Source: Bacteroidetes bacterium HLUCCA01 (lineage in GTDB: Bacteria > Bacteroidota > Rhodothermia > Balneolales > HLUCCA01). Taken from it: a DNA stretch of 64,000 bases. The stretch spans positions 1 to 64,000 of the forward strand of contig LIHN01000012.1 in assembly GCA_001314545.1 (NCBI GenBank), read 5' to 3'. The position numbers and the translations under genes are program-made. Positions 1-64,000 of this stretch are shown here, in pieces. The notes beneath the pieces were generated by a model. The model made no database searches. It had not been told where the DNA came from and worked only from the letters and a program-made list of their open reading frames with translations. Within the stretch, counting starts at the first letter, position 1. Every line of letters starts with the position of its first letter.

Positions 1-342
1 CAGCTGCCCGGTCATGTCGTCCAGTACCGAGGTGAAGATGATGGGATTGGAGGCCGTTCCTTCGGCAAAAATCTTACCACCCTGCGAGATTACCAGACCC
101 GAGGCATTGTTACCGTCGCCTTCGGCGCCCTTGATTACTGTTCCGGGATCAATCCAGAGTTCGGCCCCGTCTTCCACGAAGACCATACCCTGGAGCACAT
201 AGACATTGTCGGACGTCCAGTAGACCTTATCGCCGGCGTTGATACTGGCGTCTGTTACGTTTATCACATTCTGAGCGTGGAGCGATTGACCAAAAGCGGT
301 CAATGCCAGCAGTACAACAGATTGCAGTAGTAGTTTTTTCAT
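1..342 (-). CDS. Secreted beta-helix-like protein, C-terminus beyond the left edge
   Basis: The minus-strand frame starts at the ATG complementary to 340-342 and stays open for 114 codons to the edge of the window, so only the N-terminus is present. It begins with a clear signal peptide (MKKLLLQSVVLLALTAFGQS, then cleavage after LHA or LHAQ). The mature part reads like the repetitive extracellular proteins of Bacteroidota that carry phrases such as VEDGAELWIDPGTVIKG and KIFAEGTASNPIIFTS, probably a right-handed beta-helix scaffold. It lies 26 bp downstream of the TonB-dependent receptor gene and in the same direction, so the two are probably co-transcribed. This suggests a surface protein working with that receptor. 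Family membership is from remembered sequence style; no ligand can be named, and a C-terminal sorting domain, if present, is outside the window. Confidence 0.7.
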   Translation of the reverse strand, partial: MKKLLLQSVVLLALTAFGQSLHAQNVINVTDASINAGDKVYWTSDNVYVLQGMVFVEDGAELWIDPGTVIKGAEGDGNNASGLVISQGGKIFAEGTASNPIIFTSVLDDMTGQL

Positions 343-368
343 TGCGTACGTTTGTGTTTTTTTGGGTT

Positions 369-3257
369 TCAGAAGCTGTACTTCACACCCAGCGAGAAGG
401 TCCTGCCGGACCGATACTGCTGGTAGAGGTACTCCTGCCCACTGAATCGTTGTGAGTAAACGACCCGGGGATTTAGCAGGTTCGATGCACTGGCCGAGAT
501 GCTGAAATGTCGGCCGATAGTTTTGCTTACATTCATGCTCAATGAGTCGTAGCCCCGCTCATACACATCCGGAGCGGCTCCGAGGGTGACCCTGCTGAGG
601 CGGTCGCCGAAGCGGTTATAACTGACGTTGGCACTGATGGCATAGCGCGGATGCATGTAGCCGAGATCCAGATTCAGCACATAAGGCGATTGACCGGTCA
701 GCGCCCGGGTAGTCTCCGGATTCTGCTGGGTCTGTCGAATTTGAACCAGCTCCGCTTCGGGTATGGTCACTTCCGAGCGGATGATGGCATAGTTTGCGGT
801 GAGGTCAAAGTGCTCCAACGCCGGCAGAATCGAACCCAGTTGCTTGCGCATTTCAAATTCAATGCCATACACCGTTCCGCGATCCACATTCTGGATGGAC
901 TCCGCGTTCTGTGAGATATCAAAACGGAGCACACGTTCCAGTGGCTGAGCCATGTCTTTGTAGAACAGACTGACCGACATCATCTCCGAATAACTGGGGT
1001 ACCACTCAAAGCGGAAATCGTAATTGGTAATCAGCGTACGCTCCAGCTCCGCATTCCCGCGGAACAGGTTGTCACCCACAAAATCGAAAGACACGTAGGG
1101 CGACATCTCCCGGAAGGTGGGTCGGGCCAGGGTTTTGCTGTATGCCCATCGGGTTTTGATACGCTCCCCCAGGGAATGAATAAGAATGACGGAGGGAAGA
1201 ATGTCATCGCGCTGAATGATCCCGAAGCGATCCGTGTCGATGAGGGTGGTATCCCGGCTGACCGACTGCAGGTCAGTGCGCTCAAACCGAAGACCGGTGG
1301 CCAGCTTGAGCGAAGGGAGCAGATCCACATCAATCATCCCGTAGTAGGCGGTGATGTCCTGACTGGCGTCATAGCTGCTGCGCGGGGTGGTCGCAGAAAT
1401 AATGTAGTTGCCGATTTGCGGTCGGTTGGCGTTATCGAAGCCCAGGATCCCACGTGCATTCAGGTAGTCTTCTTCGGTAGCGAACTGAGTCAGGCTGAAC
1501 CCGCGACCTTGAAGGTACTCGTAGCGCCGTTCGCGGAAGTCACGTTCGGTGCGCTCAGTGAGAAAACCGGTTTTGAATTTAAGCTGTCGCTCGCCCAGCT
1601 GTACCGGAAGCGTCAAATCCACCGTGTACGTCTGCTTTTGCTCGTTCAGCTCCCGGAAAAACCGGGCCGGACGCGGAAACTGGGAGTTGGGATTACCCAA
1701 CTGGGTTCCGGTGATCTCCCCGGTGCCTGCATCACGCAGAAAACGGGCTTCCGAGGCGATCATGCGCAGATCAGGCTGCTCCTGACCGTTGGTCTGAAAT
1801 GCGGTGTTCCAGTCGATGCGAAGGTCGCTGAGCGACTTAAACGTGTGATTACCGGAAACCTGAACCGATTCCAGGTCGCGCTCTATATATTGATTCACCC
1901 GCGAGCGGTACTCGATATCGTCACTGTTGAACTGCTCCCACTCGCCAAACAGGTACCGGCCGGTATTTTCCCCGCTTTGCGTGCGCAGGAAGGAGGCGTT
2001 GATTTTGCTGTGTGAGCCCAGAATGAGTCCGGCCGACCCCAGAAAACCCCAGTCTACATTCTGGCTGCCGCGGATGTCGGTCAGGTCCAGATTGGTAGTC
2101 AGCGATTCTGCCTCTTCAAATTGCCCAAGCAGCTGAAAACGGGAATTTCGACCGTTGTTATAGCCGCTGTAAATCATGCCGTAGGAGTAGTTGGCCGAGT
2201 AGCCCAGCTGTATGTCACGACCCAACCGATGTCGATTCCCCATTCCGATGGAGTACGATTGATTCATGCCCGCATTGCGATACCCTGGCAGGAAGTTAGG
2301 ATTGAATTCCTGCACAATGGCATCCAGCTCCGAGGCAGCTTCTGGGTTGAAACGTGCCGCTGTGGCGCTCGGAAAATCGCCGTTATCCCGTACAGAAACA
2401 GCCTCGGGCTCCGCGCGGTCACCAGCCCCGAAGGCCAGCCAGTCCATATCGCCCTGATCACCGAACAGAAGGCGGTTGCCCGTAACCTGGGAATTGTAGC
2501 CCTGTTTGGCGGATATTGTGAAGAAAAACGCATCGGGTATACCGCGCGTAGTCACATCCACCAGTCCGCCCGAGAAGTTTCCGGGTTTATCAGGCGTAAA
2601 GGTTTTGTGCGTAATGATGTTTTCCAGCAGATAGGATGGGAACAAGTCGAGCTGGAAGGACTTCTTGTCGGGGTCGGAGGTGGGCAGTTCAATGCCGTTG
2701 AGCTGGGTGTTGGAGTAGCGGTCGCCCAGGCCCCGCACAAACACATACTTGCCGCCAACGACCGTAGCACCGGTTACCTTCGTCATGGCGGCCGCCGCGT
2801 CCCCGCTGCCCGAACGCGACATCCCCTCAGCGCTGATGGCATCGGTGAAGGAGATGGAGTTCTGCCGGTGACGAAGCAGGGCACTTTCGTTGTTCAGGAT
2901 CATTTCAGCGGAAATCACCACCTCGCTGAGTTCGGCTACGGCCTCGCGGAGTTCCACATCAATGCGGGTTATCTCCCCGGGCCTGACTTCCACGCCTGTA
3001 ATTAGCTGCGTGGTGTAGGTGATGTAAGAGATCTGAAGATCGTAGGTTCCGGGTTCAATATTCTGAAGGGAATATTTACCGTCCAGGTCGGTAGCCACCC
3101 CGCGGGTGGTTCCGGCCAGACTGACCGAAGCGCCAATAATGGGCTCGCCGGTGCCGTGTTCAACAACCGTTCCGCTTATGCTTCCGCGTTGCGCCAGAAC
3201 GATGGATGGTAACAGTATCAAAACGGCGACCAATACCGTTTTTAGATTGCGTTGCAT
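369..3257 (-). CDS. TonB-dependent receptor with N-terminal CarboxypepD_reg domain
   Basis: This 962-residue outer-membrane receptor has a signal peptide (residues 1-22, ending VLAQ), a carboxypeptidase-regulatory-like beta-sandwich at about 25-110 (GSISGTVVEHGTGEPIIGAS), a plug domain at about 125-245 (VFVRGLGDRYSNTQLNGIEL) and a long C-terminal beta-barrel ending in aromatic Phe (SLGVKYSF), the usual BAM signal. Such receptors import large or scarce substrates using the proton-motive force through TonB. It lies between a small barrel protein gene upstream and a secreted beta-helix-like gene downstream, all on the minus strand. No SusD-like lipoprotein gene is adjacent, so it is not a standard SusCD pair. 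The substrate cannot be deduced. Confidence 0.93.
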   Translation of the reverse strand: MQRNLKTVLVAVLILLPSIVLAQRGSISGTVVEHGTGEPIIGASVSLAGTTRGVATDLDGKYSLQNIEPGTYDLQISYITYTTQLITGVEVRPGEITRIDVELREAVAELSEVVISAEMILNNESALLRHRQNSISFTDAISAEGMSRSGSGDAAAAMTKVTGATVVGGKYVFVRGLGDRYSNTQLNGIELPTSDPDKKSFQLDLFPSYLLENIITHKTFTPDKPGNFSGGLVDVTTRGIPDAFFFTISAKQGYNSQVTGNRLLFGDQGDMDWLAFGAGDRAEPEAVSVRDNGDFPSATAARFNPEAASELDAIVQEFNPNFLPGYRNAGMNQSYSIGMGNRHRLGRDIQLGYSANYSYGMIYSGYNNGRNSRFQLLGQFEEAESLTTNLDLTDIRGSQNVDWGFLGSAGLILGSHSKINASFLRTQSGENTGRYLFGEWEQFNSDDIEYRSRVNQYIERDLESVQVSGNHTFKSLSDLRIDWNTAFQTNGQEQPDLRMIASEARFLRDAGTGEITGTQLGNPNSQFPRPARFFRELNEQKQTYTVDLTLPVQLGERQLKFKTGFLTERTERDFRERRYEYLQGRGFSLTQFATEEDYLNARGILGFDNANRPQIGNYIISATTPRSSYDASQDITAYYGMIDVDLLPSLKLATGLRFERTDLQSVSRDTTLIDTDRFGIIQRDDILPSVILIHSLGERIKTRWAYSKTLARPTFREMSPYVSFDFVGDNLFRGNAELERTLITNYDFRFEWYPSYSEMMSVSLFYKDMAQPLERVLRFDISQNAESIQNVDRGTVYGIEFEMRKQLGSILPALEHFDLTANYAIIRSEVTIPEAELVQIRQTQQNPETTRALTGQSPYVLNLDLGYMHPRYAISANVSYNRFGDRLSRVTLGAAPDVYERGYDSLSMNVSKTIGRHFSISASASNLLNPRVVYSQRFSGQEYLYQQYRSGRTFSLGVKYSF

Positions 3258-3439
3258 CTGTTTTTTGGTTGGTTATCATTTATTTTGGACGGCGGTTATA
3301 GCTGCTTGTCCGGGGTTAACCGGAGGCTGACCAACCGCTGTCCGACCAGATGCAATAAGTTACCGAGGGGTTCTGACGCTAGTGTTTCGTTAACGTGATG
3401 CTTTCATTACCAAACTGTTACCTGTGTGTTATCACAATA

Positions 3440-4252
3440 TTACCAGCGGCGAATGTGGTACGTAATCTCCACGCCGAGGCTGCTGTTAGTGTAATCTTTG
3501 TCTACTCCCTGAAACTCCAGATAGGGTGTGCTGTTACGACGATAGTACAGCGTTGCACGCAAATTATCCCAGATGGGAAGCAGGTGAACGAACGCTGAAA
3601 TCCGGTTACCACTTCCCGAGCCGCCCTCTTTATAGAGCAGGTGCCAGTCGTACTGGATGTTGGCATACAGGTGTCGACCATCCAGTACCTCGAAGCTCCG
3701 GCCCACATTCAGTCCGTAATAAATGGAGGCCAGGTTATCAAAGCGCAGATTGGGCCGGTCAAAGCGCACATCGCCCTGTTTGTCGGGCACGTCCGGACCG
3801 TAGGTACCGTAGTTCAAAATCCCCGTCTGAAACCCGACCGAAACGGGAAGCGAGCCCCAGTCGCTGGAGAATACGTAGCGCAGGAAGTCCAGCTCGGCGT
3901 AGCTCATGGTTTCCGCATCATCGATGTAGGGGGCCGACAGATTGATATCACTGCCCAGCAGGATAATCTGGTAGAGGGCATCCAGGGCGTAGGTTGATAC
4001 CTCGCTGTACAGGTTGTAACCGAAGGTGACCTGTCCGAAGGGCATGTAGTAGCTGGGGACGGTGACCTTGACGTCATTTCCGGCGTCAGGACCCAGCACG
4101 GTCACGTAGGGGTTGTTCAGGGTGTGGGTGGAGACGCGATAGCCCACAAACAGGGCTTTGTCGTCAAAGGGATCAAACTTGTATTGAGCCAACACATGCT
4201 CCGCGCTGAGCAGAACCACAGCGGCGGTGAGGAAGAGGGTGATTTTTTTCAT
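3440..4252 (-). CDS. Outer-membrane beta-barrel protein of unknown function
   Basis: The 270-residue product has a cleavable signal peptide (MKKITLFLTAAVVLLSAEHVLAQ) followed by alternating, aromatic-rich strands such as LRATLYYRRN and SLGVEITYHIRRW, typical of a small outer-membrane barrel of about 10-14 strands. It ends in Trp, consistent with a BAM recognition residue. It is the first gene of the minus-strand group that continues into the TonB receptor 182 bp downstream. A palindromic site lies in its upstream region, which it shares with a divergent barrel gene. I do not recognise a specific family, and function is unknown. Confidence 0.75.
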   Translation of the reverse strand: MKKITLFLTAAVVLLSAEHVLAQYKFDPFDDKALFVGYRVSTHTLNNPYVTVLGPDAGNDVKVTVPSYYMPFGQVTFGYNLYSEVSTYALDALYQIILLGSDINLSAPYIDDAETMSYAELDFLRYVFSSDWGSLPVSVGFQTGILNYGTYGPDVPDKQGDVRFDRPNLRFDNLASIYYGLNVGRSFEVLDGRHLYANIQYDWHLLYKEGGSGSGNRISAFVHLLPIWDNLRATLYYRRNSTPYLEFQGVDKDYTNSSLGVEITYHIRRW

Positions 4253-4365
4253 GGTATTCAGGGGTTAGTTGAAGAATGGGTGCGGATACAGCCGGATTTT
4301 TGTGTCCTGCCGTGACGCTCCGCGCATGCTGACTTCAGTTTAGCTGAATACCAAAACCGTTAAAA

Positions 4366-4381
4366 TACTCCGTTTGGAGTA
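4366..4381. promoter_or_regulatory. Palindrome between divergent barrel genes
   Basis: TACTCC-GTTT-GGAGTA is a perfect 6+6 inverted repeat in the 203-bp gap between two divergently transcribed outer-membrane protein genes. It could be an operator shared by both promoters. Support is symmetry and position only. Confidence 0.35.
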
Positions 4382-4452
4382 ATTCATACCAGGTGGAGTC
4401 GGGTTACTTTTAGCATCAGATACTTTGTTTCAACGCTAACCTAACCCCTGCG

Positions 4453-4560
4453 CGAATGTCACCCATATCCATTTTCAGACAGGCTGCTGCCGGCACCGAT
4501 TTTAACCCGATCCCCGGGCGAATGACCCCCATATCCATTTTCAGGCGGGCTGCCGCCTTG
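4453..4560 (+). repeat. 66-bp direct repeat, about 1.6 copies, at the 5' end of a coding frame
   Basis: Two 39-bp segments starting at 4453 and 4519 (period 66) share CGAATG, CATATCCATTTTCAG and GGCTGC. Each encodes a near-identical peptide (MSPISIFRQAA and MTPISIFRRAA), and related C-rich sequence continues to about 4580. The repeat overlaps the annotated start of the next gene and makes that start doubtful. Confidence 0.7.
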
Positions 4561-5277
4561 AACCCGCCCCCTGCGCCAAAGTCACGCTCCTTCCCCGCGC
4601 TGCATACTGCGGTGCGCACCATCCTGCTGGCAGTCCTGCTGCTGGCCGCCGCCACAGCCGTCCAGGCCCAGAACCGCGAGCTGGGCTCGCTGAAAGGCTT
4701 CTCCTCGGCCTTTACCATAGGCGTGGGCAGTTTTTCAGCCAAAGGCAGTGACGACCAGCCCCAGCAGTTTCTGGTATCAACCCGGACCAAAAACGAAATG
4801 CAGTTCGGTCACACCCAGATCGGGGCGCTGATTATGTACGGAATCCGTGACGACCTCGGATTCTACGTGAACGGAAGCTGGGGATTTTTCGATGAAGACC
4901 TGAACAGCTACGGGTCTACTTTTAACCGCGACCTCGGGGTGCAATACCAGTACTTCGGCCTGGAAGACATGGGCCTGTCGTATTTCATCTTCCCGTATGT
5001 GCGCGCCGGACTATCGTCGATGACCATGAACGGTGCCTATTTCCGGCTGGTAGACGGTACGGCCCGTCGTGGCACCTTTGAGGGCAACGGTTTTCACCTG
5101 GCTCTCGGCGCCGATGTAGCCTTCAACGAATACGCCAGCGTGGGGGTCGACTACATGATCAAGCGGGTGAATCTGGAACCCGAGCGTTATCCGGCCCAGA
5201 CCTTCCCCAACACCCCGTTCAACCACGCCCTCATGCTGCACGTGAAGGTCAACGTCTCGAAATATCTGGACTACTGA
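4456..5277 (+). CDS. Outer-membrane beta-barrel protein; start uncertain
   Basis: The open frame gives 273 residues. A hydrophobic signal segment at about 53-72 (VRTILLAVLLLAAATAVQAQ) precedes a barrel-like domain with strands such as LGFYVNGSWGFF and YASVGVDYMIKRVN, and the end is KYLDY. The first 50 residues come from a short DNA repeat and are not typical of a secreted protein, so the true start may be the in-frame GTG at 4612 or another codon just before the signal segment. No clear ribosome-binding site decides between them. It resembles the OmpA/OmpW-like porin-fold proteins of Bacteroidota in general form only. It is transcribed away from the minus-strand receptor group. Confidence 0.7.
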   Translation: MSPISIFRQAAAGTDFNPIPGRMTPISIFRRAAALNPPPAPKSRSFPALHTAVRTILLAVLLLAAATAVQAQNRELGSLKGFSSAFTIGVGSFSAKGSDDQPQQFLVSTRTKNEMQFGHTQIGALIMYGIRDDLGFYVNGSWGFFDEDLNSYGSTFNRDLGVQYQYFGLEDMGLSYFIFPYVRAGLSSMTMNGAYFRLVDGTARRGTFEGNGFHLALGADVAFNEYASVGVDYMIKRVNLEPERYPAQTFPNTPFNHALMLHVKVNVSKYLDY

Positions 5278-5456
5278 GCCATTTCAGCATACCGGTTCCG
5301 TTTCAATCGGGTACCATATCGACCTGACGACGGCTTGCGGTACGCATAGAGCAGCTGCCGGGGGGCGATGCCGGCCAATCAACAGGCATGCTCAGCATGC
5401 CGGCACGGGTCCCCCACCGGTTCGGAACGGACGGGTGCCGGCCTCCATCGACCGTA

Positions 5457-7097
5457 CTACTTGACCAGGGTCATCTTGCGCGTCACCACACCGGCGGAGG
5501 TTTGCAGCCGATACAGGTACATCCCGCTGGCCAGCTCCCCGGCGTTGAACACAACCTGGTGCTCACCGGCCGACCGGTAACCCTCTTCCAGCACCGCAAC
5601 ACGCTGTCCGGTGGCACTGAACACCTCCAGACGGACCTGCCCGTCGGCAGGAAGGCTGTAGGCAATGGAGGTGGTCGGGTTGAACGGATTCGGAAAATTC
5701 TGCGCCAACGACACCACCTGCGGCAGTCCGGCTTCTGCGCCCTCCAGATGGGTACTGGTTACCGTCTCAAAGTCGGCCTCCACCAGATTGAAACGAAGGG
5801 TTCCGCTGGATGACGACCCGCCCCAGGCATAAAACCGGAATTCCAGATAGTCGGCCCCGCTGATCTCAGGCATATCCAGGGTAATCAGGTTATCACTGGT
5901 AGGAACCCCGGTACTGCCCAGATCGGTGAAATTGGTACCATCGGTGCTGTAACGCACCAGAAGCTGCTGCGGACCGGTACTCGAGCGACGGATATTAAAG
6001 CGAAGTTCATCGCCCTGCGCGGTCATGAGCGTTTTATCCTGCGGGTCTTCGGCGGTAATGGTAAACCCGGCGTAAAAACCTGTATCTATCGTGGTGGTAA
6101 CCGGCCATCCGGCACTGTTGAAAATCCCGCCGCCGGCATTGCAGCGGATGCCGGTCCGACCAAAGTCGGAGATCATGGCCCCGTCAACCTGCCCGCTGGG
6201 CGCGTTGTCCTGGTTGTTGCAGTCGATGGTGCCGCTGAAAGAAAACTGCGCCAGCAACGCATCCCCCGGCTCGCCGGGATCGCCCGGATCACCGATGTTG
6301 TCTTCGGTGAAGAAGATGCGGGAAACCAGGGTCGTGTCCAGAATGAACGGATTGATTTTACCCTCCTGAAACTCCGCCGCCCGCTGGGTCCGGGCATATT
6401 CCGCCGTGGTGACTTCATCCTGACGATGAAACGTCAGCAGTTCATCTTTCATCAAGTCGAAGAAGGAGGCGTTGGCAGCCAGGGCCTGGTCGGTGTACAT
6501 GGCGAAGAAGTAGAATGCCGATCGGGCCACATCGCCCTTGACCTCATCGCGTGGTTCAAAGCGGGTACTGCCGGTACGACTCCACACACCCAAATCGCCC
6601 GAAGGCGTGGTGGTCTGGCTGACCGTGCCGCTCCACCAGCGGTTGGTGGACGAGGCAGCCACAAACCCGAAGGCCAGGTTGCCGCGGGAGCTGTTCACAT
6701 TGGCATTGGTGGGCCGCAGGTGATGTAAATCCGAGTTGGCATTGCCGGTATCGGCGCCCATCGACTGCGGATAGATATGCTCGGCGTTGAAATTCTGGTT
6801 GCCGGCATCGGCGCGCGGTGTGGTCGTAGACGGGCTCACCTGGGCGGTCTGGGCCGTGTACAGGCAGACCAGCTCCCCGTCGTAGTTGTCGATATAGCGA
6901 TACATTTCGTCGCGGGCGCGGGTATAATCCAGAATGACCACGGGTTTGTAGTGAACCCGGACGCTGTCCAGCAGCTGATTGCCCTGAAGTCCGGGCCAAA
7001 GTTGTTCATGCGGGACTTGCCCGTGCAGGGTTGCCGATGTCAGCGAGACGAGGAGTACGGCCAGTGCGGCGATGCGGCCGTGAAAAGGGATATACAT
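5457..7097 (-). CDS. Secreted endonuclease I with T9SS sorting domain
   Basis: The 546-residue protein has a signal peptide (about 1-27), an endonuclease I domain (PF04231 type, about 45-270) and a C-terminal type A sorting domain for type IX secretion (about 470-546; FPNPFNPTT, then GMYLYRLQT and a basic end). The nuclease core is clear: FNAEHIYPQS with His107 as the likely general base, SDLHHLRP at 122-129 and NSSRGN at 135-140, which match the metal-binding beta-beta-alpha fold of EndA/Vvn-like nucleases. The region at about 280-455 looks like an all-beta module. Members degrade DNA and RNA non-specifically; here the likely place of action is the cell surface or medium, serving nutrient or phosphate recovery. 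It is transcribed alone, with 179 bp separating it from the convergent barrel gene. Confidence 0.9.
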   Translation of the reverse strand: MYIPFHGRIAALAVLLVSLTSATLHGQVPHEQLWPGLQGNQLLDSVRVHYKPVVILDYTRARDEMYRYIDNYDGELVCLYTAQTAQVSPSTTTPRADAGNQNFNAEHIYPQSMGADTGNANSDLHHLRPTNANVNSSRGNLAFGFVAASSTNRWWSGTVSQTTTPSGDLGVWSRTGSTRFEPRDEVKGDVARSAFYFFAMYTDQALAANASFFDLMKDELLTFHRQDEVTTAEYARTQRAAEFQEGKINPFILDTTLVSRIFFTEDNIGDPGDPGEPGDALLAQFSFSGTIDCNNQDNAPSGQVDGAMISDFGRTGIRCNAGGGIFNSAGWPVTTTIDTGFYAGFTITAEDPQDKTLMTAQGDELRFNIRRSSTGPQQLLVRYSTDGTNFTDLGSTGVPTSDNLITLDMPEISGADYLEFRFYAWGGSSSSGTLRFNLVEADFETVTSTHLEGAEAGLPQVVSLAQNFPNPFNPTTSIAYSLPADGQVRLEVFSATGQRVAVLEEGYRSAGEHQVVFNAGELASGMYLYRLQTSAGVVTRKMTLVK

Positions 7098-7460
7098 GCA
7101 GAAGGGAACTAGAGATAAACATTAACGCAGGGACGAACAGAGGCGTAGGTGTGCGGTGCATGTGGTAATATCCGGAATTCATGGCTCAATGTGAAATTTG
7201 TGTATCGCTCCGTGTAAAAACGGCCTTAAATAGCTGGAAACACGAGTTGTAATCGGTTGACTGTCATGTACTTGGTGCCGGATGCATCCTGCCTGCAACA
7301 GGAACCGGAGAAGCGGTCCGGACCCCTCATCCGAAGCGTATTGCTGCCATGATGAAATTGTAAAATTGCGACCTTTCACATTTAGGATTAAGAAATCTTA
7401 ACCGATAACGGGTATGTACCACTGTGTGTCTTACTTAAGGCCTGCCACACTTGCAATCAC
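7098..7460. other. Intergenic region between divergent nuclease and kinase genes
   Basis: These 363 bp lie between two divergent genes and must hold both promoters. The part nearest the kinase gene (7350-7440) is more AT-rich. I see no conserved RNA, strong terminator or convincing consensus promoter. Confidence 0.5.
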
Positions 7461-10400
7461 GTGAAAATTAAAGACCCGAATACCATCAACTACAAACGGC
7501 TGTTCTCGCAGGCCGAGCGGTATGCCAATCTGGGCAGTTGGGAGGTGGACTTTACCACCGATGAGGTGACATGGTCTGACCAGTACTACCGGGTTTGCGG
7601 ATTTCAGCCCCGGGAAATCCGTCCCAGCATGGAAAAAACCCTGGCCATGGTACACCCCGACGATGCCGTTCAGGTACAGACCGAGTACGAACGGGCCCGT
7701 ACCGCAGGCAAGCCCTTTCATGTGGAATTCCGGCTGATCCGGGCCGATGGTGTGATGCGTCATGTGCTGGCGGAGGCCAATATTGAGCGGAATTCCGATG
7801 GTGCTCCGGCGCGTATGGTGGGCATTTTCATGGACATCCACGACCGCAAGGAAGTGGAGCTGAAGATGGAGATGCAGCAGCAACGCTACGAGGCGTTGAT
7901 GAAAAACGGCCTCGACGCCGCCGCCATCGTGCAGCACGACGGTGGCATGACCTATCTGTCGCCTTCCTGCGAGGGGATCTTCGGCTGGTCGGATATCGAC
8001 ACGCTGGACGTCACCCTGCTGGACATCGTCCATCCCGAAGACATGGAGTCGCTCACGCGAACCCTTCAGGATACCCTGGTCCGACCCGCGGAGGTCATTG
8101 AAATCGATCCCTTCCGCATCCGCCATAAAAACGGTTCCTGGATGTATCTGGAGGGCAAGATGGAGAATCTGCTGCACCTGCCCGCCGTGGAAGGCATTGT
8201 GTTCAATTTCAAAGACGGCAACAGCCGGCATGTACAGCAGGAACGCCGGCAGGTCATGGAGGAAATCACCGGATTTTTCAGCAATCCCAGGGCCACGGTC
8301 AACGACGCCCTCGGCGCAACACTGTCCAAACTCGGGGAAAGCGGCAAGTATAAACTACGGGAGGCCTGGATGGTGGCCCCCGGACGCGATTTCATTGAAC
8401 TGAAGGTCTTCGGCAAGGAAGAACCCAACGCCTCCACCTTCTACCGGGAAACCTCGAAATTCCGCCAGCTCAAACCGAATGAATGCGTGGCCGGTGCCGT
8501 GTGGAATGAAGGCAAACGACTCCTGGTCAACGATATTACCTCCGGCAACCGGTTCGTGCGCAAGCAGGTGACCGACACGCTGGGTGTACGGCGCGTCTGC
8601 GGCATCCCCATCCGCCACCTGGATGAAACCATCGGCGTGATGGTCATGGGCGTTGATGAAGAGACGCTGATTCCCAACCAGGAAATGGATTTCATGGAGG
8701 ATGTGGGCCGGACCATCGGCACGGAAATCCGCCGTCGCACGGCCGAAGACGACCTGAACGACCTGTTCGAGCTGGCCCCGGACCTGGTCACCCTGCTGGA
8801 TGAGGAAAATACGCTGATCCGGGTCAATCCCGCCTCCGCCCGCATTCTGGGCTACGTTCAGGACGACCTGCGGGGGCTTGCCCTCAGCGAAATGCTCCAT
8901 CCGGACGACCTTCCCGCAGCCCTGAAAAAACTGGACAAAGTTCGCGATAAAAACGTCACCATCGCTTTTGAAGCCCGGGTTCTTACCCGCACCGGCACCG
9001 TGTTGTGGATGGATTTCAATGCATCGGTATCGGCCGGAACCGGGCATACCTTTTTAATGGGCCGCGATATCACCCAGCGGCGGCAGCTGGAGTACCTGGT
9101 AGAGCAGGCCAGCAGGCTTTCCAGCATCGGAGCCTGGGAAATTGACGTACGTCGCGACGAGATGACCTGGTCGGATGTGGCCCGCGACATCTTCGGGGTT
9201 ACCCCTACCTTCACCCCCACCCTGCAGGGATTCATCAGCCTGGTGCGCCGGGGCGTATCCCGCGGCAAGATCAAGCATGTACTTGAAAAAGCACTGGAAG
9301 CCGGCCAGGGCTGGGACGCCGAGGTTGAAATCGTCACCGGTACCGGTCAAAGCAAATGGGTTCGCATCATAGGACAGGTAGATCTGACGGACAACGAACC
9401 GGTACGTGTGTATGGCAGCATCCAGGACATCCACGACCGTAAAATCGCGGAAATCACCGCCAGCGAAGTTTCGGAGGAGAAGGAGCTCATCCTTTCCAGC
9501 ATTTCCGATGCATTTTACGCCCTCGATGAAGAATGGCGCTTCGCCTATGTCAATCGTCGCGCCGAAGAAATTTTTGGTCGCTCCGCCAGCTTCCTGAATA
9601 CCAAGACCATCTGGGACATGCCCGGACACCACAACAATCCCACCCTTATCCCGGTCATGGAATATGTGCAGAAGCACCGTGTTCCGCGTACCGCCGAATA
9701 CTTTGATGAGAAGCTGGAAGCCTGGTTCGACCTGAGCATCTACCCCTATGGCAAGGGTGTTTCCGTGTATTTCCGCGATGTAACCGAACGGCGCAGGGTG
9801 GAAGCCGAGCTGCATGAACTCACCCGCAAGCTGGAAGACCGTGCCCGGGAGATGGCCCTGTCCAACGCCGAACTCGAGCAGTTTGCCTTTGTAGCCTCCC
9901 ACGACCTGCAGGAACCCCTCCGGATGATCACCGGGTTTATAGACCGACTGGAAAAACGCTACGGGGCCATGCTGGATGAACGGGGCAAGCGCTACATTCA
10001 CTTCGCCACCGACGCGGCCAAACGGATGCGGGAAATCATTCTGGATCTGCTGGAATTCTCGCGCATCGACCGTGAAGATGAACCCGTTGCCGAGGTCGAT
10101 GTAAATGCGCTGCTGGGTGAGCTGATGACCAGCAACAAACGCTATCTGGAGGACACCGGCACCTTCATGGAATTCGGTAAAATGCCGGTGATCATCGCCC
10201 AGCCCGAAGGTATACGGCGCGTATTTCAGTGCCTGATCAACAACGCGATCAAGTATACCCATAAACATACAACCGAGCCGCGGGTGAGCATCAGCTGGAG
10301 CGAAACTGAGAATAACTGGCAGTTTACGGTCAAAGACAACGGCATTGGCATCGCGCCCGAGCATCATGAGGAGATATTTGTCCTGTTCCGACGGCTGCAC

Positions 10401-10547
10401 AGCAAGGATGACTACGCCGGATCGGGTATGGGACTTCCCATCGCCAAAAAGATTATAACCAACCATCAGGGTCGCATCTGGGTCAACGCTGCCATGGGGC
10501 AAGGCAGCACCTTCCATTTCACCCTGCCGAAACCATTGCATGGCTGA
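7461..10547 (+). CDS. Multi-PAS/GAF sensor histidine kinase
   Basis: This 1028-residue soluble kinase starts at a GTG. Sensory domains follow in order: PAS (about 12-132), PAS (138-255), GAF (268-425), PAS (430-545), PAS (548-665) and PAS (672-782). A short coiled coil leads to a HisKA domain whose phospho-accepting His lies in ASHDLQEPLRMI. The HATPase_c domain (about 905-1025) shows the N box (LINNAIKYTH), G1 (DNGIGIAPEH), F box (FRRLHS) and G2 (GSGMGLPIAKKI). No membrane segment is visible, so it senses cytoplasmic cues or binds a cofactor. The ASHDLQEP type of HisKA is common in phytochrome-like and PAS-rich kinases. A receiver-PAS protein follows 174 bp downstream and is a likely partner. 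The ligands of the PAS and GAF domains are unknown. Confidence 0.93.
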   Translation: MKIKDPNTINYKRLFSQAERYANLGSWEVDFTTDEVTWSDQYYRVCGFQPREIRPSMEKTLAMVHPDDAVQVQTEYERARTAGKPFHVEFRLIRADGVMRHVLAEANIERNSDGAPARMVGIFMDIHDRKEVELKMEMQQQRYEALMKNGLDAAAIVQHDGGMTYLSPSCEGIFGWSDIDTLDVTLLDIVHPEDMESLTRTLQDTLVRPAEVIEIDPFRIRHKNGSWMYLEGKMENLLHLPAVEGIVFNFKDGNSRHVQQERRQVMEEITGFFSNPRATVNDALGATLSKLGESGKYKLREAWMVAPGRDFIELKVFGKEEPNASTFYRETSKFRQLKPNECVAGAVWNEGKRLLVNDITSGNRFVRKQVTDTLGVRRVCGIPIRHLDETIGVMVMGVDEETLIPNQEMDFMEDVGRTIGTEIRRRTAEDDLNDLFELAPDLVTLLDEENTLIRVNPASARILGYVQDDLRGLALSEMLHPDDLPAALKKLDKVRDKNVTIAFEARVLTRTGTVLWMDFNASVSAGTGHTFLMGRDITQRRQLEYLVEQASRLSSIGAWEIDVRRDEMTWSDVARDIFGVTPTFTPTLQGFISLVRRGVSRGKIKHVLEKALEAGQGWDAEVEIVTGTGQSKWVRIIGQVDLTDNEPVRVYGSIQDIHDRKIAEITASEVSEEKELILSSISDAFYALDEEWRFAYVNRRAEEIFGRSASFLNTKTIWDMPGHHNNPTLIPVMEYVQKHRVPRTAEYFDEKLEAWFDLSIYPYGKGVSVYFRDVTERRRVEAELHELTRKLEDRAREMALSNAELEQFAFVASHDLQEPLRMITGFIDRLEKRYGAMLDERGKRYIHFATDAAKRMREIILDLLEFSRIDREDEPVAEVDVNALLGELMTSNKRYLEDTGTFMEFGKMPVIIAQPEGIRRVFQCLINNAIKYTHKHTTEPRVSISWSETENNWQFTVKDNGIGIAPEHHEEIFVLFRRLHSKDDYAGSGMGLPIAKKIITNHQGRIWVNAAMGQGSTFHFTLPKPLHG

Positions 10548-10611
10548 GTGTACCGGTCACCAGGCCATATCGCAGCGAATCACTATGACAGATACCCCTG
10601 TTTACACACAC

Positions 10612-10673
10612 GTTAACCCGGGTTACGCACCGGGAAACACAGTTTACAAACCCGGAGTCGCACCGGGAAATAC
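10612..10673 (+). repeat. Imperfect direct repeat between kinase and receiver genes
   Basis: Two copies of about 30 bp share GTTxAC, an ACCCGG block, CGCACCGGGAAA and a terminal AC. They lie in the short gap between the kinase and the receiver gene. The function is unknown. Confidence 0.4.
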
Positions 10674-10721
10674 TGCGCTAAATCACGGATAAAACCACCC
10701 CGGAACGAACCACAAGACCGC

Positions 10722-11738
10722 ATGAGTCCGGACCGCAAACATTATGAAATTCTGGTAGTTGACGGCAACGCCGGCGATCTGCTGCTGCTCGAGGAGTACC
10801 TGGAGGAGGGATTCCGTTCGGCCACCATTTACAGCGCGTCATCCCGCGCCGAGGCCGAAGTCCTGCTCAGCGATCCGAACTTCACGCCGGATGTCGTTCT
10901 TGTAGACATTACCCTGAACGGTAACGAATATGAAGACTGGGTGAATCACATCATCCATTTGGCTGAACCGGCGCCTGTTATGCTTTTAACCGGATATACG
11001 CATGTACAGATATGTATATCCATGCTGGCGCAGGGTGCCAGCGACTACCTGGTCAAGGATGAGCTCGATGAAAAGATTATCGCAAAGAGCATCATTTTCA
11101 ATATGGAACGGAAATCGTTTGTTAACCGCATCCGCGACTCGGAGAAGCGGTATCGCGACCTGTTTCATCTGAGTCCGCAGCCCATGTGGGTGATCGATTA
11201 CAAGACCCTGCGATTCCTGGATGTCAACAAGGCGGCTGTGAACAATTATGGCTATTCACGCGCGGAATTCCTGAAAATGAGCGTACGTGACATCCGGCCT
11301 GATGATGACGCGCACTCCACCGACGAGGAGCTGCGCAGCGATTTTGATCCGGAAGATCATAACGTCCTGTTCAACACCCGACACCGGCGCAAGAACGGGG
11401 ATGTAATTTTCGTTGAAGTGAAAAGCTCCCGGCTCACAGAAGGTCCGGCAGAAGCCCGGCTCGTGCTGGCCAGTGATGTGACCGACCGCCATGCCTACAT
11501 CAGCGCCATTGAAAAGCAAAACCAGAAACTGCGCGACATCGCCTGGGTGCAGTCGCACGTGGTGCGTGCACCGCTGGCCCGACTGCTGGGCATCGTGCAG
11601 ATGATTGACGAGGAAGAGGAAGCCTCACCCCAGACCCGTAAGCTGCTTAAACTCATCCAAAGCTCGGCGCATGAACTGGATGGTGTTATTCACGATGTCG
11701 CCAAAAAAGCCGAGCTGATTAACCTGGGCAACGACTAA
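10722..11738 (+). CDS. Receiver-PAS protein with a HisKA-like end and no ATPase domain
   Basis: The 338 residues contain a response-regulator receiver domain (about 5-125; phospho-acceptor Asp in VVLVDITLNG, Thr in MLLTGYTH, Lys in YLVKDE), a PAS domain (about 138-258; FHLSPQPMWVIDY) and a C-terminal helical pair resembling HisKA (VQSHVVRAPLARLLG at about 272-286, then a second helix to the end). No HATPase_c domain follows. It may accept a phosphoryl group from the upstream kinase and pass it on through the conserved His, or it may only dimerise with another kinase. Bacteroidota proteins that stop at this point are familiar, so the short C-terminus need not be a truncation. Confidence 0.85.
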   Translation: MSPDRKHYEILVVDGNAGDLLLLEEYLEEGFRSATIYSASSRAEAEVLLSDPNFTPDVVLVDITLNGNEYEDWVNHIIHLAEPAPVMLLTGYTHVQICISMLAQGASDYLVKDELDEKIIAKSIIFNMERKSFVNRIRDSEKRYRDLFHLSPQPMWVIDYKTLRFLDVNKAAVNNYGYSRAEFLKMSVRDIRPDDDAHSTDEELRSDFDPEDHNVLFNTRHRRKNGDVIFVEVKSSRLTEGPAEARLVLASDVTDRHAYISAIEKQNQKLRDIAWVQSHVVRAPLARLLGIVQMIDEEEEASPQTRKLLKLIQSSAHELDGVIHDVAKKAELINLGND

Positions 11739-11908
11739 ACCGCGAGGGGTCCGCCGGTTCCCGCCGCTACAACCCGACGACGCATGCCGGTTTCCGCCGC
11801 AACACCCTGACTATGCCCGCCCGCCGTTCATCCCCATGCAACGGTCAATCGTGGCGACTACCTCGACCACTGCTGAACCTGCGCCGCAATCATGCGTTCA
11901 CCATCGCC

Positions 11909-11936
11909 AAAAAGCCGGCAGACCAGGGTCTGCCGG
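11909..11936 (-). terminator. Rho-independent terminator of the sulfur/anion operon
   Basis: On the minus strand a 9-bp perfect stem (CCGGCAGAC with GTCTGCCGG, 4-nt loop) is followed directly by C and TTTTT. It lies just after the carbonic anhydrase stop codon and so closes the minus-strand operon. Confidence 0.85.
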
Positions 11937-11941
11937 ACAAC

Positions 11942-12532
11942 CTAGGCCTCAATCAGATGCTTAAGCTCGCCGGACCCGGTATCATACACCAGTCCGTGAA
12001 TGGCAATCACCTGTCCGGCCTCGCGGGCCCGCCGCACGATGGTGGTATGCACAATATTCTGCACCTGCTCCACCACATTCAGCTCCACCAACCGGTTTTC
12101 GCGCTGCTCAGCATCCGAAATAGCCAGAAGCTCCGACTGATGATGCCGGCGGATATCGCGGATATGCTGAATCCAGTGATCCACCAGATCCGGTGCAGGC
12201 GTATCGGAACAGGCCGCTTTCACACCGCCGCAGTTATAATGCCCGGCCACCACAATATGCGGCACCTTCAACACCTGAACGGAATACTCCAGCACGGCCA
12301 GAAAGCTGATGTCTGAATGCACCGCCTGATTGGCGATGTTCCGGTGGATGAACAGCACACCCGGCTCCGAGCCGGTAATCACACTGGGCGGAACCCTGCT
12401 GTCGCTGCATCCGATCCACAAAATGGAGGGATGCTGCTCATGGGCCATACGATCGAAATACTGGGGATCCTGAACCTTGGCCCGCTTGGCCCAGGCCCGG
12501 TTGTAGTCCAGCAAATGCTCAATACCTTCCAT
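11942..12532 (-). CDS. Beta-class carbonic anhydrase
   Basis: This 196-residue enzyme interconverts CO2 and bicarbonate. The beta-class signature is complete: zinc ligands Cys42, His98 and Cys101 (GCSDSR, and AGHYNCGG) and the catalytic dyad Asp44/Arg46. Length fits the family. It is the last gene of the minus-strand group, 8 bp after the rhodanese gene and immediately before a strong terminator. A SulP permease gene lies two genes upstream; since some SulP proteins carry bicarbonate and are sometimes paired or fused with carbonic anhydrase, the two may cooperate in inorganic-carbon uptake or pH control. That link is inference. Confidence 0.95.
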   Translation of the reverse strand: MEGIEHLLDYNRAWAKRAKVQDPQYFDRMAHEQHPSILWIGCSDSRVPPSVITGSEPGVLFIHRNIANQAVHSDISFLAVLEYSVQVLKVPHIVVAGHYNCGGVKAACSDTPAPDLVDHWIQHIRDIRRHHQSELLAISDAEQRENRLVELNVVEQVQNIVHTTIVRRAREAGQVIAIHGLVYDTGSGELKHLIEA

Positions 12533-12540
12533 GGCGGTGG

Positions 12541-13002
12541 TCAGAAACTGGTTTTGGTTTCCAGACCGGCCGCGGCAAGATCGCCGAATCCACCGATATT
12601 ATACACTTTCTCGAATCCGGACTGGCGCATCATGGAGGCCGCCTGACCACTGCGGTTACCGGTACGGCAGTACAGATAATAGGTGGCCGACTTGTCCATA
12701 TCCGAAATGGCACGCTGAAACTCACCGGTCATAATGTCCAGCTGCTTGTCGGTAATAGACAGGTGACCGGCATCATACTCGCCGCGGGTGCGCACATCGA
12801 TGACAAGACCGGGCTGGTCCTGAATCATGGTTTGAAATTCTTCGGGGCTTACATCGTTAGTTGAAAACATAGATTTTAAAAATGAGAACATAATTATGGT
12901 TATGATAGCGTAAAAGATAGGGGTTTTTAGTCGGGATGAACGCTTCAGATTCACTCCGGAGTGCGCATCCGCCTTGTCAATAGGCTCAGCCATCGGATTC
13001 AT
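12541..13002 (-). CDS. Single-domain rhodanese-like sulfurtransferase
   Basis: The frame encodes 153 residues with one rhodanese domain at about 50-150. The catalytic Cys lies in the loop YCRTGNRSG, the six-residue loop type seen in thiosulfate or persulfide sulfurtransferases. Residues 26-46 form a hydrophobic stretch that could anchor the protein. Alternatively the true start may be Met38 (12891) or Met45 (12870), which would give the usual cytosolic one-domain form; no Shine-Dalgarno sequence helps. It sits between SulP and carbonic anhydrase genes in the sulfur module and probably handles sulfane sulfur made by the MBL-rhodanese enzyme. Confidence 0.85.
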   Translation of the reverse strand: MNPMAEPIDKADAHSGVNLKRSSRLKTPIFYAIITIIMFSFLKSMFSTNDVSPEEFQTMIQDQPGLVIDVRTRGEYDAGHLSITDKQLDIMTGEFQRAISDMDKSATYYLYCRTGNRSGQAASMMRQSGFEKVYNIGGFGDLAAAGLETKTSF

Positions 13003-13068
13003 CGGTTTTAGCCGGACCGCACCGGTTCTGATTTCCGTTCCGTTTCACAGACCTCCCTCCTGTCGGTT

Positions 13069-14814
13069 TCAGTAGGCCTGAAGCGGCGAAAATTCCGCCT
13101 GCCCGGGCTGTCGGTCACGCTGTTCCCAATGACGAAGCGCATCAGCCGCATCAAAGTAGAACTTGTCCTCGCCCAGCAGACGGGTAATCCCGCCCCGGTG
13201 CAAGGCATCACGTACCGGACCGGTCGCTCCGCTGACTACCAGGTCGATGCCGGCCTTGTCCAGCTCCCCGACCAGCTTCTCGAGCATCTGCACACCGGTG
13301 GAATCGATGCCGGTCATGGACGCGGCCACCAGCACGACCCGGCGGACCGAACCGCCTCGACGGGCAAGCAGTCGCTCCAGCTCTTCTTTAAACAGTCCGG
13401 CATTGGCAAAGTACAGGGGCGCATCAAACCGGTACACCAGCAGCTCAGGATGCACGCGGGCTTCAGGATACCGGTTCAGATTCCGGAACTTACCCGAATC
13501 ACCCAGCTCACCGAGCTCGGCCGTGTGCGGACGGGTACTCTGATAGATGACCATCACCAGTGACATGACCACCCCCACGGCAATCCCCTCCTTGATACCA
13601 ATGAACAAGGTAGCCGCAAAGGTCACCATCAGCATGATGAAATCCCGCTTGTCGGTATGCCACAGATGCGTCATCTCCCCGATGTTGATCAGTCCGAAGA
13701 CCGCCACCACAATGATCCCGGCCAGCACGGCCATCGGCAGGTAGTAAAACAACGGGGTAAGAAACAGCAGGGTAAACCCGATCAGGGCCACACTGATCAG
13801 CGAAGCTACCGGGGTTTTGGCTCCGGCCTGGTCGTTGACCGCCGTACGGGAAAATCCGCCGGTGGTGGGAAAGGCCTGAAAAAAGGACCCGCCAATGTTG
13901 GCCATCCCCAGACCGACCAGCTCCCGGTTCGCATCTACCGTGTAACCGCGCCGCGAGGCGATGGTTTTGGCCACGGCGATGGATTCCATGTAGCTGACCA
14001 GGGCAATGACCATAATCAGCGGCAGGAGCAGCTGCAGGTCAGCAACGCTGAGAAAACTGGTGTCGAAGGTTGGGAACCCGCGGGGGATGTCGCCCACAAT
14101 GGCCAGCCCGGCCGACTCCAGGTCAAGGCCAAAAACCAACAGGATACTCAGTCCCACTACCACCAGTGCCGAGGGGAAGGTTTTTTTCCAGGCACGAAGT
14201 CCGAGTATAATGGCTACCGTACCTAACCCGATGGCGGCCGTCAGCGGATCCATGGTGGTTATATTCCGACCCGCCTCCATCGCCGTATCCAGAAATTTGG
14301 AGGTCCGGGGCATGTCCAGCCCGAAAAGCGATTTCACCTGAGAGGATGCAATAACCAGCGCAGCCGCCGAGGTAAACCCGCTCAAAACGGGGTGTGAAAG
14401 GAAATTCACCACAAATCCCATGCGGAATATGCCCATCAGAAACTGAACCAGTCCTACGCCCAGGGCCGCCACAATGGCCAGCTGAATAAAGCGCTCACTG
14501 CCCGGCTCGGCATATTGCCCCACCCCGGCCAGTACCAGCAACGATACCATCGCAACCGGACCCACTGCCAGCTGACGGGAGGTTCCCAGCAGGGCATACA
14601 GGATAATCGGGATCAGCGAGGCGTACAGCCCGTACACCGGCGGCAGTCCCGCCAGCACCGAATAGGCCATCCCCTGGGGGATGAGCATAATGGCTACCGT
14701 TACCCCGGCGCTCAGGTCCCCGCGCAGATTGTCTTTGTTGTAGGTTGTCAACGTCTGCACTACGGGGAAAACCGTCGACAACACCTGTGTAATTTTCATA
14801 ACCGGAACTCCCAT
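13069..14814 (-). CDS. SulP-family anion permease with STAS domain
   Basis: The 581-residue inner-membrane protein has a Sulfate_transp domain (about 25-420, some 12-14 helices; GVTVAIMLIPQGMAYSVLAG near the start) and a cytoplasmic STAS domain (about 445-560; DSTGVQMLEKLV). SulP proteins move sulfate, bicarbonate or other anions, often with Na+ or H+. The neighbours leave two readings: sulfate export or import beside persulfide-oxidising enzymes, or bicarbonate uptake beside carbonic anhydrase. It starts 110 bp after the MBL gene, with a hairpin between them that may reduce read-through. Frame, length and domain order look intact. Confidence 0.92.
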   Translation of the reverse strand: MGVPVMKITQVLSTVFPVVQTLTTYNKDNLRGDLSAGVTVAIMLIPQGMAYSVLAGLPPVYGLYASLIPIILYALLGTSRQLAVGPVAMVSLLVLAGVGQYAEPGSERFIQLAIVAALGVGLVQFLMGIFRMGFVVNFLSHPVLSGFTSAAALVIASSQVKSLFGLDMPRTSKFLDTAMEAGRNITTMDPLTAAIGLGTVAIILGLRAWKKTFPSALVVVGLSILLVFGLDLESAGLAIVGDIPRGFPTFDTSFLSVADLQLLLPLIMVIALVSYMESIAVAKTIASRRGYTVDANRELVGLGMANIGGSFFQAFPTTGGFSRTAVNDQAGAKTPVASLISVALIGFTLLFLTPLFYYLPMAVLAGIIVVAVFGLINIGEMTHLWHTDKRDFIMLMVTFAATLFIGIKEGIAVGVVMSLVMVIYQSTRPHTAELGELGDSGKFRNLNRYPEARVHPELLVYRFDAPLYFANAGLFKEELERLLARRGGSVRRVVLVAASMTGIDSTGVQMLEKLVGELDKAGIDLVVSGATGPVRDALHRGGITRLLGEDKFYFDAADALRHWEQRDRQPGQAEFSPLQAY

Positions 14815-14878
14815 CCAATAGGGCCGATGCTGCTGCGCAGCGTCAATGCTTTTGAAGTTTTTATAGGCTTAAAACGAG

Positions 14879-14905
14879 ACCGGCGACCTGTTCAGGGTCG
14901 CCGGT
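14879..14905 (-). terminator. Hairpin between MBL-rhodanese and SulP genes
   Basis: A perfect 10-bp stem (ACCGGCGACC with GGTCGCCGGT) encloses a 7-nt loop just after the MBL gene. On the minus strand it is followed by CTCGTTTTA, a weak T-run, so it may be an attenuating terminator or an RNA-stabilising 3' hairpin. Confidence 0.6.
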
Positions 14906-14924
14906 TGCTCAATCTTGGCTCGTG

Positions 14925-16328
14925 TCAGACCGTTGCAGCGGCTGAGTAATTAGTGAACTCATCGTCCACCAGCACCACGTCATACCCTTCGCGTTTCAGG
15001 AAGGCTGCGGCTACCGCAGAGCGACCGCCTGCCTGACAGTGTACCACCAGTTTTTTTCCGGTTGGCACTTCGCCGAGGCGGGGAAGCATACGGGTATGGG
15101 CGATGTTGATCGCACCGTCGATGCTGCCTTCTTCCTGAGCTTCGGAAAGCTTACGCACGTCGATGACGGCTACATCCGGCTGACCGATCAGCTCGGCAGA
15201 TCCGGCAAAGTCACGTACTTCCAGGGTCTCCAGCTTGCCATAGGCCTGCAGATCTTCCGGGGTGATGAAACCGGTCACATGATCCAGACCGATGCGGTAC
15301 AGGTCGATGACGGCTTCGTCTACACGATCCTCTTCCACCACCAGCACAATGTTTTGCTCTTCGGTGATGTAGGAACCGGCTACCGTGTTGAACGATTTGT
15401 TCAGCGGAGACAGCAGGGAGCCTTTCAGGTGACCTTCAGCATAGAAATTACGCTCACGGGTATCCAGCACCACGGTGTTGCTGTCGGCCAGGATGCCGTC
15501 AATGTCGGCAACGCTCTTGCGTACCGGTTTGGCGGGCTCGGCAACGGCCGGACCGATTTTATTATCGCGTTTCATGCGGGCGAAGTACAGCGGGGGCTCA
15601 GGCTGGCCTTCCAGAATGAACTTGACGAAGTTGTCTTCGCTGGTGGCCGACTTGATCGACTTGTTGAAACGAAGCTCGTATCCAACGGTGGTTTCAGGAA
15701 CGGCGCCCAGGGCTTTGCCACAGGCACTGCCGGATCCGTGACCAGGCCAGATTTGCAGATACTCAGGCATTTGCTTGAATTTCTCAACGGTTCCGAACAG
15801 GGTTCGCGCGGAAGGTTCCATCATGCCGGCTACGTTGGCGGCCGACTCCAGCAGGTCGGGTCGACCTACATCGCCTACGAATACAAAGTCACCGGTGGCA
15901 ATACCCATGGGCTCATCGCCGGCGGCACCATCGGTAATCAGGTAGCTGAGGTGCTCGGGTGTGTGACCCGGTGTATGCCATGCTTTGATGCGGATATTAC
16001 CGAGGTTGAACACATCACCGTCTTTGAGCAGCTGATAGTCGTACTTATCGCTGTTGATCAGCCACTCATACTTCCAGTCTTTATCGCCCTCGTCAGAAGC
16101 GTAGACTTTCACGCCGCGCTCGGCAAATTCACGCATACCGGAGATATAATCGGCATGGATGTGGGTATCGGCAGCAGCGATGATTTTGAGGTTCTCTTTG
16201 GCGGCTACTTCATAGTACTGATCGATGTCGCGCATCGGATCAATCACCACGGCGGTGCCTTCTTTCTGGCAGCCTACCATGTATGCGTACTGTGCGAGTC
16301 GGGGATCAAAGAATTGCTTGAAAAACAT
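14925..16328 (-). CDS. MBL-fold persulfide dioxygenase-like protein with two rhodanese domains
   Basis: The 467-residue protein has an N-terminal metallo-beta-lactamase domain (about 1-250) with THIHADYISG (metal ligands His55, His57), HTPGHTPEH, GDVGRPDL and WPGHGSGS, the pattern of ETHE1/CstB-type persulfide dioxygenases. Two rhodanese domains follow. The first (about 265-360) lacks a Cys in its active loop; the second (about 370-465) keeps it (HCQAGGRSA). CstB-like enzymes oxidise persulfides to sulfite and thiosulfate during sulfide detoxification. The neighbouring YeeE/YedE pair and rhodanese support a role in sulfane sulfur handling. The Tyr replacing the second His of the HxHxDH motif is common in this subgroup, so activity is not excluded. 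Confidence 0.9.
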   Translation of the reverse strand: MFFKQFFDPRLAQYAYMVGCQKEGTAVVIDPMRDIDQYYEVAAKENLKIIAAADTHIHADYISGMREFAERGVKVYASDEGDKDWKYEWLINSDKYDYQLLKDGDVFNLGNIRIKAWHTPGHTPEHLSYLITDGAAGDEPMGIATGDFVFVGDVGRPDLLESAANVAGMMEPSARTLFGTVEKFKQMPEYLQIWPGHGSGSACGKALGAVPETTVGYELRFNKSIKSATSEDNFVKFILEGQPEPPLYFARMKRDNKIGPAVAEPAKPVRKSVADIDGILADSNTVVLDTRERNFYAEGHLKGSLLSPLNKSFNTVAGSYITEEQNIVLVVEEDRVDEAVIDLYRIGLDHVTGFITPEDLQAYGKLETLEVRDFAGSAELIGQPDVAVIDVRKLSEAQEEGSIDGAINIAHTRMLPRLGEVPTGKKLVVHCQAGGRSAVAAAFLKREGYDVVLVDDEFTNYSAAATV

Positions 16329-16542
16329 AGTGTTATTCCTTTTTTGTTGATTGTATTGATTTAAACTAAAAGTGGTTGCGGGGATGTTGCCCGTTTAAGG
16401 TCCGGGCTCCGGCCCTCGTGCCGATGGCAAAGCCGGATGGGGTCTGTGATCTGGCTTCGGCAGGGTGCTGAGGGAGGCCTGCTGTGGTGCGGGAACCCGT
16501 CCCGGTACAGCGACTGAAGCCGTCAGCGACCGGGCTGCATCA

Positions 16543-16968
16543 TCAGTGCGGCAGCTTGTCTTTGAGCGCTGCGTAAGCCCAGGTTCCGGCCATACCGGCA
16601 AGAATGGGCACAATCATAATGGTCAGTCCTGAACCGAGCAGGACAAACATCGGACCCGGACATGCGCCCAGAAGTGCCCAGCCCAGTCCGAAGAAGGTTC
16701 CGCCAATAATATAGCGTTTCATCTGGGTAGAATCCTTCGGCGAAATCTTGATGGGGTTGCCATCCTTGTCTTTGACATTCAGTCGCTTGATCACCTGCAG
16801 GGAAATCATCCCGACCACAATGGCTCCGCCGATGACGCCGAACATGTGGAAGGATTCAAAGCGGAACATTTCCTGGATACGGAACCAGGATACTACCTCG
16901 GCCTTCATCAGAACAAATCCGAAGAGGGTTCCGGCCAATAAGTAGAGTATAAAATCTTTTGCTTTCAT
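16543..16968 (-). CDS. YeeE/YedE-type sulfur transporter, second half (DUF6691-like)
   Basis: The 141-residue membrane protein has four predicted helices and the conserved Cys motif LGACPGPMFVLLGSG. This is the short half of the split YeeE/YedE (TsuA-like) system that brings thiosulfate or related sulfur species across the inner membrane by relay between cysteines. It starts 192 bp after the end of the first half, the order usual for the split form. MBL-rhodanese fusions are frequent neighbours of this pair. The exact substrate here is not known. Confidence 0.88.
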   Translation of the reverse strand: MKAKDFILYLLAGTLFGFVLMKAEVVSWFRIQEMFRFESFHMFGVIGGAIVVGMISLQVIKRLNVKDKDGNPIKISPKDSTQMKRYIIGGTFFGLGWALLGACPGPMFVLLGSGLTIMIVPILAGMAGTWAYAALKDKLPH

Positions 16969-17160
16969 GGTAATTCGTTAAACCGTTATCTGTATAAAAT
17001 GTTGTTTTTTCTTGGATCTGTCGAGGGGGATCGCACACCGGCAATCGCGTCGTTACAGCAGGCAGCCGTAGGCTATCGGGATGCAGCTGTGATACTGCGG
17101 GTCGATAGCCGGGACTGACGGAGGCAGGCACGATGACGGCATCCATCCCGCCGTAGCCGA

Positions 17161-17724
17161 TCAGCTCAGGATTATCGGGTAGATCAGGTGTGCCATGATG
17201 AGTCCGCCGATAAAGAAACCGATGACGGCCACCAGAGATCCGATCTGCAGGTCAGAAAGACCCGAAATAGCATGACCCGAGGTACAGCCTCCGGCGTAAC
17301 GGGCACCGAAACCAACGAAGAATCCGCCTACAATCAGCACCAGCAGTCCGACCGGCGTGCCCAGAGCGCTCCAGGTGAAGATATCCGTCGGCACAAAGCC
17401 GCTGAAATCCTGAATACCCATATTGCTGAGCGCTTCAACAGTTACAGGATTCAATGCAATGGGGTTGGGATTGGCAAATACATACCCGCCGAGGAACCCG
17501 CCAAGTACGGCTCCTACCAGAAAAATAATATTCCAGGCACCATCTTTTCGCCAGTTATAGTTAAAGAACTCGTTCTTGCTCACACCGCAAGCCGACACGA
17601 AATGCCGGAAGTTGGATGAAAATCCGAACATCTTGCCGCCAATGAGCAAAACGATAGGAACAGTGAGTCCGATAACAGGTCCGGCAATGTACCAGGGCCA
17701 GGGTTGGGTTAATAATTCAAACAT
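17161..17724 (-). CDS. YeeE/YedE-type sulfur transporter, first half
   Basis: The 187-residue membrane protein begins MFELLTQPWPWYIAGP. A longer open frame begins at 17820, but the preferred ATG at 17724 matches where family homology begins, and the extra 32 residues would run into the operator-like repeats. The Cys motif YAGGCTSGHAISG is the hallmark of thiosulfate-transporting YeeE/YedE proteins. It leads the minus-strand sulfur module and is divergent from a GntR-type regulator gene 305 bp away, which suggests direct control by that regulator. It probably acts with the downstream small half as one transporter. Confidence 0.9.
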   Translation of the reverse strand: MFELLTQPWPWYIAGPVIGLTVPIVLLIGGKMFGFSSNFRHFVSACGVSKNEFFNYNWRKDGAWNIIFLVGAVLGGFLGGYVFANPNPIALNPVTVEALSNMGIQDFSGFVPTDIFTWSALGTPVGLLVLIVGGFFVGFGARYAGGCTSGHAISGLSDLQIGSLVAVIGFFIGGLIMAHLIYPIILS

Positions 17725-17810
17725 AGAAATAGTTACTGTCGTTATGTGTTCGTGTTCTGTTTTTGACCGTCTCAAGTAATTAACTGAGACAAATATACAG
17801 GCAATGTGAT

Positions 17811-17828
17811 TACTTGTCAATACAAGTA
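17811..17828. promoter_or_regulatory. Putative GntR operator: palindrome upstream of sulfur module
   Basis: TACTTGT-CAAT-ACAAGTA is a perfect inverted repeat with 7-bp arms, about 87 bp upstream of the transporter start. The half-site reappears at 17843 and 17957-17985 in the same divergent region. Confidence 0.55.
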
Positions 17829-17842
17829 TTGATATTTTTTCA

Positions 17843-17849
17843 CTTGTAT
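17843..17849. promoter_or_regulatory. Extra CTTGTAT half-site
   Basis: A single CTTGTAT lies 14 bp beyond the first palindrome, and a one-mismatch form (CTTGTGT) occurs at 17941. Recurrence of the same heptamer suggests cooperative binding by one regulator. Confidence 0.4.
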
Positions 17850-17956
17850 TGTATATTTAGCTCGTAACCAAACAAAAAACAAGGTATAAACGCGGAAAAA
17901 GACAGAATATTGGCCCTGTTGACGACGTCTTGAGCCAGGCCTTGTGTCTTTTCCCG

Positions 17957-17985
17957 CTTGTATACCCCGGCTTATACCATACAAG
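17957..17985. promoter_or_regulatory. Putative GntR operator near the regulator gene start
   Basis: CTTGTAT and its exact inverse ATACAAG are separated by 15 bp, about 45-70 bp before the regulator start codon. It shares its half-site with the palindrome on the transporter side, which suggests autoregulation. Confidence 0.5.
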
Positions 17986-18029
17986 TCGGCCTGCATCCTA
18001 CAGGTATACCCTATAAATACACTTCGCTT

Positions 18030-18818
18030 ATGACAACCCTGAAAGAAGGCGTTCCCCGCCACATCCAGATTACCCGGTGGATTGAGCAGCAGATACGCGA
18101 CTGCAACTACAAACCCGATGAAAAACTACCCTCGGAGAACGACCTCGCCCAGCGGTTCGACGTAAGCCGGGTCACCATCCGCCGTGCCCTGCAGTCGCTG
18201 GAAAGCAACGGACTCATCTACCGCTGCCAGGGACTCGGATCTTTCGTGAGTGACACCCGCACCCCCCACAACCTGGTACGGCTCACAGATTTCAACGAGG
18301 ACATGAATCGTGCCGGACTCAAAGCCAGTTCAGTGGTCCGTCAGTTCACCACCGTAGAAGCTCCGGACTGGCTGGCTGAGCTCCTCGACATTGAAACCGG
18401 TCAGATGGTGGTGCAAATTGACCGACTCCGCCTCGGTAACGGCGAGCCTGTTGCCTATGACAGCACCTGGATGCCCATGTTCTACGGACAACTCATCAAA
18501 CCGGCCGACCTCGAGCACGCCACCATCTATAAAATCCTGGAAGAAAACTATGACATCCGCGTCATTCGCGGAACCTACCAGATCACGGCCGACCTGGCTG
18601 TAGAGGGACTGTGCATGGAACTGAAAACCCCGCCCGGCACCCCCCTGCTGCGCATCGACCGCTCCACCTACACCATCGGCAACAAGCCGCTGTACTACCA
18701 GAAACGCTACTACCGCACCGACCGCGTCATGTACGAAATGACCCTGGAACGCACGCGGAACGACCGCACCAACTCCGAGGAACTCCCCCTGAAGGAATTC
18801 GCCCCGGTTTTCCGGTAA
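18030..18818 (+). CDS. GntR-family (HutC/UTRA) transcriptional regulator
   Basis: The preferred ATG at 18030 gives 262 residues (MTTLKEGVPRHIQI...); an upstream in-frame ATG at 17958 lies inside the operator-like repeat and is less likely. The N-terminus is a winged-helix GntR domain (about 8-72; LAQRFDVSRVTIRRALQSL), followed by a UTRA effector-binding domain (about 90-250; YQITADLAVEG, then LLRIDRSTYTIGNKPLYYQK). UTRA regulators usually respond to sugars, sugar phosphates, histidine-like or phosphonate ligands, so its place facing a persulfide/thiosulfate module is unusual. Repeated CTTGTAT half-sites in the divergent region are the likely binding sites. Confidence 0.92.
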   Translation: MTTLKEGVPRHIQITRWIEQQIRDCNYKPDEKLPSENDLAQRFDVSRVTIRRALQSLESNGLIYRCQGLGSFVSDTRTPHNLVRLTDFNEDMNRAGLKASSVVRQFTTVEAPDWLAELLDIETGQMVVQIDRLRLGNGEPVAYDSTWMPMFYGQLIKPADLEHATIYKILEENYDIRVIRGTYQITADLAVEGLCMELKTPPGTPLLRIDRSTYTIGNKPLYYQKRYYRTDRVMYEMTLERTRNDRTNSEELPLKEFAPVFR

Positions 18819-18843
18819 GGCTGCATATTGTCGATGTCGGTGC

Positions 18844-18943
18844 GGCGGGCGGACGCTGTCCGATGAATAGGCGGCTAACCCCCGGCGGGCGGACGCTATT
18901 CGATGAAAAGGCGCCAAGACCCCGGCGGCCGAACGCCATCAGC
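18844..18943 (+). repeat. 40-bp tandem repeat, 2.5 copies
   Basis: Units begin at 18844, 18884 and 18924, each starting GGCGGGCGGACGCT or a close variant and continuing with TCGATGAA and AGGCG. The array fills the gap after the regulator gene. It belongs to the GC-rich minisatellite class seen elsewhere in the window. Confidence 0.85.
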
Positions 18944-19081
18944 ACTATACTTGTGCAGCGGGCAGCGGTCAACAGGCCGACCCGTTCGCCCGGGCAAGGG
19001 AACCAACCTCCGGACTCCATGCGTTATAGTGGCCATACAACACGTACCCAAACGCATCCCGCACACCCCTACCCCATCGGC

Positions 19082-19897
19082 ATGACCCATCCAACCATCT
19101 ACCGGCATATCGCCCTGCTGCTGCTCGCCCTCACCACCATCGCCAGCGCCGGCATCGCGCAAAACACCCCCGGCAGCGCCGGTGAAGGCGGCTCTCAGCC
19201 CGAAGACGATGAAGCGCGCGAAATTTACGAGGAGCTCGACCGACGGCTCGGGGCGGTCACCTACGAAACCGCCACCTTGAACATGCGCATCGTAGATCCC
19301 CGCGGTCGGGTACGCGAGCGAAATTTGGACACCTGGTCGTACAACGAGGATGACGTGCGCCAAAGCCTGGTCAAATTCAACGCCCCGGCCGATGTTCGCG
19401 GCACCGGATTGCTCACCCTGTCTGAGGGCGACACCGAGGTGCAGCGCTTCTACCTGCCCGCCCTCAACCGCATCCAGACCATCGCCGGATCAGGTCGGTC
19501 CGACCGCTTCATGGGCAGCGATTTCACCTATGACGACCTCGGCAGCCAGGATCCGGACGCCTTCACCTTCACCACCCTCTCCCACGACCGCCAGGCCGGC
19601 CGAATTACGGTCCGCGGCGAGCGAAACACCGAAGCCGCCTACGCATGGGCCGATTTCATGATCGATACCGAGCGGTATGTCCTGCTCAAGGCCACCTATT
19701 TTGCCGAAGACGGAACGGCGCTGCGCGAACTCACCGCTGACGACATTACCGAACTGCGCGAGGGCATCTGGCGCGCCGGCAAGCTCACCATGCGCGATTT
19801 AATTGAGGAGCGTTACACCGAACTGGTGTGGACTTCGCGCACCATCGATGAACCGATTAATCCCATGGTCTTCACCGAGCGGTACCTGCAGCGCTGA
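19082..19897 (+). CDS. Outer-membrane lipoprotein-sorting-like (LolA-fold) periplasmic protein
   Basis: The chosen ATG gives 271 residues with a signal peptide (MTHPTIYRHIALLLLALTTI, then ASAGIAQ). The open frame reaches back to 18611, but that extension runs through the regulator gene and a tandem repeat and is rejected. The mature part resembles the PF17131 family of LolA-like proteins: a lipid-shuttle half-barrel with strands such as RVRERNLDTWSY, RGTGLLTLSE and RIQTIAGSGRSDRFMGSDF. Relatives carry lipoproteins or hydrophobic molecules across the periplasm, often beside RND-type exporters. No such exporter is in the window, so the cargo is unknown. Confidence 0.8.
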   Translation: MTHPTIYRHIALLLLALTTIASAGIAQNTPGSAGEGGSQPEDDEAREIYEELDRRLGAVTYETATLNMRIVDPRGRVRERNLDTWSYNEDDVRQSLVKFNAPADVRGTGLLTLSEGDTEVQRFYLPALNRIQTIAGSGRSDRFMGSDFTYDDLGSQDPDAFTFTTLSHDRQAGRITVRGERNTEAAYAWADFMIDTERYVLLKATYFAEDGTALRELTADDITELREGIWRAGKLTMRDLIEERYTELVWTSRTIDEPINPMVFTERYLQR

Positions 19898-19953
19898 TTC
19901 CGGCACAGGCTGATGAAGCACTATCCCGCCTGTCAAGAGTCGGACCGGGAAAT

Positions 19954-21117
19954 CTACTCCTGCCCGGACTTCCGCTCGGCCAGCCGGCCGATCAGCAGCA
20001 CCGCAAACAGTCCCGCCAGCATCATGACCAGGGCCCAAATCACCGACGCCCTACCATCCCGTAGCCGGACATCCCCGTCTGCCCCGCTCCAGTCCGGTAC
20101 AAACGGCGCACTGCGAAGCAGCTTATACTTCACCGTCTCCACCACCACCGAAGGCTCCGTCACCGAAATATCGGTCCTGCCCGGAACCTCATCCCTGGCC
20201 TGAAGCTCCGCACCCAGCCTTCGGTACTCCGGCTGCAGGGTCGACTCCGGATCGCTGCGCAATTCCTCCACCACGGGCGCATCGCGCGAAACCACTTCAA
20301 TTCGCACCGATTCGGCATACTCACGGTCCTGAAACGGCCAGATCACGTACAACGACCCGATCATGAACCCGATCAGTACACAGATCGTGACAACGTAATA
20401 TCGTTGCAGCAACCAGCTCAACAGTCGCGAAAAAAGCATAATCCCGGTTACCATCCCCAGTCCGAACGGCACCAGCACCATCAGGGCCTCCATCGTTTCG
20501 GGTCCGCCCAGCTTACCGAACTGCAGCAGGATGAAATCGTATTTCCGCAAAATGAGCAGGATAAACGAGCCGGAAATGCCCGGCAGAATCATGGCCGTAA
20601 TGGCCAGCGCCCCGCTCATGAACACAAACGCCGCGTTCTCCGGTGTATCGGTGGGCACGAGGGTGACAATACGCAGTCCGATGGCGATACCCAGGACAAT
20701 CCACAGGGCGCGAGCTACCGTCAGCGAGCCGAGGTCGCGGTAGATGAGCCAGACCGAACCGGCAATCAGCCCGAAAAATAGTCCGTAAACCGGCTCGGGA
20801 TGGGCAAACATGAGCTCGGGCAGCCCGATGACGCGGGTGAAAAACAAGATGGCGGTAAATACACCGCTGAGCAGCACCAGCAGGAAAAACCAGTGCACGC
20901 GGGCAAACACCTCGCCGATTTGCAGCCGGAGTGCGGCGCGAAGCACATGGGTATCGGCGCTTTTGATGGCGTTGATGAGTCGCTCGTAAATGCCGGTGAT
21001 CAGCGCCATGGTCCCCCCGCTGACGCCCGGCACCACATCGGCCGAGCCCATCAAAAAGCCTTTGGCCAGCAGGGAAGGGATTTCAGTGAAGGTGGTCTGG
21101 TCGGGCTTCTCAGCCAT
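19954..21117 (-). CDS. DUF368/PopT-type polyprenyl-phosphate transporter
   Basis: The 387-residue inner-membrane protein begins with the DUF368 signature (LLAKGFLMGSADVVPGVSGGTMALI, here split: GFLMGSADVVPGVSGG at about 15-30) and repeats a related GISGSF motif near residue 185. DUF368 proteins have been described as recycling undecaprenyl phosphate across the membrane for wall and surface polymer synthesis, which fits the many glycan genes nearby. The usual length is about 280-310; here an extra, charged segment of some 90 residues (about 255-345) lies before the last helix and would face one side of the membrane. It overlaps the upstream UspA gene by 8 bp, so translation is probably coupled. 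Confidence 0.85.
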   Translation of the reverse strand: MAEKPDQTTFTEIPSLLAKGFLMGSADVVPGVSGGTMALITGIYERLINAIKSADTHVLRAALRLQIGEVFARVHWFFLLVLLSGVFTAILFFTRVIGLPELMFAHPEPVYGLFFGLIAGSVWLIYRDLGSLTVARALWIVLGIAIGLRIVTLVPTDTPENAAFVFMSGALAITAMILPGISGSFILLILRKYDFILLQFGKLGGPETMEALMVLVPFGLGMVTGIMLFSRLLSWLLQRYYVVTICVLIGFMIGSLYVIWPFQDREYAESVRIEVVSRDAPVVEELRSDPESTLQPEYRRLGAELQARDEVPGRTDISVTEPSVVVETVKYKLLRSAPFVPDWSGADGDVRLRDGRASVIWALVMMLAGLFAVLLIGRLAERKSGQE

Positions 21118-22084
21118 GCTGCTGTGGCCTCCAGGTCAGTACCGGCTTATTGGTAGCCTGCACCACTTTCTCGGTGGTTGATCCCAGGAACAGGTGGCTA
21201 AGACCGGAACGTCCATGCGTGGTGATGACCACCATATCGCAGTTATCGTTGGCATAATCCACAATTTCCGCGTAAGCCGAAACCGCGCGGTTGACTACAA
21301 TCTTGAGCTTCGAACGCTTCTCGCCACCACCCCGGGTTGAAATCAGCTGCAGCTGGGCACCATCACGTTTCAGGGAAAGTTCAAACTCCGGATGCTCCAG
21401 GGTCCAGGCTTCCAATTTATCCGCCAGTTTCCCGGTAATCGAGGTAATCTGATCTTTGCCCTTCTCGCGGGGTTCATCGTCGAGGGGCGAACCATGGAGT
21501 TCAATAACATGCAGCAGGGTAATTTCGGACTCCAGGGAATCGGCCAGGGCAACGGCGCCACGCAGGGCACGGAAAGAAAGCTTGCTGTAATCGGTAGGCA
21601 CCAGAATGCGGTCGATGTCGTCCGGCTGGGCGCCGACCGGGATGGCCAGCACAGGCACGCTCGACTTACGTACCACTTTCTCGGTGGTTGAACCCCAGAG
21701 GATGTCGCGACCACGCGTTCCGGTGGCACCCATCACCACCAGGTCGGCATCGTTCTGAGCGGCCAGGGTCACAATGGCGTCCGATGCCTTGATATCAACC
21801 TGCACCAGCGCCTCGCCCTGTTGCTCTTCCGGAATGTATTCCGCCATATCCGCTTTAAGTCGGGTCTCGCTCTCGGTGACCATGTGCGGGTAGATGTCCT
21901 TATCCAGGTTGATGGGCAGTCCGAGCCGGCTGATCGACTCGTTCAGGTATTTGAACGTGGGTATAACGTGGAGTAAGTCCACTTTTCCGCCGTATTTGCG
22001 GGTGAGTTCAACGCCGAAGGTGTAGGCTGCACGGGCGGCGTCAGAAAAATCGGTAGGGATGAGAATACGGTTTAATTTCAGCAT
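21110..22084 (-). CDS. Tandem universal stress protein (UspA) domains
   Basis: Two Usp domains make up 324 residues (about 3-150 and 160-320). Each keeps the ATP-binding loop: GATGTRGRDILWGSTTEKVV in the first and THGRSGLSHLFLGSTTEKVV in the second. Usp proteins bind ATP or related ligands and tune stress survival. Here the gene starts a two-gene minus-strand unit with the DUF368 transporter, overlapping it by 8 bp, so the Usp protein may regulate or respond to lipid-carrier supply. That functional link is inference. Confidence 0.92.
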   Translation of the reverse strand: MLKLNRILIPTDFSDAARAAYTFGVELTRKYGGKVDLLHVIPTFKYLNESISRLGLPINLDKDIYPHMVTESETRLKADMAEYIPEEQQGEALVQVDIKASDAIVTLAAQNDADLVVMGATGTRGRDILWGSTTEKVVRKSSVPVLAIPVGAQPDDIDRILVPTDYSKLSFRALRGAVALADSLESEITLLHVIELHGSPLDDEPREKGKDQITSITGKLADKLEAWTLEHPEFELSLKRDGAQLQLISTRGGGEKRSKLKIVVNRAVSAYAEIVDYANDNCDMVVITTHGRSGLSHLFLGSTTEKVVQATNKPVLTWRPQQHG

Positions 22085-22211
22085 GACGATGGGATTTCAG
22101 ATGAAGGTGCTAGCATACCGAAATATACAGGTTAAAATGCTGATTTCGTAGCTGTTGGATGGACATTGTGTGGTTGAAAAAGCCTGTTTTTCGGACACCC
22201 GGCAAAAATTC

Positions 22212-22853
22212 CTACCAGCCTTCGCGACCGATAAGCGGCACAAATTTGAATCCGCTGAGGATTTCCTCCTGAAAGTCGTCCTCGCCCAAACGGGTGATAA
22301 CATGCATGTGCTGGGAGGAGGTGTCGCCCACAGGAATGACCAGCCGACCGCCGGGTGCCAGCTGCGATTTCAGGCTCTCAGGAACCACCGGCGCCCCGGC
22401 CGTGACCACAATCCCGTCATACGGGGCATAGGCGCTCCAGCCCAGCGTACCGTCATCACATTTGAGCATGGGCCGGTAGCCGAGCTCACGCAGATGCTCC
22501 CGCGAACGCTCGTGCAGGGGACGGTGCCGCTCAATACTGTACACATTCAGGCCGAGCTCGCACAACACCGCGCACTGATAGCCCGACCCGGTGCCGATTT
22601 CCAGCACTTTCTGTCCGGCCTTCAGGTCGAGGAGCTCGGTTTGTCGGGCCACGGTATACGGCTGAGAGATGGTCTGGTCCAGACCGATGGGCAGGGCGAT
22701 GTCCTCGTAAGAACGAATCCACAGAGCAGAGTCCACAAAGGTGTGCCGGGGAATGGTGCGGATGGCGCCAAGTACACGTTCATCCCTGATGCCCTTCTCT
22801 CGCAGAAGAGCGACCAGGGCGGTGCGTTGTTTCTGATAACGGTTGGATAGCAT
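22212..22853 (-). CDS. pcm: Protein-L-isoaspartate O-methyltransferase
   Basis: The 213-residue enzyme repairs isoaspartyl residues using S-adenosylmethionine. It has the SAM-binding glycine motif LEIGTGSGYQCAVL, the preceding ISQPYTVARQTELL segment and the late motif IVVTAGAPVVPESL, all standard for Pcm. The N-terminus (MLSNRYQKQRTALV, then IRDERVLGAIRTIPRH) matches the family from its first residues, so the start is well supported. The start lies inside the 3' end of the upstream membrane glycosyltransferase gene, giving an unusually long 74-nt out-of-frame overlap that implies coupled expression. Confidence 0.95.
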   Translation of the reverse strand: MLSNRYQKQRTALVALLREKGIRDERVLGAIRTIPRHTFVDSALWIRSYEDIALPIGLDQTISQPYTVARQTELLDLKAGQKVLEIGTGSGYQCAVLCELGLNVYSIERHRPLHERSREHLRELGYRPMLKCDDGTLGWSAYAPYDGIVVTAGAPVVPESLKSQLAPGGRLVIPVGDTSSQHMHVITRLGEDDFQEEILSGFKFVPLIGREGW

Positions 22854-24657
22854 GGGGGAATATACGCAAATACAACCCCGATGCCAGCACCACCATGAAC
22901 GGCATCAGGTACAAACGGAACCGGGCATACCCGCTGGGACCACCCAGAATCCACAGGTACAATACCGCGGCCACAAGCATGAGCACCAGCAGCGGATACC
23001 GCCGGCCCAGCCACCACGCACCGACCAGGCTCCCCATCGCGAAAACCCCCAGGAACAGCATGTAGGCGACCGCATAGACCACCAGCACCGGGTCCTCGCG
23101 CAGCAGAATACGCACCGTACCCAAAAGTCCCTCCCTCGACAACGTATTCGTCAGGCCGATCTTCGCATTGTCGGGCTCGCGGAAGGTCCGCGTAAAGACC
23201 AGCCTCCCCGGGTCCATCAACGTCACGACCATGCCCCGAACGATGGTACGGACGTACAGAAGCCGGTTTTCGGCGAGGATTTCCCGGGCGAGGGTGCGCT
23301 TGGCCTCCTCCTCCCCGGCGAAGGTCTCCAGCTGCGGGGTTCCGCCATAACGACGGGCGTACGCGTCGCGAATCCGCTGCTGGGCTTCCAGGTGAGTGAT
23401 TCCCTCGCGGGCGGCCAGCACGAAGGCGGCATGACCGGTAAGGATATTCTCGGCGGCGATGGAAGTGTACGCCAGGCTTCCGTGCTGCTGGTAGTTGCGA
23501 AGCTGCCAGCTGAAAATAAAGACCATCGCACCGGCAAGGTAGAGGGCCGACAGGGCGAGGGGACGCCGTTTGCCCGCACCCATATACCACAGCGCGACGG
23601 TCAGAGCCGGCAGGGCCAGCCAGGGCGCGTACAGGGTGATGGGCTTGAACCAGGTGGCCAGTCCGAGGGCGAGTCCGCCGAGCAGGAAGAGGCTCCAGAC
23701 GGGTAGTCGGTCGAGGAAGCCGGGGGACTCATTACGGGCCACCGCACGCTGCACGCCGTAAGCACCCTCCGTCGGCAAAGCGGCACCGGCACGCCGCAGG
23801 CCGGAAACTTCTGCAGGATGCCCTCCAGCCACCGCGCGCTGCACGCCGGAAACTTCCGAAGGATGTCCCCCAGCCACCGCGCGCTGCACGCCGGAAACTT
23901 CCGAAGGATGCCCTCCAGCCACCGCGCGCTGCACGCCGGAAACTTCCGAAGGATGTCCCCCAGCCACCGCACGCTGCACACCGTAAGCACCCTCCGTCGG
24001 CAAAGCGGCACCGGCACGCCGCAGGCCGGAAACTTCTGCAGGATGCCCTCCAGCCACCGCGCGCTGCACGCCTACATACACCGCCAGCACCGATGCCGTG
24101 AGCAGCAGCACGAACCAGGGCTCGGGAACCAGCTCCTTGGAATACATCCACCAGGCCGGATCCAGGGCGATAACCAGCAGCATCGGCCAGGCGCGATCGA
24201 GTTTCAGCCGACGCAGCAGTCCCAGCAGCAAGGCCAGAACCCCGCACATGGCCAGAGTGTTCAGCCCGAACAGCACCCACGGACCGGCCGCGGGTCCCAC
24301 GACCCCATACACGGCGGCCAACAGCAAGGGATAGCCCGGCGGACGAATCATATCGGCGAAGGGATTGGTATCGGCGCTGCCGTAGCCCGGCGACAAGTAC
24401 CGGCCGGTCTCCAGCATCGACAGGGCATACTGCTCGTACAGAGGGGAATCGCCGTTGTACAGGCGATGGGTGTCGGGCCAGACGAGCAGGGCCAGCAACA
24501 GCCGGGAAACCAGCACCACAGCAATGAGCACCATCAGCGGTCGCATCGACCCGAAAAACTGTGACACCCCTCGCGGAAGGAGACGTTTCCGACCGGGACC
24601 GTCAGTTGGGTCGGACGCATCGGAATGGAAGTCATACTCGGAGGGTTTTTCAGCCAT
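22780..24657 (-). CDS. GT39/PMT-like membrane glycosyltransferase with a 15-residue repeat insert
   Basis: The 625-residue inner-membrane protein resembles ArnT/PMT-type transferases, which use polyprenyl-phosphate sugars. The first loop carries the acidic motif YNGDSPLYEQYALSM and is followed by RPPGYPLLLAAVYGV. Between helices, residues 197-301 are seven back-to-back 15-residue units of two kinds (VQRAVAGGHPSEVSG and LRRAGAALPTEGAYG), encoded by a 45-bp DNA tandem array and not part of the family fold. The C-terminal 24 residues overlap pcm. Upstream neighbours are a Wzi-like barrel gene and galE, so it probably decorates a surface glycan or lipid. The acceptor is unknown. Confidence 0.8.
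   Translation of the reverse strand: MAEKPSEYDFHSDASDPTDGPGRKRLLPRGVSQFFGSMRPLMVLIAVVLVSRLLLALLVWPDTHRLYNGDSPLYEQYALSMLETGRYLSPGYGSADTNPFADMIRPPGYPLLLAAVYGVVGPAAGPWVLFGLNTLAMCGVLALLLGLLRRLKLDRAWPMLLVIALDPAWWMYSKELVPEPWFVLLLTASVLAVYVGVQRAVAGGHPAEVSGLRRAGAALPTEGAYGVQRAVAGGHPSEVSGVQRAVAGGHPSEVSGVQRAVAGGHPSEVSGVQRAVAGGHPAEVSGLRRAGAALPTEGAYGVQRAVARNESPGFLDRLPVWSLFLLGGLALGLATWFKPITLYAPWLALPALTVALWYMGAGKRRPLALSALYLAGAMVFIFSWQLRNYQQHGSLAYTSIAAENILTGHAAFVLAAREGITHLEAQQRIRDAYARRYGGTPQLETFAGEEEAKRTLAREILAENRLLYVRTIVRGMVVTLMDPGRLVFTRTFREPDNAKIGLTNTLSREGLLGTVRILLREDPVLVVYAVAYMLFLGVFAMGSLVGAWWLGRRYPLLVLMLVAAVLYLWILGGPSGYARFRLYLMPFMVVLASGLYLRIFPHAIQPLSETTHRPGRSSAREGHQG
23755..24069 (-). repeat. 45-bp tandem array, seven units, in frame inside the GT39-like gene
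   Basis: In coding order the units are A-B-A'-A'-A'-A-B, then a partial A. A encodes VQRAVAGGHP(A/S)EVSG and B encodes LRRAGAALPTEGAYG; both are exactly 45 bp, so reading frame is kept. Near-identical DNA copies indicate recent expansion. Confidence 0.95.
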
Positions 24658-24666
24658 TCCTCCCTC

Positions 24667-26739
24667 CTAAAACCGGTACAGCAGCTGCAGCTGCAGGTGG
24701 GTATTCCACACATCGTAGCCGATATACTCGCCGGGGATCTCCGTGAGCTCCTTGTACTGATAATTCAGCGACTGTATGAAACTCAGCCGACCGCTCACGG
24801 TGAGTCGCTGCCAGGTAAACTGCCCGTCCAGCCCGAGGTTGACATCGGCGTAATGCCGGTACCGGGTGGTGGTGAACATGATGTAATACAAATCGTTGTT
24901 GTAGATGGTACGCTCCACGTACGCCCCGATGCGGGTGGTCCCGCGCAGGTAATCGAGCCCGAGGTACTGGGCATTGCTGCCCGGACCAATACCCGCACCC
25001 AGAATCTGCCCCCGGTGGGTATACCCATGGCGCACATGAGGATGCACATACCAGGTAGGATAATCGCGCACCCGCCAGGAGTTGGTTTTCTCCAGCTGGG
25101 TGAACTCCGAGCCGATGCGTACGAAGTGTCCGGGACTGCCCAGCGGGAAGAGCTTGTTCATGCCCAGAATCCAGGCCATGCCGTGCTCCGGAAGCTCGGT
25201 GAAATCGCGCCAGGAAGCCGGACGCGCATTGCGACCCCACTCGCCATAGACTTCCAGCTGGTCGCCGGGGGCTACGTACCGGATGTAGAGGGCAAATTTG
25301 TCGTCAAATTTGTGCCGGAGATCGGGCTCCAGCTGCTCCAGCCGGGTTTCAGGGATGTCTTCGTAGGGCGTGCGGAAAAAGGAAAACAGCGCCTGATCCC
25401 ATCGTTTGATGTCTTCGGAGTAGGCCAGAATGGTCCTGCCGGCACCCACGGTAAGCCCGGGCGTCCATCGGGGCGACCAGCTGAAGGCGAAACCCTGCAG
25501 CAGCCGCCAGTCGTCCGGTCGGGCGATGTAGTTCATCGGCAGGGTGTTGCCAAACCGGCGCGGCGGACGATGATCCATGCCTGAGGCCTCCAGCCGACCC
25601 CAGAACGCCTGAAATTCCACGTCCCCCGCAGGCGTGCGAAGCGGTCGTTCACTGCGGATGGTAGCGTGGAGGAAGCCCTCGGCGTTGTTGGTCATCAGCA
25701 GGGCGTTGCGCTGGCCCGGTCCCCACCAGAACGATCGGGTGGATACACCCGCAGCAATTCCGCGGTGCACGAGCAGCGCTTCGGAATTGCCGGGCACCAG
25801 GCGGAGGTAGGGAGCGTTTCGATAGTAATTAGGTCTGTCTATGCGGTTATACAAATATTGATAGTGATACCGCCAGACAAAATCCTCCAGTTCAAGGTCC
25901 AACGTCTCGTAGCGGGCACTTTCGTTGTAGAAAACCGTGGGATTCAGCCGGAGGTGCAGGGGACCAAACCGGGCACTGGCCTGAACCGACCACAGGCTGG
26001 TGAGTCCGCGGGACGGGAAGATGGCTTCGAGATTGGTGCCGTGGGCCAATTTGCTGTTGTACACGGTGGCCGTGCGGATATGCTCGAGGCGTACATTAAA
26101 TCGTGCACTGCCGGCGCGAAGCCGGGTGTCAGGAAGTACCTGCAGCAAGGCCGACCGCCGCGCGGAATATTCCTGCAGGTCGCGACGATACTGTATGCGC
26201 GCTTCGCGAAGCGACCGGTGCCATCGAAGTCGCGCGCCCAGTTGCCATAGCGACGGTCGGGGACCAGCCGATGCCGGTACGTTTCCGGGTGCATGCAGGG
26301 TCAGCGCTGAGGGACGAATGATGAATCCGTTGCGAAGCGGGAGGTCGCCGCTGAGTTGTCCGTACCGCGCCAGCAGCAGATTGGCATCGTGCAGGGCGGG
26401 ATTTGGATCTGGCTGCAGTCCGCCGCTGCGGTCACGATCGCCGTCGGGTCGCAGCCGTTGTTCCTGCCCCGTTACCCCGACCACGTTCGGATAGGCCGTC
26501 GGCGGAGCAACAGCACAATCTGCATCCCGGAAGGTACCGGGAACCGTCGGCGCAGCAACGGCACGATCTGCATCCCGGAAAGTGCCGGGAACCGTCGCCC
26601 CCGTTGTATTTGTCCATGCGAATAAACAAATACCAAGAATGCCACCGCGAAACCATGCCTGAAATCCATCAAAAGATGCGGGTGGTTTCACGGGAGGGTT
26701 CCTCAATTCGCTTCGGGCGCGGTGAGGGTTTGCTGCCAC
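24667..26739 (-). CDS. Wzi-like capsule-assembly outer-membrane barrel
   Basis: The frame encodes 690 residues ending in YRF, a barrel-type terminus. The middle carries the Wzi-family hallmark FWWGPGQRNALLMTNNAEGF and later barrel strands; the helical-bundle part at about 105-160 (LHDANLLLARYGQLSGDLPL) also fits. Wzi-like proteins are surface barrels associated with capsule or exopolysaccharide attachment or export. The N-terminal 80 residues hold a hydrophobic segment (GGILGICLFAWTN) that may be the signal anchor, followed by two 16-residue repeats encoded by a 48-bp DNA repeat. The start overlaps the 3' end of galE by 37 bp and the stop is 9 bp before the GT39-like gene. A later start is possible. 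Confidence 0.8.
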   Translation of the reverse strand: MAANPHRARSELRNPPVKPPASFDGFQAWFRGGILGICLFAWTNTTGATVPGTFRDADRAVAAPTVPGTFRDADCAVAPPTAYPNVVGVTGQEQRLRPDGDRDRSGGLQPDPNPALHDANLLLARYGQLSGDLPLRNGFIIRPSALTLHAPGNVPASAGPRPSLWQLGARLRWHRSLREARIQYRRDLQEYSARRSALLQVLPDTRLRAGSARFNVRLEHIRTATVYNSKLAHGTNLEAIFPSRGLTSLWSVQASARFGPLHLRLNPTVFYNESARYETLDLELEDFVWRYHYQYLYNRIDRPNYYRNAPYLRLVPGNSEALLVHRGIAAGVSTRSFWWGPGQRNALLMTNNAEGFLHATIRSERPLRTPAGDVEFQAFWGRLEASGMDHRPPRRFGNTLPMNYIARPDDWRLLQGFAFSWSPRWTPGLTVGAGRTILAYSEDIKRWDQALFSFFRTPYEDIPETRLEQLEPDLRHKFDDKFALYIRYVAPGDQLEVYGEWGRNARPASWRDFTELPEHGMAWILGMNKLFPLGSPGHFVRIGSEFTQLEKTNSWRVRDYPTWYVHPHVRHGYTHRGQILGAGIGPGSNAQYLGLDYLRGTTRIGAYVERTIYNNDLYYIMFTTTRYRHYADVNLGLDGQFTWQRLTVSGRLSFIQSLNYQYKELTEIPGEYIGYDVWNTHLQLQLLYRF
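26501..26596 (-). repeat. 48-bp direct repeat, two copies, in frame in the Wzi-like gene
   Basis: Units 26501-26548 and 26549-26596 differ at a handful of positions and encode TVPGTFRDADRAVAAP and TVPGTFRDADCAVAPP. The 48-bp period keeps the frame. Confidence 0.9.
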
Positions 26740-27866
26740 TTCCAGGCGCTGGAGGTCATTTCATCGAGGGGTCGCTCCGCCTTCCAGCCCAGCACCTGCT
26801 CGGCCTTGTCGGTCACGGCCCAGATTTTCTCAATATCCCCCTCGCGCCGAGGCGCCAGCTCGTAATGCAGCTTCACCCCGGTAGTCCGCTCGAACGACTC
26901 GATGACTTCCATGACGGTATGCCCGTTTCCGGTGCCCAGATTGAAATAATCCACCACATGTCCCTGGGTAGAAAGCCACTCCAGGGCGCGCACATGGGCA
27001 ATAGCCAGGTCCACCACGTGAATGTAGTCGCGGATGGCCGTACCGTCGCGGGTTTCATAGTCGGAGCCGAAGACCTTGAGCTTCTCCCGCCATCCGGCCG
27101 CCGTCTGGGTGATAAAGGGCATCAGATTACCGGGAACGCCTTTGGGCAGCTCCCCGATTTTCGCCGAGGGATGCGCCCCGACCGGGTTGAAATACCGCAG
27201 AATGGCCGTGGAAACCGTGGGTGTGAGTCGGGTGAACTCATCCAGCATCATCTCCGAAATCAGCTTGGAGTTGCCGTACGGGGTCATCGACCGCGTCGTG
27301 GGCGTGGCTTCCGTCACGGGAACCACCTCGGGCTCGCCGTACACCGTACACGAGGAGCTGAATACCAGATACGGCACCGCATAGCGCTCCACCGCCCGCA
27401 TAAGATTGACCACCCCGGAGATGTTGTTGTCGAAGTAGGTAACGGGCTGTTTCAGGCTCTCGGGAACCGATTTCTTGGCCGCGAAGTGGATGATGCCCTG
27501 AATGCCGGTGTCCGAACCGACCTGCTCAGGGTGCGCATCGTGGCCGGATACGAAACCATCGGCCGTACCACGGGCTCCGGCAGCGCCGCTTTGGGTGCCC
27601 CGGACCGTCGACTGGCCGACCGAAGTCGCACCCCCGCCTTCCATACAACCCTCGTTGCGGAACACCGCATCCAGCCCCGACTGATCCAGGATATCGACCT
27701 CGTAAAACGTGATGGGCTGCCCGGTGAGCTCTTCGAGCGCCTGATGCACCTCCGCATTGGAATTGGAAAGATCGTCGATGATGACCACCTCGTGACCGGC
27801 CTCGCACAGGGCCGTTACCGTGTGCGACCCGATGTAGCCAAGTCCGCCGGTTACCAGAATTTTCAT
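26703..27866 (-). CDS. galE: UDP-glucose 4-epimerase with a low-complexity insertion
   Basis: The 387-residue SDR enzyme interconverts UDP-glucose and UDP-galactose (or the N-acetyl forms). It has the NAD-binding VTGGLGYIGSHT at the start, SSSCTVYG with the catalytic Ser, the YxxxK pair in TPYGNSK, and the C-terminal substrate loop ending LGWKAERPLDEM. Ordinary GalE is about 330-340 residues; here some 49 residues rich in Gly, Ser, Ala and Thr (about 72-120, DNA about 27507-27653) are inserted between helix and strand just before GIQGIIHFAAKKSV. The remaining family sequence is intact, so the enzyme is probably active. It lies 57 bp after the M15-like gene and overlaps the Wzi-like gene downstream. 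Confidence 0.93.
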   Translation of the reverse strand: MKILVTGGLGYIGSHTVTALCEAGHEVVIIDDLSNSNAEVHQALEELTGQPITFYEVDILDQSGLDAVFRNEGCMEGGGATSVGQSTVRGTQSGAAGARGTADGFVSGHDAHPEQVGSDTGIQGIIHFAAKKSVPESLKQPVTYFDNNISGVVNLMRAVERYAVPYLVFSSSCTVYGEPEVVPVTEATPTTRSMTPYGNSKLISEMMLDEFTRLTPTVSTAILRYFNPVGAHPSAKIGELPKGVPGNLMPFITQTAAGWREKLKVFGSDYETRDGTAIRDYIHVVDLAIAHVRALEWLSTQGHVVDYFNLGTGNGHTVMEVIESFERTTGVKLHYELAPRREGDIEKIWAVTDKAEQVLGWKAERPLDEMTSSAWKWQQTLTAPEAN

Positions 27867-27923
27867 GAAATCTGCATCCTAAAAATGAATATTAACACGG
27901 GAAAAATAGGCATTTTCCGGCAA

Positions 27924-28400
27924 TTACCACGGACCCGGTTTGCCGCCGAACAGCCCGGTTTTCGGGTCCTGATACCGGTACTCGCCCTCCAACCGAATCC
28001 AGCGCAGCGGCCTTCGGGCCGCATCCTCCAGCATATCCACATGCACGCCCAATGCCTGCCCCCGCTGCCCGTTGCGATACGTCAGCTGCCAGTCGAAATA
28101 CATCCCCACCCCATGAAACGGCCAGGTGGTAGCCACATTCCAAAGATGCTCCGGCTCCAGCGTGCGACGCATCCACGCCCCGGGCTCAAACAAAATCACA
28201 TCCAGGGCCACGCCCTTCCCATGGGCACTGGTGGGGTGATTGCGGTAGGCCGAGGTGATCAACGTCGGGCACCCATGCCACTCCCGCCACTCCAGAAAGC
28301 TTCGCAGGAAGCCGGTTTTGAGGTGATGCGCCCCGGCGCCAAACTCCGAGGGCTTGAATCGGCCGGAGGCCTCCAGTAATTCCAATTGTCTTGATGTCAT
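27924..28400 (-). CDS. M15-type zinc peptidase-like protein
   Basis: The 158-residue protein has the features of small D-Ala-D-Ala carboxypeptidase or endolysin-type M15 peptidases: ITSAYRNHPTSAHGKGVALDV, where His and Asp of SAHGKGVALD would bind zinc, and later GVHVDM for the third ligand. No signal peptide is visible, so it may act in the cytoplasm, leave with another system or be a captured phage-type hydrolase. It precedes galE in the same direction. The family call rests on these motifs, and substrate (muropeptide or other) is not shown. Confidence 0.7.
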   Translation of the reverse strand: MTSRQLELLEASGRFKPSEFGAGAHHLKTGFLRSFLEWREWHGCPTLITSAYRNHPTSAHGKGVALDVILFEPGAWMRRTLEPEHLWNVATTWPFHGVGMYFDWQLTYRNGQRGQALGVHVDMLEDAARRPLRWIRLEGEYRYQDPKTGLFGGKPGPW

Positions 28401-28438
28401 ATCGATTTCTCCTGATTAACGACTACGTTGTTTCGGTC

Positions 28439-28597
28439 GATGCCGGCGCGGTTGCGGACCGACTTGACGCTGTGCGATGCCGACGCTGTCGCGGAACCGA
28501 CCTGGCGCTGTGCGAGGCCGGCGCGGTTGCAGACCGACCTGGCGCTGTGCGATGCCGACGCTGTCGCGGACCAACCTGACGCGGTGCGATGCCGGCA
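28439..28597. repeat. 37-bp tandem repeat, about four copies, intergenic
   Basis: Units start at 28439, 28476, 28514 and 28551, with a partial at 28588. Each begins GATGCCG or GAGGCCG and ends with GCGCTGTGC or a variant. One unit is 38 bp. Long open frames crossing it on both strands are products of the repeat and are not annotated as genes. Confidence 0.9.
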
Positions 28598-28668
28598 CGT
28601 ACACGTTCCGCCCGCGAGTGCTGCACCCGGAACAATGGCGACACTGCACGATGCCAGCCCCGATGCCG

Positions 28669-30519
28669 CTACCGGGTGACGATGCCCGGAAACAGCCGGT
28701 AGCGCAGGGTCAGTCGCAGATGCACATTCAGCGGATTGCGGTAGCGGAGCTCGTCTACAACCAGGCTGCCGTCGCCGGCCTCGATGGGCTCGCCGGTGGC
28801 CGCATCGGTGGCCAGACGAATATAATGCTGATTGCGGGCTTTTACCAGCCATACCCCCGCCTGAAATTCCAGTTGCCGACCCCAGAACGACCGACTCGCA
28901 TACCCGCCGGCCGTCATTTCAAGCTCCTGCCGCGCATCGGGATAGTCGCCCTCGACCAGTCGGAGGTAGGTAACGCGGTTCTTGCGGGTGAACTCGCCCA
29001 TGAACCCGGCCTGCCAGACCTCGCCCGACCGCTGCACGGAGGCAAACCAGCTGGTACCCGCCAGCCCGACAAACGATCCCAGTCCGCGACCAAGGTGAGC
29101 AAGGCCCCCGACACCGTGGCTGTAAAAACCCAGGTCTGCCGGAGACTGCCCGCGCACCCAGAGCCGAACCCGACTCGGCATGGTATTACTGGCGTCCATG
29201 ATTTCGGCACTAAGCGACCACGCACTGCCGGGATCGACCGCCGGACGAAACACTTTATGCATCCCCAACAGATACGCCCGGGCATGATTGGGCTCCAGAT
29301 AAAAATCGCGGATGTCCGTGGCATGATCGGTACGACCAAACTCGCCGTAGAAGGTGACTTCACTCACGGGAAAATGCCAGGAAAAGTACACCGAGGCACG
29401 CTGATCGTCCGGAGCAGAACCATCGCCCAGTCCCGAATCGCCCGGCTCCAGCTTCGATTTCTGAAACGGCTGAAACAGCGGGAAATAATCGCTGCGCGAA
29501 TCCAGGTCCCGGGCACGAATATGAAAGGCACGAATCAACCCCACATGCAGTCCCGGGGCAAAACGAGGCTCAAAATCCACAACCAGGGCCGTGAGATAGC
29601 GCCAATCGTCGCTGTAGGACGCCTCGTTATAGTACGAGCGCTCCAGCCGACCGGCAATATACTGAAATTGCAGCCCGCCGATGCCGGTTTGCAGAGGACG
29701 ATTGGTGTGCAGGGTCAGATGATTGAAGCCCGGAGCGTTGTTGCTCATAAAAATACTGTGCCGCCTGCCCGGACCCCACCACAAATTCTGATTACTCACC
29801 CCCGCCGAGAGCGGACCCAGCATGAGTTTCGCCCAGGTTTCGCCCCAGTACCAGCGATTCACCGCAGCGGAGTCGATGCGCACCGGCGCGTCGAAACTTC
29901 CGTGGGTGCTGATCCATGCTCCGCGGGCTGGCTGCGGAAGCAGGTCGCGCGCCGTGGCAAAATCACGGTTCTCAGCCGTAACCCAGACCGGCGCCAGCTG
30001 CACGTCAAAAATCAGCCATCGCAGGGAAAATCCGCCGGTAGCAGCCTGCGCAACCCCCCTGCCCGACCAGGCCGGACCGTTATTGGGCGACCAGACCCGG
30101 TCGTTGTTGTATTGCGTGACCGAGGTGAACGGCAACAGGTAAACTTCGGGTCGGGCGAACTCCCGCAACCAGTAACGCGAACCCTGCCAGGGCTGATCGG
30201 CACGGGTGAGGCCCAGTCGACCCAGGGTTTGCCGGTGGAGGGAGGCCCGGAGCGGTTCCGGCAGCAGCAGGTGACCCAGCTCCCGGGCGTTGCTTCGGTG
30301 ACGGTGCAGCTGTTGCTCCGGATGAATGACAAACACCCGCGTCAGGGGCATGGGCGCCCCGGTAAACGACCAGAGCATCGGCGCTGAGGGCGTACGGGAA
30401 TCCGTTGATACAACGGAAGCCCGCGACTGCGCCAGAACCTCGCCGCTGAACCACAGCCCGACCAGCGCCGGCATCGCGGCGAAGCACATCCATCGTCGAA
30501 AATTGTGAAAAGCCGGCAT
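28669..30519 (-). CDS. Wzi-like outer-membrane barrel protein (second copy)
   Basis: The preferred ATG at 30519 gives 616 residues starting MPAFHNFRRWMCFAAMPALV, a signal peptide cleaved near VLAQ. The open frame extends to 30624, but those 35 codons begin with the start of a toxin gene and are treated separately. The Wzi hallmark NLWWGPGRRHSIFMSNNAPG is present, flanked by barrel strands; the C-terminus (LTLRYRLFPGIVTR) is not the usual aromatic end. It shares its motif with the barrel encoded 2 kb downstream, so the two may handle the same or alternative polymers. Confidence 0.82.
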   Translation of the reverse strand: MPAFHNFRRWMCFAAMPALVGLWFSGEVLAQSRASVVSTDSRTPSAPMLWSFTGAPMPLTRVFVIHPEQQLHRHRSNARELGHLLLPEPLRASLHRQTLGRLGLTRADQPWQGSRYWLREFARPEVYLLPFTSVTQYNNDRVWSPNNGPAWSGRGVAQAATGGFSLRWLIFDVQLAPVWVTAENRDFATARDLLPQPARGAWISTHGSFDAPVRIDSAAVNRWYWGETWAKLMLGPLSAGVSNQNLWWGPGRRHSIFMSNNAPGFNHLTLHTNRPLQTGIGGLQFQYIAGRLERSYYNEASYSDDWRYLTALVVDFEPRFAPGLHVGLIRAFHIRARDLDSRSDYFPLFQPFQKSKLEPGDSGLGDGSAPDDQRASVYFSWHFPVSEVTFYGEFGRTDHATDIRDFYLEPNHARAYLLGMHKVFRPAVDPGSAWSLSAEIMDASNTMPSRVRLWVRGQSPADLGFYSHGVGGLAHLGRGLGSFVGLAGTSWFASVQRSGEVWQAGFMGEFTRKNRVTYLRLVEGDYPDARQELEMTAGGYASRSFWGRQLEFQAGVWLVKARNQHYIRLATDAATGEPIEAGDGSLVVDELRYRNPLNVHLRLTLRYRLFPGIVTR

Positions 30520-30546
30520 GAAAAAAGGAAAATAGTGGACAATTTC

Positions 30547-30624
30547 TATCTGATTTCCATACCACTCATAGGCCTTAACGACGTCTTCCCGGGCTTTTAG
30601 CGTAATTTTCAATGGAAAAGCCAT
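30547..30624 (-). pseudogene. ParE/RelE-type toxin stub fused to the following frame
   Basis: The first 26 codons of the long frame encode MAFPLKITLKAREDVVKAYEW and YGNQ, the N-terminus usual for ParE-like toxins (strand 1 and the start of helix 1). Conserved catalytic and C-terminal parts are missing; the reading frame then runs by chance into the Wzi-like gene. The stub lies 6 bp after an intact antitoxin gene, the normal toxin position, so this is a toxin-antitoxin pair whose toxin was deleted. Confidence 0.75.
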
Positions 30625-30630
30625 TGTATA

Positions 30631-30843
30631 TCAAGAGAATTGCTTTACGAAAGTCCCCCAGGAAATGGCTTGCTCAGCATCTTCGTCTAACGTCTTCAAT
30701 CGGGATTGAAGCTCGATCACATGCGATTCAGGAATATCAATTACGGAAGGGTCATCTGCTATAGCATCCCATAATGCTTCCACGAGAAGCAGTTTTTCAC
30801 GCTTAGAAAGTTGATTAATATGCTGGATTACAGTGGGTTCCAT
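30631..30843 (-). CDS. Addiction-module antitoxin (PF09720-like), orphan
   Basis: The 70-residue protein matches the small antitoxins of ParE-like toxins: an N-terminal helix pair (INQLSKREKLLLVEALWDAI), then IPESHVIELQSRLKTL and a C-terminal tail. Such antitoxins bind and neutralise the toxin and repress their own promoter. Here the toxin gene that follows is reduced to a 26-codon stub, so the antitoxin is an orphan. It may persist by protecting against a homologous toxin elsewhere, or merely await loss. Confidence 0.85.
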   Translation of the reverse strand: MEPTVIQHINQLSKREKLLLVEALWDAIADDPSVIDIPESHVIELQSRLKTLDEDAEQAISWGTFVKQFS

Positions 30844-30938
30844 TGATTCCTTTAAACTACATCATTTTCATCAATTTGACTGCTTATAATGCTCAATTAA
30901 GCTCGTTTTTGCATAAAATGCAACAGCCAGTTACCCAC

Positions 30939-30993
30939 AAAAAAACCGCACAACCGGCTCCGGATTCCCCCCGAAAAGCCCGCTGTGCGGTTT
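30939..30993 (-). terminator. Terminator of the Oar-like TonB receptor gene
   Basis: On the minus strand AAACCGCACA pairs perfectly with TGTGCGGTTT across a 31-nt loop and is followed by a run of seven T. It lies 60 bp after the receptor stop codon. Confidence 0.75.
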
Positions 30994-31052
30994 GCGTTGG
31001 TGGCCTGCATGGTCGCGGCGCATCCACGCGCCCGACCACCAGTCCGATCTAC

Positions 31053-34000
31053 TTAGTTAAACAGATACCGGATACCGAACTGGGCACTCCAGGTATTGCT
31101 GATGTTGATGTTCTCACGGAAAGTCTCCGCTCCATCGTTCACGTTGACCGTGAACTGGGCATTGCCCTGGGCATCCACCCCGCGATACTGCATCGGTGTC
31201 TGGGTGTTGGTCGACTTGCTCACGCCCCACTCGTTGTTGAGCAGGTTGCCGAAGTTGAGGATGTCAAAAGTGAGCTGCACACGATTGCTGCCGTACACCC
31301 GTACATCCTGGGAGAATCGCACATCCACACGATGCAGCCAGGGCAGCAACGCACCGTTTCGCTCGGTGACCTTACCGCGATTTTCACGCAGATACGCATC
31401 TTGCTCAATGAAATCGTTCAGCGCCGACCACTGCTGCGCTACCGTCCGGGTGACGTTACCGTCATCATCGGTAATCGGAATCAGCTGGGCATCGGCCTGG
31501 TCACGCGGCACGTACATCAGTCGCACCCCGGTACCGTCGCCGAAGTTCCCATCGTACGTGTAGCTGAACCGACCCTGATCGCCGCCCACATAGATCAACG
31601 ACACGCGGGTCGGGAAATCCTGCAAAAGCGACTCGGTGGTATACGCCAGCTGGGCTACAATACGGTTCGGAGTATCAAAGCGGGAAAACCCGGTCTCCGG
31701 ATTGTTACGGTCAACCTGCGCCACATTCGGCCAGAGCGACTGCGCCTGGCTGCCGCCGATGAGGCCGTAATCGCGCGATACGCTGCGGGTGTAGTAAGCA
31801 CTGGCATACAGACCAAAATCGAAGGTCTTCTCCGCACCGGCGGTTACTGCAAAGTACGAACCGCTGTTGATGTTGGTCAGGTAATAGACCTCGCGCAGGT
31901 TGGTGCCCTCCGCGCCCGGAATGAAGGAGGTGTACAGCGGATACTCGTTTCCGCCAACGCGCGCAACGCTACCCGTGGGCTGATGGGCCAGGTTGACGGC
32001 CAGCGGCGAGTTGTAGTCCTGCGAGTAGATGATCTCCAGATTCCCGATCACATCAAACGGCAGACGGTGGTCTACGGCGATGTTGCTTCGCCAAACCTGT
32101 GGAAGCTTGAAATCATCGGCGGTGATGTTGAGCTGGCTGGGAACGGCCACGGCGATGGAGGATGGATCCGGCCGGTACGCGTTCACGTCCGACTGAAACC
32201 CGTTCCAGGACGGATTACCGCCTACGCCCCAGTCGGCCGCGTACAGCCCCTGCTGGCCGCGCATCACACCGTTGGCGTTGATCTGGTTGGAAACCCACAC
32301 GAAGGGGAGTCGACCTGAAAACACGCCGGTTCCGCCACGTACCTGGGTGTTGCGGTCGCCGAAGACATCCCAGTTAAAGCCGACCCGCGGGGAAATCAGC
32401 GGATTCACACCGGGGAAGGAGCTCACATCCGGGGTGATGGCATCGCCGCCGTTTGGATTCGGAATGCTCAGGTTGAGGGCATCCACGGCGGTGTTCCGGG
32501 GGGCATCGATGGGATAAAACGGCATGTCAATACGCAGACCGGCCGTCACTTTCAGATCACTGTTGACCTGAAACTCGTCCTGAAAGAAGACACCCAGCTG
32601 GGCAAAATTGACCTCGTCCAGCGGCAGGGTAGTCGGATTTTCGGCATCGTAGGTGAATCCGATGGCGAAGTGCGAGGGACGAACCGCCGGATTTCGGTCT
32701 ATGACCGCCGCTACGAAATCATCGTACGACTGAAACCGGTACCAGGAGTTCCAGGTGGGGTTGAAGGCGTTGGCGAAGGTCATGTATTCAAAGTTGATTC
32801 CACCGGTGAAGGTGTGTCGACCTGCAAAGTAGGTGGTGGTGTTGGTGACGTTGAATACGTTGTTTTCCAACAGGTTACCCACGGTGAAGAGCTCATCGCC
32901 CATGGTCAGGTAGTACAGCAGCTGTCCGTTCTCGTCGGGCTCAAGAACCTCGATCATCGGGAAGGGATCGTTGCCGCCGGGTACGCTTCGCTGCGGGTCG
33001 GTGATGGTGGTGTACCCCACATTGAAACTGTTGGAAATGTTATTGCCGAAGGTGGAGTTCAGCTCACCCACCAGGGAGGTGATGATGTTGTCAACCGAGT
33101 AGTTTCCGTTGCGGAAGGTCAGTCCTTCGGGACCAAAACGGTTGGTGTTGCGATACCGCTCGCTGCTGGGGAAGCCCCGGATGGAGTTTCCGTTGATGTT
33201 CACATCGCGGAAGCTGTCGAACTGATTGAACCGCAGCATGGCCCGGTGGTTCTGGTTGATGTTGTAGTCGAGGCGGGCGTTGAGTCGCACGGCCTGGTTG
33301 CCGAAGGGAATGTTCTCAAAGTTGCCGGCTTCGTAGCCGTAGATTTCGCGGAGCTGGGCACGCACAAATTCGGCGCGATCAATGGGTACCCGGGAAATCT
33401 GGGTGTTGTCCGGTGTCTGACCGGGACGCAGGGCCAGTCGACTGTCGCCGGGGTTGTCGGCTTCCTCCTGCTCGGCGGAGACGAAGAAGAAGAGCTTGTT
33501 TTTGATGATGGGTCCGCCCGCCGAGAAGCCCACGGTACGGGTGAAGGAGTCATCCACATTGATGGTCACATCCCCGATTTCGGTGCCGAGGAAGTCCTGA
33601 TTGCGGTAAAAATAGTACCCGGTGGCGCGGTACTGGTTGGTTCCGCTTCGGGTTACGGCGTTCACAGCCGCTCCGGTGAACCCGCCCTGACGGACATCAT
33701 AGGGCGCCAGGTTGATCTGCACTTCTTCGATGGCGTCCAGACTGACGGGGTTGCCGCCGGCAAACTGGGAGGAGCCCAGACCGAAGTTGTTGTTGTACAC
33801 GCTACCGTCAATGGTGTAGTTGTTGAACCGGTTATCGCGACCGGCAAAGCTGGTTCCGCTGCTCTGCGGGGTGAGCTTGGTCAGGTCGTTGATGGAACGA
33901 CTAATCGTGGGGACCCGGCCGATGCCCTCGGAGGTGATGTTGGTGGACGCACCGGTTCGCTCCTGGTTGAAGGTACGGTCGAGCTCTCCGCTGACGATGA

Positions 34001-34349
34001 TTTCATCGAGCTGGAGGGTGCTCTCGGCAATGGAACCGGTCAGGTTATAGGTCTCGCCGAGGCTCAGAACGATTTCCTCAACGACCTGGCTCTGGTAGCC
34101 CAGGAAGGAGAAGGTGACGGTGTAGGGACCGCCCACACGCATGTTGGAGATCCGGTAGGTTCCGTCGGCCCGGGTTACGGTGCCGTAAACGGTGCCCGAT
34201 GGCGTGTGAACGGCAACTACGGTGGTGCCGGGAACCGGCTCCTGAGCGTCGTCCAGCACAACCCCGGTGAGGGAGGAGGTCGTTACCTGGGCCATAAGCA
34301 GGACCGGTAACAGCAGCGCTGCAAATACTACTGCAATTTTTTTTGACAT
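31053..34349 (-). CDS. Oar-like TonB-dependent receptor
   Basis: The 1098-residue outer-membrane protein has a signal peptide (ending LMAQ), a CarboxypepD_reg domain at about 23-110 (SLTGVVLDDAQEPVPGTTVV), a plug at about 120-260 and a long barrel ending GIRYLFN. Plug phrases such as FAGRDNRFNNYTIDGSVYN and GGFTGAAVNAVTRSGTN are characteristic of the Oar-like branch, first known from social or adhesive outer-membrane proteins and also used for protease secretion or uptake in other bacteria. No SusD partner is near. The gene is monocistronic, ended by a strong terminator. The substrate is unknown. Confidence 0.93.
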   Translation of the reverse strand: MSKKIAVVFAALLLPVLLMAQVTTSSLTGVVLDDAQEPVPGTTVVAVHTPSGTVYGTVTRADGTYRISNMRVGGPYTVTFSFLGYQSQVVEEIVLSLGETYNLTGSIAESTLQLDEIIVSGELDRTFNQERTGASTNITSEGIGRVPTISRSINDLTKLTPQSSGTSFAGRDNRFNNYTIDGSVYNNNFGLGSSQFAGGNPVSLDAIEEVQINLAPYDVRQGGFTGAAVNAVTRSGTNQYRATGYYFYRNQDFLGTEIGDVTINVDDSFTRTVGFSAGGPIIKNKLFFFVSAEQEEADNPGDSRLALRPGQTPDNTQISRVPIDRAEFVRAQLREIYGYEAGNFENIPFGNQAVRLNARLDYNINQNHRAMLRFNQFDSFRDVNINGNSIRGFPSSERYRNTNRFGPEGLTFRNGNYSVDNIITSLVGELNSTFGNNISNSFNVGYTTITDPQRSVPGGNDPFPMIEVLEPDENGQLLYYLTMGDELFTVGNLLENNVFNVTNTTTYFAGRHTFTGGINFEYMTFANAFNPTWNSWYRFQSYDDFVAAVIDRNPAVRPSHFAIGFTYDAENPTTLPLDEVNFAQLGVFFQDEFQVNSDLKVTAGLRIDMPFYPIDAPRNTAVDALNLSIPNPNGGDAITPDVSSFPGVNPLISPRVGFNWDVFGDRNTQVRGGTGVFSGRLPFVWVSNQINANGVMRGQQGLYAADWGVGGNPSWNGFQSDVNAYRPDPSSIAVAVPSQLNITADDFKLPQVWRSNIAVDHRLPFDVIGNLEIIYSQDYNSPLAVNLAHQPTGSVARVGGNEYPLYTSFIPGAEGTNLREVYYLTNINSGSYFAVTAGAEKTFDFGLYASAYYTRSVSRDYGLIGGSQAQSLWPNVAQVDRNNPETGFSRFDTPNRIVAQLAYTTESLLQDFPTRVSLIYVGGDQGRFSYTYDGNFGDGTGVRLMYVPRDQADAQLIPITDDDGNVTRTVAQQWSALNDFIEQDAYLRENRGKVTERNGALLPWLHRVDVRFSQDVRVYGSNRVQLTFDILNFGNLLNNEWGVSKSTNTQTPMQYRGVDAQGNAQFTVNVNDGAETFRENINISNTWSAQFGIRYLFN

Positions 34350-34742
34350 GACAATGATATTAAGTTAGCTAAATAAACGTGACTGAGTTTTTGTGTTGCG
34401 GGCGGACAACAGGAGGCTGCCCGTACGCAATTGCGAATGTATTCCGCGTGTTTCGGCGGGTAAAAACCCGATTCCTGTACGCAGCTTCTCCCCGACCGGT
34501 CGATTTCTCGCGCCGGGTGGGTACTGTTCTCAGGTGCCCGAAAACTGCGCAAAGATAGGCTGGCATTGTTATGGCAGTGTTACGGTCACAGTTATTTAAT
34601 CTGGCTTTCGATCTGGCTGTGTCATACCGTCGGTCGGGACCCGGGGAGGACTTTTTTCACGAGCTCTGCAGCGATGAGGGGTCCGTCATTTTCTCGGGTT
34701 CTGCGGGCCCGGGACCGCAATGCCGGCTGCATGAAACCGGAT
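34350..34742. other. Intergenic region upstream of the receptor gene
   Basis: These 393 bp hold the receptor promoter (AT-rich part at about 34350-34400) and the 3' flank of the exosortase-partner gene. Apart from that I see no convincing gene, hairpin or repeat. Confidence 0.45.
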
Positions 34743-35597
34743 TTATGCGGCGGAGACGGGCTTTCGATCCAGCCTCCAGGCCACGACCACCCAGAGCATG
34801 GAGACAGCCGGCAGCAGGTAGCCGATGAGGAAGTCCATGAGGGCCAGGGCTGCCGGCACGCCGGTCAGGCCGATGAATAGCAGCACGAGGTTGACCAGGG
34901 TTACGAGCAGATGCACCGCGAAGAGCCACGCGGTGTGACGATACAGCCCGGCGAGCAGGAGCAGTACGCCGCCGAACAGGAAGAATTGGTCGCCGAAGCC
35001 TTTGAAAACGTAGTAGGGTTTGGATCCGGCCGCCGACATGGCTACCGGTCGGGCGTCTACGGATGGAGCCGGGTCAACGGATGGGGCTTCGGGCAGGGTT
35101 TCGGTGCCGGGTAGAAGCTCGGATCGTGTGTCAACAGTCGGATCAGTGCCGGGTAGAGGTTCGGATCGTGCGTCAACGGTCGGATCAGTGCCGGCGTCAG
35201 CACCCTGCGCGGAATCCGGTTCTGTATCAGCGTAGTTGCCGGATGAGGCCTCCGGCGCGAGCGCATCCAGCCGCTGCTGGTCGTACACATAAATGCCCGT
35301 CGTGCCCGACTCATACCAGGGCAGCAGCCCGTTATTCTCGCCTCCGTGTACCGACTCCGCCGCCGGCCAGATCAGAACACCGACCAGCAATACGCGCACG
35401 ACCCGCAGCACCCAGAAATACGCGGCAATAAAGGCGATCGCCGCCAGAAATCGAGCCGGAAGCCCGTTTAGGTTGAACCTATTTCGCGGTCGCCGGGCCG
35501 GATTATTCCGGGATTCACCATTGCCATGGTCGCTGCCCGCAACGGCGTCATCGGATTTGCCCGTCGCGTCGTCCAATCGGTTCACATCCCCGCTCAC
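34743..35597 (-). CDS. Exosortase-associated four-helix membrane protein with a repeat insertion
   Basis: The 284-residue protein has helix 1 at about 50-70 (RFLAAIAFIAAYFWVLRVVR), an outer loop and three helices after residue 200 (FFLFGGVLLLLAG; LLVTLVNLVLLFIGL; FLIGYLLPAVSMLW). The same layout and similar residues occur in the smaller protein encoded at 44841-45341. Compared with that one, this protein has an extra 78 residues rich in Pro, Thr, Ser and Asp (about 115-192), partly two 42-bp repeats, plus a 42-residue polar N-terminus. It overlaps the exosortase gene by 4 nt (ATGA type). Close coupling suggests it assists the exosortase in substrate recognition or processing. Confidence 0.7.
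   Translation of the reverse strand: MSGDVNRLDDATGKSDDAVAGSDHGNGESRNNPARRPRNRFNLNGLPARFLAAIAFIAAYFWVLRVVRVLLVGVLIWPAAESVHGGENNGLLPWYESGTTGIYVYDQQRLDALAPEASSGNYADTEPDSAQGADAGTDPTVDARSEPLPGTDPTVDTRSELLPGTETLPEAPSVDPAPSVDARPVAMSAAGSKPYYVFKGFGDQFFLFGGVLLLLAGLYRHTAWLFAVHLLVTLVNLVLLFIGLTGVPAALALMDFLIGYLLPAVSMLWVVVAWRLDRKPVSAA
35104..35187 (-). repeat. 42-bp direct repeat, two copies plus a partial, in frame
   Basis: Units 35104-35145 and 35146-35187 each encode GTDPTVD(A/T)RSE(P/L)LP on the minus strand, and a partial unit follows. The 14-codon period keeps the frame of the exosortase-partner gene. Confidence 0.9.
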
Positions 35598-36205
35598 GAG
35601 AGGGCCGGTTCACCGGCGTTACCCGGTATCGTACCGTCCGCATCCGCACCAGCGTCATCCGGTCCGCCGGCAAGCGTTCCGCCATTGGAAGCATCGTCAG
35701 GACCGCCGAAAAATCGTCGCTCGCCGTAATTCACCCAAACCACCCACATCCCGAACACCACCAGATAAAAAATGGCCGTGGTGGAGTAATCGTGCGTGAT
35801 GTCGAAAATGCCCGGCGCATGCACCTGGGTGATGGCCAGCACCAGAATGCGGATGATATTGGTCAGGTACAGCACAAAAATACCGATGGGCACAAAAAGC
35901 ACGCGATTCAGATTCCGACCCGGATAGGCCACCACGAAACCCACAAACAACCCGATGACCTCGATGCCGTTACAGCCGTCAATGATTTCCAGCATGTTCG
36001 AGCCGGCAAGCCCGATCAGCCGGCCCTCGGCGAAGACCTCGAAACCCATGGCCGTAAGCATGGTCCCGCCCAGCGCCACAATGTGCTCCGACAGCCAGAG
36101 GTCGACCCGACCGTCCGGCAGAATCCACAAATCGTACAGGAAGTACCAGATCACGTACACCGCGAGGGCTTTGACAAAAAAGGTTACAACTTCGGAGCGC
36201 TGCAT
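35594..36205 (-). CDS. Exosortase/archaeosortase family transpeptidase, Bacteroidota type
   Basis: The 203-residue inner-membrane enzyme (start chosen at MQRSEVVTFF; an upstream ATG at 36247 is possible) has about five helices and the full catalytic set: Cys in IIDGCNGIE, Arg in LTNIIRILVL and His in FDITHDYSTTAIFY. Exosortases cut a C-terminal sorting signal and attach the protein to a surface molecule, often in genomes rich in exopolysaccharide genes. Here glycosyltransferase and Wzi-like genes surround it. No protein with an obvious PEP-CTERM-like tail is encoded in the window, so substrates lie elsewhere. The next gene, overlapping by 4 nt, is its likely partner. Confidence 0.9.
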   Translation of the reverse strand: MQRSEVVTFFVKALAVYVIWYFLYDLWILPDGRVDLWLSEHIVALGGTMLTAMGFEVFAEGRLIGLAGSNMLEIIDGCNGIEVIGLFVGFVVAYPGRNLNRVLFVPIGIFVLYLTNIIRILVLAITQVHAPGIFDITHDYSTTAIFYLVVFGMWVVWVNYGERRFFGGPDDASNGGTLAGGPDDAGADADGTIPGNAGEPALS

Positions 36206-36420
36206 GGGCTTACAAAGGGTTGGCAACCGGGTTGTAAGGCAAAGCATTCAACATCCCGGAGCAATTCGTGTTGGGTAAAACGGCGGATGAAAACCATGAC
36301 TAAGCGGCTCATCGGCCCAAATCAAAAATAAATGTACAAAATCGCCGTGAACGGTGCGAAATTATCGCTGTTAAAGTTGTGACAAGGACCGATTGTTAAC
36401 TAATTACCGCTAAAACAACA

Positions 36421-36449
36421 TTGCAATGACAGTATATTTACTGTATAAT
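36421..36449 (+). promoter_or_regulatory. Sigma70-like promoter of the Xre/RES pair
   Basis: TTGCAA at 36421 and TATAAT at 36444 are separated by 17 bp, a near-ideal housekeeping promoter of the proteobacterial kind, about 43 bp upstream of the antitoxin start. This differs from the usual Bacteroidota promoter and fits recent acquisition. Confidence 0.6.
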
Positions 36450-36469
36450 TGTAGCAGTTAGACTACAAT
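36429..36469. promoter_or_regulatory. Two palindromes overlapping the toxin-antitoxin promoter
   Basis: ACAGTA-TATT-TACTGT (36429-36444) sits between the promoter hexamers, and ATTGTAG-N8-CTACAAT (36448-36469) follows the -10 box. They are likely operators for autorepression by the antitoxin or the complex. Confidence 0.5.
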
Positions 36470-36491
36470 GAATTATTCTTAATCCAGCATC

Positions 36492-36980
36492 ATGAGTACT
36501 ACCAAAACATTTGACCCTGGAAAAAGTATCCGTAGAGCAAGACGAAGTAAAGTACAGGGACAGAAATGGAGTATTGCCATTGCCAAAACCGAGTTCGTTT
36601 GGTCAACGAAAATGGACCGGGTAGATATTATTCGCAAAAAGCTACCCTACGAAGCAATCGAGGTCGTCAGTTTTCGGGCAAACCTACCAGTTAAACGGGT
36701 TTTACAACTACTGGACATGCCACAAACTACCTACAATAAAAAAAGAAAAGCTAAAGCCTTGCTAAGCAGCAGAGACAGCGAACTGGTGTTAGTGCTATCG
36801 GAATTACTCGATTTCGGGCTATCTGTCTTCAACAGTGAGGAAGAAAAGTTTTATCGATGGTTAAAGAAGCCAAACATTTCTTTAGGAAATGTAACACCAG
36901 AGAGCCTTTTCGACTCGCTGACTGGTATTCAGGAAGTCAAAAATAGCTTAACTCGGCTTGAATTTGGGAATATGGCCTGA
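36492..36980 (+). CDS. Xre/MbcA/ParS-type antitoxin (DUF2384)
   Basis: The 162-residue antitoxin has an N-terminal Xre-like DNA-binding region (about 55-105; FRANLPVKRVLQLLDMPQTT) and a C-terminal toxin-binding DUF2384 region (about 110-160; FNSEEEKFYRWLKKPNISLG, then TPESLFDSLTGIQEV). This is the usual partner of RES-domain toxins. Its stop codon overlaps the toxin start (TGATG), a coupled arrangement. The pair is AT-rich compared with the exosortase and glycosyltransferase genes on either side and has its own promoter with palindromes. Confidence 0.9.
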   Translation: MSTTKTFDPGKSIRRARRSKVQGQKWSIAIAKTEFVWSTKMDRVDIIRKKLPYEAIEVVSFRANLPVKRVLQLLDMPQTTYNKKRKAKALLSSRDSELVLVLSELLDFGLSVFNSEEEKFYRWLKKPNISLGNVTPESLFDSLTGIQEVKNSLTRLEFGNMA

Positions 36981-37462
36981 TGCGGGTATTTCGTATTGAG
37001 CGGGAAAAATATCTAAAAACCACATTACGTGGGGTAGGGGCGGCATTAACAGATGGATTCCGATGGAATAGTCTGAATACCTACCTGGTGTATACATCCG
37101 AATCACGAGCTCTTGCTACATTGGAAATTGCAGTTCATCTGGACCTAAGCGAAGATCTTCCCACAGATCGATTTTATGTGGAAATAGATATTCCAGACTC
37201 CATTGAAATTGCTGAGTTACGGCTTGAAGACCTACCAAATGGTTGGGACGCAAAACCTCCTATACTTGAAACACAATATATTGGAGATGATTTTGTACGT
37301 GGACATAGCGCCGCTGTGCTTAAAGTTCCAAGCAGTATAGTTCCATTCGAATACAACTATCTGATAAATCCCGGTCATCGTGACGCAAGCAAAATTTCGG
37401 TAGTTTCGAAAACACCTATGGTTTTCGATCAAAGAATAGGTCAATCAAAGCATCGTCGCTAA
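36980..37462 (+). CDS. RES-domain toxin
   Basis: The 160-residue protein has the Arg, Glu and Ser signature of RES toxins, in FRIERE near the start, YTSESRALATLEIAVH at about 34-49 and VPSSIVPFEYNYLINPGH at about 115-132. RES toxins (MbcT, ParT and relatives) degrade NAD+ or modify nucleotide-using enzymes, halting growth until neutralised. Length, motifs and gene order with a DUF2384 antitoxin all fit a complete type II pair. No frameshift or truncation is visible. Confidence 0.92.
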   Translation: MRVFRIEREKYLKTTLRGVGAALTDGFRWNSLNTYLVYTSESRALATLEIAVHLDLSEDLPTDRFYVEIDIPDSIEIAELRLEDLPNGWDAKPPILETQYIGDDFVRGHSAAVLKVPSSIVPFEYNYLINPGHRDASKISVVSKTPMVFDQRIGQSKHRR

Positions 37463-37532
37463 AAAGTCCGTGGACTAAAGATTGGTTCTCATTAAGAAGA
37501 GCAACCCACATTATTAAAGCAACCCTGCACAC

Positions 37533-39011
37533 CTACCCGTCTGCCAGGAGTTCACGGTACAGCGCGAGGTAGTCATCGCCCATGCGTTCCTGGCTGTAAC
37601 GCTTCCGGATGTCGGCCGCCAGCTGCTCCCAGGCCGGATCGCCCGATTTCCGGGCCGACAATACCCGCTCCACCGCCCGACCCATGCACTTCGCGGCTTC
37701 CGGGGCATCGGCAATGCGGAAAAGCAGTCCGCCCGTGAGGTCTTCGTGGCCGGCAAACAGCTCGTGCCGCACCCCGATGCGCGAGAGCACGGGCAGAAGT
37801 CCGGCCGAAACCCCCTCGGCCACCGTCAGCTGAAATCCCTCCGTGTTGGAGCCCGAAACCAGCACATCCGCCCGACGATACCAGTCTTCGGGCTGCGATG
37901 AGGGGCTGCCAAGGACGACATCAGCGCCGCGGACCGCCGCAGGGTCGTGGGCAGAGTCGGAAGCATCCGATGACGATGCGGCCCCGGGTTGCGGCGTGCC
38001 GGCAGTTGTATCCGGTGACGTACTGCCCGGCGACCGGACCATATCCGGTAATGCCGTTGTTGAATCGCTCCCATCCAACGCCCCGGGCGAGGCGGCTTCG
38101 ACCACCGACAGTCCCAGTCGCTCGGCTTCCGTCCTGCACAGGTCCCGCAACCGGCCTTCGCCGGCTAGCACCAGCTGCACCCCCGCATCGGGAAAATGCC
38201 GCCGGACCTGCCAGAACGCCCGAACCAGCGTGAGCGGATCTTTGAGCGGAGTCAGCGCATCCATACATAGAAAACGGACACCCTCACCCGACGTACCCGC
38301 AGATGTTCTGGAATTTTCTGCAGCATCCGATGGAGCGGGTGTACCAGCACCCACCCCCGAAAACCGCGCCGTATCCACCCCGTTGGGAATGGCCACCAGC
38401 GGTAGCTCCGGCCATCGCGCGGACACCGTATCGCGCACATGCTCCGAAACGCACACCACCCGGTCCATGCGCGACCATGCACGGCGCTGCACCCGCTGCA
38501 TCACGGCCGAGGGAATCGGCCCGTAGGTATAGCGATAATCCTGCCAGGGAATGTTGTGCATCACCGAAATCCGGGCCGACACCACCCCCGCCGGCAGTCC
38601 GCCCACCAGCCAGTCGGCGCGAATCCCCGCACTCTGCACCACATCCGGTTTCAAACGGTCGAGGAGCGACCGGAACGCGGCCCTACCCTCCCGCCAGAAC
38701 GCCAGCCCCTGCGGATCAAAACCATGCACCTGCGCCCCGGCGGCTATAAAATCCGGGCGAAGGGAATCGGAATACACACGTTCCGTGCGAGGGGAACCCT
38801 TGCCGGATGGGGCACTCGCAACCAAGGCATCGGATTCTGAAAAGGCATCGGTTTCGGAAGACGAACCCCCCGCCGACAATTCCACCACATCAACGGCCAC
38901 CTCGCCGCGCATCCCGCGCACCAGCGAGAGCAACTGCACCCCGGGACCCGACCGCGCCAACGATGAAACCACCAACAAAATCCGTTTCAAACCATCGTTC
39001 TCCGTTCGCAT
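37533..39011 (-). CDS. GT4-type glycosyltransferase with Ser/Thr/Pro-rich insertions
   Basis: The 492-residue protein has a GT-B fold: an N-terminal acceptor half (SSLARSGPGVQLLSLVRGM), a middle linker (VAIPNGVDTARF) and a donor half with the EX7E-like region in SNTEGFQLTVAEGVSAGLLP. Such enzymes transfer sugars from nucleotide donors. Three stretches are unlike the family: about 46-85, 218-245 and 308-380, all rich in Ser, Thr, Asp, Gly and Pro, and they expand the protein by some 120 residues. They fall at loops, so the fold can stand. It is transcribed with the GT2 gene upstream. Confidence 0.85.
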   Translation of the reverse strand: MRTENDGLKRILLVVSSLARSGPGVQLLSLVRGMRGEVAVDVVELSAGGSSSETDAFSESDALVASAPSGKGSPRTERVYSDSLRPDFIAAGAQVHGFDPQGLAFWREGRAAFRSLLDRLKPDVVQSAGIRADWLVGGLPAGVVSARISVMHNIPWQDYRYTYGPIPSAVMQRVQRRAWSRMDRVVCVSEHVRDTVSARWPELPLVAIPNGVDTARFSGVGAGTPAPSDAAENSRTSAGTSGEGVRFLCMDALTPLKDPLTLVRAFWQVRRHFPDAGVQLVLAGEGRLRDLCRTEAERLGLSVVEAASPGALDGSDSTTALPDMVRSPGSTSPDTTAGTPQPGAASSSDASDSAHDPAAVRGADVVLGSPSSQPEDWYRRADVLVSGSNTEGFQLTVAEGVSAGLLPVLSRIGVRHELFAGHEDLTGGLLFRIADAPEAAKCMGRAVERVLSARKSGDPAWEQLAADIRKRYSQERMGDDYLALYRELLADG

Positions 39012-39152
39012 AACAAAACCAATCTACATACACGCGCCCCCGCCGGAACCAACCAAAAGAAACCTCCCGACAGAAACCACTATTTCAAAAAAAACACCCA
39101 AAGCAGAGGCGACGGCCAAAATGCGCCACCACGCACCAGCCGCGGCAAAACC

Positions 39153-40322
39153 TCAATCATAAACTTCTTCGTACCCATCACCCATCCAACGTGCGCGCCG
39201 TGTCATCAGAAAACTAGGCGTAAGCAATAAAAAAATAATAACCTTGTGCGCATGCGCCCAGAACGCATACCGCAGATGTTCAGACAAGCCAAAACGTTTT
39301 TTCTGCAAATAGAAATACGACAGGTCAACTACCACATTGACCGCATGAAACAGCAGGAAAAACGGCAGGGAGAATATCCAGCCAAAGAGCATAAACAGGC
39401 CATAGACGACGGCATAACCAAAGAAAATCCACAAAAACAGCTGATATTCTACTTCATTATCGATGCCGCCCCGAAACCACCGGCGCTGCTGGCTCAGCAA
39501 GTGCTTATACGAGGGTACCGGTCGCAGCGCAGCCACCGTCTCAGCACTGACCACATTGATGATACCCGCCTTGTGATGCACAACCATTTTCATGAGCGCA
39601 AGGTCTTCGGCAATGCTGAAATCCACATTCTCAAGACCCCCCGCCTCCTCGTAAATCGATCGTTTAATCGCCATATTCGGACCCAGACAGGCAAACGGGA
39701 TACCCAAACCGCTCAGTCCGAGGTTGAACATCTGTGTAAATGCCCAGGATGCCCGCTCAAATCGTGATACCCAGCCCGTATCCATCACATAGAGCGCCCC
39801 GCCGAGCATGCCCGTATCCGGCCTGGCATGACTAAGCATATGCCGCAGCCAGGTAGCAGGTACCCGGGCGTCCGCATCTGTAATAAAAACCCACTCCCCG
39901 GTTGCATGTTTCATTCCCCAAAAGATCCCGCGGGCTTTGGCCTGAAGCCTGGTAGGAGGCATATCGCGGGAATGCAGGGCCAGCACACGCTCGTCTGCAG
40001 CGGCAATCTCATCCACCAGCCGACCCGTGCTATCGTCAGAATTGTCATCCACCAGAATAATCTGCAGCTTTTCAACAGGGTAGTCCAACGCGCGAACCGA
40101 TGCAATACAATCCGGAAAATCCTGCTCCTCGTTTCGGGCACTTACCAGCACCGTGACCATGGGAAGCTCCGAATCATCGAGCAGTCGGGGTGGTTGATTC
40201 GGAGTTCGCAGAAAACCGACAATCAGCGGGGTTATCAGTATCACATAAAAAACTGAAAGTCCCCAAAACATGTACACAGCCCAGGGATTCTGCTGATATT
40301 CCGTAAGTAGTAACTCTAGCAT
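39153..40322 (-). CDS. Membrane-bound GT2 glycosyltransferase
   Basis: The 389-residue protein begins with a hydrophobic helix (VYMFWGLSVFYVILI), then a GT-A domain with VTVLVSARNEEQDF, VDDNSDDST, the metal-binding DAD in FITDADARV, and QQRRWFRGG near residue 290, followed by two to three C-terminal helices. This is the layout of processive or lipid-linked GT2 enzymes, including synthases of surface polymers. It is 141 bp upstream of a GT4 gene in the same direction. Its sugar donor and acceptor cannot be read from sequence alone. Confidence 0.9.
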   Translation of the reverse strand: MLELLLTEYQQNPWAVYMFWGLSVFYVILITPLIVGFLRTPNQPPRLLDDSELPMVTVLVSARNEEQDFPDCIASVRALDYPVEKLQIILVDDNSDDSTGRLVDEIAAADERVLALHSRDMPPTRLQAKARGIFWGMKHATGEWVFITDADARVPATWLRHMLSHARPDTGMLGGALYVMDTGWVSRFERASWAFTQMFNLGLSGLGIPFACLGPNMAIKRSIYEEAGGLENVDFSIAEDLALMKMVVHHKAGIINVVSAETVAALRPVPSYKHLLSQQRRWFRGGIDNEVEYQLFLWIFFGYAVVYGLFMLFGWIFSLPFFLLFHAVNVVVDLSYFYLQKKRFGLSEHLRYAFWAHAHKVIIFLLLTPSFLMTRRARWMGDGYEEVYD

Positions 40323-40657
40323 GAGATTCCGTTTAACGCAAGACCGCCGGTGTTGATTTTTGGTTAATATAGGAGTTTCGAGGGTGACTTTGACCCCGCC
40401 GGCACAATTTTACCCGCGCCGCCAACCGCCGCCGACCACCCGCCGGGGCAGCCCCGCACACCGTCCGTACATCACCCGCCGAGGCAGCCCCGCACACCGC
40501 CCGCACATCAACCGGCCCAACCGGCCGAACCGGGCCCTGTCCGGCGGAGGCCTCAACCATCCGGGCATCCCGCCGACCGCCCCAACGAGGCCAATTTACC
40601 CCTATAACCTTTGCCGCAGAAGCGCTAATTTTGGGCATCGATTAAACCACCACCGCC
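40323..40657. other. Repeat-bearing intergenic region between divergent GT2 and Wzi-like genes
   Basis: This 335-bp gap is C-rich on the plus strand. Besides the 36-bp repeat annotated inside it, it contains shorter CCGGCC(C/G)AAC runs at 40510-40540. Promoters for both flanking genes must be here, but I cannot point to them. Confidence 0.5.
40438..40509 (+). repeat. 36-bp tandem repeat, two copies
   Basis: Units 40438-40473 and 40474-40509 start ACCCGCCG and contain GGCAGCCCCGCACACCG. They differ at three positions. Same class as the other GC-rich short repeats. Confidence 0.88.
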
Positions 40658-42415
40658 ATGTCCCTATCCCGACTCCTGCTGCTCACCATCCTCGCCCTGA
40701 CCGCCCTGACCACCACGGTTCTCGGCCAGGCCTCCCTCGTGCCGGCCAACCACCCCGTGTACGACTGGCTGTACAACCAGCGCGTGGCCGGAAACCTGCC
40801 GGCCTACGAGTACGAAGTACTGCCCCTGACCCGGCGCGATATCACCCGCCACCTGAACTACCTCCGCGCCAACGCCTCCCTCTCCCGCGCCCAGCAGCGC
40901 AGCCTGGACTCCTACCTGCGCGAATTCGATGTGGCCCGAATCTCCCCCGATGACGGGCACTCCGCCGCGGTCTTCTACGACACGCTCGACTGGGGCGGCG
41001 GCTCCATAGCCGACCGGGCACGGACCTACCTCGGCGATACCGAGAAACACGCGCTGATCATGCGCTCGCGCGAGGGATTCCTCCTGCTGGACGGCGGCAT
41101 CGGACTGCGCGCCTTTGTGGTGCGTGACGGCGACCTCGCCCAGCAGACCCTCAGTCAGCTCACCGACATCCGCGTTATCGGGAGCTACGGCGAAAACATG
41201 GGCTTCCACGGGGAAATCAACCTCGCCAGTCCCGTCCTGGGCAGCGGAGCATCCATTTTCGCCTACGACGGATTCTATTTCTATAATTTCATCAACAAAG
41301 AGCGCTTCGCCGGCAACGACCTGGCCTCCGTCACCTACTCCCTGGTCCACCGCGAGGGCTACGCCACCGTGCAGTTCGGCAACACCATGGCCTTCAGCAT
41401 TGGTCGGGGCAACCTGAAAATAGGCACCGGCGAAGAAGACAACTTCTGGTTTTCGCGCAACGCTGCGCCCCTGGAATGGCTCCGGCTCGACATCGGGAAC
41501 CGGTGGATGCGCTACCAGCGTCTGCACGGGGCCATGAGCTGGCCCGCCAGCATCATCCGCCAGCAAGACGATCCCCTGCTGATCACCCGCAACGCCCCCC
41601 AGCGCTTCGTGGTCATGCAGTCCGGCATCGTGCGACCCTTCCCGTGGTTTCATTTTGGGGTGTTCGAGATGATCAACTACTCCAATCGCGGCATGGAAAT
41701 CGCCTACCTCAACCCCATCAACATCCTCTCGTTTGCCGAGCGCGACCTGCAGGACCAGGACAACGGCTGGGCCGGGGTCTACGGCGTACTGCGTCCCCTG
41801 CGCGGACTGGAGCTCTACTCCGAGCTGGTGGTAGACGACCTGTTCACCGTCAGCGAAATCATCCGTCGCAAGCGACCCGATGTAAGCCGGTTTGCCCGAC
41901 GCTATGGCGCACAGTGGGTTCCCGGGGCCGACTGGCGGCTCTTTGGCGAATACGAGCGGATTGATCCCTTCGTGTACTCCCATCCGTACGCGCTCAACAG
42001 CCACACCAACTACGATGTCTCCCTGGGCAGCCAGCTTGAGCCCAACTCCGACCGGCTCACGGCGGGAGTGCGGTGGTTCGGGCTGCCCCGCTCCTGGGTT
42101 TCGGTCAAGGTCCGGTACGTGCGGAACGGCCGGAGTACCCGCGATGCCGACGGCAACCTGATCTTTTACGCCGGGGAAGATGTGAATCGCGGTCGACGTA
42201 TCAACCATTTGCTGCGACCCGACGAGCGATACGAAGAAAGCTTCCTGTTTCTGGACGGCGATTTACACCGCTGGGCGGGCCTGGAGCTGCACGCCAGCTG
42301 GGAGCCACGGCGAGCCTGGGTGCTGAGCAGCCGGCTGGACTACCGCCACATGCTCGAAGGCGACCAACTCGCCAACCGCACCGTCTTCTGGCTGGATATG
42401 CGGGTGGGGTTCTGA
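40658..42415 (+). CDS. Wzi-like outer-membrane barrel protein (third copy)
   Basis: The 585-residue protein has a signal peptide (MSLSRLLLLTILALTALTTT, ending VLGQ), an N-terminal segment typical of capsule-assembly Wzi proteins (VPANHPVYDWLYNQRVAGNL) and a barrel with motifs such as EEDNFWFSRNAAPLEWLRLD. It ends RTVFWLDMRVGF, a good barrel terminus. The last 36 bp of the gene are repeated, with only silent changes, 1334 bp downstream beyond an AT-rich two-gene cassette. It is transcribed divergently from the GT2 gene. A surface-polysaccharide role is inferred from family and context. Confidence 0.8.
   Translation: MSLSRLLLLTILALTALTTTVLGQASLVPANHPVYDWLYNQRVAGNLPAYEYEVLPLTRRDITRHLNYLRANASLSRAQQRSLDSYLREFDVARISPDDGHSAAVFYDTLDWGGGSIADRARTYLGDTEKHALIMRSREGFLLLDGGIGLRAFVVRDGDLAQQTLSQLTDIRVIGSYGENMGFHGEINLASPVLGSGASIFAYDGFYFYNFINKERFAGNDLASVTYSLVHREGYATVQFGNTMAFSIGRGNLKIGTGEEDNFWFSRNAAPLEWLRLDIGNRWMRYQRLHGAMSWPASIIRQQDDPLLITRNAPQRFVVMQSGIVRPFPWFHFGVFEMINYSNRGMEIAYLNPINILSFAERDLQDQDNGWAGVYGVLRPLRGLELYSELVVDDLFTVSEIIRRKRPDVSRFARRYGAQWVPGADWRLFGEYERIDPFVYSHPYALNSHTNYDVSLGSQLEPNSDRLTAGVRWFGLPRSWVSVKVRYVRNGRSTRDADGNLIFYAGEDVNRGRRINHLLRPDERYEESFLFLDGDLHRWAGLELHASWEPRRAWVLSSRLDYRHMLEGDQLANRTVFWLDMRVGF
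42376..42411 (+). repeat. 36-bp direct repeat, left copy (end of Wzi-like gene)
   Basis: From CCGCACCGTCTT to GGGTGGGGTT, identical to 43710-43745 except for one C/T. Together the copies bracket the proteinase cassette. Confidence 0.9.
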
Positions 42416-42434
42416 GCCAGAACGCCTTGTTCCG

Positions 42435-42641
42435 CTACATTGATTTTAAAATCAGTTTATGTTGGGCCGCTTTATCAGATAACGAGAGTAGATTGTTTCC
42501 CCTTTTTTGAGCAAGTCCAAGCTTGACAAGCTCATCAAATTCATTGGAGATACGCACATAACGCTCTACGTCTGCATCATCCTTAAATTTGGCACTGGCC
42601 TGTGCCAGACCCTCTTTTAGTCGTTTCTCAATGGAATTCAT
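42435..42641 (-). CDS. Small protein coupled to the SDH-type proteinase
   Basis: The 68-residue protein (MNSIEKRLKEGLAQASAKF..., ending LILKSM) is highly charged, probably helical, with no signal peptide. I do not recognise a family. Its start overlaps the end of the upstream proteinase gene by 14 nt, so the two are almost certainly translated together. It could be an adaptor, regulator or immunity-like partner of the proteinase; nothing in the sequence decides. Its AT-rich composition matches the proteinase gene and differs from the flanking genes. Confidence 0.7.
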   Translation of the reverse strand: MNSIEKRLKEGLAQASAKFKDDADVERYVRISNEFDELVKLGLAQKRGNNLLSLSDKAAQHKLILKSM

Positions 42642-43521
42642 AAGCTAACCAATTAAACGTATTTCTCGTTTGTATCAATATACGAAATCGACGGCTCAGG
42701 ACATAGTCTGACACCAGATCATAATAATCTCTTATTAACGCCCGCCTGTCAATATTCGCACTATAGTCGTCAATTTCCAGTCTCAATTCCTTCAAAGCTT
42801 CGATATTGATAGGCCTTCCGTGTGATTTCCACTTATTGTTATTACTAAGCTGATCTGCAATTTCCTTTGCCCGTTCAATTTTTTCATCGTCTGTTACCTT
42901 TTGACCAACCTTCTTTGGATCGGAACGATGTTTTGACCAATTTTTAAATTTATACTTAACCAGCCATTTTTCGAGCAGGGCTATGGTTAAGTCTTTCGCC
43001 TGTTCATACCCTCTAAGCTCAGCTAAATCAAAATCTTTCAGAATAATGAATTCAGCTTGAGACAACGTGTTGTTCTGAGCTTTCTCAATTAATTGGTTGA
43101 CTTTGTCAAGGTAACCAAGTGCAGCAACCATACGCCCTTCCTTGTTTTGAATCTGCGGGTCTATGGGACCAAGTACTGATGAATAGTCCATCAATATATT
43201 ATCACCACTCATACAAAAAATGGTACCTGCACTATAGGCATAGTCTGGAACTATAAAATTCACTTCACTGTAATTGTGACGAAGAATATTGACAAAACGC
43301 TCCACTACAGTTGCACTACCACCACTAGTTGTTAAAACGATGTAGATTTTATCTTTTTTTTGTGGGTCACTGGCTAAGTCTTCAATTATCTTTAAAAAAA
43401 GATTTTCGCCTCCTTCAAAAGGTCCAAAGTACGTTAAAAAATCTGCCTCAAAATGTTTCTCCAATGCTAATAGACGTTCCGACAATAATCTATGTATCTG
43501 ATCATCAAGTACTGGCTTCAT
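42628..43521 (-). CDS. SDH-family Clp-fold serine proteinase (SppA-like)
   Basis: The 297-residue cytoplasmic protein belongs to the serine dehydrogenase proteinase type of ClpP/crotonase fold (PF01972). It shows an oxyanion strand (LTTSGGSATVVERF at 63-76), the probable nucleophile Ser97 in DYAYSAGTIF and SSVLGPIDPQIQ at 114-125, the family signature before the general-base Lys region. No signal peptide or helix is seen, unlike SppA proper. It forms a two-gene unit with a 68-residue protein, is AT-rich and lies between 36-bp direct repeats. Its substrate is unknown; a defence or stress function is possible but unproven. Confidence 0.85.
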   Translation of the reverse strand: MKPVLDDQIHRLLSERLLALEKHFEADFLTYFGPFEGGENLFLKIIEDLASDPQKKDKIYIVLTTSGGSATVVERFVNILRHNYSEVNFIVPDYAYSAGTIFCMSGDNILMDYSSVLGPIDPQIQNKEGRMVAALGYLDKVNQLIEKAQNNTLSQAEFIILKDFDLAELRGYEQAKDLTIALLEKWLVKYKFKNWSKHRSDPKKVGQKVTDDEKIERAKEIADQLSNNNKWKSHGRPINIEALKELRLEIDDYSANIDRRALIRDYYDLVSDYVLSRRFRILIQTRNTFNWLAYEFH

Positions 43522-43709
43522 AAAGGACGTTTACAATTAATTTGTTATGATTTCTTTGTGATAAGCTGGTCTCCAGCCCAAAAAAGCAGAAATACACGAA
43601 CGCCAATAGTTGGTACGTTTTGCTTAGCGTACATGATCTGTATATTCAATAGAGTCCGTCAACCCGGAAATCTTACATTTTTTGTCACAAAATTCACAAC
43701 GAAAGCCAG

Positions 43710-43745
43710 CCGCACCGTCTTTTGGCTGGATATGCGGGTGGGGTT
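43710..43745 (+). repeat. 36-bp direct repeat, right copy
   Basis: It repeats the end of the Wzi-like gene and in frame would encode RTVFWLDMRVGF with a TAA stop at 43747. Differences from the left copy (TTC to TTT twice, TGA to TAA) are all synonymous. Confidence 0.9.
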
Positions 43746-43755
43746 TTAAAATAAA

Positions 43756-44733
43756 TCACTCTACAAGTGCCTTCTGCACCACTTCCGCCACCACCGCATG
43801 GCCGGTCGCATTCCAGTGCCCGTCGGTCGGGAAGTAGTGCGAGGGATCCAGCACCTCGGCCAGGTCCACTACCGCAAACCCCAGCCCACGAACCCCGCGC
43901 ACATACGCCTGATGGATACGCCGCCACTCGGCCGACTGTGACCCCAGCCAGTAGCTCTTCGGCGGAGCGACCACAACCACCACCGCCCCAGCACGACCTT
44001 CCAGCACCCTGCCGGTCTGCGCCACCGACGAGGCAATAACTGACGCATCGTACCGCACCGGAAACCCTTCTTCGACGGATGCCGCCCTACGTTCAGCCAG
44101 ATATCCGCTGACTACCGGCATATTCCACACCAGGTACCGCCCGGCCTGATACAAGGCCAACTGCGTACTCAGGCGAAACCGCAGTGCAGCCACCCAACCC
44201 GTGTGCGGCGTATGCGCCGGAGCTACCGACTCGTAATCAAACAAATCATTGCCTGTAAACACCTGCAGCACCACACCGGCCGAGTCCGGCACCCCCAGAT
44301 CCCGGGCATAGTCCAGTAACCTCCCGTACCCGACCAGCTGGGTTGGCGAGCTCAGATTAAACACCCGCGCCCCCGGAAGCAGGGAATCCAGCCTGGATGA
44401 AACCCGTACATGCTCATCCACCCCGAAACCAAACCCGAACGAATCCCCCACATACAGCCAGTCGCCGGAGCGGGCCTCACGCACATCCCCCACATCCCGA
44501 AGACCGAGCGCACTAAACGTTACCTCCACATCAAAGTCGCCCGCATTATGCCGATGACGGTACGTTTCCCCGGGCAGTCCGAGGGGCACCTGCCACGGGT
44601 TCTGACTGTAGAACACCAGCTGAGTAGCAGGATTCAACTGCGGGAAAAACGCCCGAATCGCCACTTCGGCCAGCGCCAGTGAGGCCAGTGCTAACCCCAA
44701 AACCAACACCCCATAAAATGCCCATTGTTTCAT
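43756..44733 (-). CDS. SGNH/GDSL-type hydrolase, membrane-anchored or secreted
   Basis: The 325-residue protein starts with an uncleaved or cleaved signal (FYGVLVLGLALASLALAEVA), followed by an SGNH domain: block I GDSFGFGFGVD with the nucleophile Ser, block III QVFTGNDLFDY, and block V FPTDGHWNATGH with catalytic Asp and His. Such proteins add or remove acyl groups on extracellular polysaccharides. Position among glycan genes suggests tailoring of a surface polymer. It begins 107 bp after the stop of the upstream four-helix protein gene in the same direction. Confidence 0.87.
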   Translation of the reverse strand: MKQWAFYGVLVLGLALASLALAEVAIRAFFPQLNPATQLVFYSQNPWQVPLGLPGETYRHRHNAGDFDVEVTFSALGLRDVGDVREARSGDWLYVGDSFGFGFGVDEHVRVSSRLDSLLPGARVFNLSSPTQLVGYGRLLDYARDLGVPDSAGVVLQVFTGNDLFDYESVAPAHTPHTGWVAALRFRLSTQLALYQAGRYLVWNMPVVSGYLAERRAASVEEGFPVRYDASVIASSVAQTGRVLEGRAGAVVVVVAPPKSYWLGSQSAEWRRIHQAYVRGVRGLGFAVVDLAEVLDPSHYFPTDGHWNATGHAVVAEVVQKALVE

Positions 44734-44840
44734 GCTTCAAAATACAGGAATAGTAGCGGACGGGAAAAGACGTACGACTTGAATGAGGTAGTATTGAAAC
44801 AACCTGCCTGTGATTAAACAAAAAAGCAAAACGACCACAC

Positions 44841-45341
44841 TTACCGTTCATCTTCCAAAAACGGAAGCATTAAAAGCATCACACACACCGCTGGCGACAA
44901 ATACTTCCCGATGAGATTTGACCCGGATATCAACTCAGGAACCCCGTGAAATGCTGCAAACAAAAATCCATACGATAACCCGCCCAAAACAACCTGTGAA
45001 GCCGTTATATATCCAAAATACCGTGGAGACGCTCCCAGTCCGAGCGCCAACATACCAGTCAGCAGATAAAACAACCCACCCTCCAGTCGAAAATCGTACT
45101 TGGTTTTCCAGCCCGGACGAACCTCGGCAGGAAAAATTTCGATGTAGCTCTTGCCTTCGCGCAGTTGAACATACAACGCGGGCTCTTGCTCCGCAGCCTG
45201 CCATGAAACAACCTGCGGATAAATCAGCTTCGTGTTTATGGCCACCCTGACTGGTCGCACCACAACCATAAACATGATAACAAAGGCAAGGGCATACAGC
45301 AGTGATCTCCAGGAAATACCGGACCGGATTTTATGTAGCAT
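44841..45341 (-). CDS. Four-helix membrane protein resembling the exosortase partner
   Basis: The 166-residue protein has helix 1 (LLYALAFVIMFMVVVRPVRV), a periplasmic loop with several aromatic residues (LYVQLREGKSYIEIF), and three later helices. It parallels the larger protein encoded next to the exosortase: the Arg-x-Val-Arg-Val after helix 1, an LI(Y/W)P motif, and a GVPxL...LIGKYLSPAV-like end. This suggests they are paralogs and that this is a second exosortase-associated protein 9 kb away from the enzyme. It lacks the Pro/Thr-rich insertion of its relative. Confidence 0.65.
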   Translation of the reverse strand: MLHKIRSGISWRSLLYALAFVIMFMVVVRPVRVAINTKLIYPQVVSWQAAEQEPALYVQLREGKSYIEIFPAEVRPGWKTKYDFRLEGGLFYLLTGMLALGLGASPRYFGYITASQVVLGGLSYGFLFAAFHGVPELISGSNLIGKYLSPAVCVMLLMLPFLEDER

Positions 45342-45550
45342 GCTTCGAGAACTGTTGGGTGGCTAGGGTTTGTCAAGATTAATCAGCAAAAACGCAATTC
45401 GAGAACTGCACGCGATAAATTAGGGTATCCTGTTCAAATAACCTTCATAATTCCTGTGACCTCACTATCTTCCGCGCAGTACGTGCGTAGCTGCAGACAA
45501 AAGACAATGCAACAGCATGTACAACACGAATATCTGCTAAATACTGTTTC

Positions 45551-46666
45551 ATGCGCGTTCTGATTACCGGCTATATCAACGATATTCACGTAGTACGATG
45601 GTGCAACGCACTCGCGCAACGTGGACTTGATATCCACCTGGCTACGGTACACCGGTCTGACGGTATGAATGCCTTAGATGAAACCGTGACTGCGCATCAA
45701 CTCTCGGAGCTGGGTGGCATTGGCTACCTGACTGCCGTGCCGGCCCTGAAGCGACTTGCGTCCCGACTCAATCCTGACCTTATTCATGCTCATTACGCCG
45801 GTGGGTACGGGACCATGACACGACTCAGCGGCGTGCGACCATTTCTATTATCAGTGTATGGCGATGATGTCTTTGAAACACCCAAAATCAGTTGGTTACA
45901 TCGTAAAATCATTGCCGGTAACATCCGAAAGGCCGACCATATCGCCTCTACCAGTCATATCATGAAACAGGTGACACAGAGGTTGTGTTCTCAGGCTCAT
46001 ATTACGGTGACACCTTTCGGCGTTGATACCGAATTATTCCGCCCACACTATGATCAGGTCACTGAAGATACGCACGATGCTCCTCTTTTTAACCGGGACA
46101 GCACCATTACCATAGGCACGGTAAAAAAACTCACCGACAAATACGGCATCGATACCCTGATCCAAGCCTTCGCGTTACTGGTTAATAACCTACCCGGACG
46201 CGCTTTCAAGCTTGAAATTACAGGAAACGGACCTCTTAAAACAAAACTGCAGCAGCAGGCAAGGAAACTCGGTGTTGCCGAACAGGTGACCTTTTACCCG
46301 GCCGTTCCCCACGAAAAGGTTCCGGATCAGCTCCGCCGGCTGGACGTGTTTGTGGCAGTCTCCCGACGTGATGGCGAGAGTTTTGGTGTGAGTATAGTTG
46401 AAGCTATGGCCACAGGTGTACCCGTTGTGGTCTCCAATGTTGGCGGACTGCCGGAAGTAACCGGCTATGGTCGCCATGCGTCCATTATTCCACCCGACGA
46501 CCCCGAAAGAATATTTCAGGCCATACATGAGTATCTGAAACACCCACGAAAGGTATTACTTCAGGCACAGGCTGCCCGTGAACATGTAATTCGTACCTAC
46601 AGCTGGTCTACATGTGTGGATACGGTAGTTCACCTATACCAGGAGATAAAAGAAAAGCGCCTATAA
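45551..46666 (+). CDS. GT4 glycosyltransferase
   Basis: The 371-residue GT-B enzyme starts MRVLITGYINDIHVVRWCNA, has the domain junction ITVTPFGVDTELFRP, and the donor site RDGESFGVSIVEAMATGVPV with the EX7E pair. It is probably cytoplasmic or peripheral to the inner membrane and extends a lipid-linked glycan. It is the only plus-strand gene in the polysaccharide locus and ends at a hairpin 38 bp downstream. The upstream neighbour is divergent with a 209-bp gap. Donor and linkage are unknown. Confidence 0.92.
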   Translation: MRVLITGYINDIHVVRWCNALAQRGLDIHLATVHRSDGMNALDETVTAHQLSELGGIGYLTAVPALKRLASRLNPDLIHAHYAGGYGTMTRLSGVRPFLLSVYGDDVFETPKISWLHRKIIAGNIRKADHIASTSHIMKQVTQRLCSQAHITVTPFGVDTELFRPHYDQVTEDTHDAPLFNRDSTITIGTVKKLTDKYGIDTLIQAFALLVNNLPGRAFKLEITGNGPLKTKLQQQARKLGVAEQVTFYPAVPHEKVPDQLRRLDVFVAVSRRDGESFGVSIVEAMATGVPVVVSNVGGLPEVTGYGRHASIIPPDDPERIFQAIHEYLKHPRKVLLQAQAAREHVIRTYSWSTCVDTVVHLYQEIKEKRL

Positions 46667-46703
46667 ATAGCAATATTAGTTAAGTCAAACATATACAAAA
46701 AGA

Positions 46704-46730
46704 AAAGCCGGGATCAGCGGCTTTCCTTTT
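46704..46730 (+). terminator. Rho-independent terminator of the GT4 gene
   Basis: AAAGCCG pairs with CGGCTTT across a 7-nt loop, followed by CCTTTT. It lies between convergent genes. The stem is short, so strength is moderate. Confidence 0.7.
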
Positions 46731-46787
46731 GGGGATTGTTCATATGATTAAACAAAGAATTAGAACAAGAGCCAAATCATTACTGAC

Positions 46788-48170
46788 TTAACCCTTGCCT
46801 ATAGAATAAACCTGAAATCCGATTTTTTCAAGTGTTTTTTTATCTAAAATTAATCTTCCGTCAAAAATAAATGCGGGCTTGAGCATATTGTCGTAGATCC
46901 GCTGCCAGTCCAGGCCCGGAAACTCGTCCCACTCGGTGAGTATGGCAATGGCATGGGCGTCTTTACAGGCTTCGTAGACGTCGTCAAGCATGGTGAGCCG
47001 ATCCCGATTCTCGGCTTCCGAGCGTGTTCCGAGTCCGTCTACGTCCATGTACATGCGTTCGGGACTCACCTGGGGATCATACACACTGACCCGACCCTGA
47101 TCTTCGAGGAGCTGGTCGGCTACGTAGATGGCGGCCGACTCCCGGGTGTCGTTGGTGTCTTTTTTGAAGGCCCAGCCCAGAAACGCGATTTTCTTGCCGC
47201 TGACGGTGTTGAAAAGGGTACTGATGATCTTGCTTCCGAAACGCGATTTCTGGTAGTCGTTCATGATGATGACCTGCTCCCAGTACCGCGCCACTTCCGG
47301 CAGCCCGAAGTAGTCGCACAGGTAGACCAGGTTCAGGATGTCTTTCTGAAAACAGGATCCGCCGAAACCGACGGAGGATTTCAGGAACTTGGGACCAATA
47401 CGCGAGTCGGTGCCGATGGCGTAGGCGACTTCTTCTACATCCGCGCCGGTGGCTTCGCACAGGGCCGAGATAGCATTGATACTGCTGATGCGCTGGGCGA
47501 GGAAGGCGTTGGCCGTGAGTTTCGACAGCTCCGACGACCATACATTCGTGGTGATGATGCGCTCTCGCGGGATCCAGGCGTTGTACACCTGCACCAGGGC
47601 GTCGATGGCGGACTTGCCGGCGTCGGTCTGCTCTCCCCCAATGAGCACCCGATCCGGCTCCAGCAAGTCGCGCACCGCAGTACCCTCGGCCAGGAATTCC
47701 GGATTCGAGAGGACCTGGAAATTCAGGTCGCGACCGGACGAGTCGAGGATGGTTTTAATGGCCTCAGCGGTACGAACCGGCAGGGTCGACTTCTCCACCA
47801 CGATTTTGTCACGATCGGAGAATTCGGCGATTTGTCGGGCGCAGAGCTCCACGTATTTCAGATCGGCCGCCCGACCCTTACCCACGCCATACTCCTTCGT
47901 AGGCGTATTCACCGAGATGAAAATCATGTCGGCTTCCTTAATCGCGCCCTCCACATCCGTAGAGAAAAACAGGTTCTTCCCGCGTGTATGCTGAACGATC
48001 TCGTCCAATCCCGGTTCATACACCGGCAGGGTATCGCTCATCCAGGCATCAATCCGTGCCTGATTAATATCCACAATATGAAATCGGATTTGCGGGTTCT
48101 TCAAGGCCATCACAGCCATCGTCGGTCCCCCGACATACCCAGCTCCGATACAGGTAATTTTTTTAATCAT
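46788..48170 (-). CDS. ugd: UDP-glucose 6-dehydrogenase
   Basis: The 460-residue enzyme oxidises UDP-glucose to UDP-glucuronate, giving a uronic acid donor. It has the NAD-binding start [26 protein letters not shown], the [13 protein letters not shown] loop, and the catalytic Cys in [13 protein letters not shown]. The length and the loops are those of the eukaryote-like Ugd group, longer than the short bacterial form. It overlaps the upstream sugar transferase gene by 4 nt (ATGA), so it is part of the polysaccharide operon; the product probably contains glucuronate or a derivative. Confidence 0.94.
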
Positions 48171-48829
48171 TGTTCTTTAATAGTATTTGAGGTATACACA
48201 GATACCGATGGATTGTACTGCAAAAGTGTTTGGTAGGGAATGAAACGTACAGGAAGTACGGTGTAGACTATCCAAAGTACGTCTTTCCATAAGCTATAAC
48301 TTGTTACATAGGCTTTATTAATGCGGATTTTTTCCGGCCAGATTACCGTCTGGTTATAACGTTCCGGATCCGCAGCCTTGGCCAACAACTCGTCTTCCTT
48401 GCGAAAAAAAATACTGGCTGGACCTGTAATCCCGGGACGAACATCCAGAATCACCCGGTCGTCGCCCTGTAAGGTATCGGCAAAACCGGGAACGTCCGGT
48501 CGAGGTCCTACCACACTCATCTCGCCTCGTAACACATTCAGCAACTGTGGCCACTCATCAATTTTATACGTTCGCAAAAAGCGACCAATTTTCGTGACGC
48601 GAGAATCGGTTGCCGTGGTCAGTGTTGAGGTATTTTCCGGATTATCATTCATGGTCCGAAACTTAATGATTCGAAAGAGCTTCGCATTCCGACCAACACG
48701 GATTTGGGTGAAAAATCCGTTTTTCTGATAATACGCCGTCAAAATGATCCAAATAAATCCAATAAACAACCCCATAACCAATAACGCACCCAGCGAGAAT
48801 ACAAGATCAAAAGTACGTTTCGGAGTCAT
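48167..48829 (-). CDS. Initiating sugar transferase (phosphoglycosyl transferase)
   Basis: The 220-residue protein (start at [15 protein letters not shown]; a longer TTG frame to 48868 enters the terminator and is rejected) has one N-terminal re-entrant helix and the PF02397 domain: [39 protein letters not shown] and [10 protein letters not shown]. Monotopic enzymes of this type move a sugar phosphate to undecaprenyl phosphate, starting each repeat unit. It is followed by ugd. A second enzyme of the family lies at 53047-53649, so there may be two polymers, or one gene may be replaced functionally. Confidence 0.92.
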
Positions 48830-48866
48830 TATGGTATGGGGATTTAGTATACGTGTAAAGTTAAAC

Positions 48867-48894
48867 AAAAAACGCCGGTGAACCGGCGTTTTTT
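48867..48894. terminator. Strong bidirectional terminator hairpin
   Basis: AAAAAACGCCGG and CCGGCGTTTTTT form a perfect 12-bp inverted repeat with loop TGAA. On the minus strand it ends the capD/pglF-like gene and separates it from the sugar transferase-ugd pair. Confidence 0.92.
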
Positions 48895-48927
48895 ATCTCC
48901 CCTCACGCGCTTAACCCCAAAATAGGG

Positions 48928-50814
48928 TCAACGACTTACTTTCAAATTCCCACCCGATTTGTCGGCTTTGGAATCATACCCCGAATAGGTTGGCACAATT
49001 TCATGAATCATCTGCTTGATGGACATTTTGTCGCCACTATTAGCAGCATCAAACAACAAGTCAAGTTTACGTTCAAAATCATCAATTAACCCGTTTTTCC
49101 TTGCAATCATGATTTTATCATGTTGGGTCATTTCCGTGCCTTCTTCAGAGGTAAGCAATTCTTCGAAGAGCTTTTCGCCTTCTTTTTTGCCCGTGAAGAC
49201 GACTTTGATATCCTTATCAGGTTCGAAGCCGGATAATCGAATTAGGTCACGTGCCATATCCACAATTTTAACCGGCTCACCCATATCCAGGACAAAGACG
49301 GCACCGTTCATATTAAGAGCTCCGGCCTGGAGTACCAGCTGGGAAGCTTCAGGTATGGTCATAAAATAGCGAATCATGTCCGGATCGGTAACCGTGATAG
49401 GACCGCCTTTGCTGATCTGATCTTTGAAGATGGGTACCACACTGCCGCGACTTCCAAGCACATTTCCGAATCGTACAGAAACAAATACCTGATCATCTTT
49501 AGCCTTGGATGCGGCCTGAAGGATTACGTTTTCAGCAATACGCTTGCTGGCACCCATGACCGAAGTAGGATTCACCGCTTTATCAGTGGAGATGTTTACA
49601 AAATACTTAATCCCATAATCCAGCGACAGGGTTGCCAGATTACGCGTGCCGCCAATGTTGTTGAAAATGGCCTGTGAAGGATTCTCTTCCATCAAATACA
49701 CATGCTTGTGGGCGGCTGCATGGAATACCACTTCGGGCTGATGATCTTTGAATACCTGTTCCAGAGTGTGAATATCACGCACATCACAGATTTTAATTTC
49801 AAACGTAATGTCAGGGAACGTGGACCTGAATTCGCGCATAGCTTCGAAAATGCTGTTCTCTCCACGACCCAACAAAATAACTGAGGTCGGTTTAAACCTA
49901 CATACTTGACGAACGATTTCGGAACCAATGGATCCACCGGCACCGGTTACCAGAACGCGTCGACCGCGGATGTAGGCCCCAATACGAGATGTGTCCAGCT
50001 TTACAGGATTCCGTCGAAGTAAATCCTCAACCTGTACATTTCGTATTTGCTGAATGCTGATTTTTCCGCTAATCAGGTCATAAATACCGGGAATGGTACG
50101 AAATTGCACTTTGGCTTTTCGCGCTTCTTCAACAACGCGTCGGATGACATCACCGGCTTCCGACGGCATAGCAATAATGACTTCATCAATAGCCTTTTCC
50201 CGAACGACATGCGGCATTTTGGAAAGTTTCCCCAGTACCGGCAGACCCAGAATCCGTTGATTTTGTTTCCCGGCAGCGTCATCTAAAAATCCGACGGGAA
50301 TAAGCCCCATCTCGTGGTGCCGTTGCATCTCCTTGGCAATCAGTGTGCCCGACTCACCAGCACCAAGAATGAGTACACGCCGTTCATTTTGGTTACGCTT
50401 TTTGTAATAATCGATGACTTTTCGTTCCCTGAGTACGAATCGACTTGACAGACGGATAGAAACAAACAGGATTATCGACAGGAATGCTTCAATGGACGGG
50501 ACCGTCATGGGTAGCAGCATTGAATCGCGTATAATAAGCCCCGCTGCCGTGAAAACCACCAGATACGTTGCGATAGCCATTGCGATCGCTTTAAAATCTG
50601 ATATCACGGCATATCGCCATGACATCTTATGCATGCCGAAGATGAGGATAAGGGCTGCTTTAAGGGGCAAAAGTCCTGTTGCAAGCAGGAAAATATCTTT
50701 CGCATGCGTTATTACATCCCATTCAAGACGCAAAAAGTACGCAATGTAGATAATCGAATACCAGGCGGCGAGTTCGATTGTAAACTTTGTAAATGCTCTC
50801 CCGTTCATTTCCAT
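48928..50814 (-). CDS. Nucleotide-sugar 4,6-dehydratase of the CapD/WbpM/PglF group
   Basis: The 628-residue membrane enzyme has four N-terminal helices (about 10-115), a first Rossmann region (VLILGAGESGTLIAKEM), and the catalytic SDR domain from about 285 (VLVTGAGGSIGSEIV; DVRDIHTLEQVF; ISTDKAVNPTSVMGASKR). It removes water from UDP-GlcNAc or a similar donor to give a 4-keto-6-deoxy sugar. With the aminotransferase gene just upstream, an acetyltransferase and a sugar transferase, it forms a set like PglF-E-D-C for UDP-diNAc-bacillosamine or a relative. A strong terminator follows. Confidence 0.93.
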   Translation of the reverse strand: MEMNGRAFTKFTIELAAWYSIIYIAYFLRLEWDVITHAKDIFLLATGLLPLKAALILIFGMHKMSWRYAVISDFKAIAMAIATYLVVFTAAGLIIRDSMLLPMTVPSIEAFLSIILFVSIRLSSRFVLRERKVIDYYKKRNQNERRVLILGAGESGTLIAKEMQRHHEMGLIPVGFLDDAAGKQNQRILGLPVLGKLSKMPHVVREKAIDEVIIAMPSEAGDVIRRVVEEARKAKVQFRTIPGIYDLISGKISIQQIRNVQVEDLLRRNPVKLDTSRIGAYIRGRRVLVTGAGGSIGSEIVRQVCRFKPTSVILLGRGENSIFEAMREFRSTFPDITFEIKICDVRDIHTLEQVFKDHQPEVVFHAAAHKHVYLMEENPSQAIFNNIGGTRNLATLSLDYGIKYFVNISTDKAVNPTSVMGASKRIAENVILQAASKAKDDQVFVSVRFGNVLGSRGSVVPIFKDQISKGGPITVTDPDMIRYFMTIPEASQLVLQAGALNMNGAVFVLDMGEPVKIVDMARDLIRLSGFEPDKDIKVVFTGKKEGEKLFEELLTSEEGTEMTQHDKIMIARKNGLIDDFERKLDLLFDAANSGDKMSIKQMIHEIVPTYSGYDSKADKSGGNLKVSR

Positions 50815-50896
50815 ATGATCTGATTGTTACGTTCCGACTTCGTTTAACTTTCTCTTGATAGTTTGGTTCCCCAATAGCACAGGAATATAGCATTAA

Positions 50897-52042
50897 TCAG
50901 ACTGACAACAAATGCTTAATTACTGTAACTACTCTATTTAGGTCGTCTCTGGTGAGATTGGATCCAGAGGGTAAGCATAGTCCGTTTTCAAATAGTTTTT
51001 CCGAAACCCCATTCAGATAAGCGGGTGCATCGTTAAATATCGGCTGCATGTGCATCGGTTTCCAAAGCGGACGACTCTCAATATTTTCAGCTTCAAGCGA
51101 AAGACGGATATCTTCGCGGGTAATCCCTTTGGTCTTGATTGAATCCACAAGAATGGTGGTCAGCCATCGGTTGCTGAAATATCCATCGGGCTCATCCAGA
51201 AATGTAATACCATAGAACGACTCGAGTTGATCCCGATAAAAGTCAAAATTTGCCCTACGTTGAGCGACACGATCGGGCAACACCATCATCTGTCCGCGAC
51301 CTATACCGGCCAACACATTACTCATGCGATAATTATAACCGATGTACGAATGCTGGTAGTGAGGAGCAGCGTCTCGTGCTTGTGTAGCAAGAAATCGGGC
51401 CTTCGAAATAAGGGCTTCATCCTCACTTAACAATGCACCACCACCTGAAGTCGTTATAATTTTGTTCCCATTAAAGGATAGAACATTCAGCTTCCCAAAC
51501 GATCCACACATTTTTCTATTAATATGCGACCCCAGTGCTTCAGCGGCATCCTCCACCACCGGAATACCATAACGATTGGCGACTTCCAGAATCCGGTCCA
51601 TTTTAGCTGGCATGCCATAGAGATGTACTGCTATAATTGCCTTTGGGAGGGATTCTGAAGACGAGTTTTTAATACGTTCTTTAATTGCGGTTTCGAGCAA
51701 TTCGTGATCCATATTCCAGGTATCTGGTTCCGAATCGATAAACACCGGTTTAGCCCCAAGATAGGTAATTGGGTTAGCTGAAGCTGAGAATGTAAACGAT
51801 TGACACAAAACTTCGTCGCCCGCCTTTACACCTAGCAAAATCAGAGCAAGGTGTATAGAGGCTGTCCCGCTTGTAAACACACCAGCTGCTTTTATACCGG
51901 TGTATGAACATATATCTTGTTCAAAGCCATCAACATTAGGTCCGAGAGGAGCCACCCAATTCGTATCAAACGATTCCTTTACAAAGTTTTGTTCCCAACC
52001 ACCCATGTGTGGAGAAGAAAGCCAGATTTTTTCTTTACCCAT
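50897..52042 (-). CDS. DegT/DnrJ/EryC1-type sugar aminotransferase (PglE-like)
   Basis: This 381-residue PLP enzyme begins KIWLSSPHMGGWEQNFV and carries the PLP-binding Lys in LSFNGNKIITTSGGGAL. It would transfer an amino group to the 4-keto sugar made by the dehydratase encoded 82 bp downstream. Homologs next to a CapD-like dehydratase and a NeuD/PglD acetyltransferase make 4-amino sugars of the bacillosamine type. A truncated copy of the 5' end of a related gene is present 0.3 kb upstream. The product sugar is inferred from the gene set. Confidence 0.93.
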   Translation of the reverse strand: MGKEKIWLSSPHMGGWEQNFVKESFDTNWVAPLGPNVDGFEQDICSYTGIKAAGVFTSGTASIHLALILLGVKAGDEVLCQSFTFSASANPITYLGAKPVFIDSEPDTWNMDHELLETAIKERIKNSSSESLPKAIIAVHLYGMPAKMDRILEVANRYGIPVVEDAAEALGSHINRKMCGSFGKLNVLSFNGNKIITTSGGGALLSEDEALISKARFLATQARDAAPHYQHSYIGYNYRMSNVLAGIGRGQMMVLPDRVAQRRANFDFYRDQLESFYGITFLDEPDGYFSNRWLTTILVDSIKTKGITREDIRLSLEAENIESRPLWKPMHMQPIFNDAPAYLNGVSEKLFENGLCLPSGSNLTRDDLNRVVTVIKHLLSV

Positions 52043-52240
52043 TATGAAATTTAATTAATTTCGCCGGCATACCGACGTTAGTACAATACGCTAGTAAATC
52101 AATTACTACTACAATAAAGTCACCTATAGTATAACAGCCCGAGAAAGTACATTTATTTTGATATTATGTGGGTATGCATTTCGAATCTCATTGTGCTTGG
52201 TACTGTAGGAGTTTTTCAGCACATATTTAAACAAGGCAAG

Positions 52241-52285
52241 AGCTACTGAAAGCTTCCCTAAAAGTAGCTACAGTATAAACCGTAA
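52241..52285 (+). repeat. 45-bp repeat, left copy (inverse of 59528-59572)
   Basis: 39 of 45 positions match the reverse complement of 59528-59572. The shared core includes TGAAAGCTTCCC and CTACAGTATAAAC. The other copy lies just upstream of an IS3 OrfA remnant, so this is probably an IS end. Confidence 0.75.
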
Positions 52286-52331
52286 ACCATTTCAAGCACA
52301 GACTTGTGATCTCATTAATACAGGAAGAGTG

Positions 52332-52406
52332 TGCGATCCAATTTGTTTCGAAGGCATGATAGACGTAGTCGAGAACTTCTCCGCCCATGTGGGGGAGGAG
52401 AGCCAT
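52332..52406 (-). pseudogene. Truncated 5' end of a DegT-type aminotransferase gene
   Basis: From the ATG at 52406 the frame reads MALLPHMGGEVLDYVYHAFE then TNWIAH, which parallels the first 30 residues of the intact downstream enzyme (PHMGGWEQNFVKESFDTNWVAP). Similarity stops there and the frame continues into unrelated sequence to a stop near 52229. It shows that an earlier aminotransferase gene here was cut, with the present one beside it. Confidence 0.8.
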
Positions 52407-52415
52407 ATTATTGGT

Positions 52416-53054
52416 TTATTCAATGTGAAATTTGATTGGTTTTGCAGGAATCCCAACAGCTGTACAATTTGCTGGTAAGTCCTTAGTGACTACAGCTCCC
52501 GCTCCAATTTTTGTCCAATTTCCAATTTTAAGTTTTTGGATTGTACATGCTCCTATTCCAAATTCAACTCCTTCTCCAACTTCTAAAAATCCACCTAAAT
52601 TTACGCCCGGTGATAAAGTAATATAGTTACCATAGTATGAATCGTGGCCAAATGTAGCATTTTTATTAATAGTTGCATGCTCCCCTATTACGACATCACA
52701 ATCAATACAAACACCAGGATATATTACAGTTCCCTTACCAAGTTTAACTCGCTCTCCAAGCCAAGCAGATGGGTGAATCAGTGTTGGGGAATTGATTCGA
52801 AGAGAATTTAATTTCTCAGCTACCTTTTTCTTCTGAATGGGCTTTGAGAAACCAATTATTACTGAGGAACCTTTAGCTAATTCTTTAGAGCCCCCAAGTA
52901 TTTTGAAACCTGCATAACTTTGCCCCAATTTAGCTTCATCATCATCTATAAAACCTGCAATTTCCCATTGCCTGTTTTTTGCATTTATATCACTAATAAT
53001 TTGAGCTACTAATTTACCGACACTTCCGGCCCCATATATATAGATCTTATCCAT
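52416..53054 (-). CDS. NeuD/PglD-type sugar O- or N-acetyltransferase
   Basis: The 212-residue protein has an N-terminal Rossmann-like domain that binds the sugar nucleotide (IYIYGAGSVGKLVAQII) and a left-handed beta-helix of hexapeptide repeats (about 90-205; VKLGKGTVIYPGV, IGEHATINKNATFGHDS) with the catalytic His in FGHD. PglD-like enzymes acetylate the 4-amino group of UDP-sugars with acetyl-CoA. It overlaps the sugar transferase gene by 8 nt. With the dehydratase and aminotransferase genes it completes a diacetamido-trideoxy sugar route. Confidence 0.92.
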   Translation of the reverse strand: MDKIYIYGAGSVGKLVAQIISDINAKNRQWEIAGFIDDDEAKLGQSYAGFKILGGSKELAKGSSVIIGFSKPIQKKKVAEKLNSLRINSPTLIHPSAWLGERVKLGKGTVIYPGVCIDCDVVIGEHATINKNATFGHDSYYGNYITLSPGVNLGGFLEVGEGVEFGIGACTIQKLKIGNWTKIGAGAVVTKDLPANCTAVGIPAKPIKFHIE

Positions 53055-53649
53055 CTAATTTAACCCCTTTAAACGGTTCCATCGTTTTTTCTTCGTTTTG
53101 ATTAATTCCATCTCTTTTAAAAACCTTATAAAAGGTTAGAAATAATATTACTAAATCTAACCAAAAGCCTTGATTATTGACATACCACACATCCATTTTA
53201 AATTTTTCTTCCCAACTCACATTATTTCTTCCGTTGATTTGAGCCCAGCCGGTTATACCGGGTCTAACCTCATGTCTTCTTTTTTGAAAATCGTTATACA
53301 AGGGTAAATACTCAATTCTTAATGGCCTTGGGCCCACTAAGCTCATTTCTCCTTTAATTACATTAAATAAGCCTGGTAGTTCGTCAAAACTAGTTGATCG
53401 TAAAAAATTTCCGAACCTAGTCAAACGCTGCTCATTAGGGAGTAAGCATCCTTCCTCATCTTTTTCATTCGTCATACTTCTAAATTTATAAATTTTAAAT
53501 AGCTTTCCATCTTTTCCGGGGCGGACTTGAGTAAAGAAAACTGGGCTTCCCATATTTATTCTTACGAGTAATATTAAAAGAAGAAATAACGGGAATATTA
53601 AAACTAAACCAATGATTGAAACTAAAAAATCAAAAACTCTTTTAAGCAT
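53047..53649 (-). CDS. PglC-like initiating sugar transferase
   Basis: The start MLKRVFDFLVSIIGL at 53649 gives 200 residues, the standard length of the minimal PglC type; the longer frame to 53730 lies inside the preceding glycosyltransferase gene. Motifs are FKIYKFRSMTN, SFDELPGLFNVIKGEMSLVG, PRPLRIEYL and RPGITGWAQINGR. It transfers a phospho-sugar, here probably a diacetamido sugar, to undecaprenyl phosphate. It overlaps both neighbours by 8 nt, so the GT4, this gene and the acetyltransferase gene are one unit. Confidence 0.94.
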   Translation of the reverse strand: MLKRVFDFLVSIIGLVLIFPLFLLLILLVRINMGSPVFFTQVRPGKDGKLFKIYKFRSMTNEKDEEGCLLPNEQRLTRFGNFLRSTSFDELPGLFNVIKGEMSLVGPRPLRIEYLPLYNDFQKRRHEVRPGITGWAQINGRNNVSWEEKFKMDVWYVNNQGFWLDLVILFLTFYKVFKRDGINQNEEKTMEPFKGVKLDG

Positions 53650-54853
53650 TAACCTGGGTTTCCAATATTTCAAGGAGCATTTTTGCCAACTTATTTCTGT
53701 CAAATTTAGACAGTGCCAACTTTTTAGCATGTTTTCCCATGTCCATGAGTCTATTTTTATCTGTCAACAAGTTATTTAAGTCCTGTGCAGCTTTCTTGTA
53801 ATTTGTGGGGCTCATAGCGATTCCTGCCCCTGATGCAATTAACTCCTCTTTCTGCCACCCACTATAATTGATAGCAACCGGTGTACTTGAAGCCAATGCA
53901 TCAAAAAACTTATTAGCTGAATTTGCCCACATGGGTTTTAAATCAATGAAGAGTGAGGTTGCCACATTAGCGGCATTTAGCACTGCAGGTATATCAATTT
54001 TGGGGATCTTACCCAGCATAAAAAAGTTTTTGTTATAAACCCCGTATTCAATAGCCAACTCTTTAATTTTTTGATATTCTACTCCATCTCCAACCACTAC
54101 AAAACAAACTTCAGGATTGATATTTTGCATCTCCTTAGCAACTTCAGCCAGGTACCCTACTCCGTTGATATGCCCCAAGGTTCCCGTATACGCTACCAAT
54201 GGTCGATCTTGCAACCACTTATATTTAATTCTAAATGAATGGCCGACTTCATTGTCCACCGTAAAAAGATCGATATCACAACTATTGGGAATCACTGAAA
54301 GTTTTTTCTCAGGATAACCTGTCTCTATAACCCCATCTCTTATACCCGGCGATAAGGTGACAATATGTTTTGAGTGCTTATAAGCATAACGTTCAAGTTT
54401 TTTAGCCACATACTTAATGACAGGATTCTTTAGAGCTCCTATGGCAATAGGGAGTTCCGGCCAAAGGTCTCGCACTTCAAAGACCATTGGGATTTTCAAT
54501 TTCTTTTTTGCAAAAATAGCTGGAATGGCAATGGTAAGCGGAGTGCTTGTTGCAAAAATTAGATCTGCATCAAATGACGAAGCTTTGTTTCCTGCTTTAA
54601 GAGCAAACCTAAAGAAAGCCTTGATCCGATCTGGGTAACTCATCTTATTATTATATGGCACTGGCAGCCAGTGTACTTCAATTCCTTCTAATTCTGATTG
54701 ATACCAATCACCTTTTGCTTCAGCATCTGCATTAGATGTTATCATTATGACTCGGTGTCCTGCTTTTACAAACCGACGTGCCATTTCATATGATCGTGTA
54801 CCACCAGAGTCTTTAGGCGTTTTGAAATATTGGTGGAGGTAAACGATTGTCAT
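53642..54853 (-). CDS. GT4 glycosyltransferase (WbuB-like)
   Basis: The 403-residue GT-B enzyme starts MTIVYLHQYFKTPKDSGGTR and contains FEVRDLWPELPIAIG, SVIPNSCDIDLF and a donor half with KFFDALASSTPVAINYSG. The DLWPE motif marks the group that adds the second sugar, often an amino sugar, to an Und-PP-linked first residue, which fits the adjacent PglC-like gene. It overlaps the upstream sulfotransferase gene by 4 nt and the downstream transferase gene by 8 nt. Confidence 0.93.
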   Translation of the reverse strand: MTIVYLHQYFKTPKDSGGTRSYEMARRFVKAGHRVIMITSNADAEAKGDWYQSELEGIEVHWLPVPYNNKMSYPDRIKAFFRFALKAGNKASSFDADLIFATSTPLTIAIPAIFAKKKLKIPMVFEVRDLWPELPIAIGALKNPVIKYVAKKLERYAYKHSKHIVTLSPGIRDGVIETGYPEKKLSVIPNSCDIDLFTVDNEVGHSFRIKYKWLQDRPLVAYTGTLGHINGVGYLAEVAKEMQNINPEVCFVVVGDGVEYQKIKELAIEYGVYNKNFFMLGKIPKIDIPAVLNAANVATSLFIDLKPMWANSANKFFDALASSTPVAINYSGWQKEELIASGAGIAMSPTNYKKAAQDLNNLLTDKNRLMDMGKHAKKLALSKFDRNKLAKMLLEILETQVNA

Positions 54854-55647
54854 ATTTTATATATATTTCTTCTTTTAATAAAAAGTAGGTCATATAAAAA
54901 AGAAGTAACTTTACTTCTTTTTCCTTCAATTATCTTATTTAAATCTTTTTTTTGACATTCAGTAAACCAGTGTACTGAATCTCCTACTTCTCCTTTTCTA
55001 AAATGTTTTGATGCTTTTTTTGAATTAGTTGAGTAATGCCGAATTTTACCTTGCGAAACTCGCTCTTTAAGATTTCCAATATTTGTTCTTTCTTTAATTA
55101 AAAGAATTTCACTATTAGATATTTCCAAATCAAGGTACTGAGCGATTTTTTTAACATTATACTCAAAATTATATTTCAATTCTTCGAAACTAATCATTAG
55201 AGCTTCTGGCAGAAATTTTTTTTTATTTTCTTCAAAACTATTAATTTCAATTGCTTTATATCTTCCAATAATCCAATAATAAAGGAAGAATGGAATTTTT
55301 AAATTTAATTCAGTTTTGATGTGATGGAAATGTGATACTAATGCATCTTCAAGAATTCTCTTAGAAAATATTATTTTAAAATTAAGTGATTTATTTTCTA
55401 AATATTCATATGTAGATTCATTCAATAAGTGAATTTTTGAGAGATAAACAGCATCCATGTTTGAGTAATAAGGAATAGCTACTTTTGCTATTGATTCAGA
55501 AAATAAAAAGTTTGGATTGTTTTTATACTTCCATTCTTCAACAGTAGATAGGTTATATGAAATTTTTTTTAAAATTAACATTTCTTCTATTATTAAATAA
55601 AGCCATGTTGAACCAGATTTGAACGAACCATTACATATTATTATCAT
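54850..55647 (-). CDS. PAPS-dependent sulfotransferase
   Basis: The 265-residue protein starts with the 5'-phosphosulfate-binding loop CNGSFKSGSTWLYLII and has a later 3'-phosphate-binding region (SKRILEDALVSHFHH). It would transfer sulfate from PAPS to a hydroxyl or amino group of a glycan intermediate in the cytoplasm. It lies between GT4 genes and overlaps the downstream one by 4 nt, so sulfation is part of this polymer pathway. It is strongly AT-rich with Lys/Ile/Asn-heavy composition, unlike the genes before 48 kb. Confidence 0.85.
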   Translation of the reverse strand: MIIICNGSFKSGSTWLYLIIEEMLILKKISYNLSTVEEWKYKNNPNFLFSESIAKVAIPYYSNMDAVYLSKIHLLNESTYEYLENKSLNFKIIFSKRILEDALVSHFHHIKTELNLKIPFFLYYWIIGRYKAIEINSFEENKKKFLPEALMISFEELKYNFEYNVKKIAQYLDLEISNSEILLIKERTNIGNLKERVSQGKIRHYSTNSKKASKHFRKGEVGDSVHWFTECQKKDLNKIIEGKRSKVTSFLYDLLFIKRRNIYKI

Positions 55648-55648
55648 T

Positions 55649-56764
55649 TTACTTGTATATATTTCTATATTCTTTGATGATATTATTCCACTTAAATTTT
55701 TCTGCTTCTATTATAGATTTTTTGACAATATCATTATTAAATTCTACTATTAGATTAATAATCTTATTTGCTATCTCATTAACATTTTTAGGATTTTTGA
55801 CTTTTTCTCCAACATAAGTATGGTCAAAATAGCCATCAACACCTTCGCCAGCTGTATAGATAATTGGTAGTCCCTGTGATAAGGCTTCAATATAAACTAA
55901 TCCAAAAGTCTCTGGTTTACTGACCATAGCAAATATATCATGACTACGGTACAGATTGATTAGAACATTTTCATCCTTAACATAATCTAATAGTGTTACA
56001 TAATTATTCCTTTTATTAATCATTTTTTTTATTAAATGCTGATCATTACCTCCCCCACCTACAATAGTAAGCCTTACCTCATATTTATTTCGAACGATAT
56101 CTATTGCTTTAATTAAATTAGGGATATTTTTAAGTTTTAAAAATCTGCCAATATATAGAATCGATATTTTATTTAAATTATTTGAAACTTTAGGATTATA
56201 ATTGGAAAAAAAAGTATTTGATATTCCATTAGGAATGATATGATATTTTTTAATTACCTCTTTTCTCAATCTTAAATTAATATTATTAAGGTATTTATTT
56301 TTTTGTGATGGTGAAGTAAAAATTATATTACTTGCATTATTTATAATCTTATTCCTAATAAATATCAAATCTTTTCTTAATAAACTATAAGCATTAATAT
56401 CCGATGACCTTATAGTTATTGTGTAGGGTATGCCATATTTCCTATACAATTTATATGCAGGATAACCATCGCTGTATAAGGTATGAGCATGAATGTGATC
56501 AATATTTTTTATATTAATGTGATCTATAATACTATTATATATTTTGCTACATTTTCTTCTAAAAAATATTTTATCAAAATAATTTATTATTTCTTTAACA
56601 ACAATTTCATTTGATTTTACATTCGAAATATCATATCTAGTTTCTTCCTCATTTTTCACAGGCGCAAACACAGAATTTTTAAACCCAAATTCTGACAAAC
56701 CATTTATCAATTCTTTATAAACACTCACCCTTGCAAAAGTATTTGAAATATGTAATATCCTCAT
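55649..56764 (-). CDS. GT4 glycosyltransferase
   Basis: The 371-residue GT-B enzyme has an N-terminal acceptor half (ILHISNTFARVSVYKELI), a stretch IDHIHAHTLYSDGYPAYKL and a donor half with SILYIGRFLKLKN and SKPETFGLVYIEALSQGLPI, the last holding the EX7E pair. It abuts the upstream polymerase gene by one shared nucleotide and precedes a sulfotransferase gene. It probably adds one sugar of the repeat unit. The donor is not known. Confidence 0.92.
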   Translation of the reverse strand: MRILHISNTFARVSVYKELINGLSEFGFKNSVFAPVKNEEETRYDISNVKSNEIVVKEIINYFDKIFFRRKCSKIYNSIIDHINIKNIDHIHAHTLYSDGYPAYKLYRKYGIPYTITIRSSDINAYSLLRKDLIFIRNKIINNASNIIFTSPSQKNKYLNNINLRLRKEVIKKYHIIPNGISNTFFSNYNPKVSNNLNKISILYIGRFLKLKNIPNLIKAIDIVRNKYEVRLTIVGGGGNDQHLIKKMINKRNNYVTLLDYVKDENVLINLYRSHDIFAMVSKPETFGLVYIEALSQGLPIIYTAGEGVDGYFDHTYVGEKVKNPKNVNEIANKIINLIVEFNNDIVKKSIIEAEKFKWNNIIKEYRNIYK

Positions 56765-57954
56765 TAGCTTCTATAGCTTAGAATTAAAGCGGCTGAAATT
56801 GCAAGCCAACTTGTTGAGTAAATTCCACCTGTAAACATACTTCTGGATAAGGCCATTAAAAATATTGTAACGAGAAAAAAGAACTCCGGATTATACTTTA
56901 TAATATTTATACTTTTTCTGAACACTTCATATAAAAATGCTGAGTAACATAAGAACCCTATTATGCCAGTTGATAATAATATTTCTACAAATATGTTATG
57001 TGGATAAAATCCATAATAATCATTTTGTAAACTATTGCCGAAAATAGGATTATTGTAAAATTGTATTAATCCCGTTTTCCATATATCTAGCCTGATTGCT
57101 GAACTACTGTTACTATTAATATCTTCATATGTACCTATAAGTCTGTTAAATAAACCCTCTCCCAAGAATACGGATGCAATTATCATTAAAATAACAAGGG
57201 ATATAAATAATGATATTGAATTAAATTTATTTTTAATAGTATTAGAATATAATATGTAAAACACAAACGGTAACCCAAGTGCAATCACAGAGCCTCTTGA
57301 AGCTCCCAGAAAAAAAGGTATTAAACATAAAACTAATGTAGTGTATATAATAATTGATTGAATTCTCGTTGTCGTATGATTAGTTAATTTATAACTATAA
57401 GCTACTCCAATACCTAAACTAGCAACGTAAGATAGAATTAATGCAGAAATTACATTTACATCATCTACAAAAGTAATGCGAGAAACATCTCCAATTATGT
57501 CTCTATAATAATATAATGTGCCAATTGCAAGGATCAATGAACCAATAGAAACTGTATAGAACAGCAAATTAATATGATACTTTGTAATTTTAGTTTGTGT
57601 AATAAAAATAAATGGCAGCAAGACAAAAGAGGTAAAGTATATGAAAAAATCCCATTCTGATTGATGGAGGTATGGATTGTAACCCTGATAGCTTATATAT
57701 ATTCTCAAATAATACAACAATGAAAATATTAAAAACCAAATAACTCCTTTATTAAATCTTATTTTACGATGTAAAACAAACGATATTGCAAATAATGCTA
57801 CTATGAATAACCTTATAGGTATAGTAAATAATCTGCTAACATCCTTATATCCAGTATTTGCAAGTATTATTAAAACCACATAAGAACCAGCAAACACAAA
57901 GAAAAAAGCAGTACCGAGACTTATATTAACAAGCTTTTCCTTACTTACTTTCAT
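56764..57954 (-). CDS. O-antigen ligase/polymerase (Wzy-like)
   Basis: The 396-residue inner-membrane protein has about 11-12 hydrophobic helices and a larger external loop at about 255-305 (EGLFNRLIGTYEDINSNSSS, then IWKTGLIQFYNNPIFGNS), where Wzy and WaaL proteins keep the functional Arg and His residues; the PHNIFVEILLSTGIIGF segment is typical. It would polymerise repeat units outside the inner membrane. It overlaps the upstream GT4 gene by 14 nt. A flippase gene (Wzx) is not seen in the window. Confidence 0.87.
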   Translation of the reverse strand: MKVSKEKLVNISLGTAFFFVFAGSYVVLIILANTGYKDVSRLFTIPIRLFIVALFAISFVLHRKIRFNKGVIWFLIFSLLYYLRIYISYQGYNPYLHQSEWDFFIYFTSFVLLPFIFITQTKITKYHINLLFYTVSIGSLILAIGTLYYYRDIIGDVSRITFVDDVNVISALILSYVASLGIGVAYSYKLTNHTTTRIQSIIIYTTLVLCLIPFFLGASRGSVIALGLPFVFYILYSNTIKNKFNSISLFISLVILMIIASVFLGEGLFNRLIGTYEDINSNSSSAIRLDIWKTGLIQFYNNPIFGNSLQNDYYGFYPHNIFVEILLSTGIIGFLCYSAFLYEVFRKSINIIKYNPEFFFLVTIFLMALSRSMFTGGIYSTSWLAISAALILSYRS

Positions 57955-59059
57955 TTACTCTGATAATATTTAAAAAATTTTCGGCGTTAACATCGGCTCT
58001 GAATCTCTTACTCATTTCATTAGACTTTTTACCCATTTCTTTCCATTTACTTTTGCTATTAAATGCTTTTATGAATGCTTGAGCATATTGTTCTGTATTT
58101 GCTTCATTAATCAACCATCCGTTAACACCTTCTTTAATCATTTCCGATGGGCCACCTAGATGGTATGCAATCACTGGAATTGAAGCACCCATAGATTCCG
58201 CGACACTTATTCCAAATGGTTCTTCATTCCTTCGTCCATTAACATATATATCTATTGTACTGTAAAATCTATCAATATGATCAATTACTCCTACGAAATG
58301 AATATTATCATGATATTCTTGACTAATATTTTTTAAACGCTTTGCAAATTTTGAATCTAGTGGACCACCTGCTATAACTAAATGAACATTTTGAGCAAGT
58401 ATTTTCGAATCAATCAGACCTTTAATAACTAAATCCTGTGCTTTACTTTCATGAATTCGGGAGGCACAGCCAAAAACAGTAGCGTCTTTACATATTTCAA
58501 GCTCATCTCTGAAATTATCATCTGATATTTTGATTCTAGCTCCATCATAACCTGGGTATACAACATTTTCACATATATTACCTATAGTATGTTTTGTGTA
58601 TTCACTATTGGCTATTGGTGATATACCGTATTTTTCTAATAAATTAACATAATAAAATCTTCCAAACTTCTTGTTAACTGAACTTGGCATGTGCCAATAA
58701 CCTTTCACGTCTAACTTATTCATAATATATCCTACAATATGGATAAACTGAGGTCTTCTGTAGATTACCGCTGAATAGTTATTTTGTAATTTAATATCCC
58801 TTAGAAAAGAACGCGGGTATGTATAACTTTTATAAATCCCTGATATAATGTTAATAATACCTCCATGATACTGTGCATCTAATCTTGGAGTAACTTCATA
58901 GTTGTCCAATAATTTTTTGTATGTTTTAGAAGAATTTCCTTCACCAATAATTATTCCATCAACACCTACGCCTTTTGATTTCCAGTATTTTATATACTGC
59001 TGCTCACAAGTATATATTCCACCTTTATCGTTACCACCTAATATTTTAAGTATTCTCAT
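57941..59059 (-). CDS. GT4 glycosyltransferase
   Basis: The 372-residue GT-B protein starts MRILKILGGNDKGGIYTCEQ, and its donor half contains VHLVIAGGPLDSKFAKRL and NEEPFGISVAESMGASIPVI with the EX7E pair. It overlaps its neighbours on both sides (4 nt with the 67-residue frame upstream, 14 nt with the polymerase gene), which indicates one operon. The acceptor is a lipid-linked intermediate by context. Confidence 0.91.
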   Translation of the reverse strand: MRILKILGGNDKGGIYTCEQQYIKYWKSKGVGVDGIIIGEGNSSKTYKKLLDNYEVTPRLDAQYHGGIINIISGIYKSYTYPRSFLRDIKLQNNYSAVIYRRPQFIHIVGYIMNKLDVKGYWHMPSSVNKKFGRFYYVNLLEKYGISPIANSEYTKHTIGNICENVVYPGYDGARIKISDDNFRDELEICKDATVFGCASRIHESKAQDLVIKGLIDSKILAQNVHLVIAGGPLDSKFAKRLKNISQEYHDNIHFVGVIDHIDRFYSTIDIYVNGRRNEEPFGISVAESMGASIPVIAYHLGGPSEMIKEGVNGWLINEANTEQYAQAFIKAFNSKSKWKEMGKKSNEMSKRFRADVNAENFLNIIRVNESK

Positions 59060-59259
59060 AATTTATTTAGCGTAGATTTCTTATACCTATATCCTATAAA
59101 CTCAGATATTTTTATTAGCACTTTAATTAGTGCTATCGCAAAACATTTAGCAAAACTTATCTCAACATTCCTATTATTTGCGATCTCATATAGATGAGAA
59201 GGATTCGCAGGTAAATATAATCTGATACTTTTAAAGTAATTCGTTTTATAACTAAACAT
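59056..59259 (-). CDS. 67-residue frame, probably the C-terminal end of a truncated gene
   Basis: From ATG at 59259 the frame encodes 67 residues ending YRYKKSTLNKL and overlaps the GT4 start by 4 nt. The same frame stays open upstream for about 17 codons (VERGYAEQIYFYPDM) to a stop at about 59311, and that part also looks protein-like. So this may be the tail of a longer gene cut by the rearrangement that left IS remnants 0.1 kb upstream. I do not recognise the family. It could alternatively be a genuine small protein. Confidence 0.45.
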   Translation of the reverse strand: MFSYKTNYFKSIRLYLPANPSHLYEIANNRNVEISFAKCFAIALIKVLIKISEFIGYRYKKSTLNKL

Positions 59260-59350
59260 ATCGGGATAAAAGTATATTTGCTCGGCATAACCCCTTTCAA
59301 CTCGGCAGAATCACATTTGAAGTGCCCGATTTTCATTTAGGGATCATTGG

Positions 59351-59505
59351 TTAAATTTTCAATGATAGATTCTCCAAAGAATACTTCTTGCGCCAGTTGT
59401 AGAAGGTCTGCTGAGAGATGTTGTGGTCACGGTAGATATCGTTGATTTTGCGGCCCGATTCAGCCTTAGCAATAATCTTGAGAATCTGCGTTTCGGTAAT
59501 TTCAT
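59351..59505 (-). pseudogene. IS3-family transposase OrfA remnant
   Basis: Read on the minus strand, 59351-59504 encodes EITETQILKIIAKAESGRKI, then NDIYRDHNISQQTFYNWRKK, the helix-turn-helix start of IS3-family OrfA proteins, and stops after about 50 residues. The ATG at 59505 is one base out of frame with this peptide, so a single-base indel near the start disabled it. The rest of OrfA and all of OrfB are missing. Confidence 0.85.
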
Positions 59506-59527
59506 GGTATCCTAAGATAGCTATTTA

Positions 59528-59572
59528 TTACAGTTTATACTGTAGATACTTTCGGGGAAGCTTTCACTACCT
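59528..59572 (-). repeat. 45-bp repeat, right copy (IS3-type element end)
   Basis: It lies 22 bp upstream of the OrfA remnant start, where the left terminus of an IS3-type element would be. It matches 52241-52285 in inverted orientation at 39 of 45 positions. Confidence 0.75.
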
Positions 59573-60273
59573 TTTCTATAATATCCCCCTAATAATTAAA
59601 GTAACTATAGTGGTGTACATACATTGTTTGATTGAATTCTTAGTTTGAATAAAAATTAATGAGTTATTTCATAATATTGAGCAGTTGAAGTAATATACAA
59701 TTCTTTTTTAGGCTTTTCTCACCTTAGCAATTCTACCTTTATTGAAGATTGGTTACATTACGCGTCGACAAATAAGACCAAATATCTTTGTATAATAACT
59801 AATTGCTAAGACTCATTAATACAAAACGCATGAGGATTTTTACAAAATATTCTGCCATAAGTACTATTAACATAATTAAGCAAATGCCAATATAATTGAG
59901 ATCGATTTTTTCTCATATAATCTGCTAAATGAATTAAATTATTATATGTATGAATTAATGCATAGCAAGTATTTTTATAGTTTACTTTTTAGACAGCTTG
60001 CAAAATTAATTTAATTACTCCTTTGATATTATGAATAATAACAGACAATAACCATAAGAATACTGATAGAAATTTGAGATCTTATATATACTCGACTGAT
60101 TCAATTTATAACAATATGTTGCGTCACCTTTTCTTACTGCATTAGTCTCAACTATTACTCCTTCATACTTCATAAAACTATTTTAGATAGATTTATTTTA
60201 CAGATAAAAACACCGCTAATATTATCAGTAATGATTTTTTTGTATCCTGATTTTCTGATGACTTTCAATATTC

Positions 60274-61314
60274 TCATTTAGCATTTCTTTTAATTCTGAA
60301 TGTAATTCCTTTAACAATAAAACTAACAATAGTGCTGATTTTATTGTTAAAAGGAAGGCCAGTTTTAGCTAACCTTTCACGTTCATAAATGATTACGTTA
60401 TTAATATTGAAATTCTTTACCGAAGTAAGGATTAATTCAATATAGAGCTTGTTAATTCGTCTATTTAAACATTCGAGTTCTTCTGGTTTTTTAAAATACT
60501 TTTTTAGAACGGTAAATGTCTTTATACCAGCTAATTTTTGCTTTGATTTATGCAGTGTTGAAAAAGTACCACTACCAACTCTTCTATCTGCTGTTACGTC
60601 TTTCAAAAACTTTATTTTTCCTTCCTGTGCCATAAATGCAGCTAAAACCTGGTCACCATTAACCACATTTACTACTTTTGCAACTTGATCGAATACTTCA
60701 GGCAAATTCTTATACATGACAGTACATGTTTGGGGAACTCCGCCTTCCAGCATAGATAATCTGTCATAGTACGGAATATGATCATCAGGCCTTGTTTTAC
60801 TGAGCAGGACTTCTCCTTTTTCGTTCACCATTCTATAATTTGTAAAACAACCAATGTAATCTTCATTCTCCTTCATAAACTTCACCTGCTTTTGAAGTTT
60901 TTGCGGATCAGTCCAGTGGTCATCGCCTTCGCAGAGGGCGATGTATTTGCCACGGGCTGACTTTCTTGCCCATTTTCCGTTGAATCCGAAAATTCGTTTA
61001 CCATTTTCATCGAAAACACAAGAAGTATCTCGATCTCTTAAAAATAGCCGGATTTTGTCAGGGTATTTTTCAGCATATTTTTTGCAAATTTCACGAGTAC
61101 CATCCGTACTTTCATCCTCCCCAATAATTATTTCTATAGGAAATTCTGTTTTTTGCATTAAAATGCCTTCGATACAATCTTCTATGTATTTAACATGCTG
61201 GTATGTTGCAGTACAGACCGAGACTAACGGCTCAATTTGATTTACTCCCTTATCCTTACCTAAATATTCTTCATCAGGGTTAAACCCTTCCTCGTATATC
61301 TTTTGAATATCCAT
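60274..61314 (-). CDS. GT2 glycosyltransferase
   Basis: The 346-residue GT-A enzyme has VSVCTATYQHVKYIEDCI, then IIIGEDESTDGTREICKKYA and the metal-binding acidic site in YIALCEGDDHWTDPQKLQKQ, typical of non-processive family 2 transferases for surface polysaccharides. There are no membrane helices. It follows a sulfotransferase gene with only a 1-bp gap, so sulfation and this sugar addition are probably consecutive steps on the same polymer. The sugar is unknown. Confidence 0.92.
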   Translation of the reverse strand: MDIQKIYEEGFNPDEEYLGKDKGVNQIEPLVSVCTATYQHVKYIEDCIEGILMQKTEFPIEIIIGEDESTDGTREICKKYAEKYPDKIRLFLRDRDTSCVFDENGKRIFGFNGKWARKSARGKYIALCEGDDHWTDPQKLQKQVKFMKENEDYIGCFTNYRMVNEKGEVLLSKTRPDDHIPYYDRLSMLEGGVPQTCTVMYKNLPEVFDQVAKVVNVVNGDQVLAAFMAQEGKIKFLKDVTADRRVGSGTFSTLHKSKQKLAGIKTFTVLKKYFKKPEELECLNRRINKLYIELILTSVKNFNINNVIIYERERLAKTGLPFNNKISTIVSFIVKGITFRIKRNAK

Positions 61315-61315
61315 T

Positions 61316-62305
61316 TCAGTACTCTAATTTCCCAAATTCATCTTCAAAATACTTAAAAGCTTCTTCTATATGCTTGTCTTCTTCTGAAATGGGATTGGAT
61401 ATTTGAAATTGTTTTTCCCCACTATACTCGGGTATTACAAATGTAGAATTGAACGCCTTGATTTTATTGCTGATTTCCAAATATACAGCTTCCGGTTTAT
61501 TACATAAATCTTCATATGAAAAAGATAAATAAGTATTTCCAAGATTCTTTTTCTTTGATAAAATTTCTTTTTCTATAAAATATATCTGTCCAGCTACCTG
61601 GTGATATTTATCCATATTTTTGATTGTTGGATACTCTCTTGGCTTCCATGAAAACCATTTTTCCTGATTTCCGGTCCATTTTCCTCTTGCTTTTAATAAT
61701 GATCGTGTCATAGCAATTGGATCTCTGTACATGTGAAGATATATAACATCTTCTATATGCTCACTCATACTTTCTAAATACCAATTGACAATTTTAGCTT
61801 TGCATAAAAAAGGTTTCCCAAATGCCTTTTGAATTAGGGCCAACTCTTTTTGCAAACTTTTGAAATCAAATTCACGCGCAAAATCCTCTTCCGAACAAGG
61901 AACATCCGGAAAATCAATAAACTCTCTCCAAAAATACCAAAATTCATGGGGTGCTTTAAATCCTTTTGTTTTACCAATAGCAGATGAAAATTTTAATTCA
62001 TCGTTAATATCTGCAAACTCATCTCTATACTGGTATTCTGGCTTCGTTACCATATTATATATTAGGGCTCCAATATATGGTGCTTTGTAAAAGCGCGATA
62101 AAAAGTTTGAGGGGTATGAAAAAGCCTCTAAAGATGCCGCCCATTGTGTAAACATGGTGCTGCCACATCTCGGGCAACCGATTAACAATAAATTAGGATA
62201 CTTTGGTTTTTCGACTTTCTTCATTTCCTGTTGTTCTACAGGTGCCAATAGCCCATTAACTTTTGCTAATATTTCTTCCAGATTATTATTTTTCTCGAAA
62301 CTCAT
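61316..62305 (-). CDS. PAPS-dependent sulfotransferase (second)
   Basis: The 329-residue protein carries the PAPS-binding loop LLIGCPRCGSTMFTQWAAS at about 40-58 and the 3'-phosphate-binding region YLHMYRDPIAMTRSLLKARG at about 190-210, as in the Sulfotransfer_3 family. It is distinct from the enzyme encoded at 54850. It is packed between the fusion gene (1-bp gap) and a GT2 gene (1-bp gap), which strongly suggests a single transcript. It probably adds sulfate to the polysaccharide or a precursor. Confidence 0.9.
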   Translation of the reverse strand: MSFEKNNNLEEILAKVNGLLAPVEQQEMKKVEKPKYPNLLLIGCPRCGSTMFTQWAASLEAFSYPSNFLSRFYKAPYIGALIYNMVTKPEYQYRDEFADINDELKFSSAIGKTKGFKAPHEFWYFWREFIDFPDVPCSEEDFAREFDFKSLQKELALIQKAFGKPFLCKAKIVNWYLESMSEHIEDVIYLHMYRDPIAMTRSLLKARGKWTGNQEKWFSWKPREYPTIKNMDKYHQVAGQIYFIEKEILSKKKNLGNTYLSFSYEDLCNKPEAVYLEISNKIKAFNSTFVIPEYSGEKQFQISNPISEEDKHIEEAFKYFEDEFGKLEY

Positions 62306-62306
62306 A

Positions 62307-64000
62307 TCAACTTAAGTAATCAATTAAAGATTCAATGGTATCATCCAATTTTCTCTGGGGTTTCCAGTTAACCGTTTCATAAAATTTTGAACTATCCATA
62401 CCAAATTTCATTTGAATATCCTCGGAATCCTCCAGATTAACCGATACTTTTTCTTTACCTGTTTTTTCAGCTATTTTATTTGCAATATCTATTAGTAAAT
62501 GAGTTTCCCCTGAGCCAAAGTTATATACCGGTTCGTAATTTTCTGGATTTATATCTAATAATCGGGTAATTCCGTCCACTGCATCACGGATATCAAGCCG
62601 TTCCATTTGTTGCTGCCCACCAATCACATACAACGATTTTTCCTTTAAAGCTTGCTGAGTCATTTTTGTAAGCAGATCTGTTTCTACTAATCCTTTGGCT
62701 CCTCCTGCGAGTGTACCCAATCTTATGGAGGTAAAACAAAATTGATTATTCATGCTTTTAAGAGATTCTAAAATAAGTTCACTTGCATATTTTGCCTGCG
62801 CGTAAGGTGTGGAAGGGTAAACTAAATCTTCTTCACTCCAAAGTGGCTCGGTTTCTAATCCATATACACTTTGAGTTGAGACATTTATTACTGCAGGCAC
62901 ATGATTCATAGCCGCCCTGGTAAATAATTTATTCGTGAATTTTAGACTTTCCGCCACTTCATGGTTACTCTTATGTGGACGTGCAAATCCCATGTGCAGT
63001 AGTATGTCTATATTACCAAAATGGATATTTCCTTTTTCTAAATCATCTTTGTCATAATAAAACTTAACGCCTTCTTTTAAGGCCTCTTTAGTTTTTCCCT
63101 TGTTTCTGCCATAAGCCCAAATTTCAAATCCTCCTATTCTACTTAGTTTGTTTATGAGATTTTGGCCTAAATACCCAGTTGCACCTGTTATTAAGACTTT
63201 TTTTTCTTTTGGTTTATAATCTTGCTCCAATTTTTCAGATAGCTCTGAAACTTTTTGACTTCTTACAATAGGAACAGATTTGTCGGCTGTCTGTCTCATG
63301 CCGAAACGGGTATGATTGAAATGAAGTATATTTTTCCCCTTGTCAATTCCTAACCATTCTTTTACACAAGCTTCAACTTCGTTAAACCCCATCAGAGCTC
63401 GCAATCCGGTTATACCCGTAAAACGAGGGTTCATTTCAAACAATTTTAGTCCTTTGTCCGTTAATCGCCCCTGAATATTAATAGGCCCTCGTAAGCCCAT
63501 TTTTAAAAGTTCCGGACTTAATTGATCAATGATTTCCCATACATTTTCGTCATCATAGGGAAGTACTTCGATAGGAATACCATTATTTAATTTATTAAAT
63601 GATGCCATTCTCCCCATCAACTCGCTATCAGGACCATACACTAATTGAATAGAAATCTCTGAAACCTGGGGGTTTTTATTTTGTTCTATTTGCTTTAAAT
63701 AATACTCTCTATTCGGATCATTTTTATGAGGAATAGCTAATTCCTGAATAATGTGATCCTGATTAATTTTCCCTAAATCATCCTTATTTAAAATTATCTC
63801 GATTCCTTTTGAAGCAAATCCCCCTCTTGGTTTTGCAATGAATGGAAACTGAACCTTTCCTGATTTAATATCTTCATGGAGTGTTTCCTTGTCATAACTT
63901 TTGACAAATACATCAACAATCTTATTTAACTGACGACTCATCCGCTCTTTATCTCTGCATAAAGAAATTAGCTCTTCGTCTGCATAAATTGCTTTGATAT
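62307..64000 (-). CDS. ATP-grasp/NAD-dependent epimerase fusion, 5' end beyond the right edge
   Basis: The frame has an ATG at 63941 but remains open without a stop to 64000 (IKAIYADEELISLCRDKERM...), and the ATP-grasp fold is incomplete at that ATG, so the true start is outside. The visible part has the ATP-grasp central and C-terminal regions (FPFIAKPRGGFASKGIEII; LKLFEMNPRFTGITG), a linker near 235-245, then an SDR epimerase/dehydratase (VLITGATGYLGQNLINKL; NVSTQSVYG; PYAQAKYASE). The first half would ligate a carboxylate with an amine or thiol; the second alters a nucleotide sugar. A fusion could make and attach an amide-linked sugar substituent. The substrate is unknown. Confidence 0.85.
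   Translation of the reverse strand, partial: IKAIYADEELISLCRDKERMSRQLNKIVDVFVKSYDKETLHEDIKSGKVQFPFIAKPRGGFASKGIEIILNKDDLGKINQDHIIQELAIPHKNDPNREYYLKQIEQNKNPQVSEISIQLVYGPDSELMGRMASFNKLNNGIPIEVLPYDDENVWEIIDQLSPELLKMGLRGPINIQGRLTDKGLKLFEMNPRFTGITGLRALMGFNEVEACVKEWLGIDKGKNILHFNHTRFGMRQTADKSVPIVRSQKVSELSEKLEQDYKPKEKKVLITGATGYLGQNLINKLSRIGGFEIWAYGRNKGKTKEALKEGVKFYYDKDDLEKGNIHFGNIDILLHMGFARPHKSNHEVAESLKFTNKLFTRAAMNHVPAVINVSTQSVYGLETEPLWSEEDLVYPSTPYAQAKYASELILESLKSMNNQFCFTSIRLGTLAGGAKGLVETDLLTKMTQQALKEKSLYVIGGQQQMERLDIRDAVDGITRLLDINPENYEPVYNFGSGETHLLIDIANKIAEKTGKEKVSVNLEDSEDIQMKFGMDSSKFYETVNWKPQRKLDDTIESLIDYLS

What the first reader, a model, noticed from the sequence alone, without database searches (positions are those of the whole stretch)
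42376..43745. Two-gene proteinase cassette bracketed by a 36-bp direct repeat derived from the end of a Wzi-like gene
The last 36 bp of the Wzi-like gene reappear 1334 bp downstream with one mismatch, and the next bases (TTC/TGA against TTT/TAA) again differ only silently. Between them lies an AT-rich, oppositely oriented pair: an SDH-family serine proteinase and a coupled 68-residue protein. Silent-only differences mean the right copy evolved as coding sequence in a related gene, so the cassette probably arrived with a homologous gene end, as integrating elements or recombination-borne defence cassettes do. No integrase gene is present. The proteinase plus small protein may be an undescribed stress or anti-phage unit; that function is inference.
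Basis: partly seen in the sequence, partly recalled or inferred. Interest (0 to 1): 0.78.

Follow-up and report, generated by a model that had tools for sequence, protein, structure and literature searches.

The report
Mobile protease-plus-partner gene pair
A foreign two-gene unit, a ClpP-like protease plus a tiny partner protein that turns up in many bacterial phyla and sits beside the repressor gene of E. coli prophages where phage-exclusion genes usually lie, has been inserted behind a capsule gene and is bracketed by a repeat of that gene's end; it is probably an undescribed phage-exclusion or toxin-type system.

Summary
The last 45 bp of the Wzi-like gene (42371-42415) recur at 43705-43749 with four differences. 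Between them lies an AT-rich (38% against 61-64% G+C), oppositely oriented pair: an SDH-type, ClpP-fold protease and a coupled 68-residue protein. "Silent-only" is wrong: one of the four differences changes N to S, and 3 of 4 silent changes are expected by chance 9% of the time.

The larger finding is the pair itself. In 80 related loci from about 15 phyla the protease is followed, in nearly every case and often overlapping, by a 52-77-residue protein with an N-terminal helical part and a Y-x-L motif near its end (72 of 81 proteins; shuffled mean 1). No Pfam, NCBIfam, PHROGs or PADLOC model covers the small protein. The pair is sporadic (13 of 394 genomes of the phylum), groups with distant Bacteroidota, and occurs on plasmids, in phages, after a tRNA gene and probably as an integron cassette. 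In E. coli prophages it sits directly behind the cI repressor, before the terminator that follows rexB in lambda, which is the rexAB exclusion slot.

Best reading: a horizontally moving phage-exclusion or toxin-immunity module, left here by a recombination event at a gene end. Function is inferred; no integrase was found.

The parts
40658..42415 (+). Wzi-like outer-membrane gene (585 aa), intact; its 3' end is the left repeat
   Evidence: PF14052 E=1.5e-06, just below cut-off; full-length relatives of 29-46% identity in 9 other genomes of the order and a partial match in one more
42371..42415 (+). left copy of the 45-bp direct repeat (last 14 codons plus stop of the Wzi-like gene)
42435..42641 (-). 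68-aa small partner protein, helical N part plus KRGNNLL (variant of the RG-Y-N-L motif); no family model
42628..43521 (-). SDH-type ClpP-fold serine proteinase, 297 aa; invariant GG67-68, S97-A-G-T, H234; C-terminal helical domain
   Evidence: PF01972; invariant columns; AlphaFold pLDDT 92.6, Foldseek hits SppA and ClpP
43522..43704 (.). AT-rich (36%) upstream region of the pair; 43649-43705 is 86% like a stretch upstream of an Rpn-type nuclease gene elsewhere in the genome (nuclease named by eye), the likeness ending where the right repeat begins
43705..43749 (+). right copy of the 45-bp direct repeat (gene-end scar, with stop codon TAA)
43756..44733 (-). flanking SGNH/GDSL-type esterase gene (61% G+C), not part of the cassette
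   Evidence: absent from 12 relatives

Best explanation
The insert is a horizontally acquired, self-sufficient two-gene module: an SDH-type ClpP-fold serine protease and a co-translated small partner. Its most likely role is phage exclusion or abortive infection. The small protein would bind the protease, probably through its conserved Y-x-L tail, and hold it inactive or direct it. Infection would upset that balance and the protease would cut an essential host or phage protein. It reached this place by a recombination event using the 3' end of a Wzi-like gene: the incoming DNA carried or matched that end, so the Wzi gene stayed whole and a second 45-bp gene end was left on the far side. Shown: the pair, its conservation and coupling, foreign composition and phylogeny, the repeat, the prophage cI-adjacent location of relatives, an invariant Ser in a ClpP fold. 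Inferred: the exclusion function, inhibition by the small protein, the trigger, and the kind of recombination.
For: 80 SDH loci in about 15 phyla, almost all with the small gene within about 25 nt of the SDH stop or overlapping it. Motif in 72 of 81 small proteins against a shuffled mean of 1.05, maximum 4 (the motifs were written after seeing the sequences). 82 intact pairs, and no intact SDH shown to lack a small gene (the single candidate, L090, lies at a contig end and one search did list a 62-aa ORF there). Tree: the window SDH sits inside a Bacteroidota group with 100/99 support and phyla interleave. 13 of 394 genomes of the phylum. E. coli: 17 of 5,426 genomes; in all 8 pair-bearing loci inspected the pair lies directly downstream of a cI repressor (one 53-aa gene between in two), with different repressors and two prophage types; the terminator region after it matches lambda at the end of rexB. 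Rhizobium plasmid: pair beside a multi-ubiquitin/E2 and E1/JAB operon. Similar insertion anatomy in L035 and L043.
Against: No defence assay exists in what I could search. PADLOC has no model that matches well, and neighbours of the pair are not clearly enriched in defence genes. Two phage types carry the pair between head genes, where maturation proteases lie. Direct repeats bracketing the pair occur in only 5 of 80 other loci against 1.7 expected, and two of those look like dispersed repeats. The fused AlphaFold model gives low confidence for the small protein's tail.
Confidence: 0.55

Rival explanations
1. Toxin-antitoxin (addiction) module: the protease is a toxin, the small protein its antidote, and spread is by post-segregational stabilisation, with phage defence at most a by-product.
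For: Two short coupled genes, patchy spread, plasmid, prophage and probable integron homes; broken SDH genes with an intact small gene occur, as do loci where SDH is deleted and the small gene kept, while no intact SDH without a small gene was found. A Res-Xre toxin pair sits 5 kb away in the same locus.
Against: The asymmetry is not significant given that the search began from SDH and that the SDH gene is four times longer; the small protein lacks any known antitoxin domain; the order is protease first.
Confidence: 0.25
2. Phage head-maturation protease with a scaffold-like partner, captured from phages and now domesticated or decaying.
For: Weak hits to ClpP-related head maturation proteases; in L107 and L105 the pair lies between minor-head and scaffold genes.
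Against: In L105 the pair is antisense to the structural genes; in E. coli prophages it is in the immunity region; the scores are far below the curated cut-offs; the small protein matches no scaffold family.
Confidence: 0.08
3. Ordinary stress or quality-control protease of the host.
For: SDH/ClpP/SppA fold.
Against: Sporadic distribution, foreign composition, pseudogenes, mobile contexts.
Confidence: 0.05
4. About the repeat only: it is not an insertion scar of this cassette but the relic of a second, tandem Wzi-like gene that was mostly replaced at the place where the pair entered.
For: Other genes in the window look Wzi-like by eye (24667-26739, 28669-30624); likeness to another locus begins immediately left of the right repeat.
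Against: No further Wzi-like coding sequence precedes the right copy; only 45 bp is kept, including the stop codon.
Confidence: 0.3

Closest known systems
SDH-type (ClpP-like) serine proteinase family PF01972 / NF047768
   Same: Fold and active-site region; passes the Pfam gathering score (68.7 against 31.3 bits)
   Different: Far below the NCBI equivalog cut-off (72.7 against 250 bits), as are the E. coli and other relatives tested; has a conserved C-terminal helical domain and a near-constant small partner that no model describes
Lambda RexA-RexB exclusion system
   Same: Two-gene unit; in E. coli prophages in the same slot between cI and the terminator at the end of rexB
   Different: Proteins unlike in kind: a ClpP-fold protease and a 56-aa protein in place of a DNA-binding sensor and a membrane channel (the last from general knowledge)
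Type II toxin-antitoxin pairs
   Same: Small, coupled, mobile, frequently decaying
   Different: No antitoxin DNA-binding domain, protease as the large component, no toxicity data
cis-mobilizable elements (CIMEs: segments flanked by attL/attR but without recombination genes; from general knowledge)
   Same: Short DNA with direct repeats derived from a gene end and no integrase
   Different: No related integrative element with the same site was found

Membership tests
SDH_protease PF01972 | profile score above the gathering threshold | tested here: met
   68.7 bits against 31.3
SDH_protease PF01972 | catalytic Ser in the ClpP/SppA crossover fold | tested here: met
   S97 invariant in 64 sequences; model pLDDT 92.6, Foldseek to SppA and ClpP; activity itself not tested
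NF047768 Clp_like_SDH equivalog | score above the curated cut-off | tested here: not met
   72.7 of 250 bits; relatives 52.9-69.8
RexAB-type exclusion system | location downstream of a prophage cI repressor | tested here: met
   for E. coli relatives only (repressor domains); not for the window copy
RexAB-type exclusion system | RexA/RexB homologous proteins | tested here: not met
   no such family among Pfam, NCBIfam, PHROGs or PADLOC hits
Integrase-borne integrative element | site-specific recombinase gene inside the repeats | tested here: not met
   only two genes between the repeats
Integrase-borne integrative element | direct repeats (att sites) derived from a gene 3' end | tested here: met
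Integron gene cassette | attC recombination site after the gene(s) | tested here: not met
   only 19 nt between the small gene's stop and the Wzi stop; attC-like sequences flank the pair in L031 instead, seen by eye and not recovered by my two automatic scans
Defence-island system | neighbours enriched in defence genes | tested here: inconclusive
   half of the near neighbours against a far control, counts of models not of genes
Toxin-antitoxin system | toxicity of one gene, neutralised by the other | not testable with these tools
   needs an expression assay

The most novel reading that the evidence does not exclude
The pair is a new, widespread protease-based phage-exclusion system in which a small protein with a conserved Y-x-L tail plugs or steers a ClpP-like protease. 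It moves as a minimal 1.2-1.7 kb unit without its own integrase into the 3' ends of genes, tRNA genes and integrons, using recombinases of others.
Probability: 0.2. Interest if true: 0.8.

Novelty: new variant of a known kind. Interest (0 to 1): 0.6.

Why it matters
An SDH-type protease with a conserved small partner appears across many phyla, and in E. coli prophages in the slot of the classic Rex exclusion genes, yet I found no description of the pair in the open-access papers searched and no family model for the small protein. A natural E. coli version in ordinary lambdoid prophages makes the exclusion hypothesis directly testable in laboratory strains with standard phages.

Tried and rejected
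Integron cassette at this place: rejected, no room for an attC. Other copies of the gene end in 128 other genomes of the order or in viral contigs: none. Empty site in relatives: not possible, the Wzi gene and the SGNH gene are both absent from the same-genus genomes. Automatic attC detection: two scans found nothing even in L031 and L137, where attC-like palindromes are visible by eye, so those scans are uninformative. Defence-island test: PADLOC summaries count models rather than genes, and one half exceeded the size limit. Solved relatives by sequence: none of significance. Fused protease-partner AlphaFold model (stop read as Gly in L020): the small protein folds as helices at pLDDT about 75-82, tail below 70, no confident docking. 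Literature for SDH proteinases in defence: nothing relevant.

Full report
Observation. The 45-bp end of the Wzi-like gene recurs 1334 bp downstream with four differences. One difference is not silent (AAC to AGC, N to S); 3 of 4 silent changes would occur by chance with P = 0.09 among transitions. The cassette between the copies is AT-rich (38.2% G+C) against 63.5% and 61.2% in its neighbours. No other copy of the repeat exists in this genome or in 128 other genomes of the order, and no viral contig has the degenerate gene-end pattern. The repeat is therefore real and specific to this locus.

The proteins. The large gene is an SDH-type ClpP-fold protease (PF01972 5.7e-19; PHROG 11747 2.4e-56) but well below the NCBI equivalog cut-off. 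Across 64 homologues S97, the GG at 67-68, H234 and other positions are invariant. The AlphaFold model is confident (pLDDT 92.6), and its best solved matches are SppA and ClpP; among viral proteins the best matches are SDH proteinases of giant viruses. A helical C-terminal domain follows the ClpP-fold core. The small protein has no match above a cut-off in any of the four libraries.

The pair is the unit. A scan of the genome collection gave 80 loci. The SDH gene is followed by a small ORF, mostly within about 25 nt or overlapping. The small proteins are 52-77 aa and share a Y-x-L-type motif towards the C terminus in three variants (RG-Y-N-L; Y-S-L-P-x-x-D-T-I-G; Y-x-L-x-x-P-F): 72 of 81 proteins, against 1.05 on average and at most 4 in shuffled versions. 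The patterns were chosen after reading the sequences, so this measures consistency rather than an independent test. Members scanned from several groups have no Pfam or NCBIfam model over its cut-off.

It moves. The window SDH lies within a well-supported group of Bacteroidota sequences (100/99), closest to Cyclobacteriaceae and Chitinophagales MAGs at up to 78% identity, and phyla are interleaved in the tree; MAG binning errors may account for some of this. In the window's own order only a remnant and distant matches exist: G001 of the same genus has a stop-containing remnant with a degraded small gene at another place. In the phylum 13 of 394 genomes have it, several with stops inside the protease gene. 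Homes seen elsewhere: plasmids, phage contigs between head genes, once antisense, directly behind tRNA-Leu with a 41-bp repeat of part of the tRNA (L043), and between attC-like sites in a planctomycete contig (L031, read by eye).

E. coli prophages. A plasmid-borne lambdoid prophage and several chromosomal prophages carry the pair directly behind the cI repressor (repressor domains confirmed in one). The sequence immediately after the pair, containing the terminator, is the one at the end of rexB in lambda and in many other prophages. 17 of 5,426 genomes have most of the pair. In two inspected genomes the protease is gone while the small gene remains behind cI, and in one the protease is frameshifted. 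Genes downstream of cI are a recognised exclusion slot: rexAB in lambda and a RexAB-type defence system in P. putida (PMC12894663), and a cI gene was used to locate a defence hotspot in Vibrionales (PMC9122126). This is the main reason for preferring a phage-exclusion role.

How it got here. In L035 an intact aminotransferase-like gene is convergent with the pair, and a 3' fragment of a homologous gene lies beyond it; a 110-bp patch is 95% identical while another aligned stretch nearer the gene's end is 77%. That is the same arrangement as in the window and suggests recombination at a shared gene end, with the donor end completing the gene and the resident end left behind, or integration of a circle. 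In L043 the right-hand copy lacks the tRNA's last bases, so it is not a textbook attR. Repeats bracket the pair in 5 of 80 other loci against 1.7 expected from control intervals (P about 0.03), and two of the five look like dispersed repeats, so recurrence is suggestive only. No recombinase is encoded in the cassette; the genome has several tyrosine recombinases, one of them integron-like, but nothing ties them to this site. A relic of a tandem Wzi-like gene remains possible.

Verdict. The finding is real and its reading largely sound, apart from the silent-only argument and the defence-island expectation. The lasting content is a conserved, mobile protease-small protein pair found in an exclusion slot of E. 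coli prophages. Function is inferred, not shown.

Noticed in passing
window 36492-37462 (+): A second AT-rich (42%) two-gene insert in the same polysaccharide locus: Xre/MbcA/ParS antitoxin and RES-domain toxin.
   Followed up: partly
G000:C14 (locus L137) 4206-8433: Integron-integrase-like gene (218 bits, below the 265 cut-off) divergent from several hypothetical genes with an attC-like palindrome near 5803-5930; similar cores at C11:105625 and C3:90919.
   Followed up: partly
window 43681-43705, G000:C13:853-877, G000:C9:53325-53349: A shared 20-25-mer...CACAAATTTCACAACGAAAG, at three places, with likeness ending at the same base each time; possible promoter or element end.
   Followed up: partly
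window 22780-24657, 24667-26739, 26703-27866: Short in-frame peptide repeats or inserts inside coding genes (for example GVQRAVAGGHPSEVS, VPGTFRDAD), as if small repeats had been inserted into ORFs.
   Followed up: no
L110 5027-9052 (Rhizobium gallicum plasmid): The SDH pair directly follows a multi-ubiquitin/E2 gene, an E1/JAB gene and a DUF6527 gene.
   Followed up: no
L105 and L107 (viral contigs): The pair lies between minor-head and scaffold genes, in L105 antisense to them (gene names read by eye).
   Followed up: partly
BFVD hits of the SDH model: Giant viruses (Mimivirus LCMiAC01, Hyperionvirus, Indivirus) carry proteins named SDH proteinase with the closest overall fold.
   Followed up: no
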